64,000 nucleotides of DNA from an uncultured Bacteroidota bacterium (GTDB lineage: Bacteria; Bacteroidota; Bacteroidia; B-17B0; Aurantibacillaceae), in NCBI GenBank assembly GCA_937873155.1, contig CALMVZ010000011.1, positions 186,001 to 250,000 on the forward strand, in the 5' to 3' direction. Shown in pieces: positions 1-64,000 of this stretch. The notes beneath the pieces are model-generated. The model saw only the letters and a list, made by a program, of their open reading frames with translations. It did not search any database and was not told the origin of the DNA. Made by a program: the position numbers and the translations under genes. Numbering within the stretch: position 1 is the first letter of the stretch; each line of letters begins with the position of its first letter.

Positions 1-2
1 AT

Positions 3-1967
3 GTTGAGCATCCATTCTTAAAAAAATTAATTCCTATTTGGGTTGGAGATTATGTATTGGCCGGATATGGAACAGGCGCTGTGATGGCAGTTCCTGCCCA
101 TGATGAGCGCGATTTTAAATTTGCATCACATTTTGGCCTGGAGAAACCTCAAGTTATTACACCAACGACAGAACATGATTTTGAAAAAGGATCATGGGAT
201 GAGAAAGAAGGAAAAATGATCAATTCTGATTTCTTAAATGGTCTGGATGTAAAAGCTGCCATTAAAAAAGCGATCGCTGAAATTGAAAATAAGAATTTAG
301 GAAAAGGAAAAATAAATTACCGTCTACGCGATGCTGTTTTCGGCAGGCAACGTTATTGGGGAGAACCGATTCCTATTTTCTATAAAGATGGGATTCCACA
401 AGCGCTTCCTGAAAATGAATTGCCTTTAATATTACCTGAAGTAGATAAATATTTACCAACCGAAGATGGCGAACCACCATTAGGCCGCGCGAAAGACTGG
501 AAATACAAAAACCAATACGACTACGAACTAACAACAATGCCAGGCTGGGCAGGAAGCTCATGGTATTTCCTCCGTTATATGGACGCTAAGAACAGTGGGC
601 AGTTTGCCAGTAGGCAGTTGGCAGATTATTGGGGGAATGTTGATCTATATATAGGAGGAAGCGAACATGCTACCGGACATCTATTATATGTACGTTTCTG
701 GACCAAATTTTTGCATGACTTAAATTTTATTTCTGTTGATGAACCAGCGCAGAAGTTGATCAACCAGGGGATGATACAGGGGACTTCTGAGAAAATTTGC
801 AAACTAGGTATGGCAGGAGTTCAAGCTCCAGATTCAGATAAAATTGGGAAAAACTATGCTATGGCTAATCATGTTTATTACTTAAGTAATAAAAATTTAG
901 TATCGCATATTATATCTGCAGATAAAAGTTATCACATATTCATTAGTGCGGATTTAATTCAAAAATTTCCAAATAAGTTTAGGTTCGACGGCACATTCTC
1001 TTTGGAAGAAGTCATGGAATCAAGATTAAGACATGACGAAATTGTACGAATACTTTCTCCTTCTAATATTCCAGTTAGTTATATTGATCAAGAAAAAGGT
1101 TTAAACTTCATGCAATTCATTGGTTGGTATAAACAAATAAATAATATATTGACCAATGAAAATCATGGTATTTTTCATCAAAACACAATTTTTGCTTGCG
1201 AAGGTGGTTATTGGCAATTTGATAGTGAAAAATATGATTTTTCGTTTGTTAAGCTAAGTGAAGGTTCAAGTAAGTTTAAAAATTTCCAAGAGCCTGAAAA
1301 AATGTCGAAGTCAAAATGGAATGTTGTTTCTCCTGATGACATTTGCGAAAAGTTCGGCGCTGATACTTTACGTTTGTATGAAATGTTTTTAGGTCCGCTT
1401 GAGCAAAGTAAGCCTTGGAATACGAATGGCATCACGGGTGTTTCCGGTTTCTTAAAGAAATTATGGAAGTTGTATGTGAATGGGACCAGTGAAGAAGCTC
1501 CTACAAAAGCAGAATTAAAAACATTACATAAAACAATAAAGAAAATTACAGAAGACATTGAGCGTTTCTCTTTCAATACATCGGTGAGTAATTTTATGAT
1601 CTGCGTGAATGAATTGACCGATCAGAAATGTAATAAGCGTCAGATCCTGGAACCGCTTTTAATTTTGGTTTCTCCTTACGCCCCACACATCGCTGAAGAG
1701 TTGTGGGAACAATTAGGCCATAAAGAAAGTATTGCTTTAGCACCATTCCCTCTATTCAATGAAACGTATTTAGTGGAAGATAATTTCAATTACCCTATTT
1801 CTTTTAATGGTAAAACCCGTTTCAATATTGAAATGCCGGTAACACTTACCAATGCTGAAATTGAGAAGTTGGTTATGGAAGCCGAGCAAACGCAAAAATA
1901 TTTAGAGGGAAAACAACCTAAAAAGGTGATCATTGTCCCTAAAAAAATTGTGAATATTGTAGTTTAG
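3..1967 (+). CDS. leuS: Leucyl-tRNA synthetase, C-terminal part (5' truncated by window edge)
   Basis: Charges tRNA-Leu with leucine in the cytosol. The reading frame is open from base 3 (VEHPFLKKL...), so the gene begins before the window and the N-terminal HIGH region is missing. Visible hallmarks are the end of the editing domain (GTGAVMAVPAHDERD), the RQRYWGEPIP core segment, the GSEHATGHLLYVRFWTKF strand and the class I KMSKS loop at 1299-1313, followed by the anticodon-binding helical domain. The stretch between QGMIQG (about 766-783) and KMSKS is about 172 codons. From memory Bacteroidota LeuRS have roughly 70-80 residues there, so this copy carries a large extra insertion (see findings). 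The downstream half looks canonical (GADTLRLYEMFLGPLEQSKPW). Confidence 0.97.
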   Translation, partial: VEHPFLKKLIPIWVGDYVLAGYGTGAVMAVPAHDERDFKFASHFGLEKPQVITPTTEHDFEKGSWDEKEGKMINSDFLNGLDVKAAIKKAIAEIENKNLGKGKINYRLRDAVFGRQRYWGEPIPIFYKDGIPQALPENELPLILPEVDKYLPTEDGEPPLGRAKDWKYKNQYDYELTTMPGWAGSSWYFLRYMDAKNSGQFASRQLADYWGNVDLYIGGSEHATGHLLYVRFWTKFLHDLNFISVDEPAQKLINQGMIQGTSEKICKLGMAGVQAPDSDKIGKNYAMANHVYYLSNKNLVSHIISADKSYHIFISADLIQKFPNKFRFDGTFSLEEVMESRLRHDEIVRILSPSNIPVSYIDQEKGLNFMQFIGWYKQINNILTNENHGIFHQNTIFACEGGYWQFDSEKYDFSFVKLSEGSSKFKNFQEPEKMSKSKWNVVSPDDICEKFGADTLRLYEMFLGPLEQSKPWNTNGITGVSGFLKKLWKLYVNGTSEEAPTKAELKTLHKTIKKITEDIERFSFNTSVSNFMICVNELTDQKCNKRQILEPLLILVSPYAPHIAEELWEQLGHKESIALAPFPLFNETYLVEDNFNYPISFNGKTRFNIEMPVTLTNAEIEKLVMEAEQTQKYLEGKQPKKVIIVPKKIVNIVV

Positions 1968-1978
1968 CCTACATCCGG

Positions 1979-2030
1979 TCATTCTGAACTTGTTTCAGCA
2001 TCTAGAGATTCCGAAACAAGTTCGGAATGA
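1979..2030. repeat. Imperfect palindrome, REP-like, downstream of leuS
   Basis: The 18-base arms 1979-1996 and 2013-2030 are reverse complements with one difference, around a 16-base loop. The arm core (TGAACTTGTTTC / GAAACAAGTTC) resembles a dispersed palindrome often seen between Bacteroidota genes. It may also act as the leuS terminator, although no T-run follows it. Confidence 0.7.
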
Positions 2031-2039
2031 CAGTAACAC

Positions 2040-2600
2040 ATGAAGAACATTTTTTATTTGATATTGTGCTTTGTTTTTCTTTCCTCTTTTAATCAGGATA
2101 GAAAAGACATCATCGTCTGGCAAGAAGGCAAGCTTTTAACCTGGGATGATTTCAAAGGCAAACCCGCTAAACGGTTCTCGGCCGCTTCTACACATTACGA
2201 TACGTTTAAAACGACAGAAGAAAAAGGAAATAAAACAGAAGTAGTGGTCCGGGCGATTTTCTACACCAACAAATCATGGAAAAAGGTATCATGGATCAAC
2301 GACGAAGTTTTGGAACACGAACAAAAACATTTTGACATAGTGGAATTATTTGCCCGAAAACTCCGTAAAGAAATACAAGCGCGCAAATATTTGAACTACG
2401 AAAACGTAAAAGCCATCACAGATACATTATATGATAAAATGGATAAGGAAATGGACCTCTTCCAGGATAAATACGATGATGAGACTGATGCCTCCATGGA
2501 CGGCGATCAGCAACGTAAGTGGAACAAGAAGATCATGGACGAAATCCAGTCGCTTTCCGCTTACAAAAACACCACTTTTATGGTGCCCTATTCTAAATAA
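2040..2600 (+). CDS. DUF922-type predicted secreted Zn-dependent peptidase
   Basis: A 186-residue protein with an N-terminal signal peptide (hydrophobic to about residue 18), so it should be exported. The central segment LTWDDFKGKP and the motif HEQKH at residues 93-97, followed by a long basic helix, match the DUF922 family as I remember it. HEQKH fits the HExxH zinc-metallopeptidase signature, which is seen directly. The catalytic role is inferred from the motif and the substrate is unknown. It sits 72 bases after leuS, separated by a palindrome, and 29 bases before the thioredoxin-like gene, with which it may be cotranscribed. Confidence 0.8.
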   Translation: MKNIFYLILCFVFLSSFNQDRKDIIVWQEGKLLTWDDFKGKPAKRFSAASTHYDTFKTTEEKGNKTEVVVRAIFYTNKSWKKVSWINDEVLEHEQKHFDIVELFARKLRKEIQARKYLNYENVKAITDTLYDKMDKEMDLFQDKYDDETDASMDGDQQRKWNKKIMDEIQSLSAYKNTTFMVPYSK

Positions 2601-2629
2601 AAATAAGTATCTTTATTGGGTAATTTACT

Positions 2630-3865
2630 GTGAGAAAATTAACCGCAATATTCATTTTATTTTCCCTTTTTGGCTTTAGCCAGACTAAACTAAAATCCGG
2701 CACATGGCGTGGTGTTTTGACCTTAAGTGAAAAACGTAACGAATTAATTCTGCCTTTCAATTTTAATGTGCGTTATTTTCATGAATTTCCTTCAATCGAC
2801 ATTTTAAATGCGGAGGAAAAGATTACGGTTACTGAAATTATGTTCTCCGGAGATTCAGTTAATTTTAAAATGCCTGTGTTTGATTCTGAATTCAGAACTG
2901 TTTTGAAAAATGACACGTTGCGTGGCTTGTGGATCAACAATTCTAAGAAAGAAAAAAATAAAATTCCTTTCGAAGCCTATTATAATGACAAGAGACGTTT
3001 TATTACTGTAAAAAAACCGGAAGTTGATTTTACCGGGCGTTATGAAGTAACGTTCAATCCTAAAACACCCGACGAATATAAATCAGTTGGCGTATTTAAA
3101 CAATCAGGCCATAAAATTACAGGTACATTCTTAACTGAAACAGGAGATTACCGTTACTTAGAAGGTTCCGTACAAAATAATGATATGTCGTTATCTTGTT
3201 TTGATGGCGCGCATGCCTTTTTGTTTTTCGCGAGTTCCAAAACTAAAAAAGGAAAAGCAGATAGCATTAATGGAAAAGTTTTTTACGGGATATCAGGAAC
3301 AGAAGATTGGACAGCAACCAGAAATGATAAATTCAAATTAAAAGATCCTGAAGGTATTACTACTTTAAAAAGCCCTGATGAAAAAGTGAATTTCTCTTTT
3401 CCGAATCTGGAAAAACAAACAGTTACTTTAAATGACCCGAAATTCGAGAATAAAGTCGTGGTAATTCAAATTATGGGTAGCTGGTGTCCGAATTGCATGG
3501 ACGAGACCGCTTATCTTTCTAAAGTATATAAGCAGTTTAAAGGAAAAGGTTTGGAAGTCGTGGCGCTTGCTTATGAAAAAACAGATGACTGGGAAAAAAA
3601 TAAAAAAAATATCTCAAGGTTAAAATCGAAATATGGTGTTGAATATGAAATGCTGATCACCGGTTTAACCGGAAAAGCAAAAGCTTCGGAGAGTTTGCCA
3701 TTCTTATCGTCTATCTCTGCATTTCCAACAACAATTATACTCGATAGGAAGCACCAAGTAAAAAGTATTTACACCGGCTTTACCGGTCCGGCTACCGGAA
3801 AAGAATACGAATTGTACAAAAAGAAAACAGAAAGTTTATTGACGGAACTTTTACTCAAGAAATAA
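2630..3865 (+). CDS. Periplasmic TlpA-like thiol-disulfide oxidoreductase
   Basis: A 411-residue exported protein starting at a GTG codon; the signal peptide ends near FGFSQ (about residue 18). The N-terminal two thirds (about 20-250) is a beta-rich region without cysteine pairs that I do not recognise beyond similarity to N-terminal domains of Bacteroidota TlpA proteins. The C-terminal thioredoxin fold holds the redox motif WCPNC at residues 285-289, preceded by the strand VVVIQIMGS and followed by a conserved cis-proline region (SAFPTTIILDRKHQ). It probably reduces or exchanges disulfides of periplasmic or cytochrome partners; the partner is not evident from the neighbours. Confidence 0.85.
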   Translation: MRKLTAIFILFSLFGFSQTKLKSGTWRGVLTLSEKRNELILPFNFNVRYFHEFPSIDILNAEEKITVTEIMFSGDSVNFKMPVFDSEFRTVLKNDTLRGLWINNSKKEKNKIPFEAYYNDKRRFITVKKPEVDFTGRYEVTFNPKTPDEYKSVGVFKQSGHKITGTFLTETGDYRYLEGSVQNNDMSLSCFDGAHAFLFFASSKTKKGKADSINGKVFYGISGTEDWTATRNDKFKLKDPEGITTLKSPDEKVNFSFPNLEKQTVTLNDPKFENKVVVIQIMGSWCPNCMDETAYLSKVYKQFKGKGLEVVALAYEKTDDWEKNKKNISRLKSKYGVEYEMLITGLTGKAKASESLPFLSSISAFPTTIILDRKHQVKSIYTGFTGPATGKEYELYKKKTESLLTELLLKK

Positions 3866-3929
3866 AATGTTACCGGCCCTTCGTCCTAAGTTGTCGAAGA
3901 GTCAGGATGGCACACATTTATTAAAAAAT

Positions 3930-4517
3930 ATGTTCACAGGGATAATAGAAACATTCGCAAAAGTTGAGAAGATAGAGAAAGAAGGAACGAATGTTCATTT
4001 CACGTTTTCTTCTCCGGTTACTTCTGAATTGAAAGTGGATCAGAGTGTGGCGCACAATGGTGTTTGCCTGACAGTTGTTTCTGTTTCCGGAAATACTTAT
4101 GTTGTTACAGCTATTGACGAAACATTGAAGCGCACAAACCTCAGTAATTTAAACATTGGTGATGTTGTGAATTTAGAACGCTGCATGCCTGCCACCGGAA
4201 GATTTGACGGGCATATTGTTCAAGGTCATGTTGACACAACTGCTACTTGTAAGAATATAAAAGACATCAACGGTAGCCGGGAATTTACTTTCGAGCATGA
4301 AAAGAGTTCTACTAATATTACAGTAGAAAAAGGAAGCATTACCATTAACGGAGTTAGTTTGACTGTGGTGAATTCTGCGGATACAAGTTTTTCAGTTCAC
4401 ATCATCCCTTACACATTTGAGAATACCAATTTCAAAACATTGAAAGTGGGTGACAAAATAAATTTAGAATTTGACATCGTTGGGAAGTATGTTGCTAAGT
4501 TGATGTCGCTGAAATAA
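3930..4517 (+). CDS. ribE: Riboflavin synthase, alpha chain
   Basis: Dismutates two molecules of 6,7-dimethyl-8-ribityllumazine into riboflavin. The 195-residue length and the start MFTGIIE are diagnostic. The two internally homologous barrel halves are visible: VAHNGVCLTVV with DVVNLERCMPATGRFDGHIVQGHVD in the first, and GSITINGVSLTVV with KINLEFDIVGKY in the second. The frame is open to an ATG at 3867, but the 21 extra codons are not family-like and include a repeat-like sequence, so the ATG at 3930 is chosen. Other rib genes are not in the window. Confidence 0.96.
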   Translation: MFTGIIETFAKVEKIEKEGTNVHFTFSSPVTSELKVDQSVAHNGVCLTVVSVSGNTYVVTAIDETLKRTNLSNLNIGDVVNLERCMPATGRFDGHIVQGHVDTTATCKNIKDINGSREFTFEHEKSSTNITVEKGSITINGVSLTVVNSADTSFSVHIIPYTFENTNFKTLKVGDKINLEFDIVGKYVAKLMSLK

Positions 4518-4518
4518 C

Positions 4519-4710
4519 GTTCAACCCCTACGGGGTTGTCGACGCAAATGGATAGTGGTTATTACCGACATTAAATCCCTACGGGATTAGAAATAGCAAG
4601 GTTGATTTGAATTACTTATTTAAAATATAAAAACAATCTTAATCCCATCGGGATTTAATGTCGGTAATAAAGAAACACAAACAACAAACAGAATCCCGTA
4701 GGGATTCAAC
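4519..4710. repeat. Cluster of nested palindromic repeats between ribE and nadD
   Basis: Four short palindromes of one family lie here: 4522-4538 (CAACCCCTACGGGGTTG), 4574-4588 (AATCCCTACGGGATT), 4641-4656 (AATCCCATCGGGATTT) and 4691-4707 (GAATCCCGTAGGGATTC). They are also arranged as a larger inverted structure: 4559-4579 and 4650-4670 are perfect 21-base reverse complements, and the outermost units are 16/20 reverse complementary. Spacing is irregular and no cas genes are near, so this is not a CRISPR array. Confidence 0.85.
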
Positions 4711-4737
4711 ATTGATAGAAGACAAAAATTAAATAAA

Positions 4738-5313
4738 ATGCACATTGGTCTATTCTTCGGTTCGTTCAATCCCATTCATGTTGGTCATATGGCCATTGCG
4801 AATTACATGGTGGAGTTTACGGATATGGATCAGTTGTGGTTTGTGGTCTCTCCTCAAAACCCATTGAAAGAGAAAAAAACTTTGCTCGGACAACAACAGC
4901 GTTTGTATATGGTGAATGTTGCTGTTGAAGATTTTCCGAAATTCAAAAGCAGTAATATAGAATTTGATCTTCCACAACCTTCTTATACAGTAAATACCTT
5001 AGCGCATTTAAAAGAAAAATATCCTCAGCATAAATTCAGTTTAATTATTGGTCAGGATAATTTAGTGACCTTTGATAAGTGGAAGAATTACGAAGAGATC
5101 CTAAAGCAATTTAAATTATATGTGTATCCCCGCCCCGGTTGCGGTGAAAGTAAATTCGATAAACATCCCAATGTTGTTTTCACGCAAGCGCCGATGATGG
5201 ATATTTCTTCTACGTTCATCCGTAACGCGATCAAAGAAAAAAAAGACATCCGCTTTTATCTTCCCGAAAAAGCCTGGGAGTATGTAGACAGTATGAATTT
5301 TTATAAGAAATAG
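4738..5313 (+). CDS. nadD: Nicotinate-nucleotide adenylyltransferase
   Basis: Adenylates nicotinate mononucleotide to deamido-NAD in NAD synthesis. The 191-residue protein opens with the nucleotidyltransferase signature GSFNPIHVGH (residues 8-17) and has the C-terminal ISSTFIR motif, both diagnostic for NadD. FVVSPQNPLK and SLIIGQDNL also fit the family. The ATG follows an A-rich leader without a clear Shine-Dalgarno sequence, as is usual here. A block of palindromic repeats separates it from ribE. Confidence 0.96.
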   Translation: MHIGLFFGSFNPIHVGHMAIANYMVEFTDMDQLWFVVSPQNPLKEKKTLLGQQQRLYMVNVAVEDFPKFKSSNIEFDLPQPSYTVNTLAHLKEKYPQHKFSLIIGQDNLVTFDKWKNYEEILKQFKLYVYPRPGCGESKFDKHPNVVFTQAPMMDISSTFIRNAIKEKKDIRFYLPEKAWEYVDSMNFYKK

Positions 5314-5335
5314 CCGCTACAAAAACCCCTCCGCT

Positions 5336-5352
5336 ATCTGCCAAAGGCAGAT
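5336..5352. repeat. Short perfect hairpin after nadD
   Basis: ATCTGCC-AAA-GGCAGAT, a 7-base perfect stem with a 3-base loop. It lies within a sequence resembling the short repeats dispersed through Bacteroidota intergenic regions. There is no T-run, so it is not a clear terminator. Confidence 0.55.
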
Positions 5353-5433
5353 TACGCGTCTCACCTAAAAGGGAGAAAGATTCTTTATTTTAAAATTATA
5401 TTAATTGAATTTCAATTAGTTACATGAAATTTT

Positions 5434-5475
5434 AATACATAAGATTCAGATGTATTTGATTTGGATGTATCTTTG
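5434..5475 (+). promoter_or_regulatory. padR operon promoter with three ATGTAT half-sites
   Basis: TATCTTTG at 5468-5475 fits the Bacteroidota -7 consensus TAnnTTTG and lies 23 bases before the padR ATG; no good -33 box is seen. The hexamer ATGTAT occurs three times with starts exactly 15 bases apart: 5435-5440 (reverse strand), 5450-5455 and 5465-5470, the last overlapping the -7 box. The first two form the inverted repeat AATACAT-N9-ATGTATT. PadR-family operators are often AT-rich ATGT/ACAT palindromes, so autorepression is a reasonable inference. Confidence 0.55.
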
Positions 5476-5498
5476 TCTTAAGTAATCGTTATAAAAGC

Positions 5499-5831
5499 AT
5501 GTATTCATCAGAATTAATTAAGGGCACTTTAAAAACAATAGTATTAAAGATGCTCGCAGAGAACAAAAGAATGTACGGATACGAGATCACACAAAAAGTG
5601 AAAGATCTTACCGGGAACAAAATTCAGATCACGGAAGGCGCGTTGTATCCTACCCTGCATTCGTTAGAAGCCGACGGAATTTTAATTACCGAGACCGAGT
5701 ACATCGGTAAGCGTGTAAGAAAATATTATTCATTAAGTAAAGAGGGCCAGAGCAAATCGAAAGAGAAAGTAAATGAGTTCGCCGACTTTATGAACACCAT
5801 GAAATTTTTACTGGAAATAAAACCGGCTTAA
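5499..5831 (+). CDS. PadR-family transcriptional regulator
   Basis: A 110-residue winged-helix DNA-binding protein. Family features are the N-terminal GTLKTIVLKMLAENKRMYGYEI, the recognition segment ITEGALYPTLHSLEADGIL and the wing strand RVRKYYSLSKEG. It is the short PadR form without an extended C-terminal effector domain. It heads a tight run of genes (5-base gap, 4-base overlap, then 8- and 5-base gaps) ending in a terminator at 9780-9810, so it probably controls that operon. Two of the downstream membrane proteins share an N-terminal helical module, recalling how PadR genes in other phyla sit beside HAAS-type helical membrane proteins. That parallel is inference. Confidence 0.93.
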   Translation: MYSSELIKGTLKTIVLKMLAENKRMYGYEITQKVKDLTGNKIQITEGALYPTLHSLEADGILITETEYIGKRVRKYYSLSKEGQSKSKEKVNEFADFMNTMKFLLEIKPA

Positions 5832-5836
5832 AATTA

Positions 5837-6712
5837 ATGTACCTCGTAAGCGATGAACAAATAGAATTCATCCTCAACAATATTAAACAACGTGGCGTTG
5901 AGATGGAAGACCTGCAGAATAACCTGCTGGATCATATTTGCTGCATCCTGGAACAAGAGTTGACTGAAGAACAAAATTTTGAAATAGCCTACGAAAAAGT
6001 AATAAAACAATTTTTTAATCACGCTCTCTGGGAAATAGAAGAAGAAACGATACTCTTATTAAAGTATAAAAACTATTATAAAATGAAACGCTTCTTGTAC
6101 ATATTGTTGTTTGTGTCGATAGGCTATAATATTTTTGTACTTTCAAAGTTGAGCTACGACTCGTATAAACAAAGACAACAAGTGAACGAGTGGGAATCTT
6201 TGGGAAAAATTACTCTGGAAGAAGGGTTCGCTGATTTTATAGAGAAAGTAAAAACTGATCATCCTGAAAAGCTCACAAAAGAATATTACTGCGTGAACTT
6301 TATAGGTGATCCCATGTCAGATGAAGAAAGTGAATGGAGTGCATATAGACATGATACAGCTCAAGAAAGAAAAGCCAAACTCTACCGCTTACAAGAATAC
6401 AATAGCATGGATTCAGTCGCCGGTATTTATAATAAGAATATAGTTCATTTTTTCGCTTTCAGGGGATCAGGTAAAAACATTGATAAACATATTCAAGAGC
6501 ACACCCCCTTACTAAAAAACATCACTCTTATTAAAGATCAGCGAAAACTATTATCCGGCCTCTGCAATGAAGCAAAAACAGATATTGGATTTGTAAGTCA
6601 ATTAGTGGTTATAGATAAGAAAGGAAAACTAGTTTATAGATGTAAATATTTGACCAATCAACATATTTTTCTTTCAAAATTTTTAAAAACTCTAACAACT
6701 GACGTTAAATGA
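5837..6712 (+). CDS. Membrane protein: helical N-terminal module plus Cys-poor thioredoxin-like periplasmic domain
   Basis: A 291-residue protein of unknown function. Residues 1-80 form an acidic helical cytosolic module (RGVEMEDLQNNLLDHICCIL, then WEIEEETILLLKYKNYY) nearly identical to the start of the protein at 7350. The similarity extends to DNA level (from about 5891 versus 7404), pointing to recent duplication. One transmembrane helix follows (about 84-106). The C-terminal region ends with LVVIDKKGKLVYRCKYL, the closing strands expected of a TlpA/thioredoxin fold, but no CxxC motif is present, so it is probably not a redox enzyme. Its stop overlaps the next start as ATGA, implying coupled translation. 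Confidence 0.75.
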   Translation: MYLVSDEQIEFILNNIKQRGVEMEDLQNNLLDHICCILEQELTEEQNFEIAYEKVIKQFFNHALWEIEEETILLLKYKNYYKMKRFLYILLFVSIGYNIFVLSKLSYDSYKQRQQVNEWESLGKITLEEGFADFIEKVKTDHPEKLTKEYYCVNFIGDPMSDEESEWSAYRHDTAQERKAKLYRLQEYNSMDSVAGIYNKNIVHFFAFRGSGKNIDKHIQEHTPLLKNITLIKDQRKLLSGLCNEAKTDIGFVSQLVVIDKKGKLVYRCKYLTNQHIFLSKFLKTLTTDVK

Positions 6713-7341
6713 AAAAATCAGTTAAAATAATTTTGATTGTTTCTCTTATAGTCAATATCTGTTTTGTAGTATTACAGATAGTGGGCAGTTTTCAAAGATC
6801 CGCAACAATAGAAAGGAATATCAAAAGTAACTATAAGCAATTTACTAAAGTAGTAGATGTTGATCAAGTAAAACGTAGTTTTTTGGACTCGCTTCATAAA
6901 AAGTATCCTGAAACCACTAATAAAAAATACTTTTTTATTAATATATGGGGCACCGGTGATGGCTGGTCAATTAAACAACTTCCAATTCTTGATACTTTAA
7001 TTACTCCTCTTAAATCAGACGTATCCTATATATTGGTTAATGATGAAAAGCCCGATTATTCTGTACGGATTCTGAAACAAGACACTGCAACAACAAATAA
7101 CTTTTTATTCATGCATCAATGTGAAGAATTTATGTATGCCATGAGTCAGGAATTAAGAATGAAAAGGAGCTATTACAATTATCCGCGAATTCCATTGATA
7201 TTAATATTAGATCAATCCGGTAAAACAATTTTTTCTGATACTCTAGAGGCCATTGCAGGACCAAGGTGGTGGCCGAAAGAAAAAGAAGCAGATGAAAAAC
7301 ATATCGCCCTTATTAAAAAAACATTACATGAACTAAAATAA
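6709..7341 (+). CDS. Membrane-anchored thioredoxin-like protein without catalytic cysteines
   Basis: A 210-residue protein with one N-terminal membrane anchor (about residues 5-26) and the rest predicted periplasmic. It resembles the C-terminal half of the preceding protein: YFFINIWGTGDGWSIKQLP occupies the place of the usual redox strand and active site, and IPLILILDQSGKTIF matches the closing TlpA-like strands. The CxxC is absent (GTGDGW lies where WCxxC would be). It lacks the helical N-terminal module of its neighbours. The start overlaps the previous stop by four bases. The function is unknown; a binding rather than a redox role is inferred. Confidence 0.72.
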   Translation: MKKSVKIILIVSLIVNICFVVLQIVGSFQRSATIERNIKSNYKQFTKVVDVDQVKRSFLDSLHKKYPETTNKKYFFINIWGTGDGWSIKQLPILDTLITPLKSDVSYILVNDEKPDYSVRILKQDTATTNNFLFMHQCEEFMYAMSQELRMKRSYYNYPRIPLILILDQSGKTIFSDTLEAIAGPRWWPKEKEADEKHIALIKKTLHELK

Positions 7342-7349
7342 AATATTTA

Positions 7350-8780
7350 ATGTACTCGATCAATGATGAACAAATAGATTACATTCTCAACGACATTAGA
7401 CGTCGTGGCGTTGAGATGGAGGACCTGCAGTATAACCTCCTGGATCATATTTGTTGCATAGTTGAGCAAAACCTCGAGAGCGGTGGCAACTTCGAGGACT
7501 TCTATAGCAAAACCATTCCAAAATTCTTTAAACACGAACTATGGGAGATAGAAGAAGAAACCATCCTATTACTAACCTATAAAAATTATTACACCATGAA
7601 AAAAGCAATGATATATGGAGGCGTCATCTCCCTATCGCTGATCGCGTTGGGAACTGTCTTCAAGATTTTCCATTGGCCCGGGGCTGCACCCGCATTATTA
7701 CTCGGGTTTTTTATTCTCTGTTTTATGTTCTTCCCTTCTGCACTCTATTTAAATTACACCGCCCAAAGAAAAGGACTTGGCACAAACTTATCTGCATTCG
7801 CCGGCGGTACAATTTTAATGCTGGGAGTGCTGTTCAAAGTGATGCATTGGCCGGGAACCCCTATGCTCTTAATATTGGGCTTTGGGATCTTGTTGGGCAT
7901 ACTCGTTCCGCTTCTTTTGTTCACGAAACTAAGAGAGAATATCCCTGCAAAAGAAAAAACGACCTATACGATAGGGGCACTAGGGCTTATCGCATTCGGT
8001 GCATCAACATTATTCAAAATAATGCACTGGCCCGGAGCCGGACCTTTACTTATCCTTGGGGCTTTCTTTTTGATCGTATTTTTTATTCCAAGGTATACTG
8101 ACATGCGAATTAAAGCTAACCAAATGAGCCCGGGGCAATTTGTATTCGTGATCACTTTGTCGATGTATGCAGTTGTTTTGGCTTCTTTATTATCTATGAA
8201 TGTATCGAAAAGTGTGTTGGAGCGTTTTTCAAGAGATGAAGCTGACAATTCAACTATTGTAAAATATTTCGAGAAGAAAAAAGCAAGACTATTGAGCGAA
8301 ATGGCAAACGATAGCACTATCGCCGCGCAAACGGGAAACAGAAAACTTATAATAGAAAGTGCCGACAAAACTAAAGAGTTGATTCATAATATCCGTTTAG
8401 AATTGGTTTCGTTTGTTGAAGGTGTTGATAAGACCCTGGCTCAGGATCTTTTAACTCATCCTAATAGGATAATGAGAAAAGATAATTATGATATGCCAAC
8501 CTTCTTGCTTTTTAGTGAGCCTGAGAATAAAGCCTCAGCATTAAAAGAATCGATAGAAAATTACCGAGATGTTGTTTTAAAAGCTACCGGAAATAACCAG
8601 CAAATCACCAAGAAAATCAATAGTTTACTTAATACCAGTGATAAAGTGAGTAACGAAATTAAGATGACATGGGAATTTAACAATTTCTACCACAGCCCAC
8701 TCATCAGTATTCTTGCCCGTTTAAGTGACATTGAAAAAAACATTTGTCTAATAGAAAATGAGGTTTTAATTCTAAAATAA
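7350..8780 (+). CDS. GldL/GldM-like fusion: helical module, three HWPG hairpins, GldM-type periplasmic domain
   Basis: A 476-residue protein. Residues 1-80 are the cytosolic helical module shared with the protein at 5837. Next come three transmembrane hairpins, each built around FK(I/V)(F/M)HWPG; the His residues are at 108, 166 and 226, a period of 58-60. This loop motif is the one I recognise from GldL, the membrane subunit of the T9SS/gliding motor. A further helix, MYAVVLASLLSMNVSKSVLERF (about 270-291), resembles the GldM transmembrane segment and D1 start, and the end (MTWEFNNFYHSPLISIL...IENEVL) matches the end of GldM domain 1; GldM domains 2-4 are absent. None of the hairpins has the glutamate that is essential in GldL helix 2. 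The function is unknown. Confidence 0.8.
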   Translation: MYSINDEQIDYILNDIRRRGVEMEDLQYNLLDHICCIVEQNLESGGNFEDFYSKTIPKFFKHELWEIEEETILLLTYKNYYTMKKAMIYGGVISLSLIALGTVFKIFHWPGAAPALLLGFFILCFMFFPSALYLNYTAQRKGLGTNLSAFAGGTILMLGVLFKVMHWPGTPMLLILGFGILLGILVPLLLFTKLRENIPAKEKTTYTIGALGLIAFGASTLFKIMHWPGAGPLLILGAFFLIVFFIPRYTDMRIKANQMSPGQFVFVITLSMYAVVLASLLSMNVSKSVLERFSRDEADNSTIVKYFEKKKARLLSEMANDSTIAAQTGNRKLIIESADKTKELIHNIRLELVSFVEGVDKTLAQDLLTHPNRIMRKDNYDMPTFLLFSEPENKASALKESIENYRDVVLKATGNNQQITKKINSLLNTSDKVSNEIKMTWEFNNFYHSPLISILARLSDIEKNICLIENEVLILK

Positions 8781-8786
8781 TTATTC

Positions 8787-9749
8787 ATGAAAAAATCAGT
8801 TTATATCACCGGAATTAGCTGCGCCATTTTAATGTTATTCGGATGCGTTGCTAAAGTCATGCATTGGCCGGGGGCTAGTGTAATGTTAATTCTTTCAGTG
8901 TTTTTATTTTGCTTCTGGTTCTTACCAACCGCCTTAAAGAACAGTTACGATCAATTACCTCTGAAGAAAATGAAAACACTTCATATCATTTCTTACCTGG
9001 TATTTGCAGTTTGTATGATGGGTGTTCTGTTCAAAGTGATGCATTGGCCGGGAGCCGCAGTATTCTTGCTCGTTGGAATATTGTCTCCTTTCGTGATCTT
9101 TCTTCCGGTTTACTTATATCACACTCATGAAGAAGAAAAAACAGGGAATAAAAATTTCCTTGGGTTGGTGCTTGGACTTACTTTTTTAGCTGTATTCAGC
9201 GTGTTCTTAGCTTTAAGCGTAAGCAGACCAATACTTTATTATGCAGCACAAGCAATTAATAATAATGAAACTACAATTAAGGCTTTAAGTTCCGGCCCCA
9301 AAGATAGCGAAGTAAGCAAAGCAGCTGACGAATTATTTGTTTATACTGATGATTTAAAATGTATTCTGCTGAACGAGACAACTGCGAATATGTGCGACGG
9401 AAATAAAACAAATGCCAATTACTCAGAAAATAATATTTCCGAAATGCAAAACAGGGAAATGGACACTTATGTTTTTTTAAACGAAGGTGGTGTTCCAAGA
9501 GTTAAAATACTGAAAGAAAAAATAGACAAATTCCGCGAAACAGTATTGGCATCAAAAAATACCAGTCCTGAACTAACGGAATTGGTAAATACACTTTTTG
9601 ATACCAGTGATAATGATATTAATGGCATTTATCCTCCCGGAATTGCATGGGAAAAAAGAGAGTTCAACTACTCTGTGCTTTTCATGCTGGACTTCTTATC
9701 CAAACTACAAAGCCATGTTCGCTTGGTAGAGGGTGAGGCTCTGAAGTAG
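8787..9749 (+). CDS. GldL/GldM-like fusion with two HWPG hairpins and GldM-type periplasmic domain
   Basis: A 320-residue paralogue of the preceding protein, without the helical N-terminal module. Two hairpins carry AKVMHWPGA and FKVMHWPGA (His at 26 and 86, period 60). The next helix, LTFLAVFSVFLALSVSRPIL, again resembles the GldM membrane segment. The periplasmic part holds the GldM-D1-like elements VFLNEGGVPRVKILKEKI and AWEKREFN...LSKLQSHVRLVEGEAL at its extreme C-terminus. A 27-base DNA stretch at 9027-9053 is identical to 7830-7856 in the preceding gene, suggesting recent duplication or gene conversion. It is the last gene of the padR operon, with a terminator 30 bases downstream. Confidence 0.8.
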   Translation: MKKSVYITGISCAILMLFGCVAKVMHWPGASVMLILSVFLFCFWFLPTALKNSYDQLPLKKMKTLHIISYLVFAVCMMGVLFKVMHWPGAAVFLLVGILSPFVIFLPVYLYHTHEEEKTGNKNFLGLVLGLTFLAVFSVFLALSVSRPILYYAAQAINNNETTIKALSSGPKDSEVSKAADELFVYTDDLKCILLNETTANMCDGNKTNANYSENNISEMQNREMDTYVFLNEGGVPRVKILKEKIDKFRETVLASKNTSPELTELVNTLFDTSDNDINGIYPPGIAWEKREFNYSVLFMLDFLSKLQSHVRLVEGEALK

Positions 9750-9779
9750 AGACAGAGCATGTTATGAACACAAACACGG

Positions 9780-9810
9780 CAGCCGTTGCTTAAAAGCGCG
9801 GCTGTTTTTT
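9780..9810 (+). terminator. Rho-independent terminator of the padR operon
   Basis: Stem CAGCCG (9780-9785) / CGGCTG (9799-9804) followed by six T (9805-9810), 30 bases after the last gene of the operon. Confidence 0.85.
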
Positions 9811-9851
9811 ATGCTTTCTATAAGGACTAAGGTACTTGATGTAAATATTTT

Positions 9852-9906
9852 TTATAACCCCGGACTTAAGTCCGGGGTTATAAGTAAACGAAAAGCCAAT
9901 GGCTTT
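9852..9906. repeat. 32-base perfect palindrome plus adjacent hairpin
   Basis: 9852-9883 is a perfect palindrome centred on GGACTTAAGTCC (outer arms TTATAACCCC). It is followed at 9892-9906 by AAAGCC-AAT-GGCTTT. Both look like dispersed intergenic repeats. They lie between the convergent padR operon and the TPR-SpoIIE gene and could serve as a bidirectional transcription barrier. Confidence 0.8.
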
Positions 9907-9933
9907 AGCCCTGAACTGATAAGCAGAAGCTTT

Positions 9934-11997
9934 TTAAATTTTTACACCTACAATACAGATATCATCTACTTGTTCCAGATCGCCGCGCCATTCTTCAATT
10001 TCCGCATCCAGATATTTTTTTTGTTCTGTCATCGACAGACTACTGCGGCTCAAGATCAACTGTTGAAGCTGCTTGTACTTGAACTTCTTTCCTTTTGGCC
10101 CGCCAAACTGATCGGCATAACCATCAGTTACCAAATACAACTGATCATCTTTCTTTAATTCGATCTCATGTAATGTAAAAGGTCTTTCATTATGAGTCAG
10201 TCCTACAGGCATTTTATCGGTTTTTGAAATAATGATCTCTTTATTTCGCAAAAGATAGAACGAGTTATTGGCGCCGGCATACGTCATTATATTTTTCTTT
10301 TGATCAATAGCGCATAAGATACAATCCATTCCATCTTTACTTACATCACCGCCTTCGGGATTTAAAGAGCGGATGATCTCTTTCCTTGTTTCATTAAGGA
10401 TAAGGTCAGGTTGCAAGATCCCCCGTTCAATAATTAATTCGTTCAATACAGAAATATTCAGCAAACTCATAAATGCACCCGGAACACCATGTCCAGTACA
10501 ATCAGCAACGATCAAGTAAAAAATGCCTTTATGTTCGAGTGCCCAATAAAAATCGCCACTCACAATGTCTTTTGGCTTGTACAATAAGAAAAAATCGTTT
10601 AAACGGGTCTTAAAATAATTTTCAGAAGTCAAAAGCGCATTCTGAATTCTGCTGGCGTAATAGATCGAAGAAACAATTTCTTTTTGCTTGACCTCAACTA
10701 TTTCCTTTTGCTTGCTGATCTCAACATTTTTCTGTTCAAGCGCTTTATTTGTTTTGCGCCGCTGTAAATTAACACGGGCTACAATTCCGATAATGATCAA
10801 TAACAGAACGCCTCCCGCAATACCTGAATAGATCATCCACTCTTTACGCTTCAGATCAAGATCCGAGATCTCTTTTTCTTTTTTTAATAACTGAATGGCT
10901 TTTTCATTTTTTTCTTTTCCGTACTTAGCTTCCATGCTCGCTAACTGATCTCCAAAGTTCAGTGAATCATTCAGCTTTGCATACTTTTGATGCGCCTTTA
11001 ATGCTTTTTTATAATCACCCTGCGCTTCGTAGATCCAGGATAATGATTGATAACTTGCTATCAATCCTTGCGGTGATTTACTGTCTATACTTACTTTGAT
11101 AGCTGTGTCGATATAACGGAGCGCATCTTTATAATTTCCTTTGATCTTATTAATGTCGCCAAGGTTGCGGTAATTCAATTCCAGGCCTTCCAGGTTATTT
11201 ATTTCTTTATTTATCTTAAGCGCCCGGTGAAAATAGATCTCAGCTGAATCGTTATTGTGCTTAATGTTGAAAATACCACCAATATTATTCAATGCTAAAG
11301 CAATCCCGCTTTTATGGCCGATCTCGTTATTCACGATATAAGATCTTTTATAGTACGCAAGCGCCCCATCGGGATCACCTTGCTCTTCATAGATCAAACC
11401 AATATTATTTCCTGAAATGGCAATTCCTTCTTTAAACCCTTTTAAAGTGAACAGGTCGTTTGCATTCAAAAAGTGTTTTAGCGCATCATTCCTGCTTTTT
11501 TGTCGCCAGTAGATCAATCCTAAATTATTCTCCGACCAGGCTAAAGCAATTGTATCCCTTATTTCTTCTCTTATGCGGATAGCATTTAAATACCCCTCTG
11601 TGGCCACATCAAAAGACCCATGCAGATATGAAGCGAAGCCGATATTATGCCAGCATTGCGCTTCCAGTCTTTTTAATTTATTCTCATGCGCTATCTGTTG
11701 TGCGATTCTGTATAAATAGATCGCGCTGTCAGGATCTCCCATTCTTTCCAATGAAAGAGCATACCACCGGATACTTTCAACACGGCCCTTTGGAAAATTA
11801 CTTTTTTCAGAAAGGAGCCGGGCCTCTGTAGAAACCTGTTTTATTTTTTTATAATCTCCGTTTTCAAATAATCTGTTACAAGACTTGACAATCTCTTTTA
11901 CTTTAACGGTATCATGCGTGGCAGGTTGCGCGTTTGACAAAAGCGGGAACAGAAATAGTATGATAAGAGCCTTATACATTACACGCTTCAGTTTCAT
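9934..11997 (-). CDS. TPR sensor with C-terminal SpoIIE/PP2C phosphatase domain
   Basis: A 687-residue signalling protein. A signal peptide (to about residue 23) precedes several tetratricopeptide repeats (about 30-370), visible as repeated segments such as ALAWSENNLGLIYWRQ and GIALALNNIGGIF. A transmembrane helix lies near 385-407, then a coiled coil (KNVEISKQKEIVEVKQKEIV), then a PP2C-like SpoIIE domain (about 465-687). That domain carries KPKDIVSGDFYW, VADCTGHGVPGAFMS and a final DDICIVGVKI, and the metal-binding aspartates look intact. The likely job is to convert a periplasmic protein-protein signal into dephosphorylation of an anti-sigma antagonist. It lies 26 bases after metH on the same strand and may be read through from it. 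Confidence 0.9.
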   Translation of the reverse strand: MKLKRVMYKALIILFLFPLLSNAQPATHDTVKVKEIVKSCNRLFENGDYKKIKQVSTEARLLSEKSNFPKGRVESIRWYALSLERMGDPDSAIYLYRIAQQIAHENKLKRLEAQCWHNIGFASYLHGSFDVATEGYLNAIRIREEIRDTIALAWSENNLGLIYWRQKSRNDALKHFLNANDLFTLKGFKEGIAISGNNIGLIYEEQGDPDGALAYYKRSYIVNNEIGHKSGIALALNNIGGIFNIKHNNDSAEIYFHRALKINKEINNLEGLELNYRNLGDINKIKGNYKDALRYIDTAIKVSIDSKSPQGLIASYQSLSWIYEAQGDYKKALKAHQKYAKLNDSLNFGDQLASMEAKYGKEKNEKAIQLLKKEKEISDLDLKRKEWMIYSGIAGGVLLLIIIGIVARVNLQRRKTNKALEQKNVEISKQKEIVEVKQKEIVSSIYYASRIQNALLTSENYFKTRLNDFFLLYKPKDIVSGDFYWALEHKGIFYLIVADCTGHGVPGAFMSLLNISVLNELIIERGILQPDLILNETRKEIIRSLNPEGGDVSKDGMDCILCAIDQKKNIMTYAGANNSFYLLRNKEIIISKTDKMPVGLTHNERPFTLHEIELKKDDQLYLVTDGYADQFGGPKGKKFKYKQLQQLILSRSSLSMTEQKKYLDAEIEEWRGDLEQVDDICIVGVKI

Positions 11998-12023
11998 TCT
12001 CCCTAAAAATGGGAAATAATCCG

Positions 12024-15000
12024 CTAATAACCTAGAGCCGGGCCTAACCAGCGCTCTACGGTTTTGAAGTCCATTTTCTTGCGTTTAGAGTAATCTTCAA
12101 CCTGTTCTTTTGTGATCTTACCAATGCCAAAATATTGAGCTTCTTTATTGGCAAAATACAATCCACTAACTGCTGCAGTTGGCACCATTGCTAAACTTTC
12201 AGTTAAAACAATTCCGGTTTCTTTTTCTACATTCAGCAAATTCCAGATCGTTAATTTTTCGGTGTGATCAGGTTGCGCAGGATATCCCGGCGCAGGACGA
12301 ATTCCGGCGTATTCTTCTTTTATAAGTTCTTCATTGCTCAAAGTTTCATTCTTTGCATAGGCCCAAATTTCGGTACGCACTTTTTTATGCATCAATTCAG
12401 CAAACGCTTCTGCCAAACGATCTGCTAAAGCTTTTAACATAATAGCGCTATAATCATCGTGGTCTTTTTCGAAACGCTTAACATGTTCGTCGATTCCGAT
12501 TCCTGTTGTTAAAGCAAATGCTCCGATATAATCTGTTGTGTTATCTTTATTAGCAACGCCTTTTGGTTTAATAAAATCAGCAAGCGCAATGTTGTATTGG
12601 CCTGCCGGCTTTTTTGTTTGCTGACGAATTGTATGAAAAGTACATTTCACACTTTTCCCATCTTCGCTTAACACTTCCACATCGTCATCGTTAATTGCAT
12701 TAGCAGGATAAATCCCGATAACAGCATTTGCCTTCAGCCATTTTTCTTCAATGATCTTTTTTAGCATTGACTGAGCATCGGCATATAATTTCTTTGCTTC
12801 AGCACCACGTTCCTTGTCATCAAATATTTTCGGATACGATCCTTTTAATTCCCAGCTATGGAAAAATGGCGTCCAATCAATGAATTCGGAAATTTCTTTA
12901 AGAGAATAATCATTGAATGTTTTGTTTCCTACGAAGGACGGTTTAACAATACTTCCGTTACTGAAATCTAATTTCAATTTGTTTTCACGGGCTTCCGACA
13001 AAGGAATAAATTTATTCTGTCCTTGTGCATTTTTATTCTGTTCACGCACACGATCGTAATCTTTATTCACATCGGCCATGAACGCCTCGCGTAATTCGTT
13101 CGAAATTAAACTGCTTGCTACAGGAACAGATTTACTTGCGTCATTCACGTGGACAACTGGTCCTGAATAATTTTGCGCGATCTTAACTGCTGTGTGAACT
13201 TTAGAAGTTGTTGCGCCTCCTATCAACAAAGGCGTTTTAAATCCAAGACGTTCCATTTCCTTTGCAACGTGAACCATTTCGTCCAATGAAGGTGTGATCA
13301 AGCCACTTAGACCAATTACATCTACATTATGATGTCGTGCCTGCTCCAAGATCCTATCGCACGATACCATTACGCCAAGGTCGATGATCTCGTAATTGTT
13401 ACATGCTAATACGACTCCAACAATGTTCTTTCCGATATCGTGGACATCGCCTTTTACTGTGGCCATTAAAATTTTTCCGGCATTACTTCTTCCATCCCCT
13501 ACTATACCGGCCTTTTTATTTGCCTCCTTTTCCGCTTGCAAGAATGGTTCAAGATATGCTACCGCTTTTTTCATAACGCGTGCACTCTTTACTACTTGCG
13601 GCAAGAACATTTTTCCACTTCCAAAGAGATCTCCAACAACATTCATTCCATCCATTAACGGGCCTTCAATAACGTGAAGCGGCCTTCCTAATTTTTGACG
13701 TGCTTCCTCAGTATCCGCATCAATGTACTCAACCAATCCTTTTACCAAAGAATAACTTAAACGTTCTTCAACGGTTCCTTTTCGCCACTCCAGATCTTTT
13801 TCTGTTTTTTGTGCCGAAATGCCTTTCAATGAATCAGCATGTTCAACTAAACGTTCGGTTGCATCGTCTCTCCTGTTCAACAGCACATCTTCAACTAATT
13901 CCAATAATTTTTTATCTATATCATCATAGATCACCAATTGAGAAGGATTCACAATTCCCATGTCCATCCCGTTTTTCACAGCATGAAATAAAAATGCCGA
14001 GTGAATGGCCTCCCGCACATGATCATTGCCCCGGAAAGAGAAACTTACATTACTAACTCCACCGCTTACTTTTGCATGCGGCAAATTTTCTTTGATCCAT
14101 TTAGTTGCATTAAAGAAATCCAATGCGTTCAAACGGTGTTCTTCCATTCCGGTTGCCACAGGGAAAATATTCGGATCGAAAATAATATCCTGTGGAGGAA
14201 AATTTACTTTATTAACTAATACATCATATGCCCGCTTACAAATATCAATCCGTCTTTGCAAAGTATCTGCCTGGCCAACTTCATCAAAAGCCATGACAAT
14301 AACAGCAGCGCCGTATTGTTTTATTTTTTGCGCCTGTTCAATAAATTTTTCTTCCCCTTCTTTTAATGAAATTGAGTTGACGATGGCTTTCCCTTGTACA
14401 CACTTCAATCCGGCTTCGATAACAGTCCATTTAGAAGAATCGATCATGATCGGCACTCTTGAAATATCAGGTTCAGAAGCGATCAGGTTTAAAAATTTGG
14501 TCATCGCTGCTTCGCTGTCCAACATCCCCTCATCCATGTTCACATCGATTACCTGGGCGCCACCATCTACCTGTTCACGTGCAATTGATAAAGCTTCCTC
14601 GTAATTTTCTTCTTTAATTAAGCGTAAGAATTTTTTAGAGCCTGTAACATTTGTGCGCTCACCTACGTTCATGAAATTACTTTCCGGCCGAAGTGTTACG
14701 GGTTCCAATCCGCTTAAGTGCATTAATGTATCAGCGGTTGGTTTTTTTCTTGGCTTAGCTGTTTTTGCTAATTCGGCAATGCGTTTGATATGTGAAGGTG
14801 TCGTTCCGCAACAGCCGCCAACAATATTTAAAAACCCTGCTTTTAAAAAATCTTCTATCTGGTGACCCATTTCGTGAGCATCCTGGTCATATTCGCCGAA
14901 TTGGTTCGGTAAACCTGCATTCGGATAAGCACTCACATAGAATGGCGCTTTATCAGAAAGTTCTTCCAAATACGGGCGCATATCTTTTGCCCCTAACGCA

Positions 15001-15740
15001 CAATTCAATCCAACACTTAAAAGATCAACGTGAGAGATCGAATTTAAAAATGCTTCTGTGGTTTGTCCGGATAAAGTTCTTCCGCTGGCATCAGTTATCG
15101 TTCCCGACACCATTACCGGCATTTTTATATTTTTTTCCTTACACACATTTTGAATAGCGAACAATGCGGCTTTCGCATTCAATGTGTCGAAAATAGTTTC
15201 TACTAATAAAATATCTGCGCCGCCCTCAATTAATCCTTTAGCTTGTTCTGCGTAAGCTTCCACTAATTCATCAAACGTAATGGCACGGAAACCGGGATCA
15301 TTTACATTTGGAGATAATGATAAGGTGCGGTTGGTTGGCCCGAATGCACCGGCTACATATTTTGGAACGTTAGCTAATTCAGGAAATTCCTTTTTAAATT
15401 CTGCAACAGCTTCCTTTGCTACTTTAGCTGACTCATAATTCAATTCGTAAGCCAACTCCTGCATGTCATAATCAGCCATTGCCACAGTGGTTGCACTGAA
15501 TGTATTTGTTTCAATGATATCAGCACCCGCTTTCAAATATTCTTTGTGAATAGCTTTAATAATTTGTGGCTGGGTAATAGACAATAGGTCGTTATTGCCT
15601 TTAAGATCCTTAGGCCATTCCGAAAAACGTTTGCCGCGGTAATCCTTTTCCTCCAGTTTATATTGCTGGATCATGGTGCCCATAGCACCATCAATTACCA
15701 AAACACGTTTTTCAAGTTCTTTTTTAATATCAGGGTTCAT
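12024..15740 (-). CDS. metH: Cobalamin-dependent methionine synthase
   Basis: Transfers the methyl group of methyltetrahydrofolate to homocysteine through cobalamin. The protein is 1238 residues from the ATG at 15740, which lies 4 bases after the methyltransferase stop; the frame is open 20 codons further upstream but overlaps that gene. The order is complete: homocysteine domain with zinc ligands C247, C310 and C311; pterin domain ([14 protein letters not shown]); cobalamin cap and Rossmann domain with D765-x-H767-x-x-G770, His767 being the axial cobalt ligand; and the AdoMet reactivation domain ([15 protein letters not shown]). A SAM-I riboswitch precedes the operon, so high SAM should switch it off. 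Confidence 0.97.
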
Positions 15741-15744
15741 AAGC

Positions 15745-16539
15745 TTATTTGAGTTGTCCGTAGTAAATTTTTGTATCGTAATCCAATCGCACCACGCCAT
15801 TTTCCTGGTAGCGCATAAATATTTTCTTTAAACAGTATATCATGAAATCAAAATCCTTATGCCCCTCGTTGGGCATATACGATGATGACAATACTCTTCC
15901 TTTCAATCCTTCAAAATTAACATCCTGGTAATTATAGAAACTCTTCTCCTTATAATTACCTTCTCCGAAAAAATTATCGAATTGGGATCTCTCTTGTGTG
16001 TTCTTATGGTTCACTACTAAATAATCCGTACCGAACATTTGCAGGAAATCTTCATACACTTTCAAAAAATCAGTTGAATCGGTTCTCCTGTCATTCCACA
16101 TCAACACTACAGATCCATTTGGTTTTCCCGAAGGGACTGATCCCCGTAATATCCGCTTGCATTCCCTTTTGAACCAATCGTTATTGAACCAATGAAAGGC
16201 CTGCGCGCAAACTACAACATCAACACTATGATCATCAAGGTTCGTGTCTTCAGCTTTTCCATTAACAGAAACAAATAATTTTTTATCTGCATAATGTTGA
16301 AGGATCGCTTCTGCGGCATGACGCATTGGTTCGTTAGGCTCTACACCAAAAACTTTATAATTATTATTTAAGAACAATTCGGAAGATATTCCTGTTCCTG
16401 AACCAATATCCGCGACAACAGAATTTTGAGCAAGAATTCCTTCTGCTTTCAAAAAGTCAACTACCTCCGTGGGATAATGCGGACGGTATTTGACGTAATT
16501 GTCAACGCGGTCTGAAAATCTATTTGTTACTATCGTCAT
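15745..16539 (-). CDS. Class I SAM-dependent methyltransferase
   Basis: A 264-residue Rossmann-fold methyltransferase. The N-terminus [17 protein letters not shown] and motif [18 protein letters not shown], followed by FGVEPNEPM, match the methyltransferase-11/UbiE-like group; [11 protein letters not shown] is a typical motif IV for this subgroup. The ATG at 16539 is preferred. An in-frame GTG at 16560 lies inside the terminator of the upstream riboswitch and is unlikely. The gene is first in a two-gene operon with metH (4 bases apart). The substrate is unknown; as a SAM consumer under SAM-riboswitch control it may act in sulfur or methyl-group metabolism, which is inference. Confidence 0.88.
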
Positions 16540-16545
16540 TAAATA

Positions 16546-16577
16546 AAAAAATCCCTTCACGTTTTACCGGAAGGGAT
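16546..16577 (-). terminator. Riboswitch expression platform: intrinsic terminator in the metH operon leader
   Basis: Read on the minus strand, ATCCCTTC (16577-16570) and GAAGGGAT (16558-16551) form an 8-base stem followed by a run of seven T. It ends about 7 bases before the methyltransferase ATG and follows the SAM-I aptamer, so it is the expected OFF switch. Confidence 0.85.
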
Positions 16578-16589
16578 CAGCATATTTTG

Positions 16590-16802
16590 TTTTTCTTAAA
16601 TACTAATTACTCCGGCTTATTTGCACCACATTTTACAGTGATCACGATTTCCCACCTTCTATCTGTTCGTAGTTTTGAGTTCGTTGTTCATAGACATTAA
16701 TCTACCAACTACGAACCGCGAACTACCAACTATCCAGGGTTGGTAAGGTATCAACGGGCGTGTCCCTCCTCCTTTCGCAATAAGCATATTATAAAGAACT
16801 TG
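16590..16802 (-). ncRNA. SAM-I (S-box) riboswitch with enlarged P3 region
   Basis: On the minus strand the conserved S-box core reads CTTAT, AAGGAGGAGGGAC, GCCC, TTGATACCT, CAACC and, further on, GGTGCAAAT. These match the SAM-I consensus elements GAGGGAC, GCCC, UGA, CAACC and GGUGCUAA. P1 is plausible between TTCTTTATAATATGCTTATT (5' side) and AATTAGTATTTAAGAA (3' side). Between CAACC and GGTGC lies about 115 bases instead of the usual 15-25, filled by a repeat-like inverted structure (16665-16716). A terminator follows directly, so SAM binding should stop transcription of the methyltransferase-metH operon. Confidence 0.85.
16665..16716. repeat. Inverted repeat inside the riboswitch P3 region
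   Basis: GTTCGTAGTT (16665-16674) and AACTACGAAC (16707-16716) are perfect 10-base arms. The neighbouring GAACTACCAAC sequence resembles the short ACGAACTAC repeats scattered through many Bacteroidota genomes. Confidence 0.65.
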
Positions 16803-16804
16803 TG

Positions 16805-16812
16805 TAAAGATA
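16805..16812 (-). promoter_or_regulatory. -7 box for the riboswitch-metH transcript
   Basis: TATCTTTA on the minus strand, one base off TAnnTTTG. It is positioned so that transcription would begin close to the 5' side of riboswitch P1. Confidence 0.5.
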
Positions 16813-16862
16813 CGGCTTTTTCAAATAATAAAAAATCGTTATTTTAGAGCTAAAATCACCGG

Positions 16863-17288
16863 ATGAAAGCCATTTTTTTAACCTTTTTCAGTCTTTTTAC
16901 GATAACTTGTTTTTCCCAGTCAAAAACCGACATTTCAGAGGTAACTGAGGCCATGAAAAAACAAGAAGCCGCATGGAACAAGGCCGATATTGAAGGGTTT
17001 ATGGCTTATTATTGGAAAAGCGATAGCCTTAAATTTATTGGCAGCAAAGGCATTACTTATGGCTGGCAAAAAACGCTCGATAATTACAAAAAAAGCTACC
17101 CGACGGCGGATGCAATGGGCTTTCTGACCTTTGAAAACAGTACAGTTGAACAGCTTTCACCTGTAAAAATATTTGTGATCGGTAAATGGCATTTGAAACG
17201 TAAAGAAGGTGACGTTGGCGGATCGTATACCCTACTCTGGAAAAAGATAAATGGTAAATGGGTGATCACAGTTGATCACACGAGTTAA
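16863..17288 (+). CDS. Secreted NTF2-like (SnoaL/DUF4440-type) protein
   Basis: A 141-residue protein with a clear signal peptide ending near CFSQS (residue 19-20). The mature part follows the DUF4440/NTF2-like pattern: a helix with MKKQEAAWNKADIEGFMAYY, the strands SLKFIGSKGITYGWQ, and a closing GSYTLLWKKINGKWVITVDHTS, which is the usual C-terminal sheet. These cone-shaped folds bind small ligands or act as enzymes; no catalytic assignment is possible. It is divergent from the metH riboswitch and its last four bases overlap the end of the convergent TPR gene. Confidence 0.87.
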   Translation: MKAIFLTFFSLFTITCFSQSKTDISEVTEAMKKQEAAWNKADIEGFMAYYWKSDSLKFIGSKGITYGWQKTLDNYKKSYPTADAMGFLTFENSTVEQLSPVKIFVIGKWHLKRKEGDVGGSYTLLWKKINGKWVITVDHTS

Positions 17289-18862
17289 GATTTGTTTTTT
17301 CTTTTTAATTCACTTACGTTTCGTTCGATATATTTTTCAGTGGGCATTAGCGATTGCTGAATCCGTTTTGCATAAATAATAGAGTCAAGGATCTCCTTTT
17401 GTTTTTCTTCCACTAAAAATTTTTGTTGTTCGATTATTTTTTTCTGTTTTTGTTCAACCCTGAATCTTTTAAATAAGAACCCCGCGAAAACAATAATTAA
17501 AATAAGCCCGCCATACAAAGTATAGCGCTTTGTTTCTTCCTGCTTCAATTGGATCGCAACCACTTTTTTCTCTTCGGCTATTTTTACACTGTCTGCTATT
17601 ACCTTTCTTTGATAATCAAACTCGAATTGCTTTTTTAAGCTGTGCTTCCGGGTTTTTTCGTTCATCACAGTATCACGCATAGCAATATATAATTCGTACA
17701 TCGCCAGGGCTTCGTTTCCTTTGCCTTGTTGTTTATATATTTTATAAAGTAAAGACGAAGCATCACATATATTTAGAGGGTATTGAATTTTCTCCGACAT
17801 TTTTAAAGCTCTTTTCCCATACTCTTCTGCCGTTTTAAGATCCTTCTTTTCTAAGTATAAAGAACCGATATTCCTTAAACTATTAGCAATTCCATGAGCA
17901 TCCTGAATTTCTTCTCTGAGTTTAAGGCTTTCTGTAAAATAGACCATCGCGCTGTCATAATTTTGTGCCTCACGATACATATAGCCTATATTTATCAAAC
18001 AAGTTGCTATTCCTCCTTTTTCGCCCATGCGCTCGTATAGCTTTAATGCTTCTTTGAAATTCTTTAAGGCATTAACATTGTCATTCTCTTCCCTGTAAAT
18101 GTATCCGATGTTTAAAATTGTTGAGGCTACTCCTGAAAAGTTATTGAAGCTTTTTTCGATCTCAAGGCTTTTTGCCAGATATTCTTTAGCGCGGGCTCTT
18201 ATCCCCTGTTTGAAATAAATAATCCCAATATTGTTGTAAGAAATAGCCATGCTTTTTTTATCCTTGAGTTTTTCCTGGATCTTCATCGCATCCATATAAT
18301 AATCGAGAGCTTTCATTATGTCGCCCTGATTTTCAAAGATCCAGCCGGTATTTACAATTGCATTTGCCATTCCGAGTTCATTCCCTGCTTCTTCAAACAA
18401 ACGGAAACTTTTTTTATGATACTCAAGGGCTTTTGCTATTTCACCTGAATTATGATAGATAACTCCCAGGTTATTATAAGTATTTGCCGCTCCCGACTTG
18501 TCATTAATATCTTCTAAAAGTTTAATGCTCTGCTCGTACAAGCGGGTTGCTTCTTTCACATCACCTTTTTGATGATAGGAAGTGCCTTTGTTATTCAAAT
18601 AAGTGGCTTTATATCTTAACAGAAGTATTTCTAACTCTTTTTCCGGCTTTTGCTTAAGTTGTCGTTCGACAATAACGCTGATCTGATCATTGTATGTTTG
18701 CCACTCCCCTTCTTCAGCTATCTCTGATAAAGATGCGAGAATAGATAATTTTACAGTATCATGACATGGTTTGGCTAAAGCAATTTTTAAAGAATCAACG
18801 TTTTGTGTTTTAGCTATACTGAAAAGCAAACAAAATATGACCAATAACTTGCCTTTCGCCAT
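17285..18862 (-). CDS. TPR sensor lacking its SpoIIE phosphatase domain (apparent truncation)
   Basis: A 525-residue protein from the ATG at 18862, or 528 from an in-frame GTG at 18871 that overlaps the mutase stop; the ATG places the signal peptide (MAKGKLLVIFCLLFSIAKTQ) at the N-terminus. Eight or so TPR units follow (AANTYNNLGVIYHNSG, ANAIVNTGWIFENQGD and others), then a transmembrane helix near 448-466 and a coiled coil. The protein ends just after IIYAKRIQQSLMPTEKYIE, the linker that normally leads into the SpoIIE/PP2C domain, and stops at KRKNKS. Its paralogue at 9934-11997 keeps that domain. It may act as a partner or decoy, or be decaying. Confidence 0.88.
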   Translation of the reverse strand: MAKGKLLVIFCLLFSIAKTQNVDSLKIALAKPCHDTVKLSILASLSEIAEEGEWQTYNDQISVIVERQLKQKPEKELEILLLRYKATYLNNKGTSYHQKGDVKEATRLYEQSIKLLEDINDKSGAANTYNNLGVIYHNSGEIAKALEYHKKSFRLFEEAGNELGMANAIVNTGWIFENQGDIMKALDYYMDAMKIQEKLKDKKSMAISYNNIGIIYFKQGIRARAKEYLAKSLEIEKSFNNFSGVASTILNIGYIYREENDNVNALKNFKEALKLYERMGEKGGIATCLINIGYMYREAQNYDSAMVYFTESLKLREEIQDAHGIANSLRNIGSLYLEKKDLKTAEEYGKRALKMSEKIQYPLNICDASSLLYKIYKQQGKGNEALAMYELYIAMRDTVMNEKTRKHSLKKQFEFDYQRKVIADSVKIAEEKKVVAIQLKQEETKRYTLYGGLILIIVFAGFLFKRFRVEQKQKKIIEQQKFLVEEKQKEILDSIIYAKRIQQSLMPTEKYIERNVSELKRKNKS

Positions 18863-18867
18863 TTTGA

Positions 18868-20991
18868 TCACCTCTTTAATAATTTCTCGAGTATTTCCTG
18901 CGCGCTTTTTGCAATAACTGTACCAGGACCAAAAATAAAAGAAACACCTGCTTTGTAAAGAAAATCATAATCCTGTTGAGGGATAACTCCACCTGCAACT
19001 ACAATAATATCTTCGCGCTTATATTTTTTTAATTCCTCAATTACCTGCGGAACCAAAGTTTTATGTCCTGCCGCTAAACTACTCACACCTAAAATATGTA
19101 CGTCGTTCTCTACCGCTTGCTTTGCTGCTTCGGCAGGCGTTTGAAATAAAGGACCGATGTCTACATCAAATCCCATATCGGCAAAACCAGTAGCAATCAC
19201 TTTTGCACCTCGGTCATGACCATCTTGTCCCATTTTAGCCACCATGATACGTGGACGGCGGCCATCTTTTTCGGCGAATTTATCTGCTAATTCGCGGGCT
19301 TTTGCAAAATCTTTATCCATGCTGATCTCTTTACTGTAAACTCCGGCTATTGAACGGATGTTGGCTTTGTACCGGCCAAATATTTTTTCGAGTGCAAATG
19401 AAATTTCTCCTAACGAGGCGCGGACACGGGCTGCATTTATAGATAACTCCAATAAATTTCCTTTTCCTGTCTTCGCTGCTTCTGTCAATGCCTCCAATGC
19501 CTTCTGAACTTCACCTTCATTCCGTTCAGCCTTTAGTTTTTTCAAGCGTGCGATCTGTTGATCCCTTACTTTGGCATTATCAACATCTAATATATCAATA
19601 TTCGTTTTTTCTTCTGTCTTATAAGCGTTAACTCCTACGATAATGTCTTTTCCACCATCAATACGTGCCTGTTTTCTTGCAGCGGCTTCTTCGATCCGCA
19701 TTTTTGGAATTCCTGTTTCGATCGCTTTGGCCATTCCGCCTAACTCTTCCACTTCCTGAATTAAAGTCCAGGCTTTATGAGCTAATTCATTAGTTAAGCT
19801 TTCAACATAATAAGAGCCTCCCCAGGGATCAACTACTTTGCAAATATTTGTTTCTAGCTGCAAGAATAATTGTGTGTTACGTGCTATACGCGCACTGAAA
19901 TCAGTGGGTAAGGCGATCGCTTCATCCAATGCATTTGTATGTAAACTTTGTGTTCCGCCCATTGCAGCTGCTAAAGCTTCAATACAAGTACGCGCAACAT
20001 TGTTATAGGGATCCTGCTCGGTTAAACTCCAGCCGCTCGTTTGACAATGTGTTCGCAATGCCATTGACTTTGCCGATCTGGGATCGAACTGCTTCACTAT
20101 TTTCGCCCACAACATTCTTGCCGCCCGCATTTTAGCGATCTCCATGAAATGATTCATGCCGATCGCCCAGAAAAAAGACAAGCGCGGCGCGAATGCATCA
20201 ATATCCAATCCTGCTTTTACACCGGTACGGATGTATTCCAATCCGTCTGCTAAAGTATATGCTAATTCAATATCTGCAGTGGCACCCGCTTCCTGCATGT
20301 GATACCCGCTGATAGAAATTGAATTGAACTTGGGCATATTTTTTGAAGTGAATTCAAAAATATCAGCAATTATTTTCATTGAAGAACCCGGCGGGTATAT
20401 ATAAGTATTCCGCACCATGAATTCTTTTAAGATATCATTTTGGATAGTGCCGCTTAACTTATCCATACTAACGCCTTGCTCCTCTGCAGCAACAATATAA
20501 AATGCAAGGATCGGAAGCACTGCGCCATTCATTGTCATGGAAACACTCATTTGATCAAGAGGAATTTGATCAAACAAGATCTTCATATCTAAAATTGAAT
20601 CAATAGCAACTCCTGCTTTTCCAACATCGCCTTGCACTCGCTCATGGTCACTATCATAACCACGGTGTGTTGCGAGGTCGAATGCAACCGATAATCCTTT
20701 TTGTCCGCCTGCCAGGTTCCTTCTGTAAAATGCATTGCTTTCTTCCGCAGTGCTGAATCCGGCGTATTGACGGATCGTCCAGGGATTTTGAACATACATA
20801 CTGGAGTATGGCCCGCGTGCGAATGGAACTATACCGGCTCCGAATTTCAAATGTTCAAGTCCTTTGGAATCGGATGGAGTATAGATAGGTTTTATGTCGA
20901 TCTGTTCCGCTGTGGTAAAAGTGTCTTTCTTTTCCTCTGTAACAGAAGCATTTTTAAATGAATATTTTATTTTGGAAAAATCTTTTCTCAT
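18868..20991 (-). CDS. scpA: Methylmalonyl-CoA mutase, large (catalytic) subunit
   Basis: Interconverts succinyl-CoA and (R)-methylmalonyl-CoA with adenosylcobalamin. The protein is 707 residues, normal for the family. The substrate barrel shows [21 protein letters not shown] near residue 60, [20 protein letters not shown], and [19 protein letters not shown]. The C-terminal cobalamin domain carries [12 protein letters not shown], with His592 as the cobalt ligand in the DxHxxG motif. The ATG overlaps the small-subunit stop as TGATG, so the two subunits are translationally coupled. The stop abuts the start of the TPR gene downstream. Confidence 0.97.
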
Positions 20992-22343
20992 CAGTTCACT
21001 TTGGTTACAGATCTCTCTTTTTCAATTTCAGAAGCTATACGAACAGGTTTTATCGGACGGATATCTTTAGTTACTGAAGAACTTTCTTTTCCTCCGTAAT
21101 AATTTATCTTTTCGTTCTTGTTTTCGAATTTATTCACTCCGATCAAAACCAATTTCCCTTCCTTCACTTCCTGTTTTAATGAAGCGGCGCCTTGCTCAAC
21201 CAAATCCTGGATGAAATTATTTTTCATGCAAGCGATAAATCCGCCTTTACTCTCGATCACTTTAAATTGTTCCCACGCTTTTTCAGCTATTGATTCAGTA
21301 ACTGATTCTATATAATAAGACCCTGCGGAAATATCAGCTACTTTGTTCAAATACGCTTCGTCTTTTAATATATGTTGCTGATTGATCGCAATGCGTGAGC
21401 TAAAATCAGATGACTTATCAAAACCTTCATTGTATGGTAATACACTTAAACTATTTGTTCCGCCTATAACAGCACTCATCGCTTCTGTTGTTGTACGCAA
21501 CATATTATTGTAAATATCCATACAACTTTTATCAGCCATTGTAGTTTGTGCATGTATATGGATCGGGAAGTTAGTTTTGTATTGTTCCTGAAGTAATGCT
21601 ATCAGTTTTCTGAAAGCGCGGAATTTTGCGATCTCTGTAAAAAAATCGGGGGCTACAGAAAAAGAAAAATGAAGTGTTTTATCCTTTAAACTATTTTGTT
21701 CGGACAAATAATTAAAATATTCGTTCGCATGCGCTAATCCGATCGCTAATTCGTTTACCGTACTTGCGCCTGCATCTTCATATAGACCAATATTTACAGG
21801 AATATGTTTTAACTTTTTCAGAACAGAAAGATCTTTTATTTCATCATCATGCCATTCGCCATAGAAGGCGAACAAATGCAAAGGATCAATATTCACAAAG
21901 CACTTTATTTTCCCATCATGTTCATTTACTTTTCCATAATGTGCTTTCAGATCTTCTAACACGTGCAGTGCATCATTCGTGATCACGAATTGAGAATAAA
22001 TGTGTTCGAGTGAAATGTCTTTTATAAGAACAGATGTATTGATCCTTTTATTAATGAAAAAAGACAATCCGCTTGCTCCGCCTTCCAATGCTTTTAATGC
22101 TCTTTGATTTGCCTCCTTTTCATCACTGACCATGATCTGCTCACAAATATCCCAATCACAAGTAGTGAAGAGCGGTTCATGTTTTTGATCTAAGTCCTCT
22201 GAAGTATAAAACGGATTTACATTAAACCCATTGTGTGTTTTCCACACCAGCTGCTCAAAATTTACTCCTTTAAGGTCTTTAATTATCTGTTCTTTCCATT
22301 GGGCGGAAGTAACGCCTGTAAATTCTGTGAAAAGATGTTTCAT
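20991..22343 (-). CDS. scpB: Methylmalonyl-CoA mutase, small subunit
   Basis: A 450-residue non-catalytic partner of the large subunit. It keeps the barrel fold ([53 protein letters not shown]) but lacks the cobalamin-binding DxHxxG domain; a normal small subunit is longer (about 600-640 residues) and keeps a degenerate cobalamin-like domain. This copy ends after the linker ([14 protein letters not shown]), a shorter form that I believe is common in Bacteroidota. It is cotranscribed with the large subunit and with the small membrane protein upstream. Confidence 0.93.
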
Positions 22344-22366
22344 ACTTCTATTTAAGAAAGATCCGG

Positions 22367-22891
22367 TTAAAATAGTTTTGCGATCTCTTTTTTCGCGTAT
22401 TCCAATGCTATCTCATTTGGCATTTTTTTATCTAAGCCCGCCACGATATTCAGGATCATCATTGCTAATTCATTACTCGGTGCATCAGTCGGAACTTTTG
22501 TAGCAGAGATATTTATCAATTTAATGATCTCTTCTTTTGCTGTCTTTACCAGCTCCCATGTATTATGCGACACAAAGATCTGTTGCGAAATATTATGTTC
22601 ATATTCCGATTTTATTGTTTGAATAAGATCCTGGTGCAATTGTCTGCTGCTGATCCCGTGCTTATTTACGCGGATCACTAAATTGTTCGGATTGATGCGC
22701 TCTAAAAAAATAACAATACGCTCGTATGCCTGGATCTTTTGCGGCGTTATCATGTTAATAGAGATCTTTTTTGTTTCATGCTCACGGCGCTCCTGTTCGT
22801 TCTTAAAATACTTTTGAAAGAAAAAGAAGGCGGCTAAAAAAACCACCGTTGCCGGTAAAATGATCTTTAATAGGTCGATAATTGCTTCCAT
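22367..22891 (-). CDS. Conserved membrane-anchored protein upstream of methylmalonyl-CoA mutase
   Basis: A 174-residue protein with one N-terminal transmembrane helix (about residues 8-26, ILPATVVFLAAFFFFQKYF) and a soluble helical domain with NMITPQKIQAYERIVIFLERI and QIFVSHNTWELVKTAKEEII. I recognise the type as a Bacteroidota-specific uncharacterised family that tends to sit beside the mutase genes (possibly DUF7935, from memory), but have no functional assignment. It lies 23 bases upstream of the small subunit on the same strand and is probably first in the operon. Confidence 0.8.
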   Translation of the reverse strand: MEAIIDLLKIILPATVVFLAAFFFFQKYFKNEQERREHETKKISINMITPQKIQAYERIVIFLERINPNNLVIRVNKHGISSRQLHQDLIQTIKSEYEHNISQQIFVSHNTWELVKTAKEEIIKLINISATKVPTDAPSNELAMMILNIVAGLDKKMPNEIALEYAKKEIAKLF

Positions 22892-23117
22892 ACTATTTTT
22901 CTAAAGGTTAACCCTCTGAAGTGGGATAAATTTCGTGATTATTTTGTTCATTTTATCATTGTTTGATCTAAATATTTGTCCGAATTTTATCTCGTTTTCT
23001 TCCTTTTATTGCTAAATAACGCACTATTTTACAGGAAAATACAGGGAAGGGTCAATTTTTCGGTTTTTTTGTGGAATTACACGTTCCTCTACATCTAAAT
23101 ATCATAAAAACAAGGTT

Positions 23118-26100
23118 ATGACTTTCAAGAAAATTTATACGGCTCTACTGATGTGCATCGCAAGTGCCATCATCTCGATGGGGTTTTTCAGTAATTTTTT
23201 TACTAAACAGGCCGATTTCATCATCAATAAAGGTGACAGTTATGATAAACTATGGAAGCGCGTTGACAGTTGTAATAATAAAGGCTTGACTGAATCGGCT
23301 TTAAAAGTTGTTGAAGTTATTTATGCCAAAGCAAAAGCGGATAATAATGCAGCTCAATTTGTAAAAGCCGTATTGCACCGCATGAAATTTGAAGCCTATA
23401 AAGAAGAGTTCTCGTTAGAAAAATCAATTATCAAGTTACGTGATGAAGCAGAGGCAGCTAAATATCCTGTGAAACCTGTTCTTCATAGTATTCTTGCTGA
23501 TGCCTACTGGCAATATTTTCAAAACAACAGATGGAAATTCTATAATAGGAGCACAACGGTAAATTTTAAGAACGACGATATTACAACCTGGGATCTGAAA
23601 ACAATTACAGATGCAACTATTAAAAATTATAAAACTTCTTTAGAGAAACCCGATACATTAAAACGTACCAAGGTTGATATATACGATGATGTTATTGAAA
23701 AAGGAACAACCGAATGCCGCAAATGGAGGCCCACTTTATACGATTTTCTTGCTCACCGGGCACTGACATTCTTCATGGGACAAGAACCGGATATTTCCCG
23801 TCCCGCTAATCGTTTTACTGTTAATGAAGATATTTATTTAAAAGCATATCCTGAATTTTTGAATGCCGACATAAAAAATCCTTCAGATAGTTTAGAAACA
23901 AAATATTATGCTTTGAAATTGATGCGGGATGTGATCCGCTTTCATCAGAATGATAATAATCCCGATGCGTTGATAGATGTTGAATTGTTACGCCTGGATT
24001 ACGTTCACAATCATTCTCAAAATGTTAAAAAAGACACTTTATATTTTAATTCCTTAAAAGGATTAGAGTCTAAATTCTCTTCCAGTCAACGTGTGACTGA
24101 GATCGATCACCGAATGGCAAATTGGTATTTACAAAAAGCAAACCAATACAATCCTTTGGTTAGCGATAGTTATAAATGGTACAAAAAAACAGCGAAAGAA
24201 ATTTGTCAGGCTGCGATAAAAAAATTTCCGGAATCTTATGGCGCTAAAGAATGTCAGAACACCATTTATTCTATCGAAGCAAAAACAATGAATTTGGTTG
24301 TTGAAGAGGTAAATGAGCCCAACAAACCATTCCGTGCAATGGTTGCAACCGCCAATATCAACAAAATGTATTTCAAGATCGTAAAGACCTCCCATCTTGA
24401 ATTGCGCAAGTTCTATAGGAATTTGTATAGCGAAAAACTATACCACAAATTCAATACATTGCCTATAGTAAAAACATTCGAACAGGAAATTCCGAACGAC
24501 GGCGACTATCAAAGTCACAACCTGGAAATAAAAATGCCCGAATTAGCTGCAGGATATTATGTGATCCTTTCTTCCTTAAATCCGGATTTCAAATACGAAA
24601 GCAATTTGACCTCCTATGCACCCGTAATTGCTTCAGACATTACAACTATTGAACGCCGTAAGGATGATGGCTCTTATGATTTTTATGCTGTCCATCGTCA
24701 AACTGGCGAGCCGTTAAAAAATATCACAGCGCAAGTGTGGCATGAAAAATACAGTTACGTAACCCGTGAATATGAAGTAAAAAAAGGAGAATCTTATAAA
24801 ACGGATGATAAAGGCTATTTCAATGTTGGTTATCACAAAGAAGAAGACCGTTCGTTCTTTGTTGAGATGATCAATGGCAACGATTCGTACTTCAACAATA
24901 ACAGCTACTACACTTACAAACCATACAATAATGAATATACACAGGTCCGCTCATTTATTTTTACGGACAGAGCTATCTACCGCCCCGGACAAACTGTTTA
25001 TTTTAAATCAATCGTTTTAGAAGGAAAGAATAACGACAATTATAAAATAAAAACTAATTATCCCGTGACTGTTACTTTCTACGATGTGAATTATCAGAAG
25101 GTGTCTTCGCTTGATCTGACCACAAATGAATTCGGAACTGTAAGCGGATCTTTCGTTGCGCCTCAAGGTGTTTTAAATGGGCAAATGCGAATTACTGACG
25201 GACACGGACAAACTTATTTCTCAGTAGAAGATTACAAACGTCCCAAATTTGAAGCAAATTTTAATCCTGTAAAAGGTTCTTACAAAATAAATGATGAGAT
25301 AACAGTTACGGGTGTTGCAAAAGCCTATGCCGGAAATGTAATTGATGGTGCTAAAGTAAATTACCGCGTTATCCGACAGATCAATTATCCATATTGGTAT
25401 TGGTGGTACCGTTCTTATTATAATTCAGGAAATGAAACTGAAATTACCAATGGGGAAACGATTACCAATGATACAGGCGCTTACATAATTAAATTCATAG
25501 CATTGCCTGATGAAAGTGTTTCGAAAACAAGCCAGGCTACTTATCAATACCGTGTGATCGCTGATGTTGTTGACATTAATGGAGAAACACATAGTTCAGA
25601 AACTTATGCAACTGTTGGATATCAGGCGATCAAACTAACTGTAGATGGTGAAGATATAATTGATCAGAATGCATTCAAGCCATTTAATATTACTACCTAC
25701 AATTTAAATGGAGTTGCCGAAGCGACAAAAGGTAAATTCGTAATTTATAAATTACAACAGCCCGAAAAAGTTTTCAGAAACCGTATTTGGGCACAGCCGG
25801 ATCGTCACACTCTTACAAAACAAGAGTATTATACAACTTTTCCGAATGATCTTTATGCTGATGAACTAAATAAATACAAATGGGAAAGGGAAAAACTTAT
25901 AGTTGAGAAAGAATTTGATACCGGCTCTAAAACAGAATACGATCTTGCCTCAGAATTAAAAAACCAAAAGCCCGGGGTTTATATTATTGAAGCACTTTGT
26001 AAAGATAAATTCGGGGAAGATGTAAAAGCTTTCGCTTACTTTACATTATTCAACCAGGATAACACAAACATTCCTGAACAAACACCGGATTGGTTTTATT

Positions 26101-29100
26101 TCCCAAAAACAAAAGCTGAACCGGGAGAAAAGATCTCTTATATCCTCCACTCTGCCTATCCGAATGTTAATTATATGTTCGAGTTAGAACATCAGGGCAA
26201 AGCTTTAGTTACAAAAACCGTAACAACTGCCATGCAGCCGAATGAAATTATAGTAGAAGAATCTTACCGCGGTAATTTTGCATTTCATACAACTTTCATA
26301 AAGAACAACCGTTTTTATCACCACAGTAATGTGGTTACTGTTCCTTATACCAATAAAGAACTTGATATAGAATTTCAAACGTTCAGAAATAAATTATTAC
26401 CGGGACAACAGGAAGAATGGAAGCTGATCATTAAAGATAAAAAAGGGGATAAGGCTGCGGCTGAATTAATGGCCGGTATGTATGATGCTTCTTTGGATGC
26501 ATTCGCTGCAAACAATTGGTATTTCAATGTTTACAATACATACTACGCAAGGCTGAATTGGGCCTCAGGTGTTGGTCACCAAAATAATTCTACAGAATTC
26601 AACAATCTTGGAAGTAATTATGTGTCGGTACCCGGTCGTTATTACGATTACTTGAATTACTTCGGTTTATATTTCTACAGCAATTACTATTACAGGGGCG
26701 GGCGCGAATATGATTCATACGATGGTGCTTACCCTGCCACAGAAGCTTCAGGAAATGTAGCAATGGATGAAGTGAGCACCACTAAATCCGCACCATCTCC
26801 AAAACAATCTATGAACCGGATGAAAAAAGCCGATGAAAAAAACATGGAGATGAAAGAGGAGGCCGAAACAGTAACAGGATACGCAGAGAGTAATGGTCCG
26901 GGTAAAGCTATGGGCGGTGCTGATAAAGACGGAAAAAAAGGAAAAGAAGATGAATTAAAAAATGTAAAAGCGCGAAGTAATTTTAATGAAACAGCTTTCT
27001 TCTTTCCGCATTTAGAAACAAATGAAAAAGGCGAGACTGTGATTAAATTCACTGTTCCGGAAAGTTTAACTAAGTGGAAAGTGATGGGCCTTGCTCATAC
27101 AAAGGACCTGAAGATCGGTCAGTTCACAAAAGAAGTGGTGACGCAAAAAGAATTAATGGTTGCTCCAAATGTTCCGCGCTTCTTCCGTGAAGGTGATAAA
27201 ATGACTTTCATTTCTAAAATCTCAAATTTATCCGAAGCTGACATGAAAGGTTTTGCGGAATTGAAATTGTATGACGCATTAACTGAACAAGAGATCTCTC
27301 ACAAAATGATAGAAGCGGTGCATGGTGAATTTCCAACTATCGGATACAGGGATTTTGCAGTGAAAAAAGGATTAAGCACAACCATGGAATGGAACATTGC
27401 TATCCCGGAAGGTTATTCTGCTATTAAATATAAAATTGTTGCGAAAGCCGGAAACTTCAGTGATGGAGAAGAAATGGCAGTCCCTGTTTTAACTAATCGT
27501 ATGCTCGTGACTGAAAGCATGCCTTTACCGATTAGAAGCAATCAAACCAAAGAATTTGATTTTGTGAAATTCGGCAATCAGAATAATAATTCTACAACAT
27601 TAAAAAATCATTCTTATACTTTAGAGTTCACAGCAAATCCGGCTTGGTACGCAATTCAGGCATTGCCTTATTTGATGGAATATCCTTACGAATGTGCGGA
27701 ACAAACGTTCTCAAGATATTACGCGAATACCTTATCTTCTTATGTTGTGAATTCAAAGCCAAAGATCAAATCAATATTTGAAGCATGGAAAACCTCAAGC
27801 CCCGATGCATTCTTATCTAACTTAGAAAAAAATCAGGAATTGAAAGCGGTTATATTGGAAGAAACCCCTTGGGTATTACAATCGAAAAGTGAAAGTGAGA
27901 ATAAAAAACGTGTTGGTTTATTATTTGACTTAAACAAAATGGCTAACGAACAAGCCCGCGCTTTCAAAAAATTACAAAAAGCCCAAACTTCAAATGGAGG
28001 GTTCTGGTGGTTTGAAGGCGGACCTGATGATTGGTACATTACCCAGCACATCGCTTGCGGTTTTGGCCACATGGATAAATTAGGCGCTATTAAAACGCGT
28101 GAGAATTCTGAGATTTGGAATATGGTAAGCAATGCGGTTCAATATTGCGATAACAGAATGCGTGAAGAATATGAATTGGTGAAAAAATACAATCCAAAAT
28201 ACAAAACTGAAAATCATTTGAGCTATATGGCCATCCAGTATTTGTATATGAGAAGTTTCTTTAAGGATATTAACATCTCGAACAGAAATAAAGAACACTT
28301 TGAATATTACAAAAAGCAAGAACAATCCTATTGGTTACAGAATGGACGTTTTATGCAAGGGATGATCGCTTTAAGTTTACATCGTTATGCTGATCTAAAT
28401 ACCCCGAAAGATATTTTAAAATCGTTGAAAGAAAATTCATTGAACAGTGAAGAAATGGGAATGTACTGGAAAGAGAATTATGGTTATTACTGGTATGAAG
28501 CTCCGATTGAAATGCAGGCTTTAATGATCGAGGCTTTTGATGAAGTGAACAATGACCTGAAAGCTGTAGATGATCTGAAAACATGGTTGATCAAAAGCAA
28601 ACAAACACAGCATTGGGGAACCACACGTTCGACCACAGAAGCTGTTTATGCCTTATTATTGAAAGGAACAGATTGGTTAGCCACTGAACCAAATGTTGAA
28701 ATTACAGTTGGCGATATTGTTCTTGACCCAAAAAATGATAAGAGCATCAATGCAGAACCCGGAACAGGTTATTTCAAAAAAACATGGAGCGGTTCTGATA
28801 TTAAAACCTCAATGAATAAGATCAAAGTTGCTAAGAAAGATCAGGGTGTTAGTTATGGTGCTGTATACTGGCAATATTTTGAGCAGTTAGATAAAATTAC
28901 GCCTCATGAAACGCCTTTGAAGATCAAAAAACAATTATTTCTTCAAAAGAATACTGTAGGCGGTCCTGTTATTGAACCGATCACAGCTACTACTAAATTA
29001 AAATTAGGCGATAAGATCAAAGTTCGTATAGAATTGCGGGTTGACCGTGACATGAATTATGTTCACATGAAAGATATGCGGGCTGCAGGATTTGAACCAA

Positions 29101-29339
29101 CCAATGTATTCAGCGGTTATAAATGGCAGGATGGCTTAGGTTATTATGAAAGTACCAGAGATGCTGCTACAAATTTCTTTTTCTCTTATTTAAATAAAGG
29201 GACTTATGTATTCGAATATCCGGTTGTAGTTAATCACTATGGTGATTTCAGTAACGGAATAACCACAATTCAGTGTATGTATGCCCCTGAATTCACCAGT
29301 CATAGTGAAGGAATAAGGGTTAAGGTGGTGAAAAACTAA
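23118..29339 (+). CDS. Alpha-2-macroglobulin family protein with thioester motif
   Basis: A 2073-residue exported protein. Its N-terminus has a hydrophobic segment (about 8-26) but no lipobox. After a helical N-terminal region come MG-type beta domains, including SFIFTDRAIYRPGQTVYFKS, the usual MG2/MG3 landmark, and EDYKRPKFEANF. The A2M segment starts near KVKARSNFNETAFFFPHLETN, and the thioester motif C1526-A-E-Q1529 is intact, followed by the alpha-alpha barrel thioester domain. Residues about 1205-1290 are a Lys/Glu/Met-rich linker that could be the bait region. The protein probably traps attacking proteases in the periplasm. No pbpC partner is adjacent. Confidence 0.93.
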   Translation: MTFKKIYTALLMCIASAIISMGFFSNFFTKQADFIINKGDSYDKLWKRVDSCNNKGLTESALKVVEVIYAKAKADNNAAQFVKAVLHRMKFEAYKEEFSLEKSIIKLRDEAEAAKYPVKPVLHSILADAYWQYFQNNRWKFYNRSTTVNFKNDDITTWDLKTITDATIKNYKTSLEKPDTLKRTKVDIYDDVIEKGTTECRKWRPTLYDFLAHRALTFFMGQEPDISRPANRFTVNEDIYLKAYPEFLNADIKNPSDSLETKYYALKLMRDVIRFHQNDNNPDALIDVELLRLDYVHNHSQNVKKDTLYFNSLKGLESKFSSSQRVTEIDHRMANWYLQKANQYNPLVSDSYKWYKKTAKEICQAAIKKFPESYGAKECQNTIYSIEAKTMNLVVEEVNEPNKPFRAMVATANINKMYFKIVKTSHLELRKFYRNLYSEKLYHKFNTLPIVKTFEQEIPNDGDYQSHNLEIKMPELAAGYYVILSSLNPDFKYESNLTSYAPVIASDITTIERRKDDGSYDFYAVHRQTGEPLKNITAQVWHEKYSYVTREYEVKKGESYKTDDKGYFNVGYHKEEDRSFFVEMINGNDSYFNNNSYYTYKPYNNEYTQVRSFIFTDRAIYRPGQTVYFKSIVLEGKNNDNYKIKTNYPVTVTFYDVNYQKVSSLDLTTNEFGTVSGSFVAPQGVLNGQMRITDGHGQTYFSVEDYKRPKFEANFNPVKGSYKINDEITVTGVAKAYAGNVIDGAKVNYRVIRQINYPYWYWWYRSYYNSGNETEITNGETITNDTGAYIIKFIALPDESVSKTSQATYQYRVIADVVDINGETHSSETYATVGYQAIKLTVDGEDIIDQNAFKPFNITTYNLNGVAEATKGKFVIYKLQQPEKVFRNRIWAQPDRHTLTKQEYYTTFPNDLYADELNKYKWEREKLIVEKEFDTGSKTEYDLASELKNQKPGVYIIEALCKDKFGEDVKAFAYFTLFNQDNTNIPEQTPDWFYFPKTKAEPGEKISYILHSAYPNVNYMFELEHQGKALVTKTVTTAMQPNEIIVEESYRGNFAFHTTFIKNNRFYHHSNVVTVPYTNKELDIEFQTFRNKLLPGQQEEWKLIIKDKKGDKAAAELMAGMYDASLDAFAANNWYFNVYNTYYARLNWASGVGHQNNSTEFNNLGSNYVSVPGRYYDYLNYFGLYFYSNYYYRGGREYDSYDGAYPATEASGNVAMDEVSTTKSAPSPKQSMNRMKKADEKNMEMKEEAETVTGYAESNGPGKAMGGADKDGKKGKEDELKNVKARSNFNETAFFFPHLETNEKGETVIKFTVPESLTKWKVMGLAHTKDLKIGQFTKEVVTQKELMVAPNVPRFFREGDKMTFISKISNLSEADMKGFAELKLYDALTEQEISHKMIEAVHGEFPTIGYRDFAVKKGLSTTMEWNIAIPEGYSAIKYKIVAKAGNFSDGEEMAVPVLTNRMLVTESMPLPIRSNQTKEFDFVKFGNQNNNSTTLKNHSYTLEFTANPAWYAIQALPYLMEYPYECAEQTFSRYYANTLSSYVVNSKPKIKSIFEAWKTSSPDAFLSNLEKNQELKAVILEETPWVLQSKSESENKKRVGLLFDLNKMANEQARAFKKLQKAQTSNGGFWWFEGGPDDWYITQHIACGFGHMDKLGAIKTRENSEIWNMVSNAVQYCDNRMREEYELVKKYNPKYKTENHLSYMAIQYLYMRSFFKDINISNRNKEHFEYYKKQEQSYWLQNGRFMQGMIALSLHRYADLNTPKDILKSLKENSLNSEEMGMYWKENYGYYWYEAPIEMQALMIEAFDEVNNDLKAVDDLKTWLIKSKQTQHWGTTRSTTEAVYALLLKGTDWLATEPNVEITVGDIVLDPKNDKSINAEPGTGYFKKTWSGSDIKTSMNKIKVAKKDQGVSYGAVYWQYFEQLDKITPHETPLKIKKQLFLQKNTVGGPVIEPITATTKLKLGDKIKVRIELRVDRDMNYVHMKDMRAAGFEPTNVFSGYKWQDGLGYYESTRDAATNFFFSYLNKGTYVFEYPVVVNHYGDFSNGITTIQCMYAPEFTSHSEGIRVKVVKN

Positions 29340-29346
29340 TTATTAA

Positions 29347-29376
29347 ACGGCCGGTGTTGGTTCGTCGGCTGTTTTT
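29347..29376 (+). terminator. Rho-independent terminator after the macroglobulin gene
   Basis: Stem ACGGCCG (29347-29353) / CGGCTGT (29366-29372) with one G-T pair, followed by a run of five T. Confidence 0.8.
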
Positions 29377-29422
29377 ATTCTATAAATACAGGTGTTTATG
29401 TATATTTGTTATCCGTTAACAA

Positions 29423-31459
29423 ATGATACGCTCCATCTACCCAAAATTAATTTTCAGTCTGGCCTGTGCCGCACTTCTTTGTGCGTGTTCAGGCGGTGGA
29501 TTTGAGGTTGAGGACTTTGACCCGCTTTCTAATTATTCGGAAAAACAAAACGATACGCTTTACAGGATCAATGCTGATTTGACCGATGCTGTGTTGAACG
29601 GAATAGAAATTCCAACAAAACGGCAAACATATAATGGCTATTTTGTATTTACTTTTAAAGTAAAGAATACTTCCTCCGATATTAAAAAATACTATTATAA
29701 GATCTACTACCAAAATCAATCTTACAAGTTTTGCGATACAGTTCCTTTAGCTTATGAGAATTTTTATGGCAGCTGGGATGAAGGAGTGTACACTTTTAAA
29801 GCTACAAAGATCTTAAATCCCGGCGATGAAATTACTGTAAAAGATAGTTTTAAGATTGCCGGCAACCCCAGAAACGAACAATTATATTTCGGGCCGGATC
29901 CCGCCAAATACATTGCAATTGACGATTCCATAAGATCAAAAATGAATTTTGTCCGCTCCGTTCCGGGATGGATGAAAACTTGTACCGAAAAAGCAAAAGA
30001 ATTAGGCACTACTGTTGATGAACAGGTTTATGTAAATGCTTTATGGGGTATAAATTATGAAAAGCAACGGCTTAAAGAGGTAAACAATCGCTGGAAACGC
30101 AATCCACGAATGGGGACATATGAGTTCATGCTGGTAGTTACTTCTCCTGAAGATATCGGTAAGATCCCAATGGGAATCCGCGATATTCAGAAAAGCGATT
30201 CTGCCGGTAGATTTTTAAACCCATTTGGGTATTTCCTATTACAAGAAGGGAGAAATTTAAAGAACACATTTGTAATTTATTCTGATAAAAAATTAAAGGT
30301 ACGGTCCCAGTTAGATCTTGGGTCCGGAATTTACGTAGATAAATTAGGTATCAATAAATCACAATTCTCATTAGAAGCACTTAATAGCAATTGTAACAAC
30401 TCACCTTCCCTCTATAAAAAAGCACAATTCACTCAGTATTTTCACAATATTGATAAAGACTACACGGTTTATAATATCCCGGAGATCCGCGATGTAACAG
30501 GAGAAAATCTAACAAAGGCTGAGTACGATGAATTTCAGAAAAAATACGCTGACCCCAGATCACGGACAAAATTATTTGTAAGCACTTCCTACTTTCCGTG
30601 CAAAACTGTTATTTCAGATCCAAAGGCCAGGAAACTCACTATGATCGTTCCTGCCACTGAACCTGGTAATTATAAAAAAGAGCACGTTGGTCTTTCCTCA
30701 AGGATCGGATATACCTATGGAAAATTCAGGGCAAAAATCAAATTCCCAAAAATGTTAAGTAAAGATAATGTCTGGAACGGCATCACAAATGCGTTTTGGT
30801 TATTATTCCAGGAAGATTCCCCATGGAATTATCGCAGGAACTGCAACGGGAAAATCGGATATATTCCTAAAGCAGCGCCGAATAATGAAGAATCCGTAAA
30901 ACAAAGCAAAAAAAGCTTGTGTTATTCCGAGATCGATTTTGAGATCGTAAAAGAGTCCCGTTATTGGCCTAAGAGCTCTTATGCAAATACAAAAACACCT
31001 TTTAAATCGGAAAGTGGATTTGATGACAATATAATGGTCGCCTGTACAAATTGGGACATGGCCTGCAGCGAACCAAAGGATTTTTTGTTTGGCGCCAATG
31101 AATATTCCGTTGACAGTTCAAAATATTTGTTTCACCGCTGGAATTTTTTTCACCGTGCAATCTCTACCAAAATTCCGGTTAAGCACTCCGAAATTTTTGA
31201 CGCTCCGTATTATTATTTTGAAGTTGAATGGTTACCTGAAAAGATCGTTTGGAAGATCGGGCCCGAAAAAGACAAATTGCATGTTATTTGTACTATGAAT
31301 AAAGACCTTTCTGCCATACCAAACAACCAAATGATCTTAATGTTCACCCAGGAGTGGCATAATGAAGAATGGTGGCCGACAGCTCCGTTCAAACAAAATT
31401 TTATACCTTTCCCTAAAAAGGATATCATTGGTGAAATTTTAGAAATTGAAATTGAATAA
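29423..31459 (+). CDS. Lipoprotein with C-terminal GH16-like glycoside hydrolase domain
   Basis: A 678-residue protein with a lipobox (ALLCACSGG, Cys about residue 22). The N-terminal half (about 30-330) is beta-rich and unrecognised. From about residue 390 the features of family GH16 appear: SRIGYTYGKFRAKIKFP, NGITNAFWLLFQED and the catalytic motif E503-I-D505-F-E507 (GH16 consensus ExDxE), then HRWNFFHRAI and APYYYFEVEWLPEKIVWKIG. Both catalytic glutamates are present, so hydrolysis or transglycosylation of a beta-glucan or galactan is plausible. It lies 2 bases upstream of an AlgI-like acyltransferase and heads the polysaccharide-modification operon. Confidence 0.85.
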   Translation: MIRSIYPKLIFSLACAALLCACSGGGFEVEDFDPLSNYSEKQNDTLYRINADLTDAVLNGIEIPTKRQTYNGYFVFTFKVKNTSSDIKKYYYKIYYQNQSYKFCDTVPLAYENFYGSWDEGVYTFKATKILNPGDEITVKDSFKIAGNPRNEQLYFGPDPAKYIAIDDSIRSKMNFVRSVPGWMKTCTEKAKELGTTVDEQVYVNALWGINYEKQRLKEVNNRWKRNPRMGTYEFMLVVTSPEDIGKIPMGIRDIQKSDSAGRFLNPFGYFLLQEGRNLKNTFVIYSDKKLKVRSQLDLGSGIYVDKLGINKSQFSLEALNSNCNNSPSLYKKAQFTQYFHNIDKDYTVYNIPEIRDVTGENLTKAEYDEFQKKYADPRSRTKLFVSTSYFPCKTVISDPKARKLTMIVPATEPGNYKKEHVGLSSRIGYTYGKFRAKIKFPKMLSKDNVWNGITNAFWLLFQEDSPWNYRRNCNGKIGYIPKAAPNNEESVKQSKKSLCYSEIDFEIVKESRYWPKSSYANTKTPFKSESGFDDNIMVACTNWDMACSEPKDFLFGANEYSVDSSKYLFHRWNFFHRAISTKIPVKHSEIFDAPYYYFEVEWLPEKIVWKIGPEKDKLHVICTMNKDLSAIPNNQMILMFTQEWHNEEWWPTAPFKQNFIPFPKKDIIGEILEIEIE

Positions 31460-31461
31460 CT

Positions 31462-32889
31462 ATGGTTTTTAGCAGCGTTGTTTTTTTAGTTTATTTTCTT
31501 CCGCTCTTTTTGCTGTTGTATTTTATTACTCCGGCAAAATTTAAAAATCTTGTTCTGCTTGGTTCCAGCATTTTCTTTTATGCATGGGGCGCTCCAAAAT
31601 TTATTTTTGTGATCCTTGGCACAACCACACTTGACTTCTACCTGGTAAAACTGATGTATTACGCGGAAGATACCAAAAAAAGAAAAACATTTTTAATTCT
31701 TTCGCTGTGTTTAAACGTGGGCCTTTTATTCTATTTCAAATATTGCAATTTCTTCATTGATAATATTAATTCAGTACTTGGCGCTTTTGGTTCGGCCGGG
31801 ATCAACTGGACACAGATCATTTTACCAATAGGCATTTCTTTTTATACGTTCGAAAGTATTACTTACGTTGTAGATTGCTACAGGCGTATTCATAAACCGT
31901 TGGATAATTTCTGGCAATATCAATTATATATTATATTATTCCCAAAATTAATTGCGGGGCCTATCATCCGTTATCATGAGATCCATGATCAGATCGCAGA
32001 CAGAAGTGCTAATGATACTATCGACAATAAATTGACGGGGTTCTATAGGTTTTGCCTGGGACTGGGAAAAAAAGTATTGATCGCGAATGTTCTTGCATTA
32101 AAAGCAGACGAAATATTTGCAATGCCTTCTGAAACCCTTTCTTCCTCTCTGGCATGGATCGGGATGTTAGCTTATACATTCCAGATCTATTTCGATTTCT
32201 CAGGTTATTCTGATATGGCAATTGGGATAGGAAAAATGATCGGGTTTAAATTCCCTGAAAATTTTGACAATCCCTATACTTCAAAAAGCATTACAGAATT
32301 TTGGAGACGCTGGCACATGACCTTAGGAAATTGGATGAAAAATTACTTATATATTCCATTAGGTGGCAATAAGGTCGATAACAAATTCAAATTGTATTTT
32401 AATCTTTGGCTTGTATTTATTGCTTCCGGCTTCTGGCATGGCGCGGCATGGACATTCATTATTTGGGGCGTTTACCACGGCATGTGGTTGGTGCTTGAAC
32501 GTGTTTTCTTAAATAAGTTCTATGCCAGGATCGGTGGTCTTGCCTCTACGGTCATCTGCTTTCTTTTAGTAGCAATCGGATGGATCTTCTTCAGAGCTGA
32601 AAAAACAAAAGACGCACTTGTATTTGTAAAAAAATTATTTGTTTTCGACTTTAAGCTTCCTGATCACTTCCTGGATAAAGAATTTATGTTCTATGGTATC
32701 CTTGCTATATTATTCTCATTTTGGACAAGTTTCAAAATTGGAAAAAAGATCCAGGACAAGGTCTATTCTTCTTATTACGGGATCAGCGGGAACTTTATTG
32801 CGGCGTTTTTTGCTTGTGTCCTGTTTACCGTTTCCCTGGCTTCTATTACATCATCAGGCTTTAACCCATTTATATATTTCAGATTTTAA
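31462..32889 (+). CDS. AlgI-type MBOAT polysaccharide O-acyltransferase
   Basis: A 475-residue, many-spanning inner-membrane protein. Family landmarks are the start MVFSSVVFLVYFLPLF, the segment LPIGISFYTFESITYVVDCYR, FPKLIAGPIIRY, ITEFWRRWHMTLGNWM, and the catalytic-histidine motif SGFWHGAAWTFIIWG (His326). MBOATs of this group pass an acyl group, usually acetyl, across the membrane for attachment to an exopolysaccharide. The downstream AlgJ/AlgX-like genes would be the periplasmic acceptor proteins. The stop and next start overlap as TAATG. Confidence 0.95.
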   Translation: MVFSSVVFLVYFLPLFLLLYFITPAKFKNLVLLGSSIFFYAWGAPKFIFVILGTTTLDFYLVKLMYYAEDTKKRKTFLILSLCLNVGLLFYFKYCNFFIDNINSVLGAFGSAGINWTQIILPIGISFYTFESITYVVDCYRRIHKPLDNFWQYQLYIILFPKLIAGPIIRYHEIHDQIADRSANDTIDNKLTGFYRFCLGLGKKVLIANVLALKADEIFAMPSETLSSSLAWIGMLAYTFQIYFDFSGYSDMAIGIGKMIGFKFPENFDNPYTSKSITEFWRRWHMTLGNWMKNYLYIPLGGNKVDNKFKLYFNLWLVFIASGFWHGAAWTFIIWGVYHGMWLVLERVFLNKFYARIGGLASTVICFLLVAIGWIFFRAEKTKDALVFVKKLFVFDFKLPDHFLDKEFMFYGILAILFSFWTSFKIGKKIQDKVYSSYYGISGNFIAAFFACVLFTVSLASITSSGFNPFIYFRF

Positions 32890-34355
32890 TGGGGGGTGTA
32901 AAAACATATAAGACCGGCTTGTTGTTAGGCATTTTGCTTTTTCTTTTTATTCCTCTAATGCAAAATATACTTCACTTCAAATTGATCAAGCCTTTAAAGG
33001 GTGCTTATGATATAATTGATGATGTTGAACTTTCGAAAGAAGGATGGTTAGAAGGTGATTATCAAATAAAAAAAGAAAAATTCCTCGATCAGAATTTCGG
33101 GTTAAGGAATGATTATGTCAGGTTGAATAATCAATTGGATTTTACCCTTTTCAAAAAAGCAAACGTAAAAAAACTTGTGGTTGGTAAAAGAGATTTTCTT
33201 TTTGAGGACGATTACATAAATGCTTACTATGGAAATAATTTTGTTGGTGAAAAACCATTAGATGAAAGGTTTAAAAAACTAAAGGCGGTTCAGGATGTGC
33301 TGTTCGCTCAAGGCATTTTACTGGAGGTAGTATTTGCCCCGGGGAAAGCTACTTTTTATCCGGAATTCATTCCAGACAGCTGGCAGTACGAAAAAAAACT
33401 AAGTAATTATGAATACGCTGTAAAAAAATGCAAGGATAATAAGATCGACTATATTGATTTCAATGACTGGTTCCTAAAACAAAAAAATATTTCCCCTTAT
33501 GATCTTTATCCGAAAACCGGAATACATTGGAGTAATTATGGTGCTATGCTCGCTATAGATTCTATAAAAACACATATTGAATTAAGATCACAGCTTATTT
33601 TACGGGATTTTACTATCGATAATATTTTTTTCTCAGACTCTTTACTTAGCCCTGATAATGATATTGGGGAGGCGATGAATTTACTGTCAGATGTTCCCGT
33701 TTTACCCATGCCTTATGCCAATTACCGTTGGGTCGAAAATAATTTGGCTATTAAACCTAAAGCATTGTTCATTGGGGATAGTTATTTCTGGAATATTTAT
33801 TACCAGGGGTTTACCAATAATTTCTTTACGGATTGTAAATTTTGGTATTATAATGAGACTGTATATCCTGAAGATGCGCCTGAAAGAGATGTAAAAAAAT
33901 TAAATCTTGCCGAAGAACTGACTAAGTTTAAAGTTATTGTTTTAATGGCAACAGAATGTAATATCCATGATATTGGCTGGGGTTTCATTGAAAAGGTTTA
34001 TGATCTTAACAAAGAAGATATGAACGGATCAATGCGGAAGCGTATTTATGTGGGTTTAATAATTGAGAATATTAAACAGAACAAAGAGTGGTTAGCAGAT
34101 ATTGAAAAGAAAGCTAAAGAAAAAAACATTAGTATTCCTGAAATGATAACACTGGATGCAATATATATATACAAAACTGAATATTGTACGCCTGAAGTTA
34201 CTGCACTCGTCGATCAAAACATCGAAAGAATACGAAATACCAAAGCATGGATGGATGATATTCTGAAAAAAGCTTTAGAAAAAAATGTAAGTATGGATGA
34301 AATGATCGAAATGGATGCTAAATACATTTACGATACTGAACAGAAAAATAAATAA
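32889..34355 (+). CDS. AlgJ/AlgX-like SGNH protein with tail repeats (first copy)
   Basis: A 488-residue protein with an N-terminal membrane anchor (about residues 10-30) and a periplasmic SGNH-like domain. The Ser motif is LFIGDSYFW and the His motif is GIHWSNYGAM. In AlgJ/AlgX the histidine is normally preceded by Asp two residues earlier (TDTHW); here that position is Gly. The C-terminal ~100 residues hold two copies of a ~40-residue unit of the form W(L/M)xDIxKKAxEKNxSxxEMIxxDAxYIY. It probably receives acyl groups from the MBOAT and passes them to a surface glycan. A paralogue follows. Confidence 0.85.
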   Translation: MGGVKTYKTGLLLGILLFLFIPLMQNILHFKLIKPLKGAYDIIDDVELSKEGWLEGDYQIKKEKFLDQNFGLRNDYVRLNNQLDFTLFKKANVKKLVVGKRDFLFEDDYINAYYGNNFVGEKPLDERFKKLKAVQDVLFAQGILLEVVFAPGKATFYPEFIPDSWQYEKKLSNYEYAVKKCKDNKIDYIDFNDWFLKQKNISPYDLYPKTGIHWSNYGAMLAIDSIKTHIELRSQLILRDFTIDNIFFSDSLLSPDNDIGEAMNLLSDVPVLPMPYANYRWVENNLAIKPKALFIGDSYFWNIYYQGFTNNFFTDCKFWYYNETVYPEDAPERDVKKLNLAEELTKFKVIVLMATECNIHDIGWGFIEKVYDLNKEDMNGSMRKRIYVGLIIENIKQNKEWLADIEKKAKEKNISIPEMITLDAIYIYKTEYCTPEVTALVDQNIERIRNTKAWMDDILKKALEKNVSMDEMIEMDAKYIYDTEQKNK

Positions 34356-34383
34356 TAGTTCTTCCTTTTGATCTCAGGTTAGA

Positions 34384-35991
34384 ATGCAGAAAGATAAAAT
34401 ATATAAAACAGCTTTACTTTCTGCCATCCTTGCCTTCCTGTTCTTTCCGGTTATACAACAACAGTTTAAGTTTGTAAATCTTAAACCTCTTAGCGGAGCG
34501 TACATTCCAAAGAACTACTGTTCTTTTTCGCCAGAGTCATGGTTAAATGAATCTTACCAGAACAATACAAATGATTATTTGAATGAGAATTTCGGGTTTC
34601 GGAATTTTTTGGTAACACTTAATGGCCAATTAAGATTTTCATTGTTCAATAAAGGACTTCTTAAAGTGGTGGTTGGAAAAGAGAACCATCTTTTCATTTC
34701 AGATTATATTGAAACCTACTACGGTAAAGATTTTTCAGAAGCTCATATTAATGACACCATCAGTAAACTCAAATTTCTTAATGATACACTTCGGTCACTT
34801 GGTAAAACCCTCCTGGTAGTTCTGGCACCAAACAAAGCGCGTGTTTATCCTGAATTCATTCCTGACTATCTTAAACAGGAAGTAACTGATAAAACTAACT
34901 ATAGTGCGCTTTTAAAAGGCTTTAAAAATTCAGGGATTCATTATTTAGATTTTAATCAGGACTTTATAAACAAGAAAAGATCTTCTCCCTATTTATTATT
35001 TTCACAGCTTGGTACTCATTGGAGTCGCCTGGAAGCTTTACGGTCTGTTGATTCCATAATGGGTTACCTATCGTGGTTAACCCAAACGAATTTACCCCGT
35101 ATTCGTATTAAAAAGGTCTTTTTAAAGGATTCTCTTGAATTTCCTGATGATGATATTGCAATTGGCATGAATATTTTATTTTGTCCGGCTCATGATAAAA
35201 TGGCATACCCGGAATTTGAATATGATACCGAAAACAAGGTCAAAAAAAATGTACTTGTGGTGGGCGATAGTTATTGGCAGGATATTTATTTCAGAGAAAT
35301 CCCCAAACATCTTTTCGCCACTAACGAATATTGGTATTTTAGTAAATCCAGTTTTGGGAATTTTTATTTTGGGACCAAAGAGATTAGCAACAGAGATGTT
35401 GTCCGGACAATTTTACAGAACGATCTTATAATAATAGTTTGTTCTGAAAGTAACTTTAGAAATTTAGGTTTTGGATTTGCAGGAGCCGCTTATAGCGCCA
35501 TGAAACGGCCCGTTTATCCAACAGTTAATGAAATTAAGAAATTAAAGCAAATAATAAGAGACAATAACAATTGGATAAAAGAAGTGGAGCTAAAAGCTCT
35601 TAAAAGAAACATAAGCGTTGATTCTATGCTTTCTGAAGATGCTGCCTGGGCTTTTTATCACTACGGACCCGTTCGATTAAAAAAGACAGTTTATGATATA
35701 AAAGAAGAGATGCGGAAAAATAATGTCTGGATGAATGAGATAAGATCAAAAGCAGAAAAAAGGAATATAAGCATTGATTCTATGATGACCCTTGATGCAA
35801 TTTGGGCACACGAAACGTTGCCACCGGAAGAAAAAGAAACACGAAAACTTTCAGTAAACGATATAAAACATAAAATAAAAAACACCATTGAGTGGATGAG
35901 TCAAATAAAAATCAAAGCGCGCGAAAAAAACATTTCTACCGATTCAATGGTAACACTTGATGCTATATGGTTTTATAATCACCAGGATTAG
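34384..35991 (+). CDS. AlgJ/AlgX-like SGNH protein with tail repeats (second copy)
   Basis: A 535-residue paralogue of the preceding protein, with the same layout: membrane anchor (about 8-26), the segment NYCSFSPESWLNESYQNN, SGNH motifs VVGDSYWQDIYF and LGTHWSRLEAL (again Gly rather than Asp before the histidine pair), and a longer repetitive tail with three units of W(I/M)xxxxxKAxxRNISxDSMxxxDAxW. Sequence identity between the two copies is moderate, so the duplication is old. The paired copies suggest two acceptor steps or a heteromeric complex with the MBOAT. It is the last gene of the operon. Confidence 0.85.
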   Translation: MQKDKIYKTALLSAILAFLFFPVIQQQFKFVNLKPLSGAYIPKNYCSFSPESWLNESYQNNTNDYLNENFGFRNFLVTLNGQLRFSLFNKGLLKVVVGKENHLFISDYIETYYGKDFSEAHINDTISKLKFLNDTLRSLGKTLLVVLAPNKARVYPEFIPDYLKQEVTDKTNYSALLKGFKNSGIHYLDFNQDFINKKRSSPYLLFSQLGTHWSRLEALRSVDSIMGYLSWLTQTNLPRIRIKKVFLKDSLEFPDDDIAIGMNILFCPAHDKMAYPEFEYDTENKVKKNVLVVGDSYWQDIYFREIPKHLFATNEYWYFSKSSFGNFYFGTKEISNRDVVRTILQNDLIIIVCSESNFRNLGFGFAGAAYSAMKRPVYPTVNEIKKLKQIIRDNNNWIKEVELKALKRNISVDSMLSEDAAWAFYHYGPVRLKKTVYDIKEEMRKNNVWMNEIRSKAEKRNISIDSMMTLDAIWAHETLPPEEKETRKLSVNDIKHKIKNTIEWMSQIKIKAREKNISTDSMVTLDAIWFYNHQD

Positions 35992-36082
35992 CCTATCATT
36001 CTCCCCCCCTTTTAACAAATCTTATCTTATAACTCATAATTTAGATGTAATTTTTACGTTAAAAACCTGAGATTTTTTGTAT

Positions 36083-36090
36083 TATCTTTG
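36083..36090 (+). promoter_or_regulatory. -7 box for dxs
   Basis: TATCTTTG matches the Bacteroidota consensus TAnnTTTG exactly. It ends 5 bases before the dxs ATG, so the transcript would be leaderless or nearly so if this start is right. Confidence 0.6.
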
Positions 36091-36095
36091 TACAG

Positions 36096-38045
36096 ATGGA
36101 ATTTGTAAAAGGATCAGGGGTTATTCCCGGCGAATTATTAGCCAGGGTTAACAGTCCTGATGACCTAAAAAAACTAAGCGAAGATCAACTAGAGCAGTTC
36201 TGCAACGAATTACGCCAGTTCATTATCGATATCGTTTCTGTTAAAGGCGGGCACTTCGGCGCCTCTTTAGGTGTAGTTGAACTAACTACCGCTCTCCATT
36301 ATATTTTTAACACCCCGCACGATCAGTTGGTTTGGGATGTTGGCCACCAGGCTTACGGACATAAGATCATTACAGGCCGGCGGGATAATTTTCATACCAA
36401 CAGGATTTACAAAGGCATCAGCGGTTTCCCGAAACGCAGCGAAAGTAATTACGATACTTTTGGTGTAGGGCACTCCTCAACTTCAATTGGCGCTGCATTA
36501 GGAATGGCAGTAGCTTCTAAATACAAAGGCTTAAAAGATAAACATCACATTGCTGTAATTGGCGACGGTGCTATGACAGCCGGAATGGCATTCGAAGCAT
36601 TGAACCATGCAGGTGTTGAACATGCTAATCTTTTAGTTGTACTGAATGACAATTGCATGAGTATCGATCCGAATGTTGGTGCTTTAAAAGAATACTTGAC
36701 TGATATAACAACTTCCCATACATACAACCACATGAAAGATGAAGTGTGGAATATGTTAGGGAAATTAAGTGCCTTCGGAAAAAGCGCTCAGGATATTGTT
36801 TCAAAAGTTCAGGCCTCCATTAAAACTTCATTGTTAAAACAAAGTAATTTATTTGAGTCATTACAGTTCCGTTATTTTGGTCCTGTTGACGGACATGATG
36901 TTGTGCGTTTGACAAAAGTTCTGGCTGACTTAAAAGATATTCCCGGGCCCAAAATCCTACACGTTCTTACTAAAAAAGGTAAAGGTTATAAGTTTTCTGA
37001 AGAAGGAAACGAAACCACGTGGCATGCTCCCGGCCTATTCAATAAAGAAACAGGTGAAATTATTAAAGTAGTTCCTAAAGAACCTCAACCGCCGAAATAC
37101 CAGGACGTGTTTGGCCATACCATTGTTGAATTAGCAGAGAAGAACGAAAAAATAATGGGAATTACCCCTGCAATGCCATCAGGTTGTTCGTTGAATATCA
37201 TGATGAAAGCAATGCCTGATCGTGCATTTGATGTTGGGATCGCAGAACAACATGCAGTAACTTTCAGTGCAGGATTAGCAACACAAGGATTAATTCCTTT
37301 CTGTAATATTTATTCTTCTTTCATGCAACGTGCGTACGACCAGGTTGTGCACGACGTTGCTTTACAAAAATTAAAAGTGGTGTTTTGTTTAGATCGCGGC
37401 GGTTTAGCCGGAGCAGACGGACCAACTCATCACGGTGCTTTTGACATTCCGTATTTCCGTTGTATTCCAAATATGATCGTGAGCGCTCCAATGAATGAGG
37501 AAGAATTAAGAAATTTAATGTACACGGCACAACTCGAAGAAACGGAAGGTTGTTTTAGCATTCGTTACCCGAGAGGAAATGGCGTGATGGTAAACTGGAA
37601 AACGCCGTTTGCTAAAATTGAAATTGGCAAGGGAAGAAAAATAAAAGACGGAAAAGATGTAGCTATTTTATCTTTAGGTCATCCCGGAAATTTAGTGACA
37701 CAAGCCATTGAACTTTTAGAAAAAGAAAATATTTCTCCGGCGCATTACGATATGCGTTTCGCAAAACCAATTGATGAAGCGTTATTACATGAAGTATTTA
37801 CCAAATACAAAAAAGTAATTACTGTTGAAGACGGCACAATTATTGGCGGTATGGGTTCTGCTGTTTTAGAATTTATGGTAGACAACGGTTATGCTGCAAC
37901 TGTAAAACGCCTTGGCATTCCTGATCATTTCATTGAGCATGGTGAACAAAAAGAACTATATGAAGAGTGTGGCTTCTCACCAAAACAAATTGCCGGAGCA
38001 GTGGTTGAACTGATCTCAGAAAAGAAGAATAAAAAAGTTTCCTAA
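36096..38045 (+). CDS. dxs: 1-deoxy-D-xylulose-5-phosphate synthase
   Basis: Condenses pyruvate and glyceraldehyde-3-phosphate, the first step of the DXP isoprenoid route. The protein is 649 residues, full length. It shows KGGHFGASLGVVELTTALHY, the thiamine diphosphate motif GDGAMTAGMAFEALNHAG with the downstream NDN, the pyrimidine-domain segment GIAEQHAVTFSAGLA, and DRGGLAGADGPTHHGAFD. The supply of isoprenoid precursors links it to uppS further on. It ends overlapping the convergent hydrolase gene by 4 bases. Confidence 0.97.
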   Translation: MEFVKGSGVIPGELLARVNSPDDLKKLSEDQLEQFCNELRQFIIDIVSVKGGHFGASLGVVELTTALHYIFNTPHDQLVWDVGHQAYGHKIITGRRDNFHTNRIYKGISGFPKRSESNYDTFGVGHSSTSIGAALGMAVASKYKGLKDKHHIAVIGDGAMTAGMAFEALNHAGVEHANLLVVLNDNCMSIDPNVGALKEYLTDITTSHTYNHMKDEVWNMLGKLSAFGKSAQDIVSKVQASIKTSLLKQSNLFESLQFRYFGPVDGHDVVRLTKVLADLKDIPGPKILHVLTKKGKGYKFSEEGNETTWHAPGLFNKETGEIIKVVPKEPQPPKYQDVFGHTIVELAEKNEKIMGITPAMPSGCSLNIMMKAMPDRAFDVGIAEQHAVTFSAGLATQGLIPFCNIYSSFMQRAYDQVVHDVALQKLKVVFCLDRGGLAGADGPTHHGAFDIPYFRCIPNMIVSAPMNEEELRNLMYTAQLEETEGCFSIRYPRGNGVMVNWKTPFAKIEIGKGRKIKDGKDVAILSLGHPGNLVTQAIELLEKENISPAHYDMRFAKPIDEALLHEVFTKYKKVITVEDGTIIGGMGSAVLEFMVDNGYAATVKRLGIPDHFIEHGEQKELYEECGFSPKQIAGAVVELISEKKNKKVS

Positions 38046-38680
38046 ACCAAGAACGGGTTATGTAATTTCTCGAAACCGATAGTTGTCGGTTGGCCGTGAC
38101 CGTTATACACTTTCACATCATCGCCTAACGGAAACAGCTTTTCTTTTATTGAACTGATCAAAGTATTATAATCTCCTCCCGGAAGATCAGTTCTTCCAAT
38201 ACTTCCGTAAAACAGCACATCGCCGGCGATCATGAATTTTTGCTCTTTACAATAAAATGTAATGCTTCCCGGTGAATGTCCAGGTGTAAAGATCATGTCC
38301 ATTTTACTTTTCCCGAATGAGATCGTTTCTCCTTCTTTCAAAAAAACTTTTGGCAACGGCGATTCTTCACAAGGCAAACCGTACATGTCTGCTACTTGTT
38401 TGTGTCTTTCAACATAAGGAAGATCCAATTTGTGTACTTCAGGTAAAAATCCCCAGGTATCAAAAACAAAACGGTTACCACTGATATGATCGATGTGCGC
38501 ATGCGTTAACAACAGACGTTTCAATTGTAAATTATTTTGAGTGATAAAATTCTTTAACTGCAAATGTTCAGATGTTGAACTGTTCCCCGGATCGATCACT
38601 ACAGCCTCCAAAGTTTCATCCCAAAGTACATAAGTGTTTTCCTGGAAAGGCCCGAAAACGAAGGATTTTACCTGTATCAT
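38042..38680 (-). CDS. MBL-fold hydrolase, glyoxalase II-like
   Basis: A 212-residue metallo-beta-lactamase fold protein. Metal ligands are visible: THAHIDH (HxHxDH), FTPGHSPGS (third His), AGDVLFYGSIGRTD (bridging Asp) and NGHGQPTTIG (last His). The pattern DLPGGDYNTLISSI and the short length match the YcbL-type glyoxalase II subgroup, which hydrolyses thioesters such as S-lactoylglutathione. Since Bacteroidota often lack glutathione, the physiological thioester is uncertain. It is convergent with dxs. Confidence 0.92.
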   Translation of the reverse strand: MIQVKSFVFGPFQENTYVLWDETLEAVVIDPGNSSTSEHLQLKNFITQNNLQLKRLLLTHAHIDHISGNRFVFDTWGFLPEVHKLDLPYVERHKQVADMYGLPCEESPLPKVFLKEGETISFGKSKMDMIFTPGHSPGSITFYCKEQKFMIAGDVLFYGSIGRTDLPGGDYNTLISSIKEKLFPLGDDVKVYNGHGQPTTIGFEKLHNPFLV

Positions 38681-38847
38681 CTGTTTATTGAATTAAAGAA
38701 ACGAAATTAGCGAATAATAACCTGTTTGTCCTGATGACTTTCATATTTTCTGTTTTGATATTAATTTATTGATAATCAATATCTTAATTATAAAATTTTA
38801 ACACTAATTTCAGTACTAAAATCCCGATATTTGCGTTCTATAATACC

Positions 38848-39669
38848 TTGAAACGCCTCATAATCATATTTTTAGTGCTTTTACAGTTTTCTCAACTGAA
38901 TGCTCAAAAACGCGGTCGTAATTTTCGCCAACATGAGATTGGTGTTTTTTTAGGGGGTTCTTACTATTTGGGCGATCTGAATCCCGGAAAACATTTCTTT
39001 TTAAGTCAGCCTGCCGGTGGTATTTTTTACCGTTTCACCCCAAATTACCGTTATGCTTTCAGGGCAGGATTTAATTTCGGAAACGTTATGGGCGATGATT
39101 CACAGAGCGAAGATTACGATCAGCGCAAGCGGAATTTAAATTTCAAATCGCGCATTAATGAATTCAATGTACTCGCGGAATTCAATTTTTTAGAATACAG
39201 GATCAGCAATGACAAACACCGTTTTTCATTTTTCTTATTTGCAGGAATTGATGTTTTCAATTTCCGCCCAATGGGAAATGCAGGTGGTGGAACATGGGTC
39301 TCTCTCCGCGAATTGAATACCGAAGGACGTTCAAAAAAATACAAATTATACCAGGTTGCTATCCCTTTCGGCTGCGGGATCAAAATAAATGTTGCCAAAA
39401 AAGTTGGCATCGGTTTAGAATGGGGCCCTCGTAAAACTTTCACTGATTATATTGATGATGTAAGCAAAACTTATCCGAATCCTGCCATAAATCCACCTAA
39501 TGGCGCTTTAGGAGCCGCACTTTCTAACCGCACAAAAGATGGAGGCGGAATTGCGAATTCACAGAGAGGAAACCCCCGCACGAAAGACTGGTTTGTGTTT
39601 TTCGGACTCACTTTGAACATTAAATTAGACCTCACCCCCGAGCCTTGTTATGCAACAGGTTTTGATTAG
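38848..39669 (+). CDS. DUF6089/PorG-like outer-membrane beta-barrel protein
   Basis: A 273-residue protein that begins at a TTG codon; no ATG or GTG lies in frame nearby and the signal peptide (to LNAQ, about residue 19) starts right there. The mature protein opens with RQHEIGVFLGGSYYLGDLNP, a hallmark of the DUF6089/PorG family, and has alternating barrel strands such as IGLEWGPRKTFTDYIDDV. PorG is an outer-membrane component of the type IX secretion system. The position just upstream of uppS-bamA-ompH is typical for this family in Bacteroidota. The assignment as the functional PorG is likely but not certain. Confidence 0.78.
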   Translation: MKRLIIIFLVLLQFSQLNAQKRGRNFRQHEIGVFLGGSYYLGDLNPGKHFFLSQPAGGIFYRFTPNYRYAFRAGFNFGNVMGDDSQSEDYDQRKRNLNFKSRINEFNVLAEFNFLEYRISNDKHRFSFFLFAGIDVFNFRPMGNAGGGTWVSLRELNTEGRSKKYKLYQVAIPFGCGIKINVAKKVGIGLEWGPRKTFTDYIDDVSKTYPNPAINPPNGALGAALSNRTKDGGGIANSQRGNPRTKDWFVFFGLTLNIKLDLTPEPCYATGFD

Positions 39670-39743
39670 TCACAAAATTTATTAAAAACCCTGTAAATAC
39701 TAAGTAATAACCGTCTTATAGAGGGGATTTAGCCGTTTTTTGT

Positions 39744-39751
39744 TAAATTTG
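39744..39751 (+). promoter_or_regulatory. -7 box for the uppS-bamA operon
   Basis: TAAATTTG, an exact TAnnTTTG match, 20 bases before the uppS ATG. Confidence 0.55.
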
Positions 39752-39771
39752 CCCGCCTTGTTTCGCTGTAA

Positions 39772-40515
39772 ATGAACTTGTTGAATAAAGATAAAATACC
39801 CCAGCATATTGCCATCATTATGGATGGTAACGGACGTTGGGCCAAGCAACAAGGTGAAGACCGGATCTTCGGTCATCATGAAGGCGTAAATTCAGTTCGT
39901 GAGATTGTTGAAGCTGCAGGAGAAGTTGGTGTAAAATACTTAACGCTTTATGCATTCAGTACTGAAAACTGGAACCGCCCGAAAGAAGAAGTGGATGCAT
40001 TGATGGAATTGCTGGTTGCAACTATCAGCATGGAAACACCACAGCTTCACAAGAACGGAGTTAAGTTAGAAGCGATCGGCGATCTGAAAAGTTTACCTGT
40101 TGGTTGTTTCAATGAATTACAGGAATCAATTAATACAACAAAGGACAATAAAGGCTTGACGTTGATACTTGCTTTAAGTTATTCGTCTAAGTGGGAGATC
40201 ATCAACGGTGTTAAAGAAATTGCTGAACAAGTAGCTTCCGGGAAATTAAAACCAAACGATATTACAGAAGAAACCATCTCTTCACACCTGTGTACTGCAA
40301 AATATCCTGATCCCGAACTAATGATCCGCACCAGCGGCGAACACCGTATCAGTAACTTTTTATTATGGCAATTGGCATACGCTGAGTTTTATTTCACGGA
40401 TACACTCTGGCCTGATTTCAGAAAGAAAGAATTTTACGATGCTATTAACGCATACCAATCTCGCGAGAGACGTTTTGGAAAAACCAGTGAGCAAATAAGC
40501 GAGAAGGCTAAATGA
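39772..40515 (+). CDS. uppS: Isoprenyl transferase (undecaprenyl diphosphate synthase)
   Basis: Adds isopentenyl units to farnesyl diphosphate to make the C55 carrier for peptidoglycan and surface glycans. The 247-residue protein has the family start HIAIIMDGNGRWAKQQG, with the catalytic Asp in MDGNGRWA, the YLTLYAFSTENWNRP segment and PELMIRTSGEHRISNFLLWQ. Its last four bases overlap the bamA start (ATGA), so the two are coupled. Confidence 0.97.
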   Translation: MNLLNKDKIPQHIAIIMDGNGRWAKQQGEDRIFGHHEGVNSVREIVEAAGEVGVKYLTLYAFSTENWNRPKEEVDALMELLVATISMETPQLHKNGVKLEAIGDLKSLPVGCFNELQESINTTKDNKGLTLILALSYSSKWEIINGVKEIAEQVASGKLKPNDITEETISSHLCTAKYPDPELMIRTSGEHRISNFLLWQLAYAEFYFTDTLWPDFRKKEFYDAINAYQSRERRFGKTSEQISEKAK

Positions 40516-43064
40516 AATTAAAATTTACGTACATACTTTTTTTTAGTTTGCTTTTTGCATCCGCTCTTTTTTCACAAAAAGATTCTGCCTCAGTTATTGA
40601 TTATTCTGCGCCTAAGGAATATATCATTGGCGGGATTGAAGTAAGCGGCGCAAATTTTACCGACAAGAATGTAATTAAATTGTTATCAGGATTAGTTGTC
40701 GGAGATAAGATCAAAATTCCCGGCGATAAGATCACGGATGCTGTAAAAGCATTATGGAAGCAAAATCTTTTCGAAAACGTTAAGATCTACCAGGAAAAAG
40801 TTATTGGTAAGGATGTATTCCTCCGCATTGATATTACTGAGCGCCCGCGTTTATCTAAATTTTCTTTCAGGGGCAAGGTTCGCAAGAATGAAGCGGATGA
40901 GATCCGTGGTAAGATCCGTTTAGTACGTGAAAAAGTGGTGACTGATTATACATTGGGTTATGTAAAAAATACTGTGAAAGATTATTTTGTAAATAAAGGT
41001 TTTTACAATGCGAAAGTAACCATCACACAAGAACCTGACCGCTTAACTAAAACGCCTCACACGATCTTATACATCAATGTTGAACGTGGAAAAAAGGTTC
41101 GCATTAAAAATTTAACTTTCCATGGTAATGAACAGATAGCGAGCTGGAAACTCCGCCGTAAAATGGAAGACAGTAAGCCTTTCCGTTTCTATAATCCATT
41201 TAACTCAGGAAAATATTTAGAAGACAATTTGGAAAAAGATCTTCCTGCGGTAATTGCAAAATACAACAGTAAAGGTTACCGTGACGCGCGTGTTGTCCGT
41301 GATACAGTTACATTTGTAAGCCGTAAACGTGTTAACATAGATGTGTATCTTGAAGAAGGCCACAAATTCTATTTCGGAAAATTCAAGTGGTTCGGAAATA
41401 CAAAATACCGAAGCGGACAACTCGACACTATTTTAAATATTAAACCTGGTGATGTATTTGATCAAAGTCATTTAGAACAAAAATTATTTCAAAACCCGAA
41501 TGGTTATGATATCATGTCGCTATACATGGATGACGGCTATTTGTTCTTCCAGTTAAATCCACAGGAAGCGAACATTCATAACGACACCATCGATTTTGAT
41601 CTGCAGATGTATGAAGGCAAGCAAGCGATCATCAATAAAGTTACAGTTAAAGGAAATGATAAAACGAACGATCATGTGATCTTCCGTGAGATCCGCACAA
41701 GGCCGGGACAATTATTCCGCCGTTCCGATATCATGCGGACGGTTCGTGAATTGTCACAATTAGGTTATTTTGATCCGGAAAAAATGAATCCTGTTCCGAT
41801 CCCGAATCCTGCCGAAGGAACTGTGGATATTGAATACCAGGTTGAAGAAAAACCAAACGACCAGATCACTTTATCCGGTGGTTGGGGTGGCGGTCGTATT
41901 ATTGGTACACTCGGCGTAACGTTCAATAACTTCTCAATGCGTAATTTCTTTAAGAAAGAATCATGGCGTCCATTGCCTACAGGTGACGGGCAGCGCCTGA
42001 GTGTGCAGGCACAAACGAACGGTTTATTTTATCAATCATACAATGTATCATTTACAGAACCATGGTTAGGCGGAAAGAAACCAAACTCTCTAACGGTTTC
42101 CGCCTTCCACTCTAAATTCTCGAACGGCGTTAAGAACAATATCAAGGTCAATGGTGTAAAAGTTCCGAATCCTGCCAGAAGTACTATGGATATCTGGGGA
42201 GGATCAGTAGGTTTTGGAAAACGTTTAAAATGGCCTGATGACTTCTTCAATATGTACGCGAGCTTAAGCTACAATTATTATGATCTTTACAAATACCCAT
42301 ATTTCATTTTATCGACCGGTTATGCAAACGATGTGAATTTAGGCCTGAACATTTCACGTAGTAACGTGGATCAGCAGATCTTCCCTAAAACCGGTTCTAA
42401 TTTTGTATTACATTGCCAGTGGACACCACCCTATTCTTCATTCAATGGAAAGAACTATACAACATCTACTGCACAGGAACGTTATAAATTCATCGAATAC
42501 CAAAAATATAAATTCACGGCAGAATGGTTTACGCAGTTAACCAACAAACGTCCTAAAGGTGAAGGTAAAGAATCCCGTAATTTAGTGTTACGTACAAAAG
42601 TTGGATTTGGTTTCTTAACCTATTACAATAAAGAAGTTGGCATTTCTCCTTTCGAGCGTTTTTATTTAGGAGGAAGCGGGTTAAGCGGTTACCAGAATTT
42701 TGTTGCTCGTGAGATCATTGGTTTGCGCGGATATACTGACAACTCTTTATCTTCCCAATTAGGAGATCCTATCTGTTCGCGTTACACAATGGAATTACGT
42801 TACCCGGTTACTTTGAATCCACAGGCTACTATATTTGTTCTTGGTTTTGCCGAAGCAGGAAATGCATGGACAAATTACAAACAATATAATCCGTTCCAGG
42901 TGAAACGCAGCGCGGGATTTGGTCTACGCGTGTTCTTACCGATGTTCGGCTTATTAGGTGTTGATTACGGATGGGGATTTGATAATGTAGAGGGAAATCC
43001 GGGAATAGGAAATGGCAAAGGACAATTCCATTTTACTATTGGCGGACAGCTTGGTGAGATGTAA
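40512..43064 (+). CDS. bamA: Outer-membrane protein assembly factor BamA
   Basis: Inserts beta-barrel proteins into the outer membrane. The 850-residue protein has a signal peptide (to about residue 21), several POTRA domains (visible starts IGGIEVSGANFTDKNVIKLL, VRIKNLTFHGNEQI, IINKVTVKGNDKTNDHVIFR) up to about residue 445, and a C-terminal 16-strand barrel that contains the lid-lock motif GLRGYTD. The final strand ends FHFTIGGQLGEM. Neighbours uppS upstream and OmpH chaperones downstream are the usual context. Confidence 0.97.
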   Translation: MKLKFTYILFFSLLFASALFSQKDSASVIDYSAPKEYIIGGIEVSGANFTDKNVIKLLSGLVVGDKIKIPGDKITDAVKALWKQNLFENVKIYQEKVIGKDVFLRIDITERPRLSKFSFRGKVRKNEADEIRGKIRLVREKVVTDYTLGYVKNTVKDYFVNKGFYNAKVTITQEPDRLTKTPHTILYINVERGKKVRIKNLTFHGNEQIASWKLRRKMEDSKPFRFYNPFNSGKYLEDNLEKDLPAVIAKYNSKGYRDARVVRDTVTFVSRKRVNIDVYLEEGHKFYFGKFKWFGNTKYRSGQLDTILNIKPGDVFDQSHLEQKLFQNPNGYDIMSLYMDDGYLFFQLNPQEANIHNDTIDFDLQMYEGKQAIINKVTVKGNDKTNDHVIFREIRTRPGQLFRRSDIMRTVRELSQLGYFDPEKMNPVPIPNPAEGTVDIEYQVEEKPNDQITLSGGWGGGRIIGTLGVTFNNFSMRNFFKKESWRPLPTGDGQRLSVQAQTNGLFYQSYNVSFTEPWLGGKKPNSLTVSAFHSKFSNGVKNNIKVNGVKVPNPARSTMDIWGGSVGFGKRLKWPDDFFNMYASLSYNYYDLYKYPYFILSTGYANDVNLGLNISRSNVDQQIFPKTGSNFVLHCQWTPPYSSFNGKNYTTSTAQERYKFIEYQKYKFTAEWFTQLTNKRPKGEGKESRNLVLRTKVGFGFLTYYNKEVGISPFERFYLGGSGLSGYQNFVAREIIGLRGYTDNSLSSQLGDPICSRYTMELRYPVTLNPQATIFVLGFAEAGNAWTNYKQYNPFQVKRSAGFGLRVFLPMFGLLGVDYGWGFDNVEGNPGIGNGKGQFHFTIGGQLGEM

Positions 43065-43159
43065 ATATTAATTTGTTGCGAAAGAATCCCTTCGTAACAG
43101 GGTATTTTGGTGAGGGAAAGATATTATGTATCTTCACAAAGGTAAATTGCTTAATTATC

Positions 43160-43177
43160 CCGAAGGGAGGCCTTCGG
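43160..43177. repeat. Small perfect hairpin in the bamA-ompH spacer
   Basis: CCGAAGG-GAGG-CCTTCGG, a 7-base stem with a 4-base loop, 14 bases before the ompH ATG. It may tune ompH expression or be a dispersed repeat. Confidence 0.55.
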
Positions 43178-43191
43178 CTAAAAATAAAAAA

Positions 43192-43710
43192 ATGAAAAAA
43201 GTAATTTCTGTTTTAGCTATCGTTGCTCTTAGCAGTTTCGCTGTTAAAGCACAAAAGATCGGGTATGTGGATACCGATTATATTTTAACAAGCATTCCTG
43301 AGTACAAAGCAGCACAGGGAGAGATCGATAAGTTATCTGTTGACTGGCAAAAAGAAATTGAAGCTAAGTATACCGAGATCGATAAACTTTACAAAGCTTA
43401 CCAGGCTGACGCTATATTATTGACCGATGATATGAAAAAGAAACGTGAGAATGAGATCATCAATAAAGAAAAGGAAGTGAAAGAATTACAGAAACAACGT
43501 TTTGGTGTAGATGGTGAATTATTTAAAAAACGCCAGGAGTTGGTTAAGCCGCTCCAGGATAAAATTTACAATGCAGTTAAAGCTGTTGCTGAACGCGGTG
43601 GTTTAGCCATCATTTTAGATAAAGCAGGACAAGTTTCGATTTTGTATGCGAACACTAAATACGATAAAAGCGAAGATGTATTAACTTACATGGGATATAA
43701 CAAAAAATAA
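43192..43710 (+). CDS. OmpH/Skp family periplasmic chaperone (first copy)
   Basis: A 172-residue protein that starts at the ATG at 43192, where a classic signal peptide (MKKVISVLAIVALSSFAVKAQ) begins; an ATG 66 bases upstream would place 22 polar residues before the signal and is rejected. The mature start KIGYVDTDYILTSIPEYK is the OmpH/Skp hallmark, followed by a long charged coiled coil and the C-terminal GLAIILDKAGQVSILYAN. It carries unfolded barrel proteins to BamA. Confidence 0.95.
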   Translation: MKKVISVLAIVALSSFAVKAQKIGYVDTDYILTSIPEYKAAQGEIDKLSVDWQKEIEAKYTEIDKLYKAYQADAILLTDDMKKKRENEIINKEKEVKELQKQRFGVDGELFKKRQELVKPLQDKIYNAVKAVAERGGLAIILDKAGQVSILYANTKYDKSEDVLTYMGYNKK

Positions 43711-43711
43711 T

Positions 43712-43723
43712 GCTTCGACAAGC
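43712..43723. repeat. Fragment of a dispersed repeat (GCTTCGACAAGC)
   Basis: A 12-base hairpin in the ompH intergenic gap. The surrounding CTTCGACAAGCTCAG sequence is a familiar dispersed repeat in Bacteroidota, and a related reverse-strand form occurs near 3878-3908. Confidence 0.45.
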
Positions 43724-43781
43724 TCAGCAACAAAAAAAAACAAGGTCAGTAACGAAATAAAAATTAAATCTATCACATAAC

Positions 43782-44357
43782 ATGAAAACAACGATTAAAA
43801 AGGCAGCCCTGATGGTACTTACAGTTGGAGCCTTAACAACAAGTGCGCAAAAAGTTGCGCACCTTCACCTTGATTCACTATCTAACCTAATGCCTGAAAC
43901 AAAGGTTGCAAAAGGAATAGCTGAAGTTTATTTTAATGACCTGAAAAAAACAGTTGGATCAATGGAAGAAGAATTCCAGAAAAAATATAACGACTATCTT
44001 GCCGGGGAAGCAGGCATGAGCGAGCTGGTTAAGAAAACCAAACAAGAAGAATTACAGTCTTTACAGACCCGTATCCAGGATTTCAACCAGCAGGCACAAA
44101 TGGATTACCAAAAGAAATCTGCTGAGTTAACAGCTCCTATTATGGATAAAGCTAAAAAAGCGATCGAAGCGGTTGCTAAAGAGGGCGGCTATAAATATGT
44201 ATTAGATACCAGCGCAGGAAATGTTCTGTATTCTGAAGCAAGCGAAGATATTTTAATGGTTGTAAAAAAGAAATTAGATTCTATGCCGGCAGCAGTAATC
44301 CCGGGTGCGAATCCTGAAAAACCAAAAACTAATCCTGGTCCGGCTAAAAAACAATAA
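43782..44357 (+). CDS. OmpH/Skp family chaperone (second copy)
   Basis: A 191-residue tandem paralogue with a signal peptide (to SAQK), the mature start VAHLHLDSLSNLMPETKVA, a central coiled coil, and the C-terminal GGYKYVLDTSAGNVLYSEASEDI. A proline-rich tail (NPEKPKTNPGPAKK) is added after the family domain. It is closer to the third copy than to the first. Confidence 0.93.
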   Translation: MKTTIKKAALMVLTVGALTTSAQKVAHLHLDSLSNLMPETKVAKGIAEVYFNDLKKTVGSMEEEFQKKYNDYLAGEAGMSELVKKTKQEELQSLQTRIQDFNQQAQMDYQKKSAELTAPIMDKAKKAIEAVAKEGGYKYVLDTSAGNVLYSEASEDILMVVKKKLDSMPAAVIPGANPEKPKTNPGPAKKQ

Positions 44358-44377
44358 ATACAGTTAAAAGCAAAAAC

Positions 44378-44971
44378 ATGAATAAGATATTAAAAAAAGC
44401 GGCATTAGTAGCATTTGCATTAGGAACATTTTCTTTTGCCAATGCACAAAAAATAGCTCACATCGAATTGGATTCATTAGTGAGCATGATGCCTGAAACA
44501 AAAACTGCTAAAGAAGTTGCGCAGAATTATTGGAAAGACCTTGAGAAAACCGTTATCAGTATGGATAACGAGTTTCAAACCAAATACAATGATTACCTCA
44601 CCAACCAGGCAACCATGAGTGAATTGGTAAGAAAGACCAAGGAAGATGAATTACAATCCCTTCAACGCCGCATTGAAGAATTCAAGCAACAAGCACAAAT
44701 GGAATATCAAAAAAAATCTGCCGAGTTAACACAACCTATAATGGATAAAGCTAAGAAAGGTATCGAAGCTGTATCTAAAGAAGGTGGTTATAAATATGTT
44801 TTGGATACAAGCGCAGGAAATGTTCTGTATGCTGATCCTTCAGAAGATATTTTAACGGCCGTTAAGAAAAAACTGGATGCAATGCCGTTGGCAACTATCC
44901 CGGGCGCAACTACTGAAAAACCGAAAACAACTACTCCGCCAAAAACAACACCTAAGACAGGCGGTAAATAA
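44378..44971 (+). CDS. OmpH/Skp family chaperone (third copy)
   Basis: A 197-residue protein very similar to the second copy along its whole length (IAHIELDSLVSMMPETKTA, then the coiled coil, then YKYVLDTSAGNVLY). It also ends in a Pro/Thr/Lys tail (PKTTTPPKTTPKTGGK). Second and third copies clearly arose by tandem duplication. A terminator follows at 44991-45018, closing the uppS-bamA-ompH unit. Confidence 0.93.
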   Translation: MNKILKKAALVAFALGTFSFANAQKIAHIELDSLVSMMPETKTAKEVAQNYWKDLEKTVISMDNEFQTKYNDYLTNQATMSELVRKTKEDELQSLQRRIEEFKQQAQMEYQKKSAELTQPIMDKAKKGIEAVSKEGGYKYVLDTSAGNVLYADPSEDILTAVKKKLDAMPLATIPGATTEKPKTTTPPKTTPKTGGK

Positions 44972-44990
44972 CATTTTTTATTCCTTACTA

Positions 44991-45018
44991 AAAGCCTTCG
45001 ATCACCGGAGGCTTTTTT
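44991..45018 (+). terminator. Rho-independent terminator after the third ompH
   Basis: Stem AAAGCCT (44991-44997) / AGGCTTT (45009-45015) followed by T's to 45018. Confidence 0.85.
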
Positions 45019-45038
45019 ATTTGTACCTTTAAGCGAGC

Positions 45039-45383
45039 CTGAAAAAGATCTTCAAAATAATCATTCTGACTTTTGTTCTTGCTTCGTGTAACGACGAAGA
45101 AAAAGAAATTGTAATACCTGACTATGTATTGGACAAAGAACGCTTCAGTGATCTTATTGTGGATTTTACTTTAGCAGAATCCGCTTCAGGAATAAATGTT
45201 CTTGGTACAGCGGCTACTAGAATGGATACTGTTTATGCTTTTAATCCACTACTCGATAATAATGTAAAACGGACAACATTCGATACTACCTTATATTTCT
45301 ATAGTCACAACCCTAAATTGTTTAAAGAAGTTTATGTTTTAGCGCTTGAGAAATTAAGTAAAATGCAATCTTCGCGGAAATAG
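45039..45383 (+). CDS. DUF4296 lipoprotein with apparent CTG start
   Basis: A conserved Bacteroidota lipoprotein family of unknown function. Domain features are VIPDYVLDKERFSDLIVDFTLAES and YSHNPKLFKEVYVLALEKL. The frame is open back to a stop at 45030 and encodes LKKIFKIIILTFVLASCNDEE, a textbook lipoprotein signal (ASC lipobox), but no ATG, GTG or TTG precedes it. The CTG at 45039 is the only near-cognate codon in the right place. A TTG at 45129 would drop the signal peptide. A -7-like TACCTTTA lies at 45024-45031. The start codon is uncertain; the gene itself is convincing. Confidence 0.78.
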   Translation: MKKIFKIIILTFVLASCNDEEKEIVIPDYVLDKERFSDLIVDFTLAESASGINVLGTAATRMDTVYAFNPLLDNNVKRTTFDTTLYFYSHNPKLFKEVYVLALEKLSKMQSSRK

Positions 45384-45393
45384 ACTCGTAGTG

Positions 45394-45413
45394 ATCCCGA
45401 TAGTTATCGGGAT
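45394..45413. repeat. Palindrome ATCCCGATAGYTATCGGGAT (first copy)
   Basis: A 20-base palindrome with one central mismatch, between convergent genes. The same sequence, perfect, recurs at 54329-54346. Confidence 0.75.
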
Positions 45414-45423
45414 GCCGAATCTG

Positions 45424-46773
45424 TTACTTTATCCGTACTAACCATTCAGCAGGATCCATTGTTTTTTGTCCTTTCCAGATCTGAAGGTTCAACGAGGATT
45501 TTCCTTCATCTTCATTGTGTAATACTGTACCGATACTTTGCTTTAAACTCACCTTGTCACCTATCTTAACTGTGATATCACTGATGTTCGAATACACGCT
45601 TAAATATTCTCCATGACGGATAATAACTAATTTACCACCGGTTGGCGAGATCGAGATTGCGGTAACTTCTCCTTCGAAAACTGCACGTGCTTGTGCACCC
45701 ATAGACGAACAGATCTCAACGCCATTATTGAACATCATAAATCCTTTTATGGCAGGATGCTCGTGCTCTCCATAAGGCTCGCAGATATAACCCTTGGTAA
45801 CAGGCCACGGTAATTTCCCCCGGTTGTTTGAAAAATCATTACTCAACTCAACAGCCTCTTCGCTTAATTCCGGAATAGTTACATCTTTTTTAACCTCCTT
45901 GGCCTCTTTTGTTTTATTGGTCTTAGTGTTCTTAGGAGATTTCTTTTCTGTAGTTTTTTTGGCGGCTATAGCGGCCGCTTCTGCCTTTGCAGCTTCTTCC
46001 GCTTTTCGTTTGATCTCATCAGCAATTAATTTTTTGATGGCGATCTGTAAATTCTCGGCGTCGCGTCTCTTTTTCTCTAATTCATCCTTAAGTTCTTTTT
46101 CTTTTTTCTGCAATTCGGTTAGCACGACCTCCTGGTCCTGTCTTTCCTTATCTAAAAATCCTTTTTCCTCCTCTTCATTTCCTAATAAAACATTTTTCTC
46201 ATGACGCTTCTCTTTCAATTCATTTATTTTTACGATCAATAAGGCTTGTGCATTTAATATCTCCTGCGCTTGTTGTTTTCTGAATTGCGAATACTGCTGG
46301 AAATATTTCAATCGCATATACGCCTGGTTGAAATCGCCGGAAGCAAAAATAAATACGAGGCGGCTATAAGAGTCCCTGTTCCGTTGTGCGAAATAGATCA
46401 TGCGGGCATATTCCGCCTTTAACTTTGCTAAGTTCTCTTTTAGTTTGTTTATTTCTTTTTCGTTCTGCTTTATGCCACGGTTCAACTGATGTATCTCTGC
46501 AACGATAGCCCCGATCAGTTCTTCACGGATACTGATCTTTTTATTGATAGCTACTAACTGGTTTAAGGAGGTTTTTTTGCCGACTTTAGTTTCGTTCAAT
46601 AAAGAATTGATCTCGTTGATCTCTTCATTCAACTTCTTTTTTTTATTCTCTAAAGTTTGCTTGTTCTGAGGTGCTTTTGTTTGAGATAAACCTGTTTGAA
46701 AAATTAAAGCATAAAAAACCAATACTGCCCAAACGGATAGTGTACTAAGGTTTTTTAGTTTTAATAGGTTCAT
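45424..46773 (-). CDS. EnvC-like murein hydrolase activator (degenerate LytM/M23 domain)
   Basis: A 449-residue exported protein. After the signal peptide (to GLSQ, residue 31) comes a long coiled coil (about 40-290) and a C-terminal M23/LytM domain (about 325-449). The metal ligands of active M23 enzymes are replaced: the usual HxGxD reads NNGVEI, the YxHL-type motif reads VYSNIS, and the LHFE position reads LNLQ. The protein is thus probably an EnvC-type activator of amidases in cell division rather than a peptidase. Its start overlaps the DUF4292 gene by 29 bases. Confidence 0.92.
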   Translation of the reverse strand: MNLLKLKNLSTLSVWAVLVFYALIFQTGLSQTKAPQNKQTLENKKKKLNEEINEINSLLNETKVGKKTSLNQLVAINKKISIREELIGAIVAEIHQLNRGIKQNEKEINKLKENLAKLKAEYARMIYFAQRNRDSYSRLVFIFASGDFNQAYMRLKYFQQYSQFRKQQAQEILNAQALLIVKINELKEKRHEKNVLLGNEEEEKGFLDKERQDQEVVLTELQKKEKELKDELEKKRRDAENLQIAIKKLIADEIKRKAEEAAKAEAAAIAAKKTTEKKSPKNTKTNKTKEAKEVKKDVTIPELSEEAVELSNDFSNNRGKLPWPVTKGYICEPYGEHEHPAIKGFMMFNNGVEICSSMGAQARAVFEGEVTAISISPTGGKLVIIRHGEYLSVYSNISDITVKIGDKVSLKQSIGTVLHNEDEGKSSLNLQIWKGQKTMDPAEWLVRIK

Positions 46774-47626
46774 ACTTTGGAGGTATGTTTATGCTGATCT
46801 TTTGTGGTACATTTTTCTCCATACGAACATAGTCAATTTTAAGGTGCACTTTCTTCTGTGCCACTATGTCAATATTAACAAGCCTTGGTGCATAAATCGA
46901 ATCCGTTACAGCCGGATATTTTTCATAATACGCTGTGAAAGTCCTGTTTGTTTCTACATCAATGAACTCATTTTTATGGATCTTGAAAGTTGCGGGATCC
47001 AGCGTCATCACCTGCATTGATTTTTTAGGCCCCAGGCCATGTTCTATTTTTTTCAGGCGGTGTTTCCTTTCCGTACTTAATAGATAACGGCAATTCTGGC
47101 GATCGGTTACAGGTTTTAACTTATCATCGTCGTCGTGGAATGCCGCGCTGTTTCCAAATAAAACTGCCTGTAAAAGATCAAAATCAAGGTCAGCATGCAG
47201 CAGCTCATTTATGTAATTAAAATCGCCCCTGAAATACTCCTTTTTCGGATAGATAACCATTTTAACAGAATCCCTTGTGATCAAAACTTTAGCCACTTCA
47301 ATTCCTAACAGGTACTGAATTGAAACTAACATGGCGCTGTCCTTACGTATTCTCACTTTAATATCAAAACTCTCTTCTTTCCCGTCTATGTTCGACTCAA
47401 CATTCGCTTTTGCGTACATCCAGTTGTAGGTAAGTTCATTCTCTTTGATGTACTTTGTTAAAGCTTTTGCGTTCTTAAAATCAAGTTTACATCTGTCTGT
47501 TATAGTGTCAACAACAACCGCTTCCTGGTTCTCTTTTTTTAATTTACGCTTAGACTTACAAGCATTGAATGAGATCAACAGAGCCACGCAGGAAACAAAA
47601 ACTACAGATATGTGCTTATTGATCAT
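46745..47626 (-). CDS. DUF4292 lipoprotein
   Basis: A 293-residue protein with a lipoprotein signal (LLISFNACKSK, Cys about residue 23). The body follows the LolA-like pattern of DUF4292: YMYAKANVES-type strand (here WMYAKANVES), IKVRIRKDSAMLVSIQYLLGIEVAKVLI, and YPKKEYFRGDFNYINELL. It probably binds lipid or peptide in the periplasm; the exact role is unknown. It is packed between the TPR lipoprotein (11-base overlap) and the EnvC-like gene (29-base overlap), an arrangement I recall as common in Bacteroidota. Confidence 0.88.
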   Translation of the reverse strand: MINKHISVVFVSCVALLISFNACKSKRKLKKENQEAVVVDTITDRCKLDFKNAKALTKYIKENELTYNWMYAKANVESNIDGKEESFDIKVRIRKDSAMLVSIQYLLGIEVAKVLITRDSVKMVIYPKKEYFRGDFNYINELLHADLDFDLLQAVLFGNSAAFHDDDDKLKPVTDRQNCRYLLSTERKHRLKKIEHGLGPKKSMQVMTLDPATFKIHKNEFIDVETNRTFTAYYEKYPAVTDSIYAPRLVNIDIVAQKKVHLKIDYVRMEKNVPQKISINIPPKYEPIKTKKP

Positions 47627-49364
47627 TTAATTTTTTAGTGCTTATTTTTTTTAATAGAGTTTCTGAATTCCCACCCGCTTCATTCGATTTTTTCCAGTAT
47701 TTTAATGCTTCCTCGTGCTTTCCAAGTTTATACATCACATCACCGTAGTGTTCCAGGATCAATGGTTTTTTTGGAGCAAGTTTAACTGCTCTAACCAACC
47801 AATCTTCAGCTTCTACGTACTTTGCCTGCTGAAAAAGTATCCAACCGTAAGTGTCAATGTAAGATGCATTTTCACGCACAAGATCATTACTTCTCTTCGA
47901 TAATTTCTCTGCTTTGTCAAGTTTTTCTTTTCTTAGAGATAAGTAATAGGCGTAGTTGTTCAATACATAAGCATCATCAGGATTTATCTTTAAAGCATCA
48001 TCATATGCTTTGTCCGATTTTTCATGCTCTTCTAAAAAAGCGTAAACATCTCCGAGGCTGATATAAAAATTCAGCATAAGGTTCTTGTCTTCATAAACAA
48101 ATTCCAGGCCATCATAAAATGATTGCGCGGCTTTTTTATAATTACGACGTTGTTTATTAGCTAACCCATTATAAAAATATGGCTGCGCTTGATTTGGAAA
48201 TAGTTCCATTGCTTCTGCGCTATGAATTTCAAGAGAATCAAATTTTTGAAGGTAAGATTCTAACTCTAAAAGCTCCGCCCAAACATGAAAACCACTCTTG
48301 TTAAGTTTTGCTGCTATTAAATATTGTTCGTATGATTCTGTTAATTTTTTGTCTCCTGCCAGAAATCTTGCATAATAAGCATGGGCTTCTGAAGACATCG
48401 GATTTACCTTCAGTACAACTTCGCACAGATCATATGCTTTCGGTAAAAATTCGGGGAATCGTTCGTATACTTCAAGGTAGAATTGCAGGTATTTTATTTT
48501 CACTTCCAATTCAAGATCAGGATTTGCAAGCGCTATTTTCAATTCTGAATGTGATTCTTCTGCTTTTCCCTGTTCTTTATAATATTCCGCCATTACCAAA
48601 TGAACGCGTGGACTGCCCGGATCGATCACAAGCAGCTTATCATAAATGGCTTTAGCTTGTGCAAAATCATTCATGTCCTCGTAATGTTCTGCGAGATATA
48701 AATAATACCGAGGTTCCTTCGGATTCAGTTCTATCATTTTTTTCAATTCCGCTTCTGCCTCGCTGAATCTCCTTAATTGCTTTAATAATTTTATCTTATT
48801 AAGTGTTATGACCTCTTCCTTCCCATAACGTTTTTCAAGTTCATCGTAAATTTTAAAGGCCTTGTTGAAATTCTGGCTCATTGCGTAATCATACGCCATT
48901 GCCTCCATCAGATCGCTTCGCTCCGGGAAATTCTTTATCAATTTTTCATACGCTTCGGCAGAACCCGCGAAATCTTTTTTCAAGTGAAGTATATCAATGT
49001 AAGCCATATGATACCATTGGTTTTTCGGATCAGCTTCAATAGCTTCTTTCGCCAATTTTGACGCTTCGTCTAATCTTGATGTTAAGGGAAGTAATTTTGA
49101 TAACTCGTACTTAACAGGAGCATTTTGCGGATCATACTTTAAACATTCCCTGAACAAACGTTCTGCTGCCTCAGGTTTACCTGAAATTTTTTCACGGCAA
49201 GCTTCGATGTAAGTAGCTTCCATGATGATCTTATTCTTTTCACTGAGCGGCGTTTTTGTTACAGTTCCCGTACTAACATTCGCCGACGTTTTACATGACG
49301 AGAAGTTTAGAGAGAACAGGATCAGTCCGCAACAAAAAAAAGAATATGAGATTAGCTTATGCAA
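47616..49364 (-). CDS. TPR lipoprotein
   Basis: A 582-residue protein with a lipobox (LNFSSCKTS, Cys about residue 24). The mature protein is made almost wholly of tetratricopeptide repeats, with clear units such as PKEPRYYLYLAEHYEDMNDF, PGSPRVHLVMAEYYKEQGK and PDDAYVLNNYAYYLSLRKE. It is likely an outer-membrane-anchored scaffold for protein assembly. It overlaps the nucleotidyltransferase start by 8 bases and the DUF4292 gene by 11, so the three are translated as a unit. Confidence 0.92.
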   Translation of the reverse strand: MHKLISYSFFCCGLILFSLNFSSCKTSANVSTGTVTKTPLSEKNKIIMEATYIEACREKISGKPEAAERLFRECLKYDPQNAPVKYELSKLLPLTSRLDEASKLAKEAIEADPKNQWYHMAYIDILHLKKDFAGSAEAYEKLIKNFPERSDLMEAMAYDYAMSQNFNKAFKIYDELEKRYGKEEVITLNKIKLLKQLRRFSEAEAELKKMIELNPKEPRYYLYLAEHYEDMNDFAQAKAIYDKLLVIDPGSPRVHLVMAEYYKEQGKAEESHSELKIALANPDLELEVKIKYLQFYLEVYERFPEFLPKAYDLCEVVLKVNPMSSEAHAYYARFLAGDKKLTESYEQYLIAAKLNKSGFHVWAELLELESYLQKFDSLEIHSAEAMELFPNQAQPYFYNGLANKQRRNYKKAAQSFYDGLEFVYEDKNLMLNFYISLGDVYAFLEEHEKSDKAYDDALKINPDDAYVLNNYAYYLSLRKEKLDKAEKLSKRSNDLVRENASYIDTYGWILFQQAKYVEAEDWLVRAVKLAPKKPLILEHYGDVMYKLGKHEEALKYWKKSNEAGGNSETLLKKISTKKLNDQ

Positions 49365-50367
49365 TAATTTGAGTATAGTCGCTCGCGCTAAGATCCAAAG
49401 GTTTTCCTTTTACTTCAGCTCCTTCGCCCATCATGCTGTTACTGATGTTAGCGTTCGTTATTTTTGATGATGACTGGATGATCGAATTTTTTACAATGCT
49501 CGATTCTAAATTACAGTTCGCACCGATACTTACATGAGGGCCAACAATTGAATTTGATAATTTTACATTATCGCCAATGAAACACGGTTCAATGATAATA
49601 CTATCTTTTACTTCAATGTTCTTCCCGCGCGTGTGAGGTTTCCCCTTATCAAATTCCAGAACGCGCTGGTTGGTATAAACTGTTGCGTCTTTATTCCCGC
49701 AATCTAACCACTCAGTAACTTTACCCGGTTCAAATTTTATTCCCTTTGCTTTCATGTTCTCTAAAGCATTGGTCAATTGGAATTCACCTTTTTCAGTAAT
49801 GTTGTTATCCAATAAATATTTTAATTCCTTTTTGAGGTTGTCTCCGTCTTTGAAATAATAAATTCCAATTATCGCCAGATCGCTGACAAATGTTTCCGGT
49901 TTCTCAACAAAATCGGTGATAACTCCATTACTATCTAATTTTACAACACCGAACTGGCGCGGATCTTCAATTTTCTGCACCCAGATGACACCTTCTTTTT
50001 GAATGTCCATTACAAAATCAGCTTTGAACAAAGTATCAGCAAAGGCAATAACCGTTTTTCCTGTAATAGATCTTTCAGCACACATAATCGCGTGAGCGGT
50101 TCCTAAAGCTTTATCCTGGTAATAGATGCTTCCTTTTGCGCCTTGTCCTTCTGCAATTTTTATAAGATTTTGCTCGGTTTCTTTTCCAAAATCACTGCCG
50201 ATCACAAAAGCGATCTCTTCAACTTTCTCGCCGCAAACTTTGGTAATGTCTTCAACAAGTCGTTGTACAATTGGTTTTCCTGCTACCGGTATAAGAGGCT
50301 TTGGCGTGGTTAATGTATGCGGACGCATACGTTTGCCTTTACCTGCCATTGGAATGATAATACGCAT
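49357..50367 (-). CDS. Sugar-phosphate nucleotidyltransferase with left-handed beta-helix
   Basis: A 336-residue nucleotidyltransferase. The signature MRIIIPMAGKGKRMRPHTLTTPKPLIPVAGKPI contains the activating GxGxRxxPxT...PKPLxPVxGKP, and IGIYYFKDG and EWLDCGNKDATVYTNQ follow. Hexapeptide repeats form a C-terminal left-handed helix (IEPCFIGDNVKLSNSIVGPH...). It resembles RmlA/GlmU-like enzymes that make dTDP- or UDP-sugars; the exact sugar is unresolved. It is first in the minus-strand operon. Confidence 0.92.
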   Translation of the reverse strand: MRIIIPMAGKGKRMRPHTLTTPKPLIPVAGKPIVQRLVEDITKVCGEKVEEIAFVIGSDFGKETEQNLIKIAEGQGAKGSIYYQDKALGTAHAIMCAERSITGKTVIAFADTLFKADFVMDIQKEGVIWVQKIEDPRQFGVVKLDSNGVITDFVEKPETFVSDLAIIGIYYFKDGDNLKKELKYLLDNNITEKGEFQLTNALENMKAKGIKFEPGKVTEWLDCGNKDATVYTNQRVLEFDKGKPHTRGKNIEVKDSIIIEPCFIGDNVKLSNSIVGPHVSIGANCNLESSIVKNSIIQSSSKITNANISNSMMGEGAEVKGKPLDLSASDYTQIIA

Positions 50368-50432
50368 AATTTTACTAAGTCAATAGACTACAAATTTAAC
50401 AGAATTATCGGGAAAAAGAAGGCTAATATTAG

Positions 50433-51128
50433 TTAAACGGATTGTAAGAATGCGATAGGCTCAAGAGCGTCTTTTACATCAAAATCCCCGATCTTTGTAC
50501 GGCACAATTTTGTAAGATGTGCTCCGCTGTTCAGGGCTAAACCAAGATCACGCGCTATACTTCGTATATATGTTCCTTTACTGCAAACTATACGGAAATC
50601 AAGTTCCGGCAACTCTGATCGGGTGATCTCAAACTCCATTATTTCTATCGGGCGTGACTTCAATTCTGCGGTACCGCCATCTCTTGCAATATCATAAGCC
50701 CGCTTGCCATTAACCATTACCGCGCTGAATAATGGCGGAACCTGTTCTTGTTTACCAAGAAAGCTTTTTACTGTATCTGCTATCAATTGTTCTGTGATAT
50801 GCTCAGTCGGAAAAGTATGGTCAATAGGTTTTTCGAGGTCATAACAAGGCGTCGTTGCCCCAATAAAAAACGTGCCTGTATATTCTTTTTTAAGATCCTG
50901 GAAACTTTGGATCTCTTTTGTTTTTTTTCCTGTGCAAACGATCAATAATCCTGTTGCTAAAGGATCTAGTGTGCCGGCATGGCCGATCTTTAAATGAACA
51001 TGTTTACCATCGATCAATAACGAATCGTGTTTTTTTAACCCGTGTTTTAACTTGTTTACGGCTTGGAAGGAGGTCCAGCCCAAAGGTTTATTGATCAGCA
51101 ATATTTCACCCTGATAAAAATTGCGCAT
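50433..51128 (-). CDS. truB: tRNA pseudouridine(55) synthase
   Basis: Makes pseudouridine-55 in the T-loop of tRNAs. The 231-residue protein has [19 protein letters not shown], the catalytic motif [14 protein letters not shown] with its Asp, the [14 protein letters not shown] strand and [15 protein letters not shown]. Its ATG overlaps the uppP stop by one base, so both genes are coupled. Confidence 0.97.
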
Positions 51129-51922
51129 TACACTACGCTGATTGGAATTTTCAATAAAAACAAAATAATAAGGATTGCGCCTGCAACAATTCTGTACCAG
51201 CCAAATGCTTTGAATCCATTCTTGTTCAGCATGCCAATAAAAAATTTAATGGCGAGGATCGCAACAACAAATGCAACTGCATTTCCGAAAACCAAGAGTG
51301 AAATTTCGTGCGAATCCAGGCTTAATCCTTCCTTATAAAAATCGAGCAATTTTTTTGCTGTCGCCGCGAACATCGTTGGAACGGCAAGGAAAAACGAAAA
51401 CTCTGCAGCATTCTTCCGTGTTAATTTTTGCGACATCCCTCCCACAATTGTAGCGCCGCTCCTGCTGATGCCCGGGAATAAGGCGATGCACTGGAAGACA
51501 CCGATCTTAAAAGCTTTCAGTGTTGTGATATCCTCTTCTTTATCTAAACTATTCTTTGCAAACCATTTATCTACGAATAATAAAATGATCCCGCCAAAAA
51601 ATAAAGCGATCGCCACGCCAAAAACATTTTCCAATAACGCATCGATCTGATCACCTAAGAAAATTCCGGCAATTGCAGCAGGAATAAAAGCGACAATTAA
51701 TTTGAGATAAAAATCAATTGATTTGAAGAATCGTTTGAAGTACATCACAACAACCGATAAGATCGCACCAAACTGAATGGCCACTGTAAATAATTTTACG
51801 AATGGCGTTGCTTTCATTCCCAATAAAGCAGTGGCGATCATCATATGTCCCGTTGAGGAAACAGGTAAAAATTCGGTCAGGCCCTCAACCAGTGCAATAA
51901 TAAATGCTTCAAGAAACGACAT
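51128..51922 (-). CDS. uppP: Undecaprenyl-diphosphatase (BacA type)
   Basis: Recycles the C55 carrier by removing a phosphate from undecaprenyl diphosphate. The 264-residue integral membrane protein carries the two active-site motifs [14 protein letters not shown] (residues about 14-27) and [11 protein letters not shown], and about eight hydrophobic helices. It completes the polyprenyl cycle with uppS in this window. Confidence 0.97.
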
Positions 51923-51934
51923 GCTGTTTGCGTA

Positions 51935-52171
51935 TTATTTCGCTGATTCGTGGTTCTGCTTCGGTCTCCACATAATGGCGACAATGATGGTGACAAAACC
52001 AATAACACAAACCATTGGTGCAATGGTGATTCGTTGCGTATCAAAAATAGCGGGGTTAAAAACATTCGGGTCATCACTACCGCCTCCGATCATCAGGATA
52101 TATCCCAATACAATTAGCCCTAAACCTCCTAAAAAAAGTAAATAGTTTTGTTTCGAAAAAGTTGATTTCAT
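51935..52171 (-). CDS. DUF3098 small membrane protein
   Basis: A 78-residue protein with two transmembrane helices (about 10-28 and 48-68). The segments [28 protein letters not shown] and [14 protein letters not shown] match the DUF3098 family as I remember it. The ATG at 52171 is used; the frame is open 13 codons further but those are not family-like. It sits 12 bases upstream of uppP; in other Bacteroidota it follows ftsX, absent here. Confidence 0.87.
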
Positions 52172-52274
52172 ACCTCGCAAATCTAAGCAAAATATTGGCT
52201 TAAAATACAAGGCTTTTACGTTAAAATTTCGTAATATTGCTACTTACATTTCGCCCTTAAAAAGGCAGTTATTT

Positions 52275-53363
52275 ATGTCGAAAGTTGCATTAATTACCGG
52301 AGTTACCGGACAAGACGGCGCCTATTTGGCCGAATTATTACTAAATAAAGGTTATAATGTGCACGGGGTTAAGCGCCGCAGCTCAATGTTCAATACCGAC
52401 AGGATCGATCATCTATACCAGGACCTTCACGAAAAGAACGTGAATTTTAAATTACATTACGGCGACCTAACTGATAGTACTAATCTTATCCGAATCATCC
52501 AGGAAGTGCAGCCGGATGAGATCTATAATTTGGCAGCACAATCCCACGTAAAAGTAAGTTTTGAAACCCCCGAATATACTGCGAATGCTGATGCGGTTGG
52601 CGCCCTGAGAATTTTAGAGGCTATCCGTATTTTAAAGCTTGAGAAAAAGACAAAGTTCTACCAGGCAGGCACTTCAGAAATGTTTGGTTTGGTACAAGAG
52701 ATCCCGCAAAAGGAAACTACTCCTTTTTATCCAAGAAGTCCATATGGTGTTGCCAAAGTTTATGCTTACTGGATCACCAAAAATTATCGTGAAGCTTATG
52801 GCATGTTCGCTTCGAACGGAATTTTGTTCAATCACGAAAGTCCGGTACGCGGAGAAACATTTGTGACAAGAAAAATTACACGTGCTGCTGCAAAAATTAG
52901 TTTAGGCATGCAGGAAAAATTATTTTTAGGAAACCTCGATGCCGAACGTGATTGGGGACATGCACAGGATTACGTAGAAGGTATGTGGATGATGTTGCAG
53001 CAAAAAGAAGCCGATGATTTTGTTTTAGCAACCGGAATAAAGATAACAGTGCGGAAATTTGTGGAGATGTCTTTCGGAGAAGTTGGAATTATTCTCGAGT
53101 GGAAAGGTGAAGCCGAAAAAGAAAAAGGCTACAATAAAGCAACAGGAAAAGCCATCGTTGAGATCGATGAAAAATATTACCGTCCTGCTGAAGTTGATCT
53201 CCTGGTTGGGGATTCGTCTAAGGCAAGAAAAGTTTTAGGATGGAAACCAAAACGCACTGTTGAGCAGCTTTGCAAAGAAATGGTGGCCAGCGATCTTGAA
53301 TTATTCAAGCGTGATAAATATTTGCTGGAAGGCGGTCATAAAGTTTTAAATTATAAAGAATAA
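52275..53363 (+). CDS. gmd: GDP-mannose 4,6-dehydratase
   Basis: Converts GDP-mannose to GDP-4-keto-6-deoxymannose. The 362-residue short-chain dehydrogenase has the NADP motif [15 protein letters not shown] (residues 9-23), [17 protein letters not shown], the catalytic YxxxK in [18 protein letters not shown] and [19 protein letters not shown]. It is followed after 5 bases by fcl, so the pair makes GDP-L-fucose. A TAATATTG -7-like box lies at 52232-52239. Confidence 0.97.
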
Positions 53364-53368
53364 TTTCT

Positions 53369-54310
53369 GTGGAACTTAATTCCAAAATATATATTGCCGG
53401 TCATCGTGGAATGGTGGGCTCTGCTATCCATCGTAATTTAGAAAAGCAAGGCTTTAAGAATATTATCACAAGAACTTCAGAAGAGCTTGACCTGAGAAAC
53501 CAGAAAGCCGTTTCTGATTTTTTTTCAAAAGAAAAACCTGAATATGTTTTTTTAGCTGCAGCGAAAGTTGGCGGCATCCAGGCGAATAACACTTACCGTG
53601 CGGATTTTATTTATGAGAATTTAATGATCCAGAATAATGTGGTTCATTCGTCTTACGTGAACGGCGTTAAAAAATTAATGTTCCTCGGCTCATCTTGTAT
53701 TTATCCGAAGCTTGCGCCTCAACCATTAAAAGAAGAATATTTATTGACAGGTCTTTTAGAAGACACTAATGAACCATACGCAATCGCTAAAATTGCAGGT
53801 ATAAAATTATGTGAGTCTTATAAACGTCAGTATGGCTGCGATTTTATTTCAGTAATGCCAACGAATTTGTACGGGCCGAATGACAATTACAATTTAAATA
53901 ATTCGCATGTGTTACCTGCTTTGATCCGTAAATTTCATGACGCAAAAGAAAGTAATTCGCCTTTTGTAGAAATGTGGGGAACAGGAAAACCAATGCGTGA
54001 ATTTTTACACGCCAACGACATGGCAGATGCCTGTGTTTTCCTGATGAATAATTATTCAGGAGAGAAAATTGTAAATATCGGAACGGGAACTGACCTTACT
54101 ATAAAAGATCTCGCCTTGCTCATCAAAAAAATTGTAGGTTATACAGGAGAAATAAAACACGACCTGAGCAAACCGGACGGAACGCCAAGAAAATTAATGG
54201 ATGTAAGTTTTTTACACAGCCTTGGCTGGAAACACAAAATTGAATTGGAAGACGGCATCAGGGCCGTTTATGATGACTTCCGTAAAAAAGAAGGCGTTAA
54301 GGTTTGGTGA
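53369..54310 (+). CDS. fcl: GDP-L-fucose synthase
   Basis: Epimerises and reduces GDP-4-keto-6-deoxymannose to GDP-L-fucose. The 313-residue protein starts at GTG (53369). It has [34 protein letters not shown], the [12 protein letters not shown] motif and the [20 protein letters not shown] catalytic helix, all diagnostic. With gmd it supplies fucose for a surface polysaccharide or glycoprotein. Confidence 0.97.
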
Positions 54311-54328
54311 GATAAATGAAAAATGCAG

Positions 54329-54346
54329 TCCCGATAGCTATCGGGA
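54329..54346. repeat. Palindrome TCCCGATAGCTATCGGGA (second copy)
   Basis: An 18-base perfect palindrome between fcl and the next gene, same family as 45394-45413. It may terminate or slow transcription. Confidence 0.75.
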
Positions 54347-54372
54347 TAAAAAATAAGAATTTAAAATTATAA

Positions 54373-55932
54373 ATGTTAGTGATCCCTTCCCGTTTAATAT
54401 TTGGTTTATCATTCTTAATTTTTCATTTTTCATTTTTCATTTCTAAGGCGCAATTTTACAATTTGCCCAACGACTATTCATACGGGTTATTAACTGAGCG
54501 CGCTTTAGCCGAAAAGGACTCTTCCATACACTCTTCGCTTAAACCTTATATTCATTTTTTCTCCGATAAATACAAACATGTTGCAGACACCCATCGTGTG
54601 TTCAAATTCATTAATGACGATCCGATCATAGATAAAGTTTTTAATGAAGATCTTTTGCTTGTAAAATCGAAAGAAAAAAAATTTCTTCTCCGTGTTGATC
54701 CATTATTAAATTTTGAATTCGGACGCGATACAGAAGACACTTTGCAGCGCAGGCTTTATACAAACACCCGCGGTTTTATTGCAAGTGGCGCTATTGGAAA
54801 AGATTTTTATTTTGAAACTATGCTCTCAGAAAATCAGGCTGTATTTCCGAATTACATTGAAACCTATAACCGGAATACAGGTATAGTTCCCGGACAAGGT
54901 CGTTGGAAAACATTTAAATCACGAGGGTTCGACTACGCTTTTTCTTCAGGATTTTTTTCTTATCAGCCATGTAAGAACTTAAACATTCAGGCAGGTCATG
55001 GTAAACAAAAAGTCGGACAAGGTTACCGTTCTTTATTGTTAAGCGATAATTCATTTAATTATCCTTATGCAAGAATTACGCAACAGTGGTTCAAAGGCCG
55101 TGTGCAATACACAAATATCTACGCTTCCTTCATGAATTTGCGTTCGGCCAGTGAAAAGATCGTTCCGAACACAGAGCGGATTTTCCAGAAAAAAGCAGCT
55201 TCGTTCCAGTATCTTAGTTTAAATTTCACCAAGTGGTTGAATTTAGGATTCTTTCAGGGTCTGATCTGGCAGGTAGCCGATAAAAACAATGTTCAACATT
55301 TCGAGTGGCAGTATGTTAACCCGGTAATTTTTACAAATCTCGCTTCTTATGGTTTAAATAATAAGAATAATATCCTGATCGGGGCTGACCTCAATATTAA
55401 GATCACAAACCGCATCAGTGTATACGGACAGTTCATGGCGGATGACCTGAGTAATACCCGCACAATCGGAAATGGTTTGGGTTACCAGGCGGGAATCAAA
55501 TATTTCAACGCATTTAAAGTGAAAAATTTGTTTTTACAGGCAGAATATAACGATGTGAGTGAAAGTTCTTATACCAGTCCGATCACTGATACCTCTAATC
55601 AATCCTATTCTCATTATAATCAGAACATAGCATACACCCCGGGTTATGGAAAAGAATTTGTAGGAATGGCGGACTATAAATTCCGCCGCATTTCATTTAA
55701 CGCACGGTACAATTACCAGTATTATACTTATCTGAATAACGGTTTTTATTCTAACCAATATGTGAATTTAAGGTTGGGATATACTATAAATCCTGCTTAT
55801 AATACAAACATCAGCTTAGGATTATCTTACAGGACACAGGATTATTTTGGCTTTACAGTACCGAATACTAAAACGGCTTACGTATATTTAATGTTTAAAA
55901 CGAGTTTATTTAATAATTACTACGACTTTTAG
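54373..55932 (+). CDS. Outer-membrane beta-barrel protein, RemB/Wzi-like (first copy)
   Basis: A 519-residue protein with a signal peptide (to SKAQF, about residue 27) and an all-beta body rich in aromatic strand ends. The segment SIHSSLKPYIHFF and the barrel core GHGKQKVGQGYRSLLLSDNS recall the RemB gliding-associated and Wzi-like capsule-anchoring families of Bacteroidota. It ends SLFNNYYDF, a typical barrel terminus. It lies in a polysaccharide locus next to a WecA-like transferase, which favours a role in anchoring or exporting a surface glycan. The family name is tentative. Confidence 0.75.
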   Translation: MLVIPSRLIFGLSFLIFHFSFFISKAQFYNLPNDYSYGLLTERALAEKDSSIHSSLKPYIHFFSDKYKHVADTHRVFKFINDDPIIDKVFNEDLLLVKSKEKKFLLRVDPLLNFEFGRDTEDTLQRRLYTNTRGFIASGAIGKDFYFETMLSENQAVFPNYIETYNRNTGIVPGQGRWKTFKSRGFDYAFSSGFFSYQPCKNLNIQAGHGKQKVGQGYRSLLLSDNSFNYPYARITQQWFKGRVQYTNIYASFMNLRSASEKIVPNTERIFQKKAASFQYLSLNFTKWLNLGFFQGLIWQVADKNNVQHFEWQYVNPVIFTNLASYGLNNKNNILIGADLNIKITNRISVYGQFMADDLSNTRTIGNGLGYQAGIKYFNAFKVKNLFLQAEYNDVSESSYTSPITDTSNQSYSHYNQNIAYTPGYGKEFVGMADYKFRRISFNARYNYQYYTYLNNGFYSNQYVNLRLGYTINPAYNTNISLGLSYRTQDYFGFTVPNTKTAYVYLMFKTSLFNNYYDF

Positions 55933-57021
55933 ATGGAGCTTTTAATATTAGTTTTTATAACCTCATTTATTGTGGTGCTGTATTCTACCCCGGCGCTCAT
56001 TAAAGTGGCTATATTAAAAAACCTCATCGATCTTCCTTCTGAAGAGCGTAAGATCCATAAACGTGCTATTCCAACCATTGGGGGAATCATTATTTACGCG
56101 GCAACCTTGTTCTCCTTTTCGCTTTGGTATAACATTGAAGAATTACATGAATATTCATTGATCTATGAATCGGTGAAAGAATTTCAAATATTGATCGCTA
56201 CCAGCTTGGTATTATTCTTTGTGGGAGTTAAGGATGATATCATTGGAACAGCACCTGTAAAAAAGTTATTTGCGCATGTGGTGGTCGGCCTCATACTAAT
56301 TTTAATGGGTAAAATTCAGATAACAGGATTGCACGGTGTTTTTGGGATAGAAGAAATTCCGGATTGGGGAAGTATCTTCCTGTCACTTTTCACTTACATT
56401 GTTGTTGTTAATGCAATGAACTTAATTGATGGCGTTGACGGCCTTGCTGCGGGTGTAGGCTTCTTAGCAACTGTATTTTTTGGTACGTGGTTCGTGTTTG
56501 CTAATGAGTACACTTTAGCTTCTTTATCTTTTGCATTGGCCGGTTCTTTGCTCGGATTTTTAGTTTTCAACTTTTCTCCTGCTAAAATATTCATGGGGGA
56601 TTCGGGATCATTGATCATCGGGATGTTCATTTATGTTCTAAGCGCTGAGTTGATCGAATTTCCTGCTGATCGCTTGGATAATTTTTGGGTGAATGTTTCG
56701 AATCCGGTATTCGCTATAGCTGCACTTATTTATCCCTTAACAGATACCCTTCGGGTTTTTATTATCCGTGCCATAAAAGGCCAGTCTCCGTTCTCCGCCG
56801 ATAGAAATCACTTACATCACCGTTTGATCGATTGTGGTTATTCTCACACAAAAACCGTTATTATAATTTATCTCTTCACAATAATCACAGTTGGAGTCTC
56901 ATTATTAAGTTATTATATCAACACTACTTTATCACTGTTAGCCGTAATGGGCTGCAGCGGTATATTCATCCTCTGGGTGATTTTGGCTCATAAAGTTAAA
57001 ACGAATAAAGTTGAAGAATAG
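55933..57021 (+). CDS. WecA-type undecaprenyl-phosphate sugar-1-phosphate transferase
   Basis: Initiates synthesis of a surface glycan by loading a sugar phosphate onto undecaprenyl phosphate. The 362-residue membrane protein has about ten helices and the family motifs RKIHKRAIPTIGGIII, NAMNLIDGVDGLAAG (catalytic Asp pair region), FMGDSGSLIIG and DRNHLHHRL. It could be the GlcNAc-1-phosphate enzyme. The start directly abuts the previous stop, and the next gene begins 11 bases before it ends, so the three form an operon. Confidence 0.95.
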   Translation: MELLILVFITSFIVVLYSTPALIKVAILKNLIDLPSEERKIHKRAIPTIGGIIIYAATLFSFSLWYNIEELHEYSLIYESVKEFQILIATSLVLFFVGVKDDIIGTAPVKKLFAHVVVGLILILMGKIQITGLHGVFGIEEIPDWGSIFLSLFTYIVVVNAMNLIDGVDGLAAGVGFLATVFFGTWFVFANEYTLASLSFALAGSLLGFLVFNFSPAKIFMGDSGSLIIGMFIYVLSAELIEFPADRLDNFWVNVSNPVFAIAALIYPLTDTLRVFIIRAIKGQSPFSADRNHLHHRLIDCGYSHTKTVIIIYLFTIITVGVSLLSYYINTTLSLLAVMGCSGIFILWVILAHKVKTNKVEE

Positions 57022-58612
57022 ACCAGGCTTCATACTCATTCACTTTTTATTTATTTGTTCCCTTGGGTTCTCTCAATACGATCCGCAGGCACAAAATGTT
57101 TTTCTTGGGCCCGAAACACAACAGGTCATTGATGAATGGAACATAAAATATCCTTCAACCGACTTTCACAGCAGCTTCAAACCTTATGTAAGTTCCACAT
57201 TGACCGATTTCCGCGATTCCTGTGTTCCTTACAAGCATTTTCTTATAAAGAATTTCTTCCTGAGTAAAACGATGAATGAAGGCCCTCAAAAACGGAACCA
57301 ATTTAATTTTCAATTCTTACCTGTCTCCGATCTACAAACCGGTTATGATGTTCTTCAAAGTAAAAACGTGAATGAATTAGCCGGCGGGCTTTTTGCCAAA
57401 CTGAATATCAATAATGATTTTACAATTGCCGGAACCATACTCGGCGGAAATGTTACTTATCCTTATTTCACGAATGAGCTTGTAAAAAATAATATGCTCA
57501 TCCCAGGTTTAGGAATGGCCTACATGTCTTCCGATTCAAATTCTTATAATTATTCGAATTTCAGTGGATATGCTTCTTATTCTCCTAATAAGGTTTTTAA
57601 TTTACAATTGGGCAACGGCAAACATTTTATTGGAGATGGTTATCGCTCATTGTTATTATCTGATGTAGCTAACAATTATCCTTACTTCAGAATAAACGCC
57701 AATATCTGGCACATTCAATACAGCGTGTGGTACACATGGATGAAAGATCTTTCTAATTCAGGAGGGATTAAGAGTAAATTCCAGGATAAATACGCGACAA
57801 TGCATTATTTAAGCTGGAACGCTACCAAAGAGATCAATTTTTCTATTTACGAAAATGTGATCTGGCAGGGAACAGATACCAGCCGTGCGCGCGGATTTGA
57901 TCCTAATTATTTAAGCCCGGTGGTTTTTTATCGTCCGCAGGAATATTCTGTTGGTTCACCGGATAACGCTTTCATCGGATTAAATCTATCTGTTAAACTA
58001 TTCTCTTGCGTAAAACTTTACGGACAACTGGCATTAGATGAATTTTTCTTTAAAGAAATAAGAGCGCGTAACGGTTGGTGGGCAAATAAACAAGGCGCAC
58101 AGGCAGGGTTAAAATATATAAATGCATTTAAGATAAAAGGGCTCACGCTGCAAGCAGAATACAATGTTGTAAGGCCATATACTTATTCACACGGATCGGT
58201 GCCACAAAATTACGCGCATTACGGTCAGCCCCTTGCTCATCCATTCGGGGCCAATTTTAAAGAATACATGGGATTCATCTCTTACCGCAAGGGCCGTTTT
58301 ATGATAAGCGCGCAAGGATTGTCTGCTAAAATTGGTGTTGATAGTACAGGTTCGAATGTAGGACAAAATATTTTTCTATCGTACACAACAAGACCATTTG
58401 AATATGGACACAAGACCGGGCAAGGTGTTAAAACAACATTCATGCAAAGTGATCTAAGATTGACGTATTTCCTGATCCCACAAATGAATTTGAGATTAGA
58501 ATTGGGATATATCCAGCGCAGCTTTACGGATGCAAGAGGTTACGAATTACAAAATCCTTATATTTATTTTGGATTAAAAACATCCTTCTGGAATTTTTAC
58601 AGGGACTATTAG
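57011..58612 (+). CDS. Outer-membrane beta-barrel protein, RemB/Wzi-like (second copy)
   Basis: A 533-residue paralogue of the protein at 54373. It begins at TTG (57011), overlapping the WecA-like gene by 11 bases; no ATG or GTG follows before the signal peptide (to GFSQ, about residue 21). The shared features are FHSSFKPYV, the core GNGKHFIGDGYRSLLLSD and the aromatic end NFYRDY. The two barrels flank one transferase and probably belong to the same export or anchoring system. It ends overlapping recO. Confidence 0.75.
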   Translation: MKNRPGFILIHFLFICSLGFSQYDPQAQNVFLGPETQQVIDEWNIKYPSTDFHSSFKPYVSSTLTDFRDSCVPYKHFLIKNFFLSKTMNEGPQKRNQFNFQFLPVSDLQTGYDVLQSKNVNELAGGLFAKLNINNDFTIAGTILGGNVTYPYFTNELVKNNMLIPGLGMAYMSSDSNSYNYSNFSGYASYSPNKVFNLQLGNGKHFIGDGYRSLLLSDVANNYPYFRINANIWHIQYSVWYTWMKDLSNSGGIKSKFQDKYATMHYLSWNATKEINFSIYENVIWQGTDTSRARGFDPNYLSPVVFYRPQEYSVGSPDNAFIGLNLSVKLFSCVKLYGQLALDEFFFKEIRARNGWWANKQGAQAGLKYINAFKIKGLTLQAEYNVVRPYTYSHGSVPQNYAHYGQPLAHPFGANFKEYMGFISYRKGRFMISAQGLSAKIGVDSTGSNVGQNIFLSYTTRPFEYGHKTGQGVKTTFMQSDLRLTYFLIPQMNLRLELGYIQRSFTDARGYELQNPYIYFGLKTSFWNFYRDY

Positions 58613-59325
58613 TCGAATAATTCCTTAAGAACGGCGTATGATCTCAGGTCATTAAACCCTGCCACGTGCATTTTATAATAGGCGAGCAAACATTCTAACA
58701 ATTCATTGCGCTCAGCTCTGCCTAAAGGCTTTCCTAACAAGTTAGCATCAAATATTTTCAGAAAATTCTGCGATTGCACTTTATCAAATCCCAAGGGGAA
58801 GCTAAGTGAGAAAGATGTGAATTTACCTTCACGCGTGTCAAAATAATTGTTTTGAGAGTCGAAATTATTATGAGGTTCAAATCCCAAATATTTACTCAAC
58901 TCAAATAAAAAACAAATGTGAAAATTATTGTAATCCGTTTTCGACTCGTTGAACCACTTGTATGAGGAAGTTATGAAATCAAAAAGTTCTTCATTGGGAT
59001 GTTGTTCTTTGATACATTTGATCATCACTTCGTTTAAGAACTGGGCAACGGTAAGTTTATTGAAATCCTTACTAACCTCATCGAAAATATAAAGCAGATT
59101 AGATTCCGTTAATTGCTGGATATCTTTATTGAGCTTAGAATTAAAACTGAGTTCAACTAATTGAAGCGGTAATGTACTGGCGGGTTTTATTCTTGCGGTT
59201 GGAGATTTACTCGCAATAGCATTGAATGTTACAAGTCCGAATTGCCTGGTAAAGATCTTAAGGATTAATTTTTTATCGCCGTACTTTATATTTTGCAGAA
59301 TTATCCCTTCGGTCTTAGCGAGCAT
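58609..59325 (-). CDS. recO: DNA repair protein RecO
   Basis: Mediates RecA loading and strand annealing in the RecFOR pathway. The 238-residue protein has an N-terminal OB-fold start KTEGIILQNIKYGDKKLILKIFT and a helical C-terminal part (LFELSKYLGFEPHNN). Bacteroidota RecO proteins commonly lack the zinc cysteines of the E. coli type, and none is seen here. The start lies 1 base after the porZ stop. Confidence 0.93.
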   Translation of the reverse strand: MLAKTEGIILQNIKYGDKKLILKIFTRQFGLVTFNAIASKSPTARIKPASTLPLQLVELSFNSKLNKDIQQLTESNLLYIFDEVSKDFNKLTVAQFLNEVMIKCIKEQHPNEELFDFITSSYKWFNESKTDYNNFHICFLFELSKYLGFEPHNNFDSQNNYFDTREGKFTSFSLSFPLGFDKVQSQNFLKIFDANLLGKPLGRAERNELLECLLAYYKMHVAGFNDLRSYAVLKELFD

Positions 59326-59326
59326 T

Positions 59327-61696
59327 TTAATTCAGCACTAATATTTTTGTAAGAGCGGAGGTACTTCCGTCGGCAAGGGCGCATGATGCAAGGTACACTC
59401 CGGGAGCAACTTTTTGTCCGTTAATGTTTTTTAATCCCCATACTATTTGCCCGCCCTGCGATCTGGTTTCCCAAACAAGATTTCCATTGATATCGGTGAT
59501 CTTCACAACAGACTGATCCATTAATCCTTTCACATAAACATTTCCATTGTATCCGGGCTTAACAGGATTCGGATATGCATGAACGTTTTTAAATTCTTCC
59601 TCGCCTTTTATAATATCAGTTCTGTATGATTGCATTCCCTGATCGGTTCCGATAAAAACATCCCCGGTAACTTCGTTATAGGCAATGTCGTGTACTGTAT
59701 TTGAGAATAACGGACTGTTATCTTGCGTGAAATGATAGATCTCTTTCTGGCCATCAGCTGAAAAACAAAATACGCCGGCAGCTTCGGTGCCGATCCATTT
59801 ACGGTTAGCGCCATCAATTGCTATAGCAGTTACTTTTTCAGTTTCCAATAAGATCTGCACGTGATTATCCTGTGTTATCAGGATCTGCTGCGCATCATCA
59901 CCACCATTAAAAAGATTTTCAGGATTATAGAACACAGCTATTCCTTTTGTTGTACCGATCCAGATCTTTCCATCTTTGTCTTCTGCAATTGCGAAAACAT
60001 ATGGATCCGGTAATTTTCCCTGGCCTTCAGATAATGTGAGGAATTTGAAATTTCCTGAATTTGGTGCCGCAAAACCATTATTCTTATAAACGGCCATGCC
60101 TGTTGCCGTCTGATAATTCACGCTGTTATGCATACCTACCACACCACCGCTTCTTGGGAAAGTTATCCATACCTGTCCGCTCTTGTCGGCTAAAATCCTT
60201 CCAACGAAAGGAGTGATCGATGAGAAATTAAAATTTTGAAATGACCCGTCTGTTTTTCTGACGCTTAAAAAATTTTGGACATCACTTCCCCCGATCCAGA
60301 GATTCCCCGGCTCGTCCATTGATAGGCCCGCAACACGATGCCAGTAAGCATAAGCAGACAAACTCGGGATAGTAGCATTAACGCCATTATAAACTTTTAC
60401 AAGCTGGCCATTATAATACTCGCATACACCCTGGAACCAACTGCCTACCCAATATCTGTTAGGGTCCTTCCTGTCAATGATCGCGAATGTGTTATCATAT
60501 ACTGTATCTGTATGTTCCTTAATGTATCTCCATTCCGATTCATCATAAAGATTCAATCCTTCCCTTGAATAATGCGGCGTTCCTGTTTCATCGATCTTTG
60601 TAGGGGAACTGAGAACTTTTCCATCGAAAATATCAATACTATTCACGTAGTTGCTATGTGTACCGTTCACCGATATTTTCTGACTCGAATTAAATGCAAA
60701 TGGTCCGTTCGACCTGATGAAGCCATGGGCAATATCAGCAACCCAATACTCGGGTTTCGAAAAATCTACAACGACATCTCCGGGATAATTATAAAACATG
60801 TTTAATGAGGCGTATCCGTTAAGATACTGGATTCGCGTTCCGGTTTGATCATATACTTCAAATCCTCCCTGGTCAATGGTTGTAAAATAATTGCCATTAG
60901 GAATAAGTTTGCGGATATAATATCCGTACGGCTGCTTAATAGGATCTTTTTTCCATCCTGTTATCCCATCATAGCTATATAAGGTGTCTTTTCCCGGTGT
61001 TTCGTTCAGTGCCCAGGGGGAATAATTAGCCATTAATTTATTACCGTATTTTACAACTCCATTATATGCTCCGGCGGGAATCCCGCTTACAACAGTCCAG
61101 TTCTGAAAATTGTTCAATAAAGTTGAAGTGTTCGCCCTGTATAGACCACCTGTTGTTGCGGCAATAAATGTAGAGTCGGTATAAGCTATCTGGTACACGT
61201 TTATGTATGATCCTCCGGGACCAATGTAATAAGTGTCTTTAGTTTCTATTTTATCGGTATCAAAAACCACAATTCCAAAACCACAAGCGAGGTAAGCAAT
61301 ATTGTTTTTAAAGGTTACTTCATTGATGTTCTTTTTACCGGTAATGGTTTTTCTTTTTATATCAGGAAAGTTTGTGAAAACACCATCTTTTAAAACATCA
61401 ATGTTTGCGTTATTATAAATGATAAGTAATGTGTTATTGTAAGGATTGTATCTTAAAAGCGTGACGCCAATATCTGAAAGCCCGTTGATCTTACTAATGA
61501 GTTCTGTTGATCCGTCAGAGACCGTGTATTTAATTATTCCGTTCCCGTTTGAAGCATACACTACATCACCGGCTTTTGCCACAGCGCTGCAGGAATTATA
61601 ACTTAAATGATCCTTCCATTCGCCAATTTTGACCTGCGCCACACCCGTTAAACAGGCCAGAAAAAGACTTAAGATTACGCTTACTTTTTTACTCAT
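59327..61696 (-). CDS. porZ: PorZ-like T9SS surface protein with beta-propellers and C-terminal sorting domain
   Basis: A 789-residue exported protein. The signal peptide (to GVAQ, residue 20) leads to the PorZ start VKIGEWKDHLSYNSCSAVAK. The body consists of two beta-propellers built from regulator-propeller repeats (GKIWIGTTKGIAVFYNPE, RKWIGTEAAGVFCFSADGQ). The last ~75 residues form a type A T9SS sorting domain (AYPNPVKPG, then VKITDINGNLVW, then GVYLAS...TKILVLN). PorZ delivers anionic lipopolysaccharide to the T9SS sortase. The neighbour recO is its usual partner in Bacteroidota. Confidence 0.88.
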   Translation of the reverse strand: MSKKVSVILSLFLACLTGVAQVKIGEWKDHLSYNSCSAVAKAGDVVYASNGNGIIKYTVSDGSTELISKINGLSDIGVTLLRYNPYNNTLLIIYNNANIDVLKDGVFTNFPDIKRKTITGKKNINEVTFKNNIAYLACGFGIVVFDTDKIETKDTYYIGPGGSYINVYQIAYTDSTFIAATTGGLYRANTSTLLNNFQNWTVVSGIPAGAYNGVVKYGNKLMANYSPWALNETPGKDTLYSYDGITGWKKDPIKQPYGYYIRKLIPNGNYFTTIDQGGFEVYDQTGTRIQYLNGYASLNMFYNYPGDVVVDFSKPEYWVADIAHGFIRSNGPFAFNSSQKISVNGTHSNYVNSIDIFDGKVLSSPTKIDETGTPHYSREGLNLYDESEWRYIKEHTDTVYDNTFAIIDRKDPNRYWVGSWFQGVCEYYNGQLVKVYNGVNATIPSLSAYAYWHRVAGLSMDEPGNLWIGGSDVQNFLSVRKTDGSFQNFNFSSITPFVGRILADKSGQVWITFPRSGGVVGMHNSVNYQTATGMAVYKNNGFAAPNSGNFKFLTLSEGQGKLPDPYVFAIAEDKDGKIWIGTTKGIAVFYNPENLFNGGDDAQQILITQDNHVQILLETEKVTAIAIDGANRKWIGTEAAGVFCFSADGQKEIYHFTQDNSPLFSNTVHDIAYNEVTGDVFIGTDQGMQSYRTDIIKGEEEFKNVHAYPNPVKPGYNGNVYVKGLMDQSVVKITDINGNLVWETRSQGGQIVWGLKNINGQKVAPGVYLASCALADGSTSALTKILVLN

Positions 61697-61718
61697 ACTT
61701 ATTGTAACGGCGAAAGGT

Positions 61719-61726
61719 CAAATTTA
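61719..61726 (-). promoter_or_regulatory. -7 box for porZ-recO
   Basis: TAAATTTG on the minus strand, an exact TAnnTTTG match, 22 bases upstream of the porZ ATG. Confidence 0.55.
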
Positions 61727-61752
61727 TTATAAATTTACCTAAATAATTGGAT

Positions 61753-61760
61753 TATCTTTG
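61753..61760 (+). promoter_or_regulatory. -7 box for tRNA-Arg
   Basis: TATCTTTG, an exact TAnnTTTG match, ending 9 bases before the tRNA. Confidence 0.65.
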
Positions 61761-61769
61761 CAACATTAA

Positions 61770-61844
61770 GGCCCTGTAGTTCAATGGATAGAATGGGAGT
61801 TTCCGGAACTCTTGATATAGGTTCGATTCCTATCAGGGCTACCA
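61770..61844 (+). tRNA. tRNA-Arg (anticodon CCG)
   Basis: A complete cloverleaf. The acceptor stem is GGCCCTG / CAGGGCT (first pair G-T), the D-stem GTTC / GAAT, the anticodon stem GGAGT / ACTCT with loop TTCCGGA (anticodon CCG), and the T-stem ATAGG / CCTAT with loop TTCGATT. CCA is encoded at the 3' end. A strong 10-base hairpin follows at 61873. Confidence 0.95.
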
Positions 61845-61872
61845 TCACAATTCATTTAATTTTATCCCGGCA

Positions 61873-61903
61873 CAAAACCCTTTAGATAAGGGTTTTGGCT
61901 TTT
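61873..61903 (+). terminator. Hairpin terminator after tRNA-Arg
   Basis: CAAAACCCTT (61873-61882) and AAGGGTTTTG (61888-61897) pair perfectly over 10 bases; a short GCTTTT run follows. The rest of the gap to 62114 has no gene that I can support. Confidence 0.75.
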
Positions 61904-62114
61904 AGGGGGGTGCTGTTGTTCAGTATTGTTCCACCACTCATGAAAACCCGTTTTTCAAGGCGTTTTTCCATACAAATCTAATCTTCTATCGGCTTAACAT
62001 TATATATTCTTACATTCTTCGCTATATTATCATTCTACTATACGTTTTTTTCATGCCCGAAAAAGTAAAGGAAAAGAAAATCAGAGAACGGTTAGCGGGT
62101 TTAAGAATAGCGGA

Positions 62115-62573
62115 TCATTTGAGGAGCGAACCTTGCGATTTACTTTTATGTATGAGGATAGCTTCCTCTATTGAATGAGAAACAGTAAGATCAGATTCTT
62201 TTCTAGCCAGATCAGACAATGAACGGTAATATTTATGCAAAGTCGCTAATTCTTCTTCACTCAGGTCTTCAATATCCACTAACCGGTTGCTTGGTCCTTT
62301 TAATGAAGCTATCAACTCGTTCAATTTTAAATGTAAGGCGAGTGAGTCTTTGTTTTGAGAACGCTGGATCAGAAACACCATTAAAAAAGTAATGATTGTT
62401 GTACCGGTGTTTATTACCAATTGCCAGGTGGTTGAAAATTGAAATATTGGCCCTGTTACTAACCAAAGTAAAATTGATCCGGCTGCTAATATAAAAGCTA
62501 TACTTGAACCTGTTATTCTCGTTGCGGCTTTAGCGATCCCCTCAAGAAAATGTATTTTACTTTTTTTAGACAT
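62115..62573 (-). CDS. Low-affinity iron permease-like small membrane protein
   Basis: A 152-residue protein with two transmembrane helices (about 20-40 and 48-68) and a cytosolic tail. The pattern FLEGIAKAATRITGSSIAFILA, TGPIFQFSTTWQLVINTGTTIITFLMVFLIQRSQNKD and LHLKLNELI matches the low-affinity iron permease family (PF04120) as I remember it. The transport role is not well proven for bacterial members. The start overlaps the end of the nuclease gene by 8 bases, suggesting cotranscription. Confidence 0.87.
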   Translation of the reverse strand: MSKKSKIHFLEGIAKAATRITGSSIAFILAAGSILLWLVTGPIFQFSTTWQLVINTGTTIITFLMVFLIQRSQNKDSLALHLKLNELIASLKGPSNRLVDIEDLSEEELATLHKYYRSLSDLARKESDLTVSHSIEEAILIHKSKSQGSLLK

Positions 62574-63939
62574 GTAAAGTGTAAGTTTGATTTAGTACCG
62601 GAATTTCTGCTTCGTACTTATATATCTCCATGATCTTTGATCTTAACCCCTCAGATGCTTCTTTCTCACCATGCACAATAAATATTTTTTCCGGCTTATT
62701 TTCGAGATGACTTAACCAAGAGATCAAACCCGGTTGATCCGCATGAGATGAAAGCCCTTCAATTTGTTTTACCTTAGCCTTCACTTCATAGAATTTGCCC
62801 AACAATTTTATTTTTGGTTCTCCATCCAGTAATCGTCGTCCTCTTGTTCCTTCAGCCTGGTATCCTACTAAAAGAATAGTTGCGGAAGGATCACCTAAGT
62901 ACTTTTCGAAGTAGGTCAAAACACGTCCTCCTGTTGCCATTCCGCTTCCGGCAATAATGATCTTGTTTTTTGGCGACATAGCCAGTGCAATCGTTTCTTC
63001 AGGTGTTTTTACCATTTTTATCTGGCGGCACATTTCTTCACAAACTTTCTCAGGAAGTTTATGCCAGGAAGTGTTTTTTTTGAATAGTTCAAGAACATTC
63101 GCTCCCATCGGACTATCCATGTAGATCGATACATCAGGGATCTGATCTTTACTTTTCAACTGCCATAACAAATACATAAGCAATTGCGTTCTTTCTACCG
63201 CGAAACTTGGAATTAAAATTGTTCCCGGAAGGGATGTTTTTATGGTTGATGCAAGTTTTGCGACGTGCCCTGACGGATGGGTCTTGTTACCATATGTGGA
63301 TTCGATCAACATAACGTCTGCGTTCCCTGGCTTCTTAGGGGCAAACATAAGCGGGTCACTTTCTCTTCCGATATCTCCCGAAAATAAAATAATTCTATTC
63401 TTATACTTAACTTCAATATAAGTAGCGCCCAGAATATGTCCGTTATAATTGAACCTGCATGAGCAATCCTTATCGATTTCGATCCATTCGTCAAGATTTT
63501 TAAAAACAAAAAGCGGGGTAGTTAGCTCTACTGCCTTTAGATCATACAATGGAATTGCAGGTTTGTGCTTTGTATATCCTTTTTCATTGGCCCGCTGAGA
63601 GTCTTCCTCCTGGATCTTCGCACTGTCCGTTAATATTATTTCAGCTATCTCAAGGGTTGGCCTTGCTCCCCAGATCTCCCCCTTAAATCCACCGTGAACT
63701 AATCTCGGCAGATAGCCTACATGATCTAAATGTCCGTGTGTGAGCAATACCAGATCTATTGTTTTAGGATCAATCGCGAAATCCTCCCAATTCAGTAATC
63801 GCAATTCCTTTAAGCCCTGAAACAATCCGCAATCTATTAGTATTATTTTTCCGGGAATGGTCAGAAGGTATTTAGAGCCGGTAACCATACCTGTCGCCCC
63901 TAAAAATTGCAATGTTATTTTTTGATCATGAGTCCCCAT
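62566..63939 (-). CDS. Beta-CASP MBL-fold RNA-processing exonuclease-like protein
   Basis: A 457-residue protein of the metallo-beta-lactamase/beta-CASP family (CPSF73/YSH1-like). It shows ATGMVTGSKYLL, the metal motif THGHLDHVGYLP, FSGDIGRES (Asp ligand), the beta-CASP segment IAGSGMATGGRVLTY, GLSSHADQPGLISWL and VHGEKEASEGLR. The order of motifs and the length fit the family, which degrades or matures RNA. It is cotranscribed with the iron-permease-like gene. Confidence 0.93.
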   Translation of the reverse strand: MGTHDQKITLQFLGATGMVTGSKYLLTIPGKIILIDCGLFQGLKELRLLNWEDFAIDPKTIDLVLLTHGHLDHVGYLPRLVHGGFKGEIWGARPTLEIAEIILTDSAKIQEEDSQRANEKGYTKHKPAIPLYDLKAVELTTPLFVFKNLDEWIEIDKDCSCRFNYNGHILGATYIEVKYKNRIILFSGDIGRESDPLMFAPKKPGNADVMLIESTYGNKTHPSGHVAKLASTIKTSLPGTILIPSFAVERTQLLMYLLWQLKSKDQIPDVSIYMDSPMGANVLELFKKNTSWHKLPEKVCEEMCRQIKMVKTPEETIALAMSPKNKIIIAGSGMATGGRVLTYFEKYLGDPSATILLVGYQAEGTRGRRLLDGEPKIKLLGKFYEVKAKVKQIEGLSSHADQPGLISWLSHLENKPEKIFIVHGEKEASEGLRSKIMEIYKYEAEIPVLNQTYTLHV

Positions 63940-64000
63940 TCCCGTTTCCGTTCTTAAAGAGTTGTTCGCATAATTTTTTGACCTCTTCTGTAACTGCCGG
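63926..64000 (-). CDS. C-terminal end of an unidentified upstream gene (partial)
   Basis: On the minus strand the frame ending at the TGA at 63928-63926 is open to the window edge and reads AVTEEVKKLCEQLFKNGNGN, then GDS. Its amphipathic, charged helix looks like a genuine protein end. It would overlap the nuclease start by 14 bases, in line with tight packing nearby. Too little is visible to name it. Confidence 0.4.
   Translation of the reverse strand, partial: PAVTEEVKKLCEQLFKNGNGNGDS

Follow-up and report, generated by a model that had tools for sequence, protein, structure and literature searches.

A GH16-fold lipoprotein encoded with an MBOAT acyltransferase and two SGNH proteins: a candidate module for editing and acylating envelope polysaccharide in an uncultured Bacteroidota bacterium

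The succinoglycan endoglycanase ExoK is a member of the GH16 family, and it edits the cell's own acyl-substituted exopolysaccharide, much as we propose for the locus described here. The proteins that acylate succinoglycan are not known to be of the MBOAT-SGNH type. Glycan-cleaving enzymes are, in addition, already known beside MBOAT-SGNH acylation, i.e. in the alginate system and in the clostridial ccsZABHI operon. The alginate proteins AlgL and AlgI/AlgJ/AlgF/AlgX provide an MBOAT protein, two SGNH proteins and a periplasmic polymer-cleaving enzyme (PMC4148444), and ccsZABHI combines in one operon a glycanase (CcsZ), an MBOAT protein (CcsH) and a DHHW/PatB1-like acyltransferase of the SGNH type (CcsI) (PMC7710045). 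An MBOAT-SGNH relay that passes acyl groups across the inner membrane is likewise found in PatA/PatB and DltB/DltD (PMC12148441).

Here we analyse a locus that bears similarities to all of these, an operon that lies in a stretch of 64,000 nucleotides (the window) from the genome of an uncultured Bacteroidota bacterium, labelled G000 in our survey; the stretch covers positions 186001-250000 of contig C11. On balance, we favour the reading that this operon is a module which edits and acylates an endogenous envelope polysaccharide after its polymerisation, and that it does not serve nutrient uptake. Bacteroidota are usually seen as polysaccharide eaters, and lipoproteins of the GH16 type are readily given a catabolic annotation. 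The lipoprotein family discussed here points instead to an envelope glycan that the cell itself makes and finishes, in lineages that are known almost solely from metagenome assemblies.

The operon and its proteins

The operon consists of four open reading frames within positions 29423-35991 of the window, separated by intergenic gaps of +2, -1 and +28 bp (Table 1). The coordinates confirm the placement of the four genes in a preliminary description of this DNA.

Table 1. Position of the operon genes and associated features in the window
Feature	Position	Strand	Size and basis
Alpha-2-macroglobulin-like (A2M) protein	23118..29339	+	2073 aa; upstream neighbour
Terminator-like stem-loop	29345..29374	+	12 pairs; between A2M gene and operon; consensus match only
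GH16-fold lipoprotein	29423..31459	+	678 aa; ORF, Pfam, AF2/Foldseek, hhalign
Catalytic motif E503-I-D-F-E507 (EXDXE, without beta-bulge)	30929..30943	+	homologue alignment, hhalign
MBOAT O-acyltransferase, DltB/AlgI type	31462..32889	+	475 aa; PF03062, DltB chains
ALGX1, N-terminally anchored periplasmic SGNH protein	32889..34355	+	488 aa; PF16822, AlgJ/PatB1/AlgX matches
ALGX2, second SGNH protein	34384..35991	+	535 aa; PF16822

The A2M gene, which is also syntenic upstream of the GH16 gene in part of the window's family, is probably a separate transcript. Since a terminator-like stem follows it, the lipoprotein gene is probably the first of the operon; note that the stem is weak evidence, as the total count in the terminator scan did not exceed that of shuffled sequences. 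At the other end, dxs is located 104 bp 3' of ALGX2. No polymerising glycosyltransferase was found among the operon genes or the flanking ORFs. The window as a whole likewise yielded no polymerase. The earlier statement that it holds no synthase or polymerase is correct, but it is incomplete, because Gmd, Fcl, a GT4-type initiating transferase and Wzi-like proteins are encoded in the window 16-23 kb downstream of the operon.

The first protein had been assigned to GH16 in the preliminary description, and formally this assignment failed the Pfam profile test: PF00722 scores 19.6 bits (E 7e-4), which is below the curated cut-off of 22 bits. The profile matches 13 of 45 homologues at E<0.01 (best E 3.5e-5), neither single-sequence nor profile searches with the lipoprotein matched a PDB chain, and NCBIfam is without a model for it. 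Structural and profile-profile comparisons overturn this result. The AF2 model, built from a 45-row homologue alignment, has a pLDDT of 91.7, and all 50 matches listed by Foldseek against the PDB are GH16 proteins (best E 2e-9). Among these 50 the lichenases rank first, followed by carrageenases, laminarinases and xyloglucan enzymes, with identities of 9-15%. A comparison by hhalign with a canonical profile (17 ordinary GH16 proteins from related genomes) gave a probability of 95-97%, and the catalytic strands line up. E503-I-D-F-E507, on a strand surrounded by long inserts, falls on the EIDIME catalytic strand of these proteins and leaves a one-residue gap at the beta-bulge position. This gap indicates that the lipoprotein has the EXDXE form of the strand and not the bulged one; the two forms represent one of the earliest splits within GH16 (PMC6827312). 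Judging from the predicted structure and the profile alignments, the lipoprotein is a true, very distant GH16 member despite the Pfam miss, and its branch is apparently undescribed.

The kind of reaction deserves a comment. It is possible, and we put it forward tentatively, that the GH16 protein acts on the acylated polymer by transglycosylation, joining or anchoring it, and not as a hydrolase that trims it; this would be a sub-case of the editing module. XTH-type GH16 transglycosylases share the non-bulge EXDXE strand (PMC6827312), Crh5 is present among the fold matches, and the lipid anchor, the unusual conserved N-terminal domain and the long inserts around the catalytic strand would all be in keeping with such a role. 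However, lichenases, which have the same strand type, score higher in the fold search, and we found no sequence feature that separates a hydrolase from a transglycosylase.

The second protein, described earlier as an AlgI-type acyltransferase, is solidly identified as an MBOAT protein: PF03062 scores 109 bits (cut-off 27), DltB chains are matched at E 2e-30, the WRRWH and FWHG motifs can be read, and His285 and His326 are conserved. The description of the last two proteins as AlgJ/AlgX-like holds for the overall profile and for most of the active site. PF16822 scores 56 bits on both (cut-off 26.5), and the SGNH profile finds AlgJ (E 5e-9), PatB1 and AlgX. ALGX1 retains Ser298, His213 and Lys153, the Ser and His being fixed among 48 relatives, and the P-K and HW signatures are kept (P151, K153, H213 and W214). 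The likeness does not extend to the catalytic Asp of the DxH motif, which is replaced by Gly211 in ALGX1 and by Gly in nearly all of the 48 relatives. ALGX2, 34% identical to ALGX1, has the same GxHW motif, and a third ALGX copy in the genome also carries Gly at this position. As the Ser, His and Lys stay fixed, we regard the loss of the Asp as a subfamily trait and not as decay. Pfam detects no domain beyond the SGNH part of the two proteins; there are C-terminal helical repeats there instead, two in ALGX1 and three in ALGX2.

In AlgJ, acetylation in vivo depends on the DxH Asp (PMC4148444), and the absence of this residue from ALGX1 and ALGX2 speaks against the editing module. Since both lack the Asp of AlgJ and AlgX, acyl transfer by these proteins is something that we infer; sequence conservation suggests that D256 or D258 of ALGX1, which are both nearly invariant, could replace the missing residue. 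With such an Asp-less subfamily of SGNH acyltransferases, the requirement for the textbook Asp becomes testable.

Gene order and neighbours in related genomes

The GH16-MBOAT-ALGX order noted in the window is conserved. Within the window's family, the MBOAT gene lies 0-12 bp 3' of the GH16 gene in 15 of 21 assessable loci (the window included), and ALGX comes next in every one of the 15 GH16-MBOAT loci with enough flank. The twin SGNH genes emphasised in the preliminary description are a less constant feature: a second ALGX is present in four known cases, i.e. the window, G004/L034, G007/L148 and G034/L154, and is thus optional. In the six exceptions (L143-L147 and L158) there is no MBOAT or ALGX gene beside GH16.

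Outside the window's family the order recurs in rearranged form. An MBOAT gene is directly 3' of GH16 in 7 of 69 loci; on the same strand, MBOAT occurs in 21 loci, ALGX in 27 and either of them in 34, while roughly half of the loci have neither with the GH16 gene. Given a density of 6 MBOAT genes per 4.85 Mb, chance would place about 1.6 (roughly 1-2) of them in the 1.27 Mb covered by the search, though the loci are mutually related and the comparison of observed with expected counts does not amount to a formal P value. The orders include MBOAT-ALGX-GH16 (L043), ALGX-GH16-MBOAT (L045) and MBOAT-ALGX-c1-GH16 (L080), and the genes are rearranged in L085 and L104 as well. As the order is shuffled and the linkage is nevertheless retained, we think that the linkage is kept by selection, beyond ancestry alone.

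The chief doubt about the editing module comes from the same survey, i.e. the partnership of GH16 with MBOAT/ALGX is not obligatory and each half is also found alone. One could imagine that the transcript serves two functions, GH16 working with other partners (c1 elsewhere) and MBOAT-ALGX acylating an unrelated polymer. There are A2M-GH16 loci without MBOAT (L145 and L146). All good genomes of the order have relatives of ALGX, and most of these genomes are without this GH16; MBOAT-ALGX pairs without GH16 are found across the order, and one such stand-alone second pair is present in this genome. Furthermore, most loci outside the window's family, among them many of Bacteroidales, encode directly 5' of GH16 the protein c1, which is anchored in the membrane and combines a jellyroll with a beta-propeller. 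Against this stand the spacing of 0-12 bp and the repeated re-linkage in shuffled orders, and we consider such a division of labour unlikely. As to c1 itself, we rejected it as a universal partner because no full-length c1 was found in the window's family, and its best fold matches (the KICSTOR and DDB1 propellers) are generic beta-propeller matches that carry no functional reading.

In relatives the GH16 gene is also accompanied by a Polysacc_synt flippase, by GT2 and PMT-type transferases, or by a protein of the sulfatase fold that is LtaS-like (the label stands for a Sulfatase match with N-terminal membrane segments). In L143 and L144, which belong to one genus of the window's family, GH16 lies between a gene of the Wzy_C O-antigen ligase type and one for a GT-C-like membrane protein; in L144 a UbiA/HAD/GT-C cluster is also near. 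These flippase, GT2, PMT, LtaS-like and Wzy_C neighbourhoods are polymer-building contexts. Together with the 6 of 21 family loci in which GH16 has no MBOAT/ALGX beside it, they suggest that the polymer is made elsewhere, and they make it doubtful that the four genes form a self-contained unit, as had been thought at first.

The GH16 family was found in 25 of 87 genomes of the order and in 32 of 120 relatives. When 296 genomes were sampled evenly across the phylum, a full match was obtained only in this genome, along with weak partial matches, and a phylum-wide role was rejected on these grounds. Metagenome assemblies account for nearly all matches to the family in the GTDB collection, which may be the reason why we found no description of the GH16-MBOAT-ALGX combination in the open-access literature.

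Location of the lipoprotein and the proposed role of the operon

Bacteroidetes lipoproteins that are exported to the cell surface carry an acidic signal right after the Cys, of the C-x-K-(D/E)2 or S-D-D type (PMC5080379). The lipobox Cys22 is present in 107 of the 108 sequences compared. At positions +2 to +6 the window protein has S-G-G-G-F and the share of D/E is 3-12% per position in 107 homologues, i.e. the acidic signal is absent here and rare across the family, as measured by a standard taken from other Bacteroidetes; this genome has no SusD with which to calibrate the signal of its own lineage. That the argument is borrowed in this way counts against the editing module to some extent. 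A surface location, as proposed in the preliminary description, is unlikely; without the export signal the periplasmic face of the outer membrane is the simplest reading, and sequence considerations place the lipoprotein probably there.

The beta-glucan or galactan named as substrate in the preliminary description is a guess. We find it improbable that the lipoprotein works at the cell surface to break down such a polymer from the environment and that the acyltransferases are bystanders. Although characterised bacterial GH16 enzymes are mostly degradative and two ordinary GH16 genes are present elsewhere in the genome, the lipoprotein lacks the export signal and its neighbours in relatives are biosynthetic. 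In addition, no SusD was found in the whole genome, and membership in a polysaccharide utilisation locus was rejected for this reason.

The lipoprotein is composed of an N-terminal domain (residues ~27-240) and a C-terminal GH16 domain (~395-678). The former contains a helical insertion (153-220) that is absent from other clades and further positions that are fixed in the homologue alignments (N113, G147-N-P-R and R226-N-x-R). The motif E503-I-D-F-E507 is exact in the sequence, in agreement with its earlier description as intact, and E503, D505 and E507 have no exception in 108 homologues. By analogy with GH16 enzymes, E503 would be the nucleophile, D505 the assisting residue and E507 the acid/base. 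Many more positions of the GH16 domain are fixed besides these acids, a pattern that suggests a working and not a degenerate enzyme. That the protein has instead lost catalysis and serves for binding or as a scaffold, as one might suspect from an identity of 9-15% to any enzyme and from the Pfam score below cut-off, is very improbable with three catalytic acids invariant in sequences that are ~36-70% identical to the window protein. What the family offers is a remote GH16 branch whose active site is strictly conserved.

The module that we favour, one that edits and acylates an envelope polysaccharide, might work in the following way. The MBOAT protein would transfer acyl groups, which are probably acetyl, across the inner membrane, and the two SGNH proteins, anchored in this membrane, would hand them to a periplasmic polysaccharide. 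The GH16 lipoprotein would cleave or transglycosylate the same beta-linked polymer, presumably the cell's own and built by genes elsewhere. A more specific version, namely that a periplasm-facing GH16 transglycosylase and a GxH-type MBOAT-SGNH relay finish and anchor an acylated envelope polysaccharide from a separate Wzy/GT-C pathway, is in our opinion rather speculative and doubtful in this full form.

Comparison with described systems

It is instructive to compare the locus with the systems named at the outset. Firstly, the clostridial ccsZABHI operon has its own GT2 synthase CcsA together with CcsB, its glycanase belongs to GH5, and it functions in Gram-positive cells without an outer membrane. 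Secondly, ALGX1 and ALGX2 have the AlgJ-like anchoring and the P-K and HW signatures in common with alginate AlgJ. The alginate system is different in other respects, as AlgL is a lyase, AlgX carries a carbohydrate-binding module where Pfam detects no domain in ALGX1 and ALGX2, the DxH Asp is present, helical tail repeats are missing, and the synthase and a porin are part of the operon. ExoK is secreted and is encoded within a full synthesis cluster, while PatA/PatB and DltB/DltD are directed to peptidoglycan or teichoic acid and have no linked GH16. Within GH16, the lipoprotein shares the non-bulge EXDXE strand and the jelly-roll fold with GH16_20 and GH16_21 (XTH and lichenase; PMC6827312), from which it differs by an identity of only 9-15%, an extra N-terminal domain, a lipobox, large inserts and a score below the Pfam cut-off. 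The pairing of MBOAT-SGNH acylation with an enzyme that cleaves glycans is thus a known arrangement; what is new in the present locus is the GH16 type of this enzyme, its form as a lipoprotein with a conserved N-terminal domain, the absence of a synthase, the GxH subfamily of SGNH proteins and their helical tail repeats.

Helical repeat of the ALGX tails

The C-terminal tails of ALGX1 and ALGX2, the two AlgJ/AlgX-like SGNH proteins of the operon, carry a helical repeat of roughly 40 residues with the pattern W...I..KA..+NIS.D.M...DA.Y, which may be a docking module common to envelope-glycan enzymes. The same repeat caps two unrelated GT-C-like membrane proteins of the same genome.

Other genes and loci

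The window also holds a small polysaccharide cluster that encodes Gmd, Fcl, an initiating transferase of GT4 type and two Wzi-like capsule assembly proteins, the first assigned by resemblance only and the second by a Pfam match below the cut-off. A second MBOAT-ALGX pair of the genome is without GH16 and without a synthase, and ALGX proteins related to it are present in all good genomes of the order (62/62). A further MBOAT, with a 313-aa partner, adjoins an ordinary GH16 gene (EIDIME) that lies on the opposite strand.

In the related genome G050 the GH16 lipoprotein occurs in two copies, one within the operon and the other an orphan adjoining housekeeping genes. In many Bacteroidales loci, a gene with ALGX on one side and c1 (a membrane-anchored jellyroll/beta-propeller protein) followed by GH16 on the other encodes c6, a protein of about 1470 aa that bears a T9SS sorting tail and in which CGQS...H forms a papain-like pattern.

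Coordinates of the features (G000, genome of the window; C, contigs; L, extracted loci)
Feature	Location	Remark
ALGX1 tail	window 34056-34340	2 repeats
ALGX2 tail	window 35540-35985	3 repeats
Repeat-capped GT-C-like proteins	L184:3463-5223; L184:8374-10110	adjoin UbiA gene
Gmd/Fcl/GT4-type/Wzi-like cluster	window 52275-58612	
Second MBOAT-ALGX pair	G000:C10:353388-356117 (L125:8389-11117)	
MBOAT, 313-aa partner, ordinary GH16	G000:C11:13539-17080 (L183)	
Two GH16 lipoprotein copies	G050:C33 and G050:C3 (L152, L147)	
c6 protein	L053:3729-8150	and relatives
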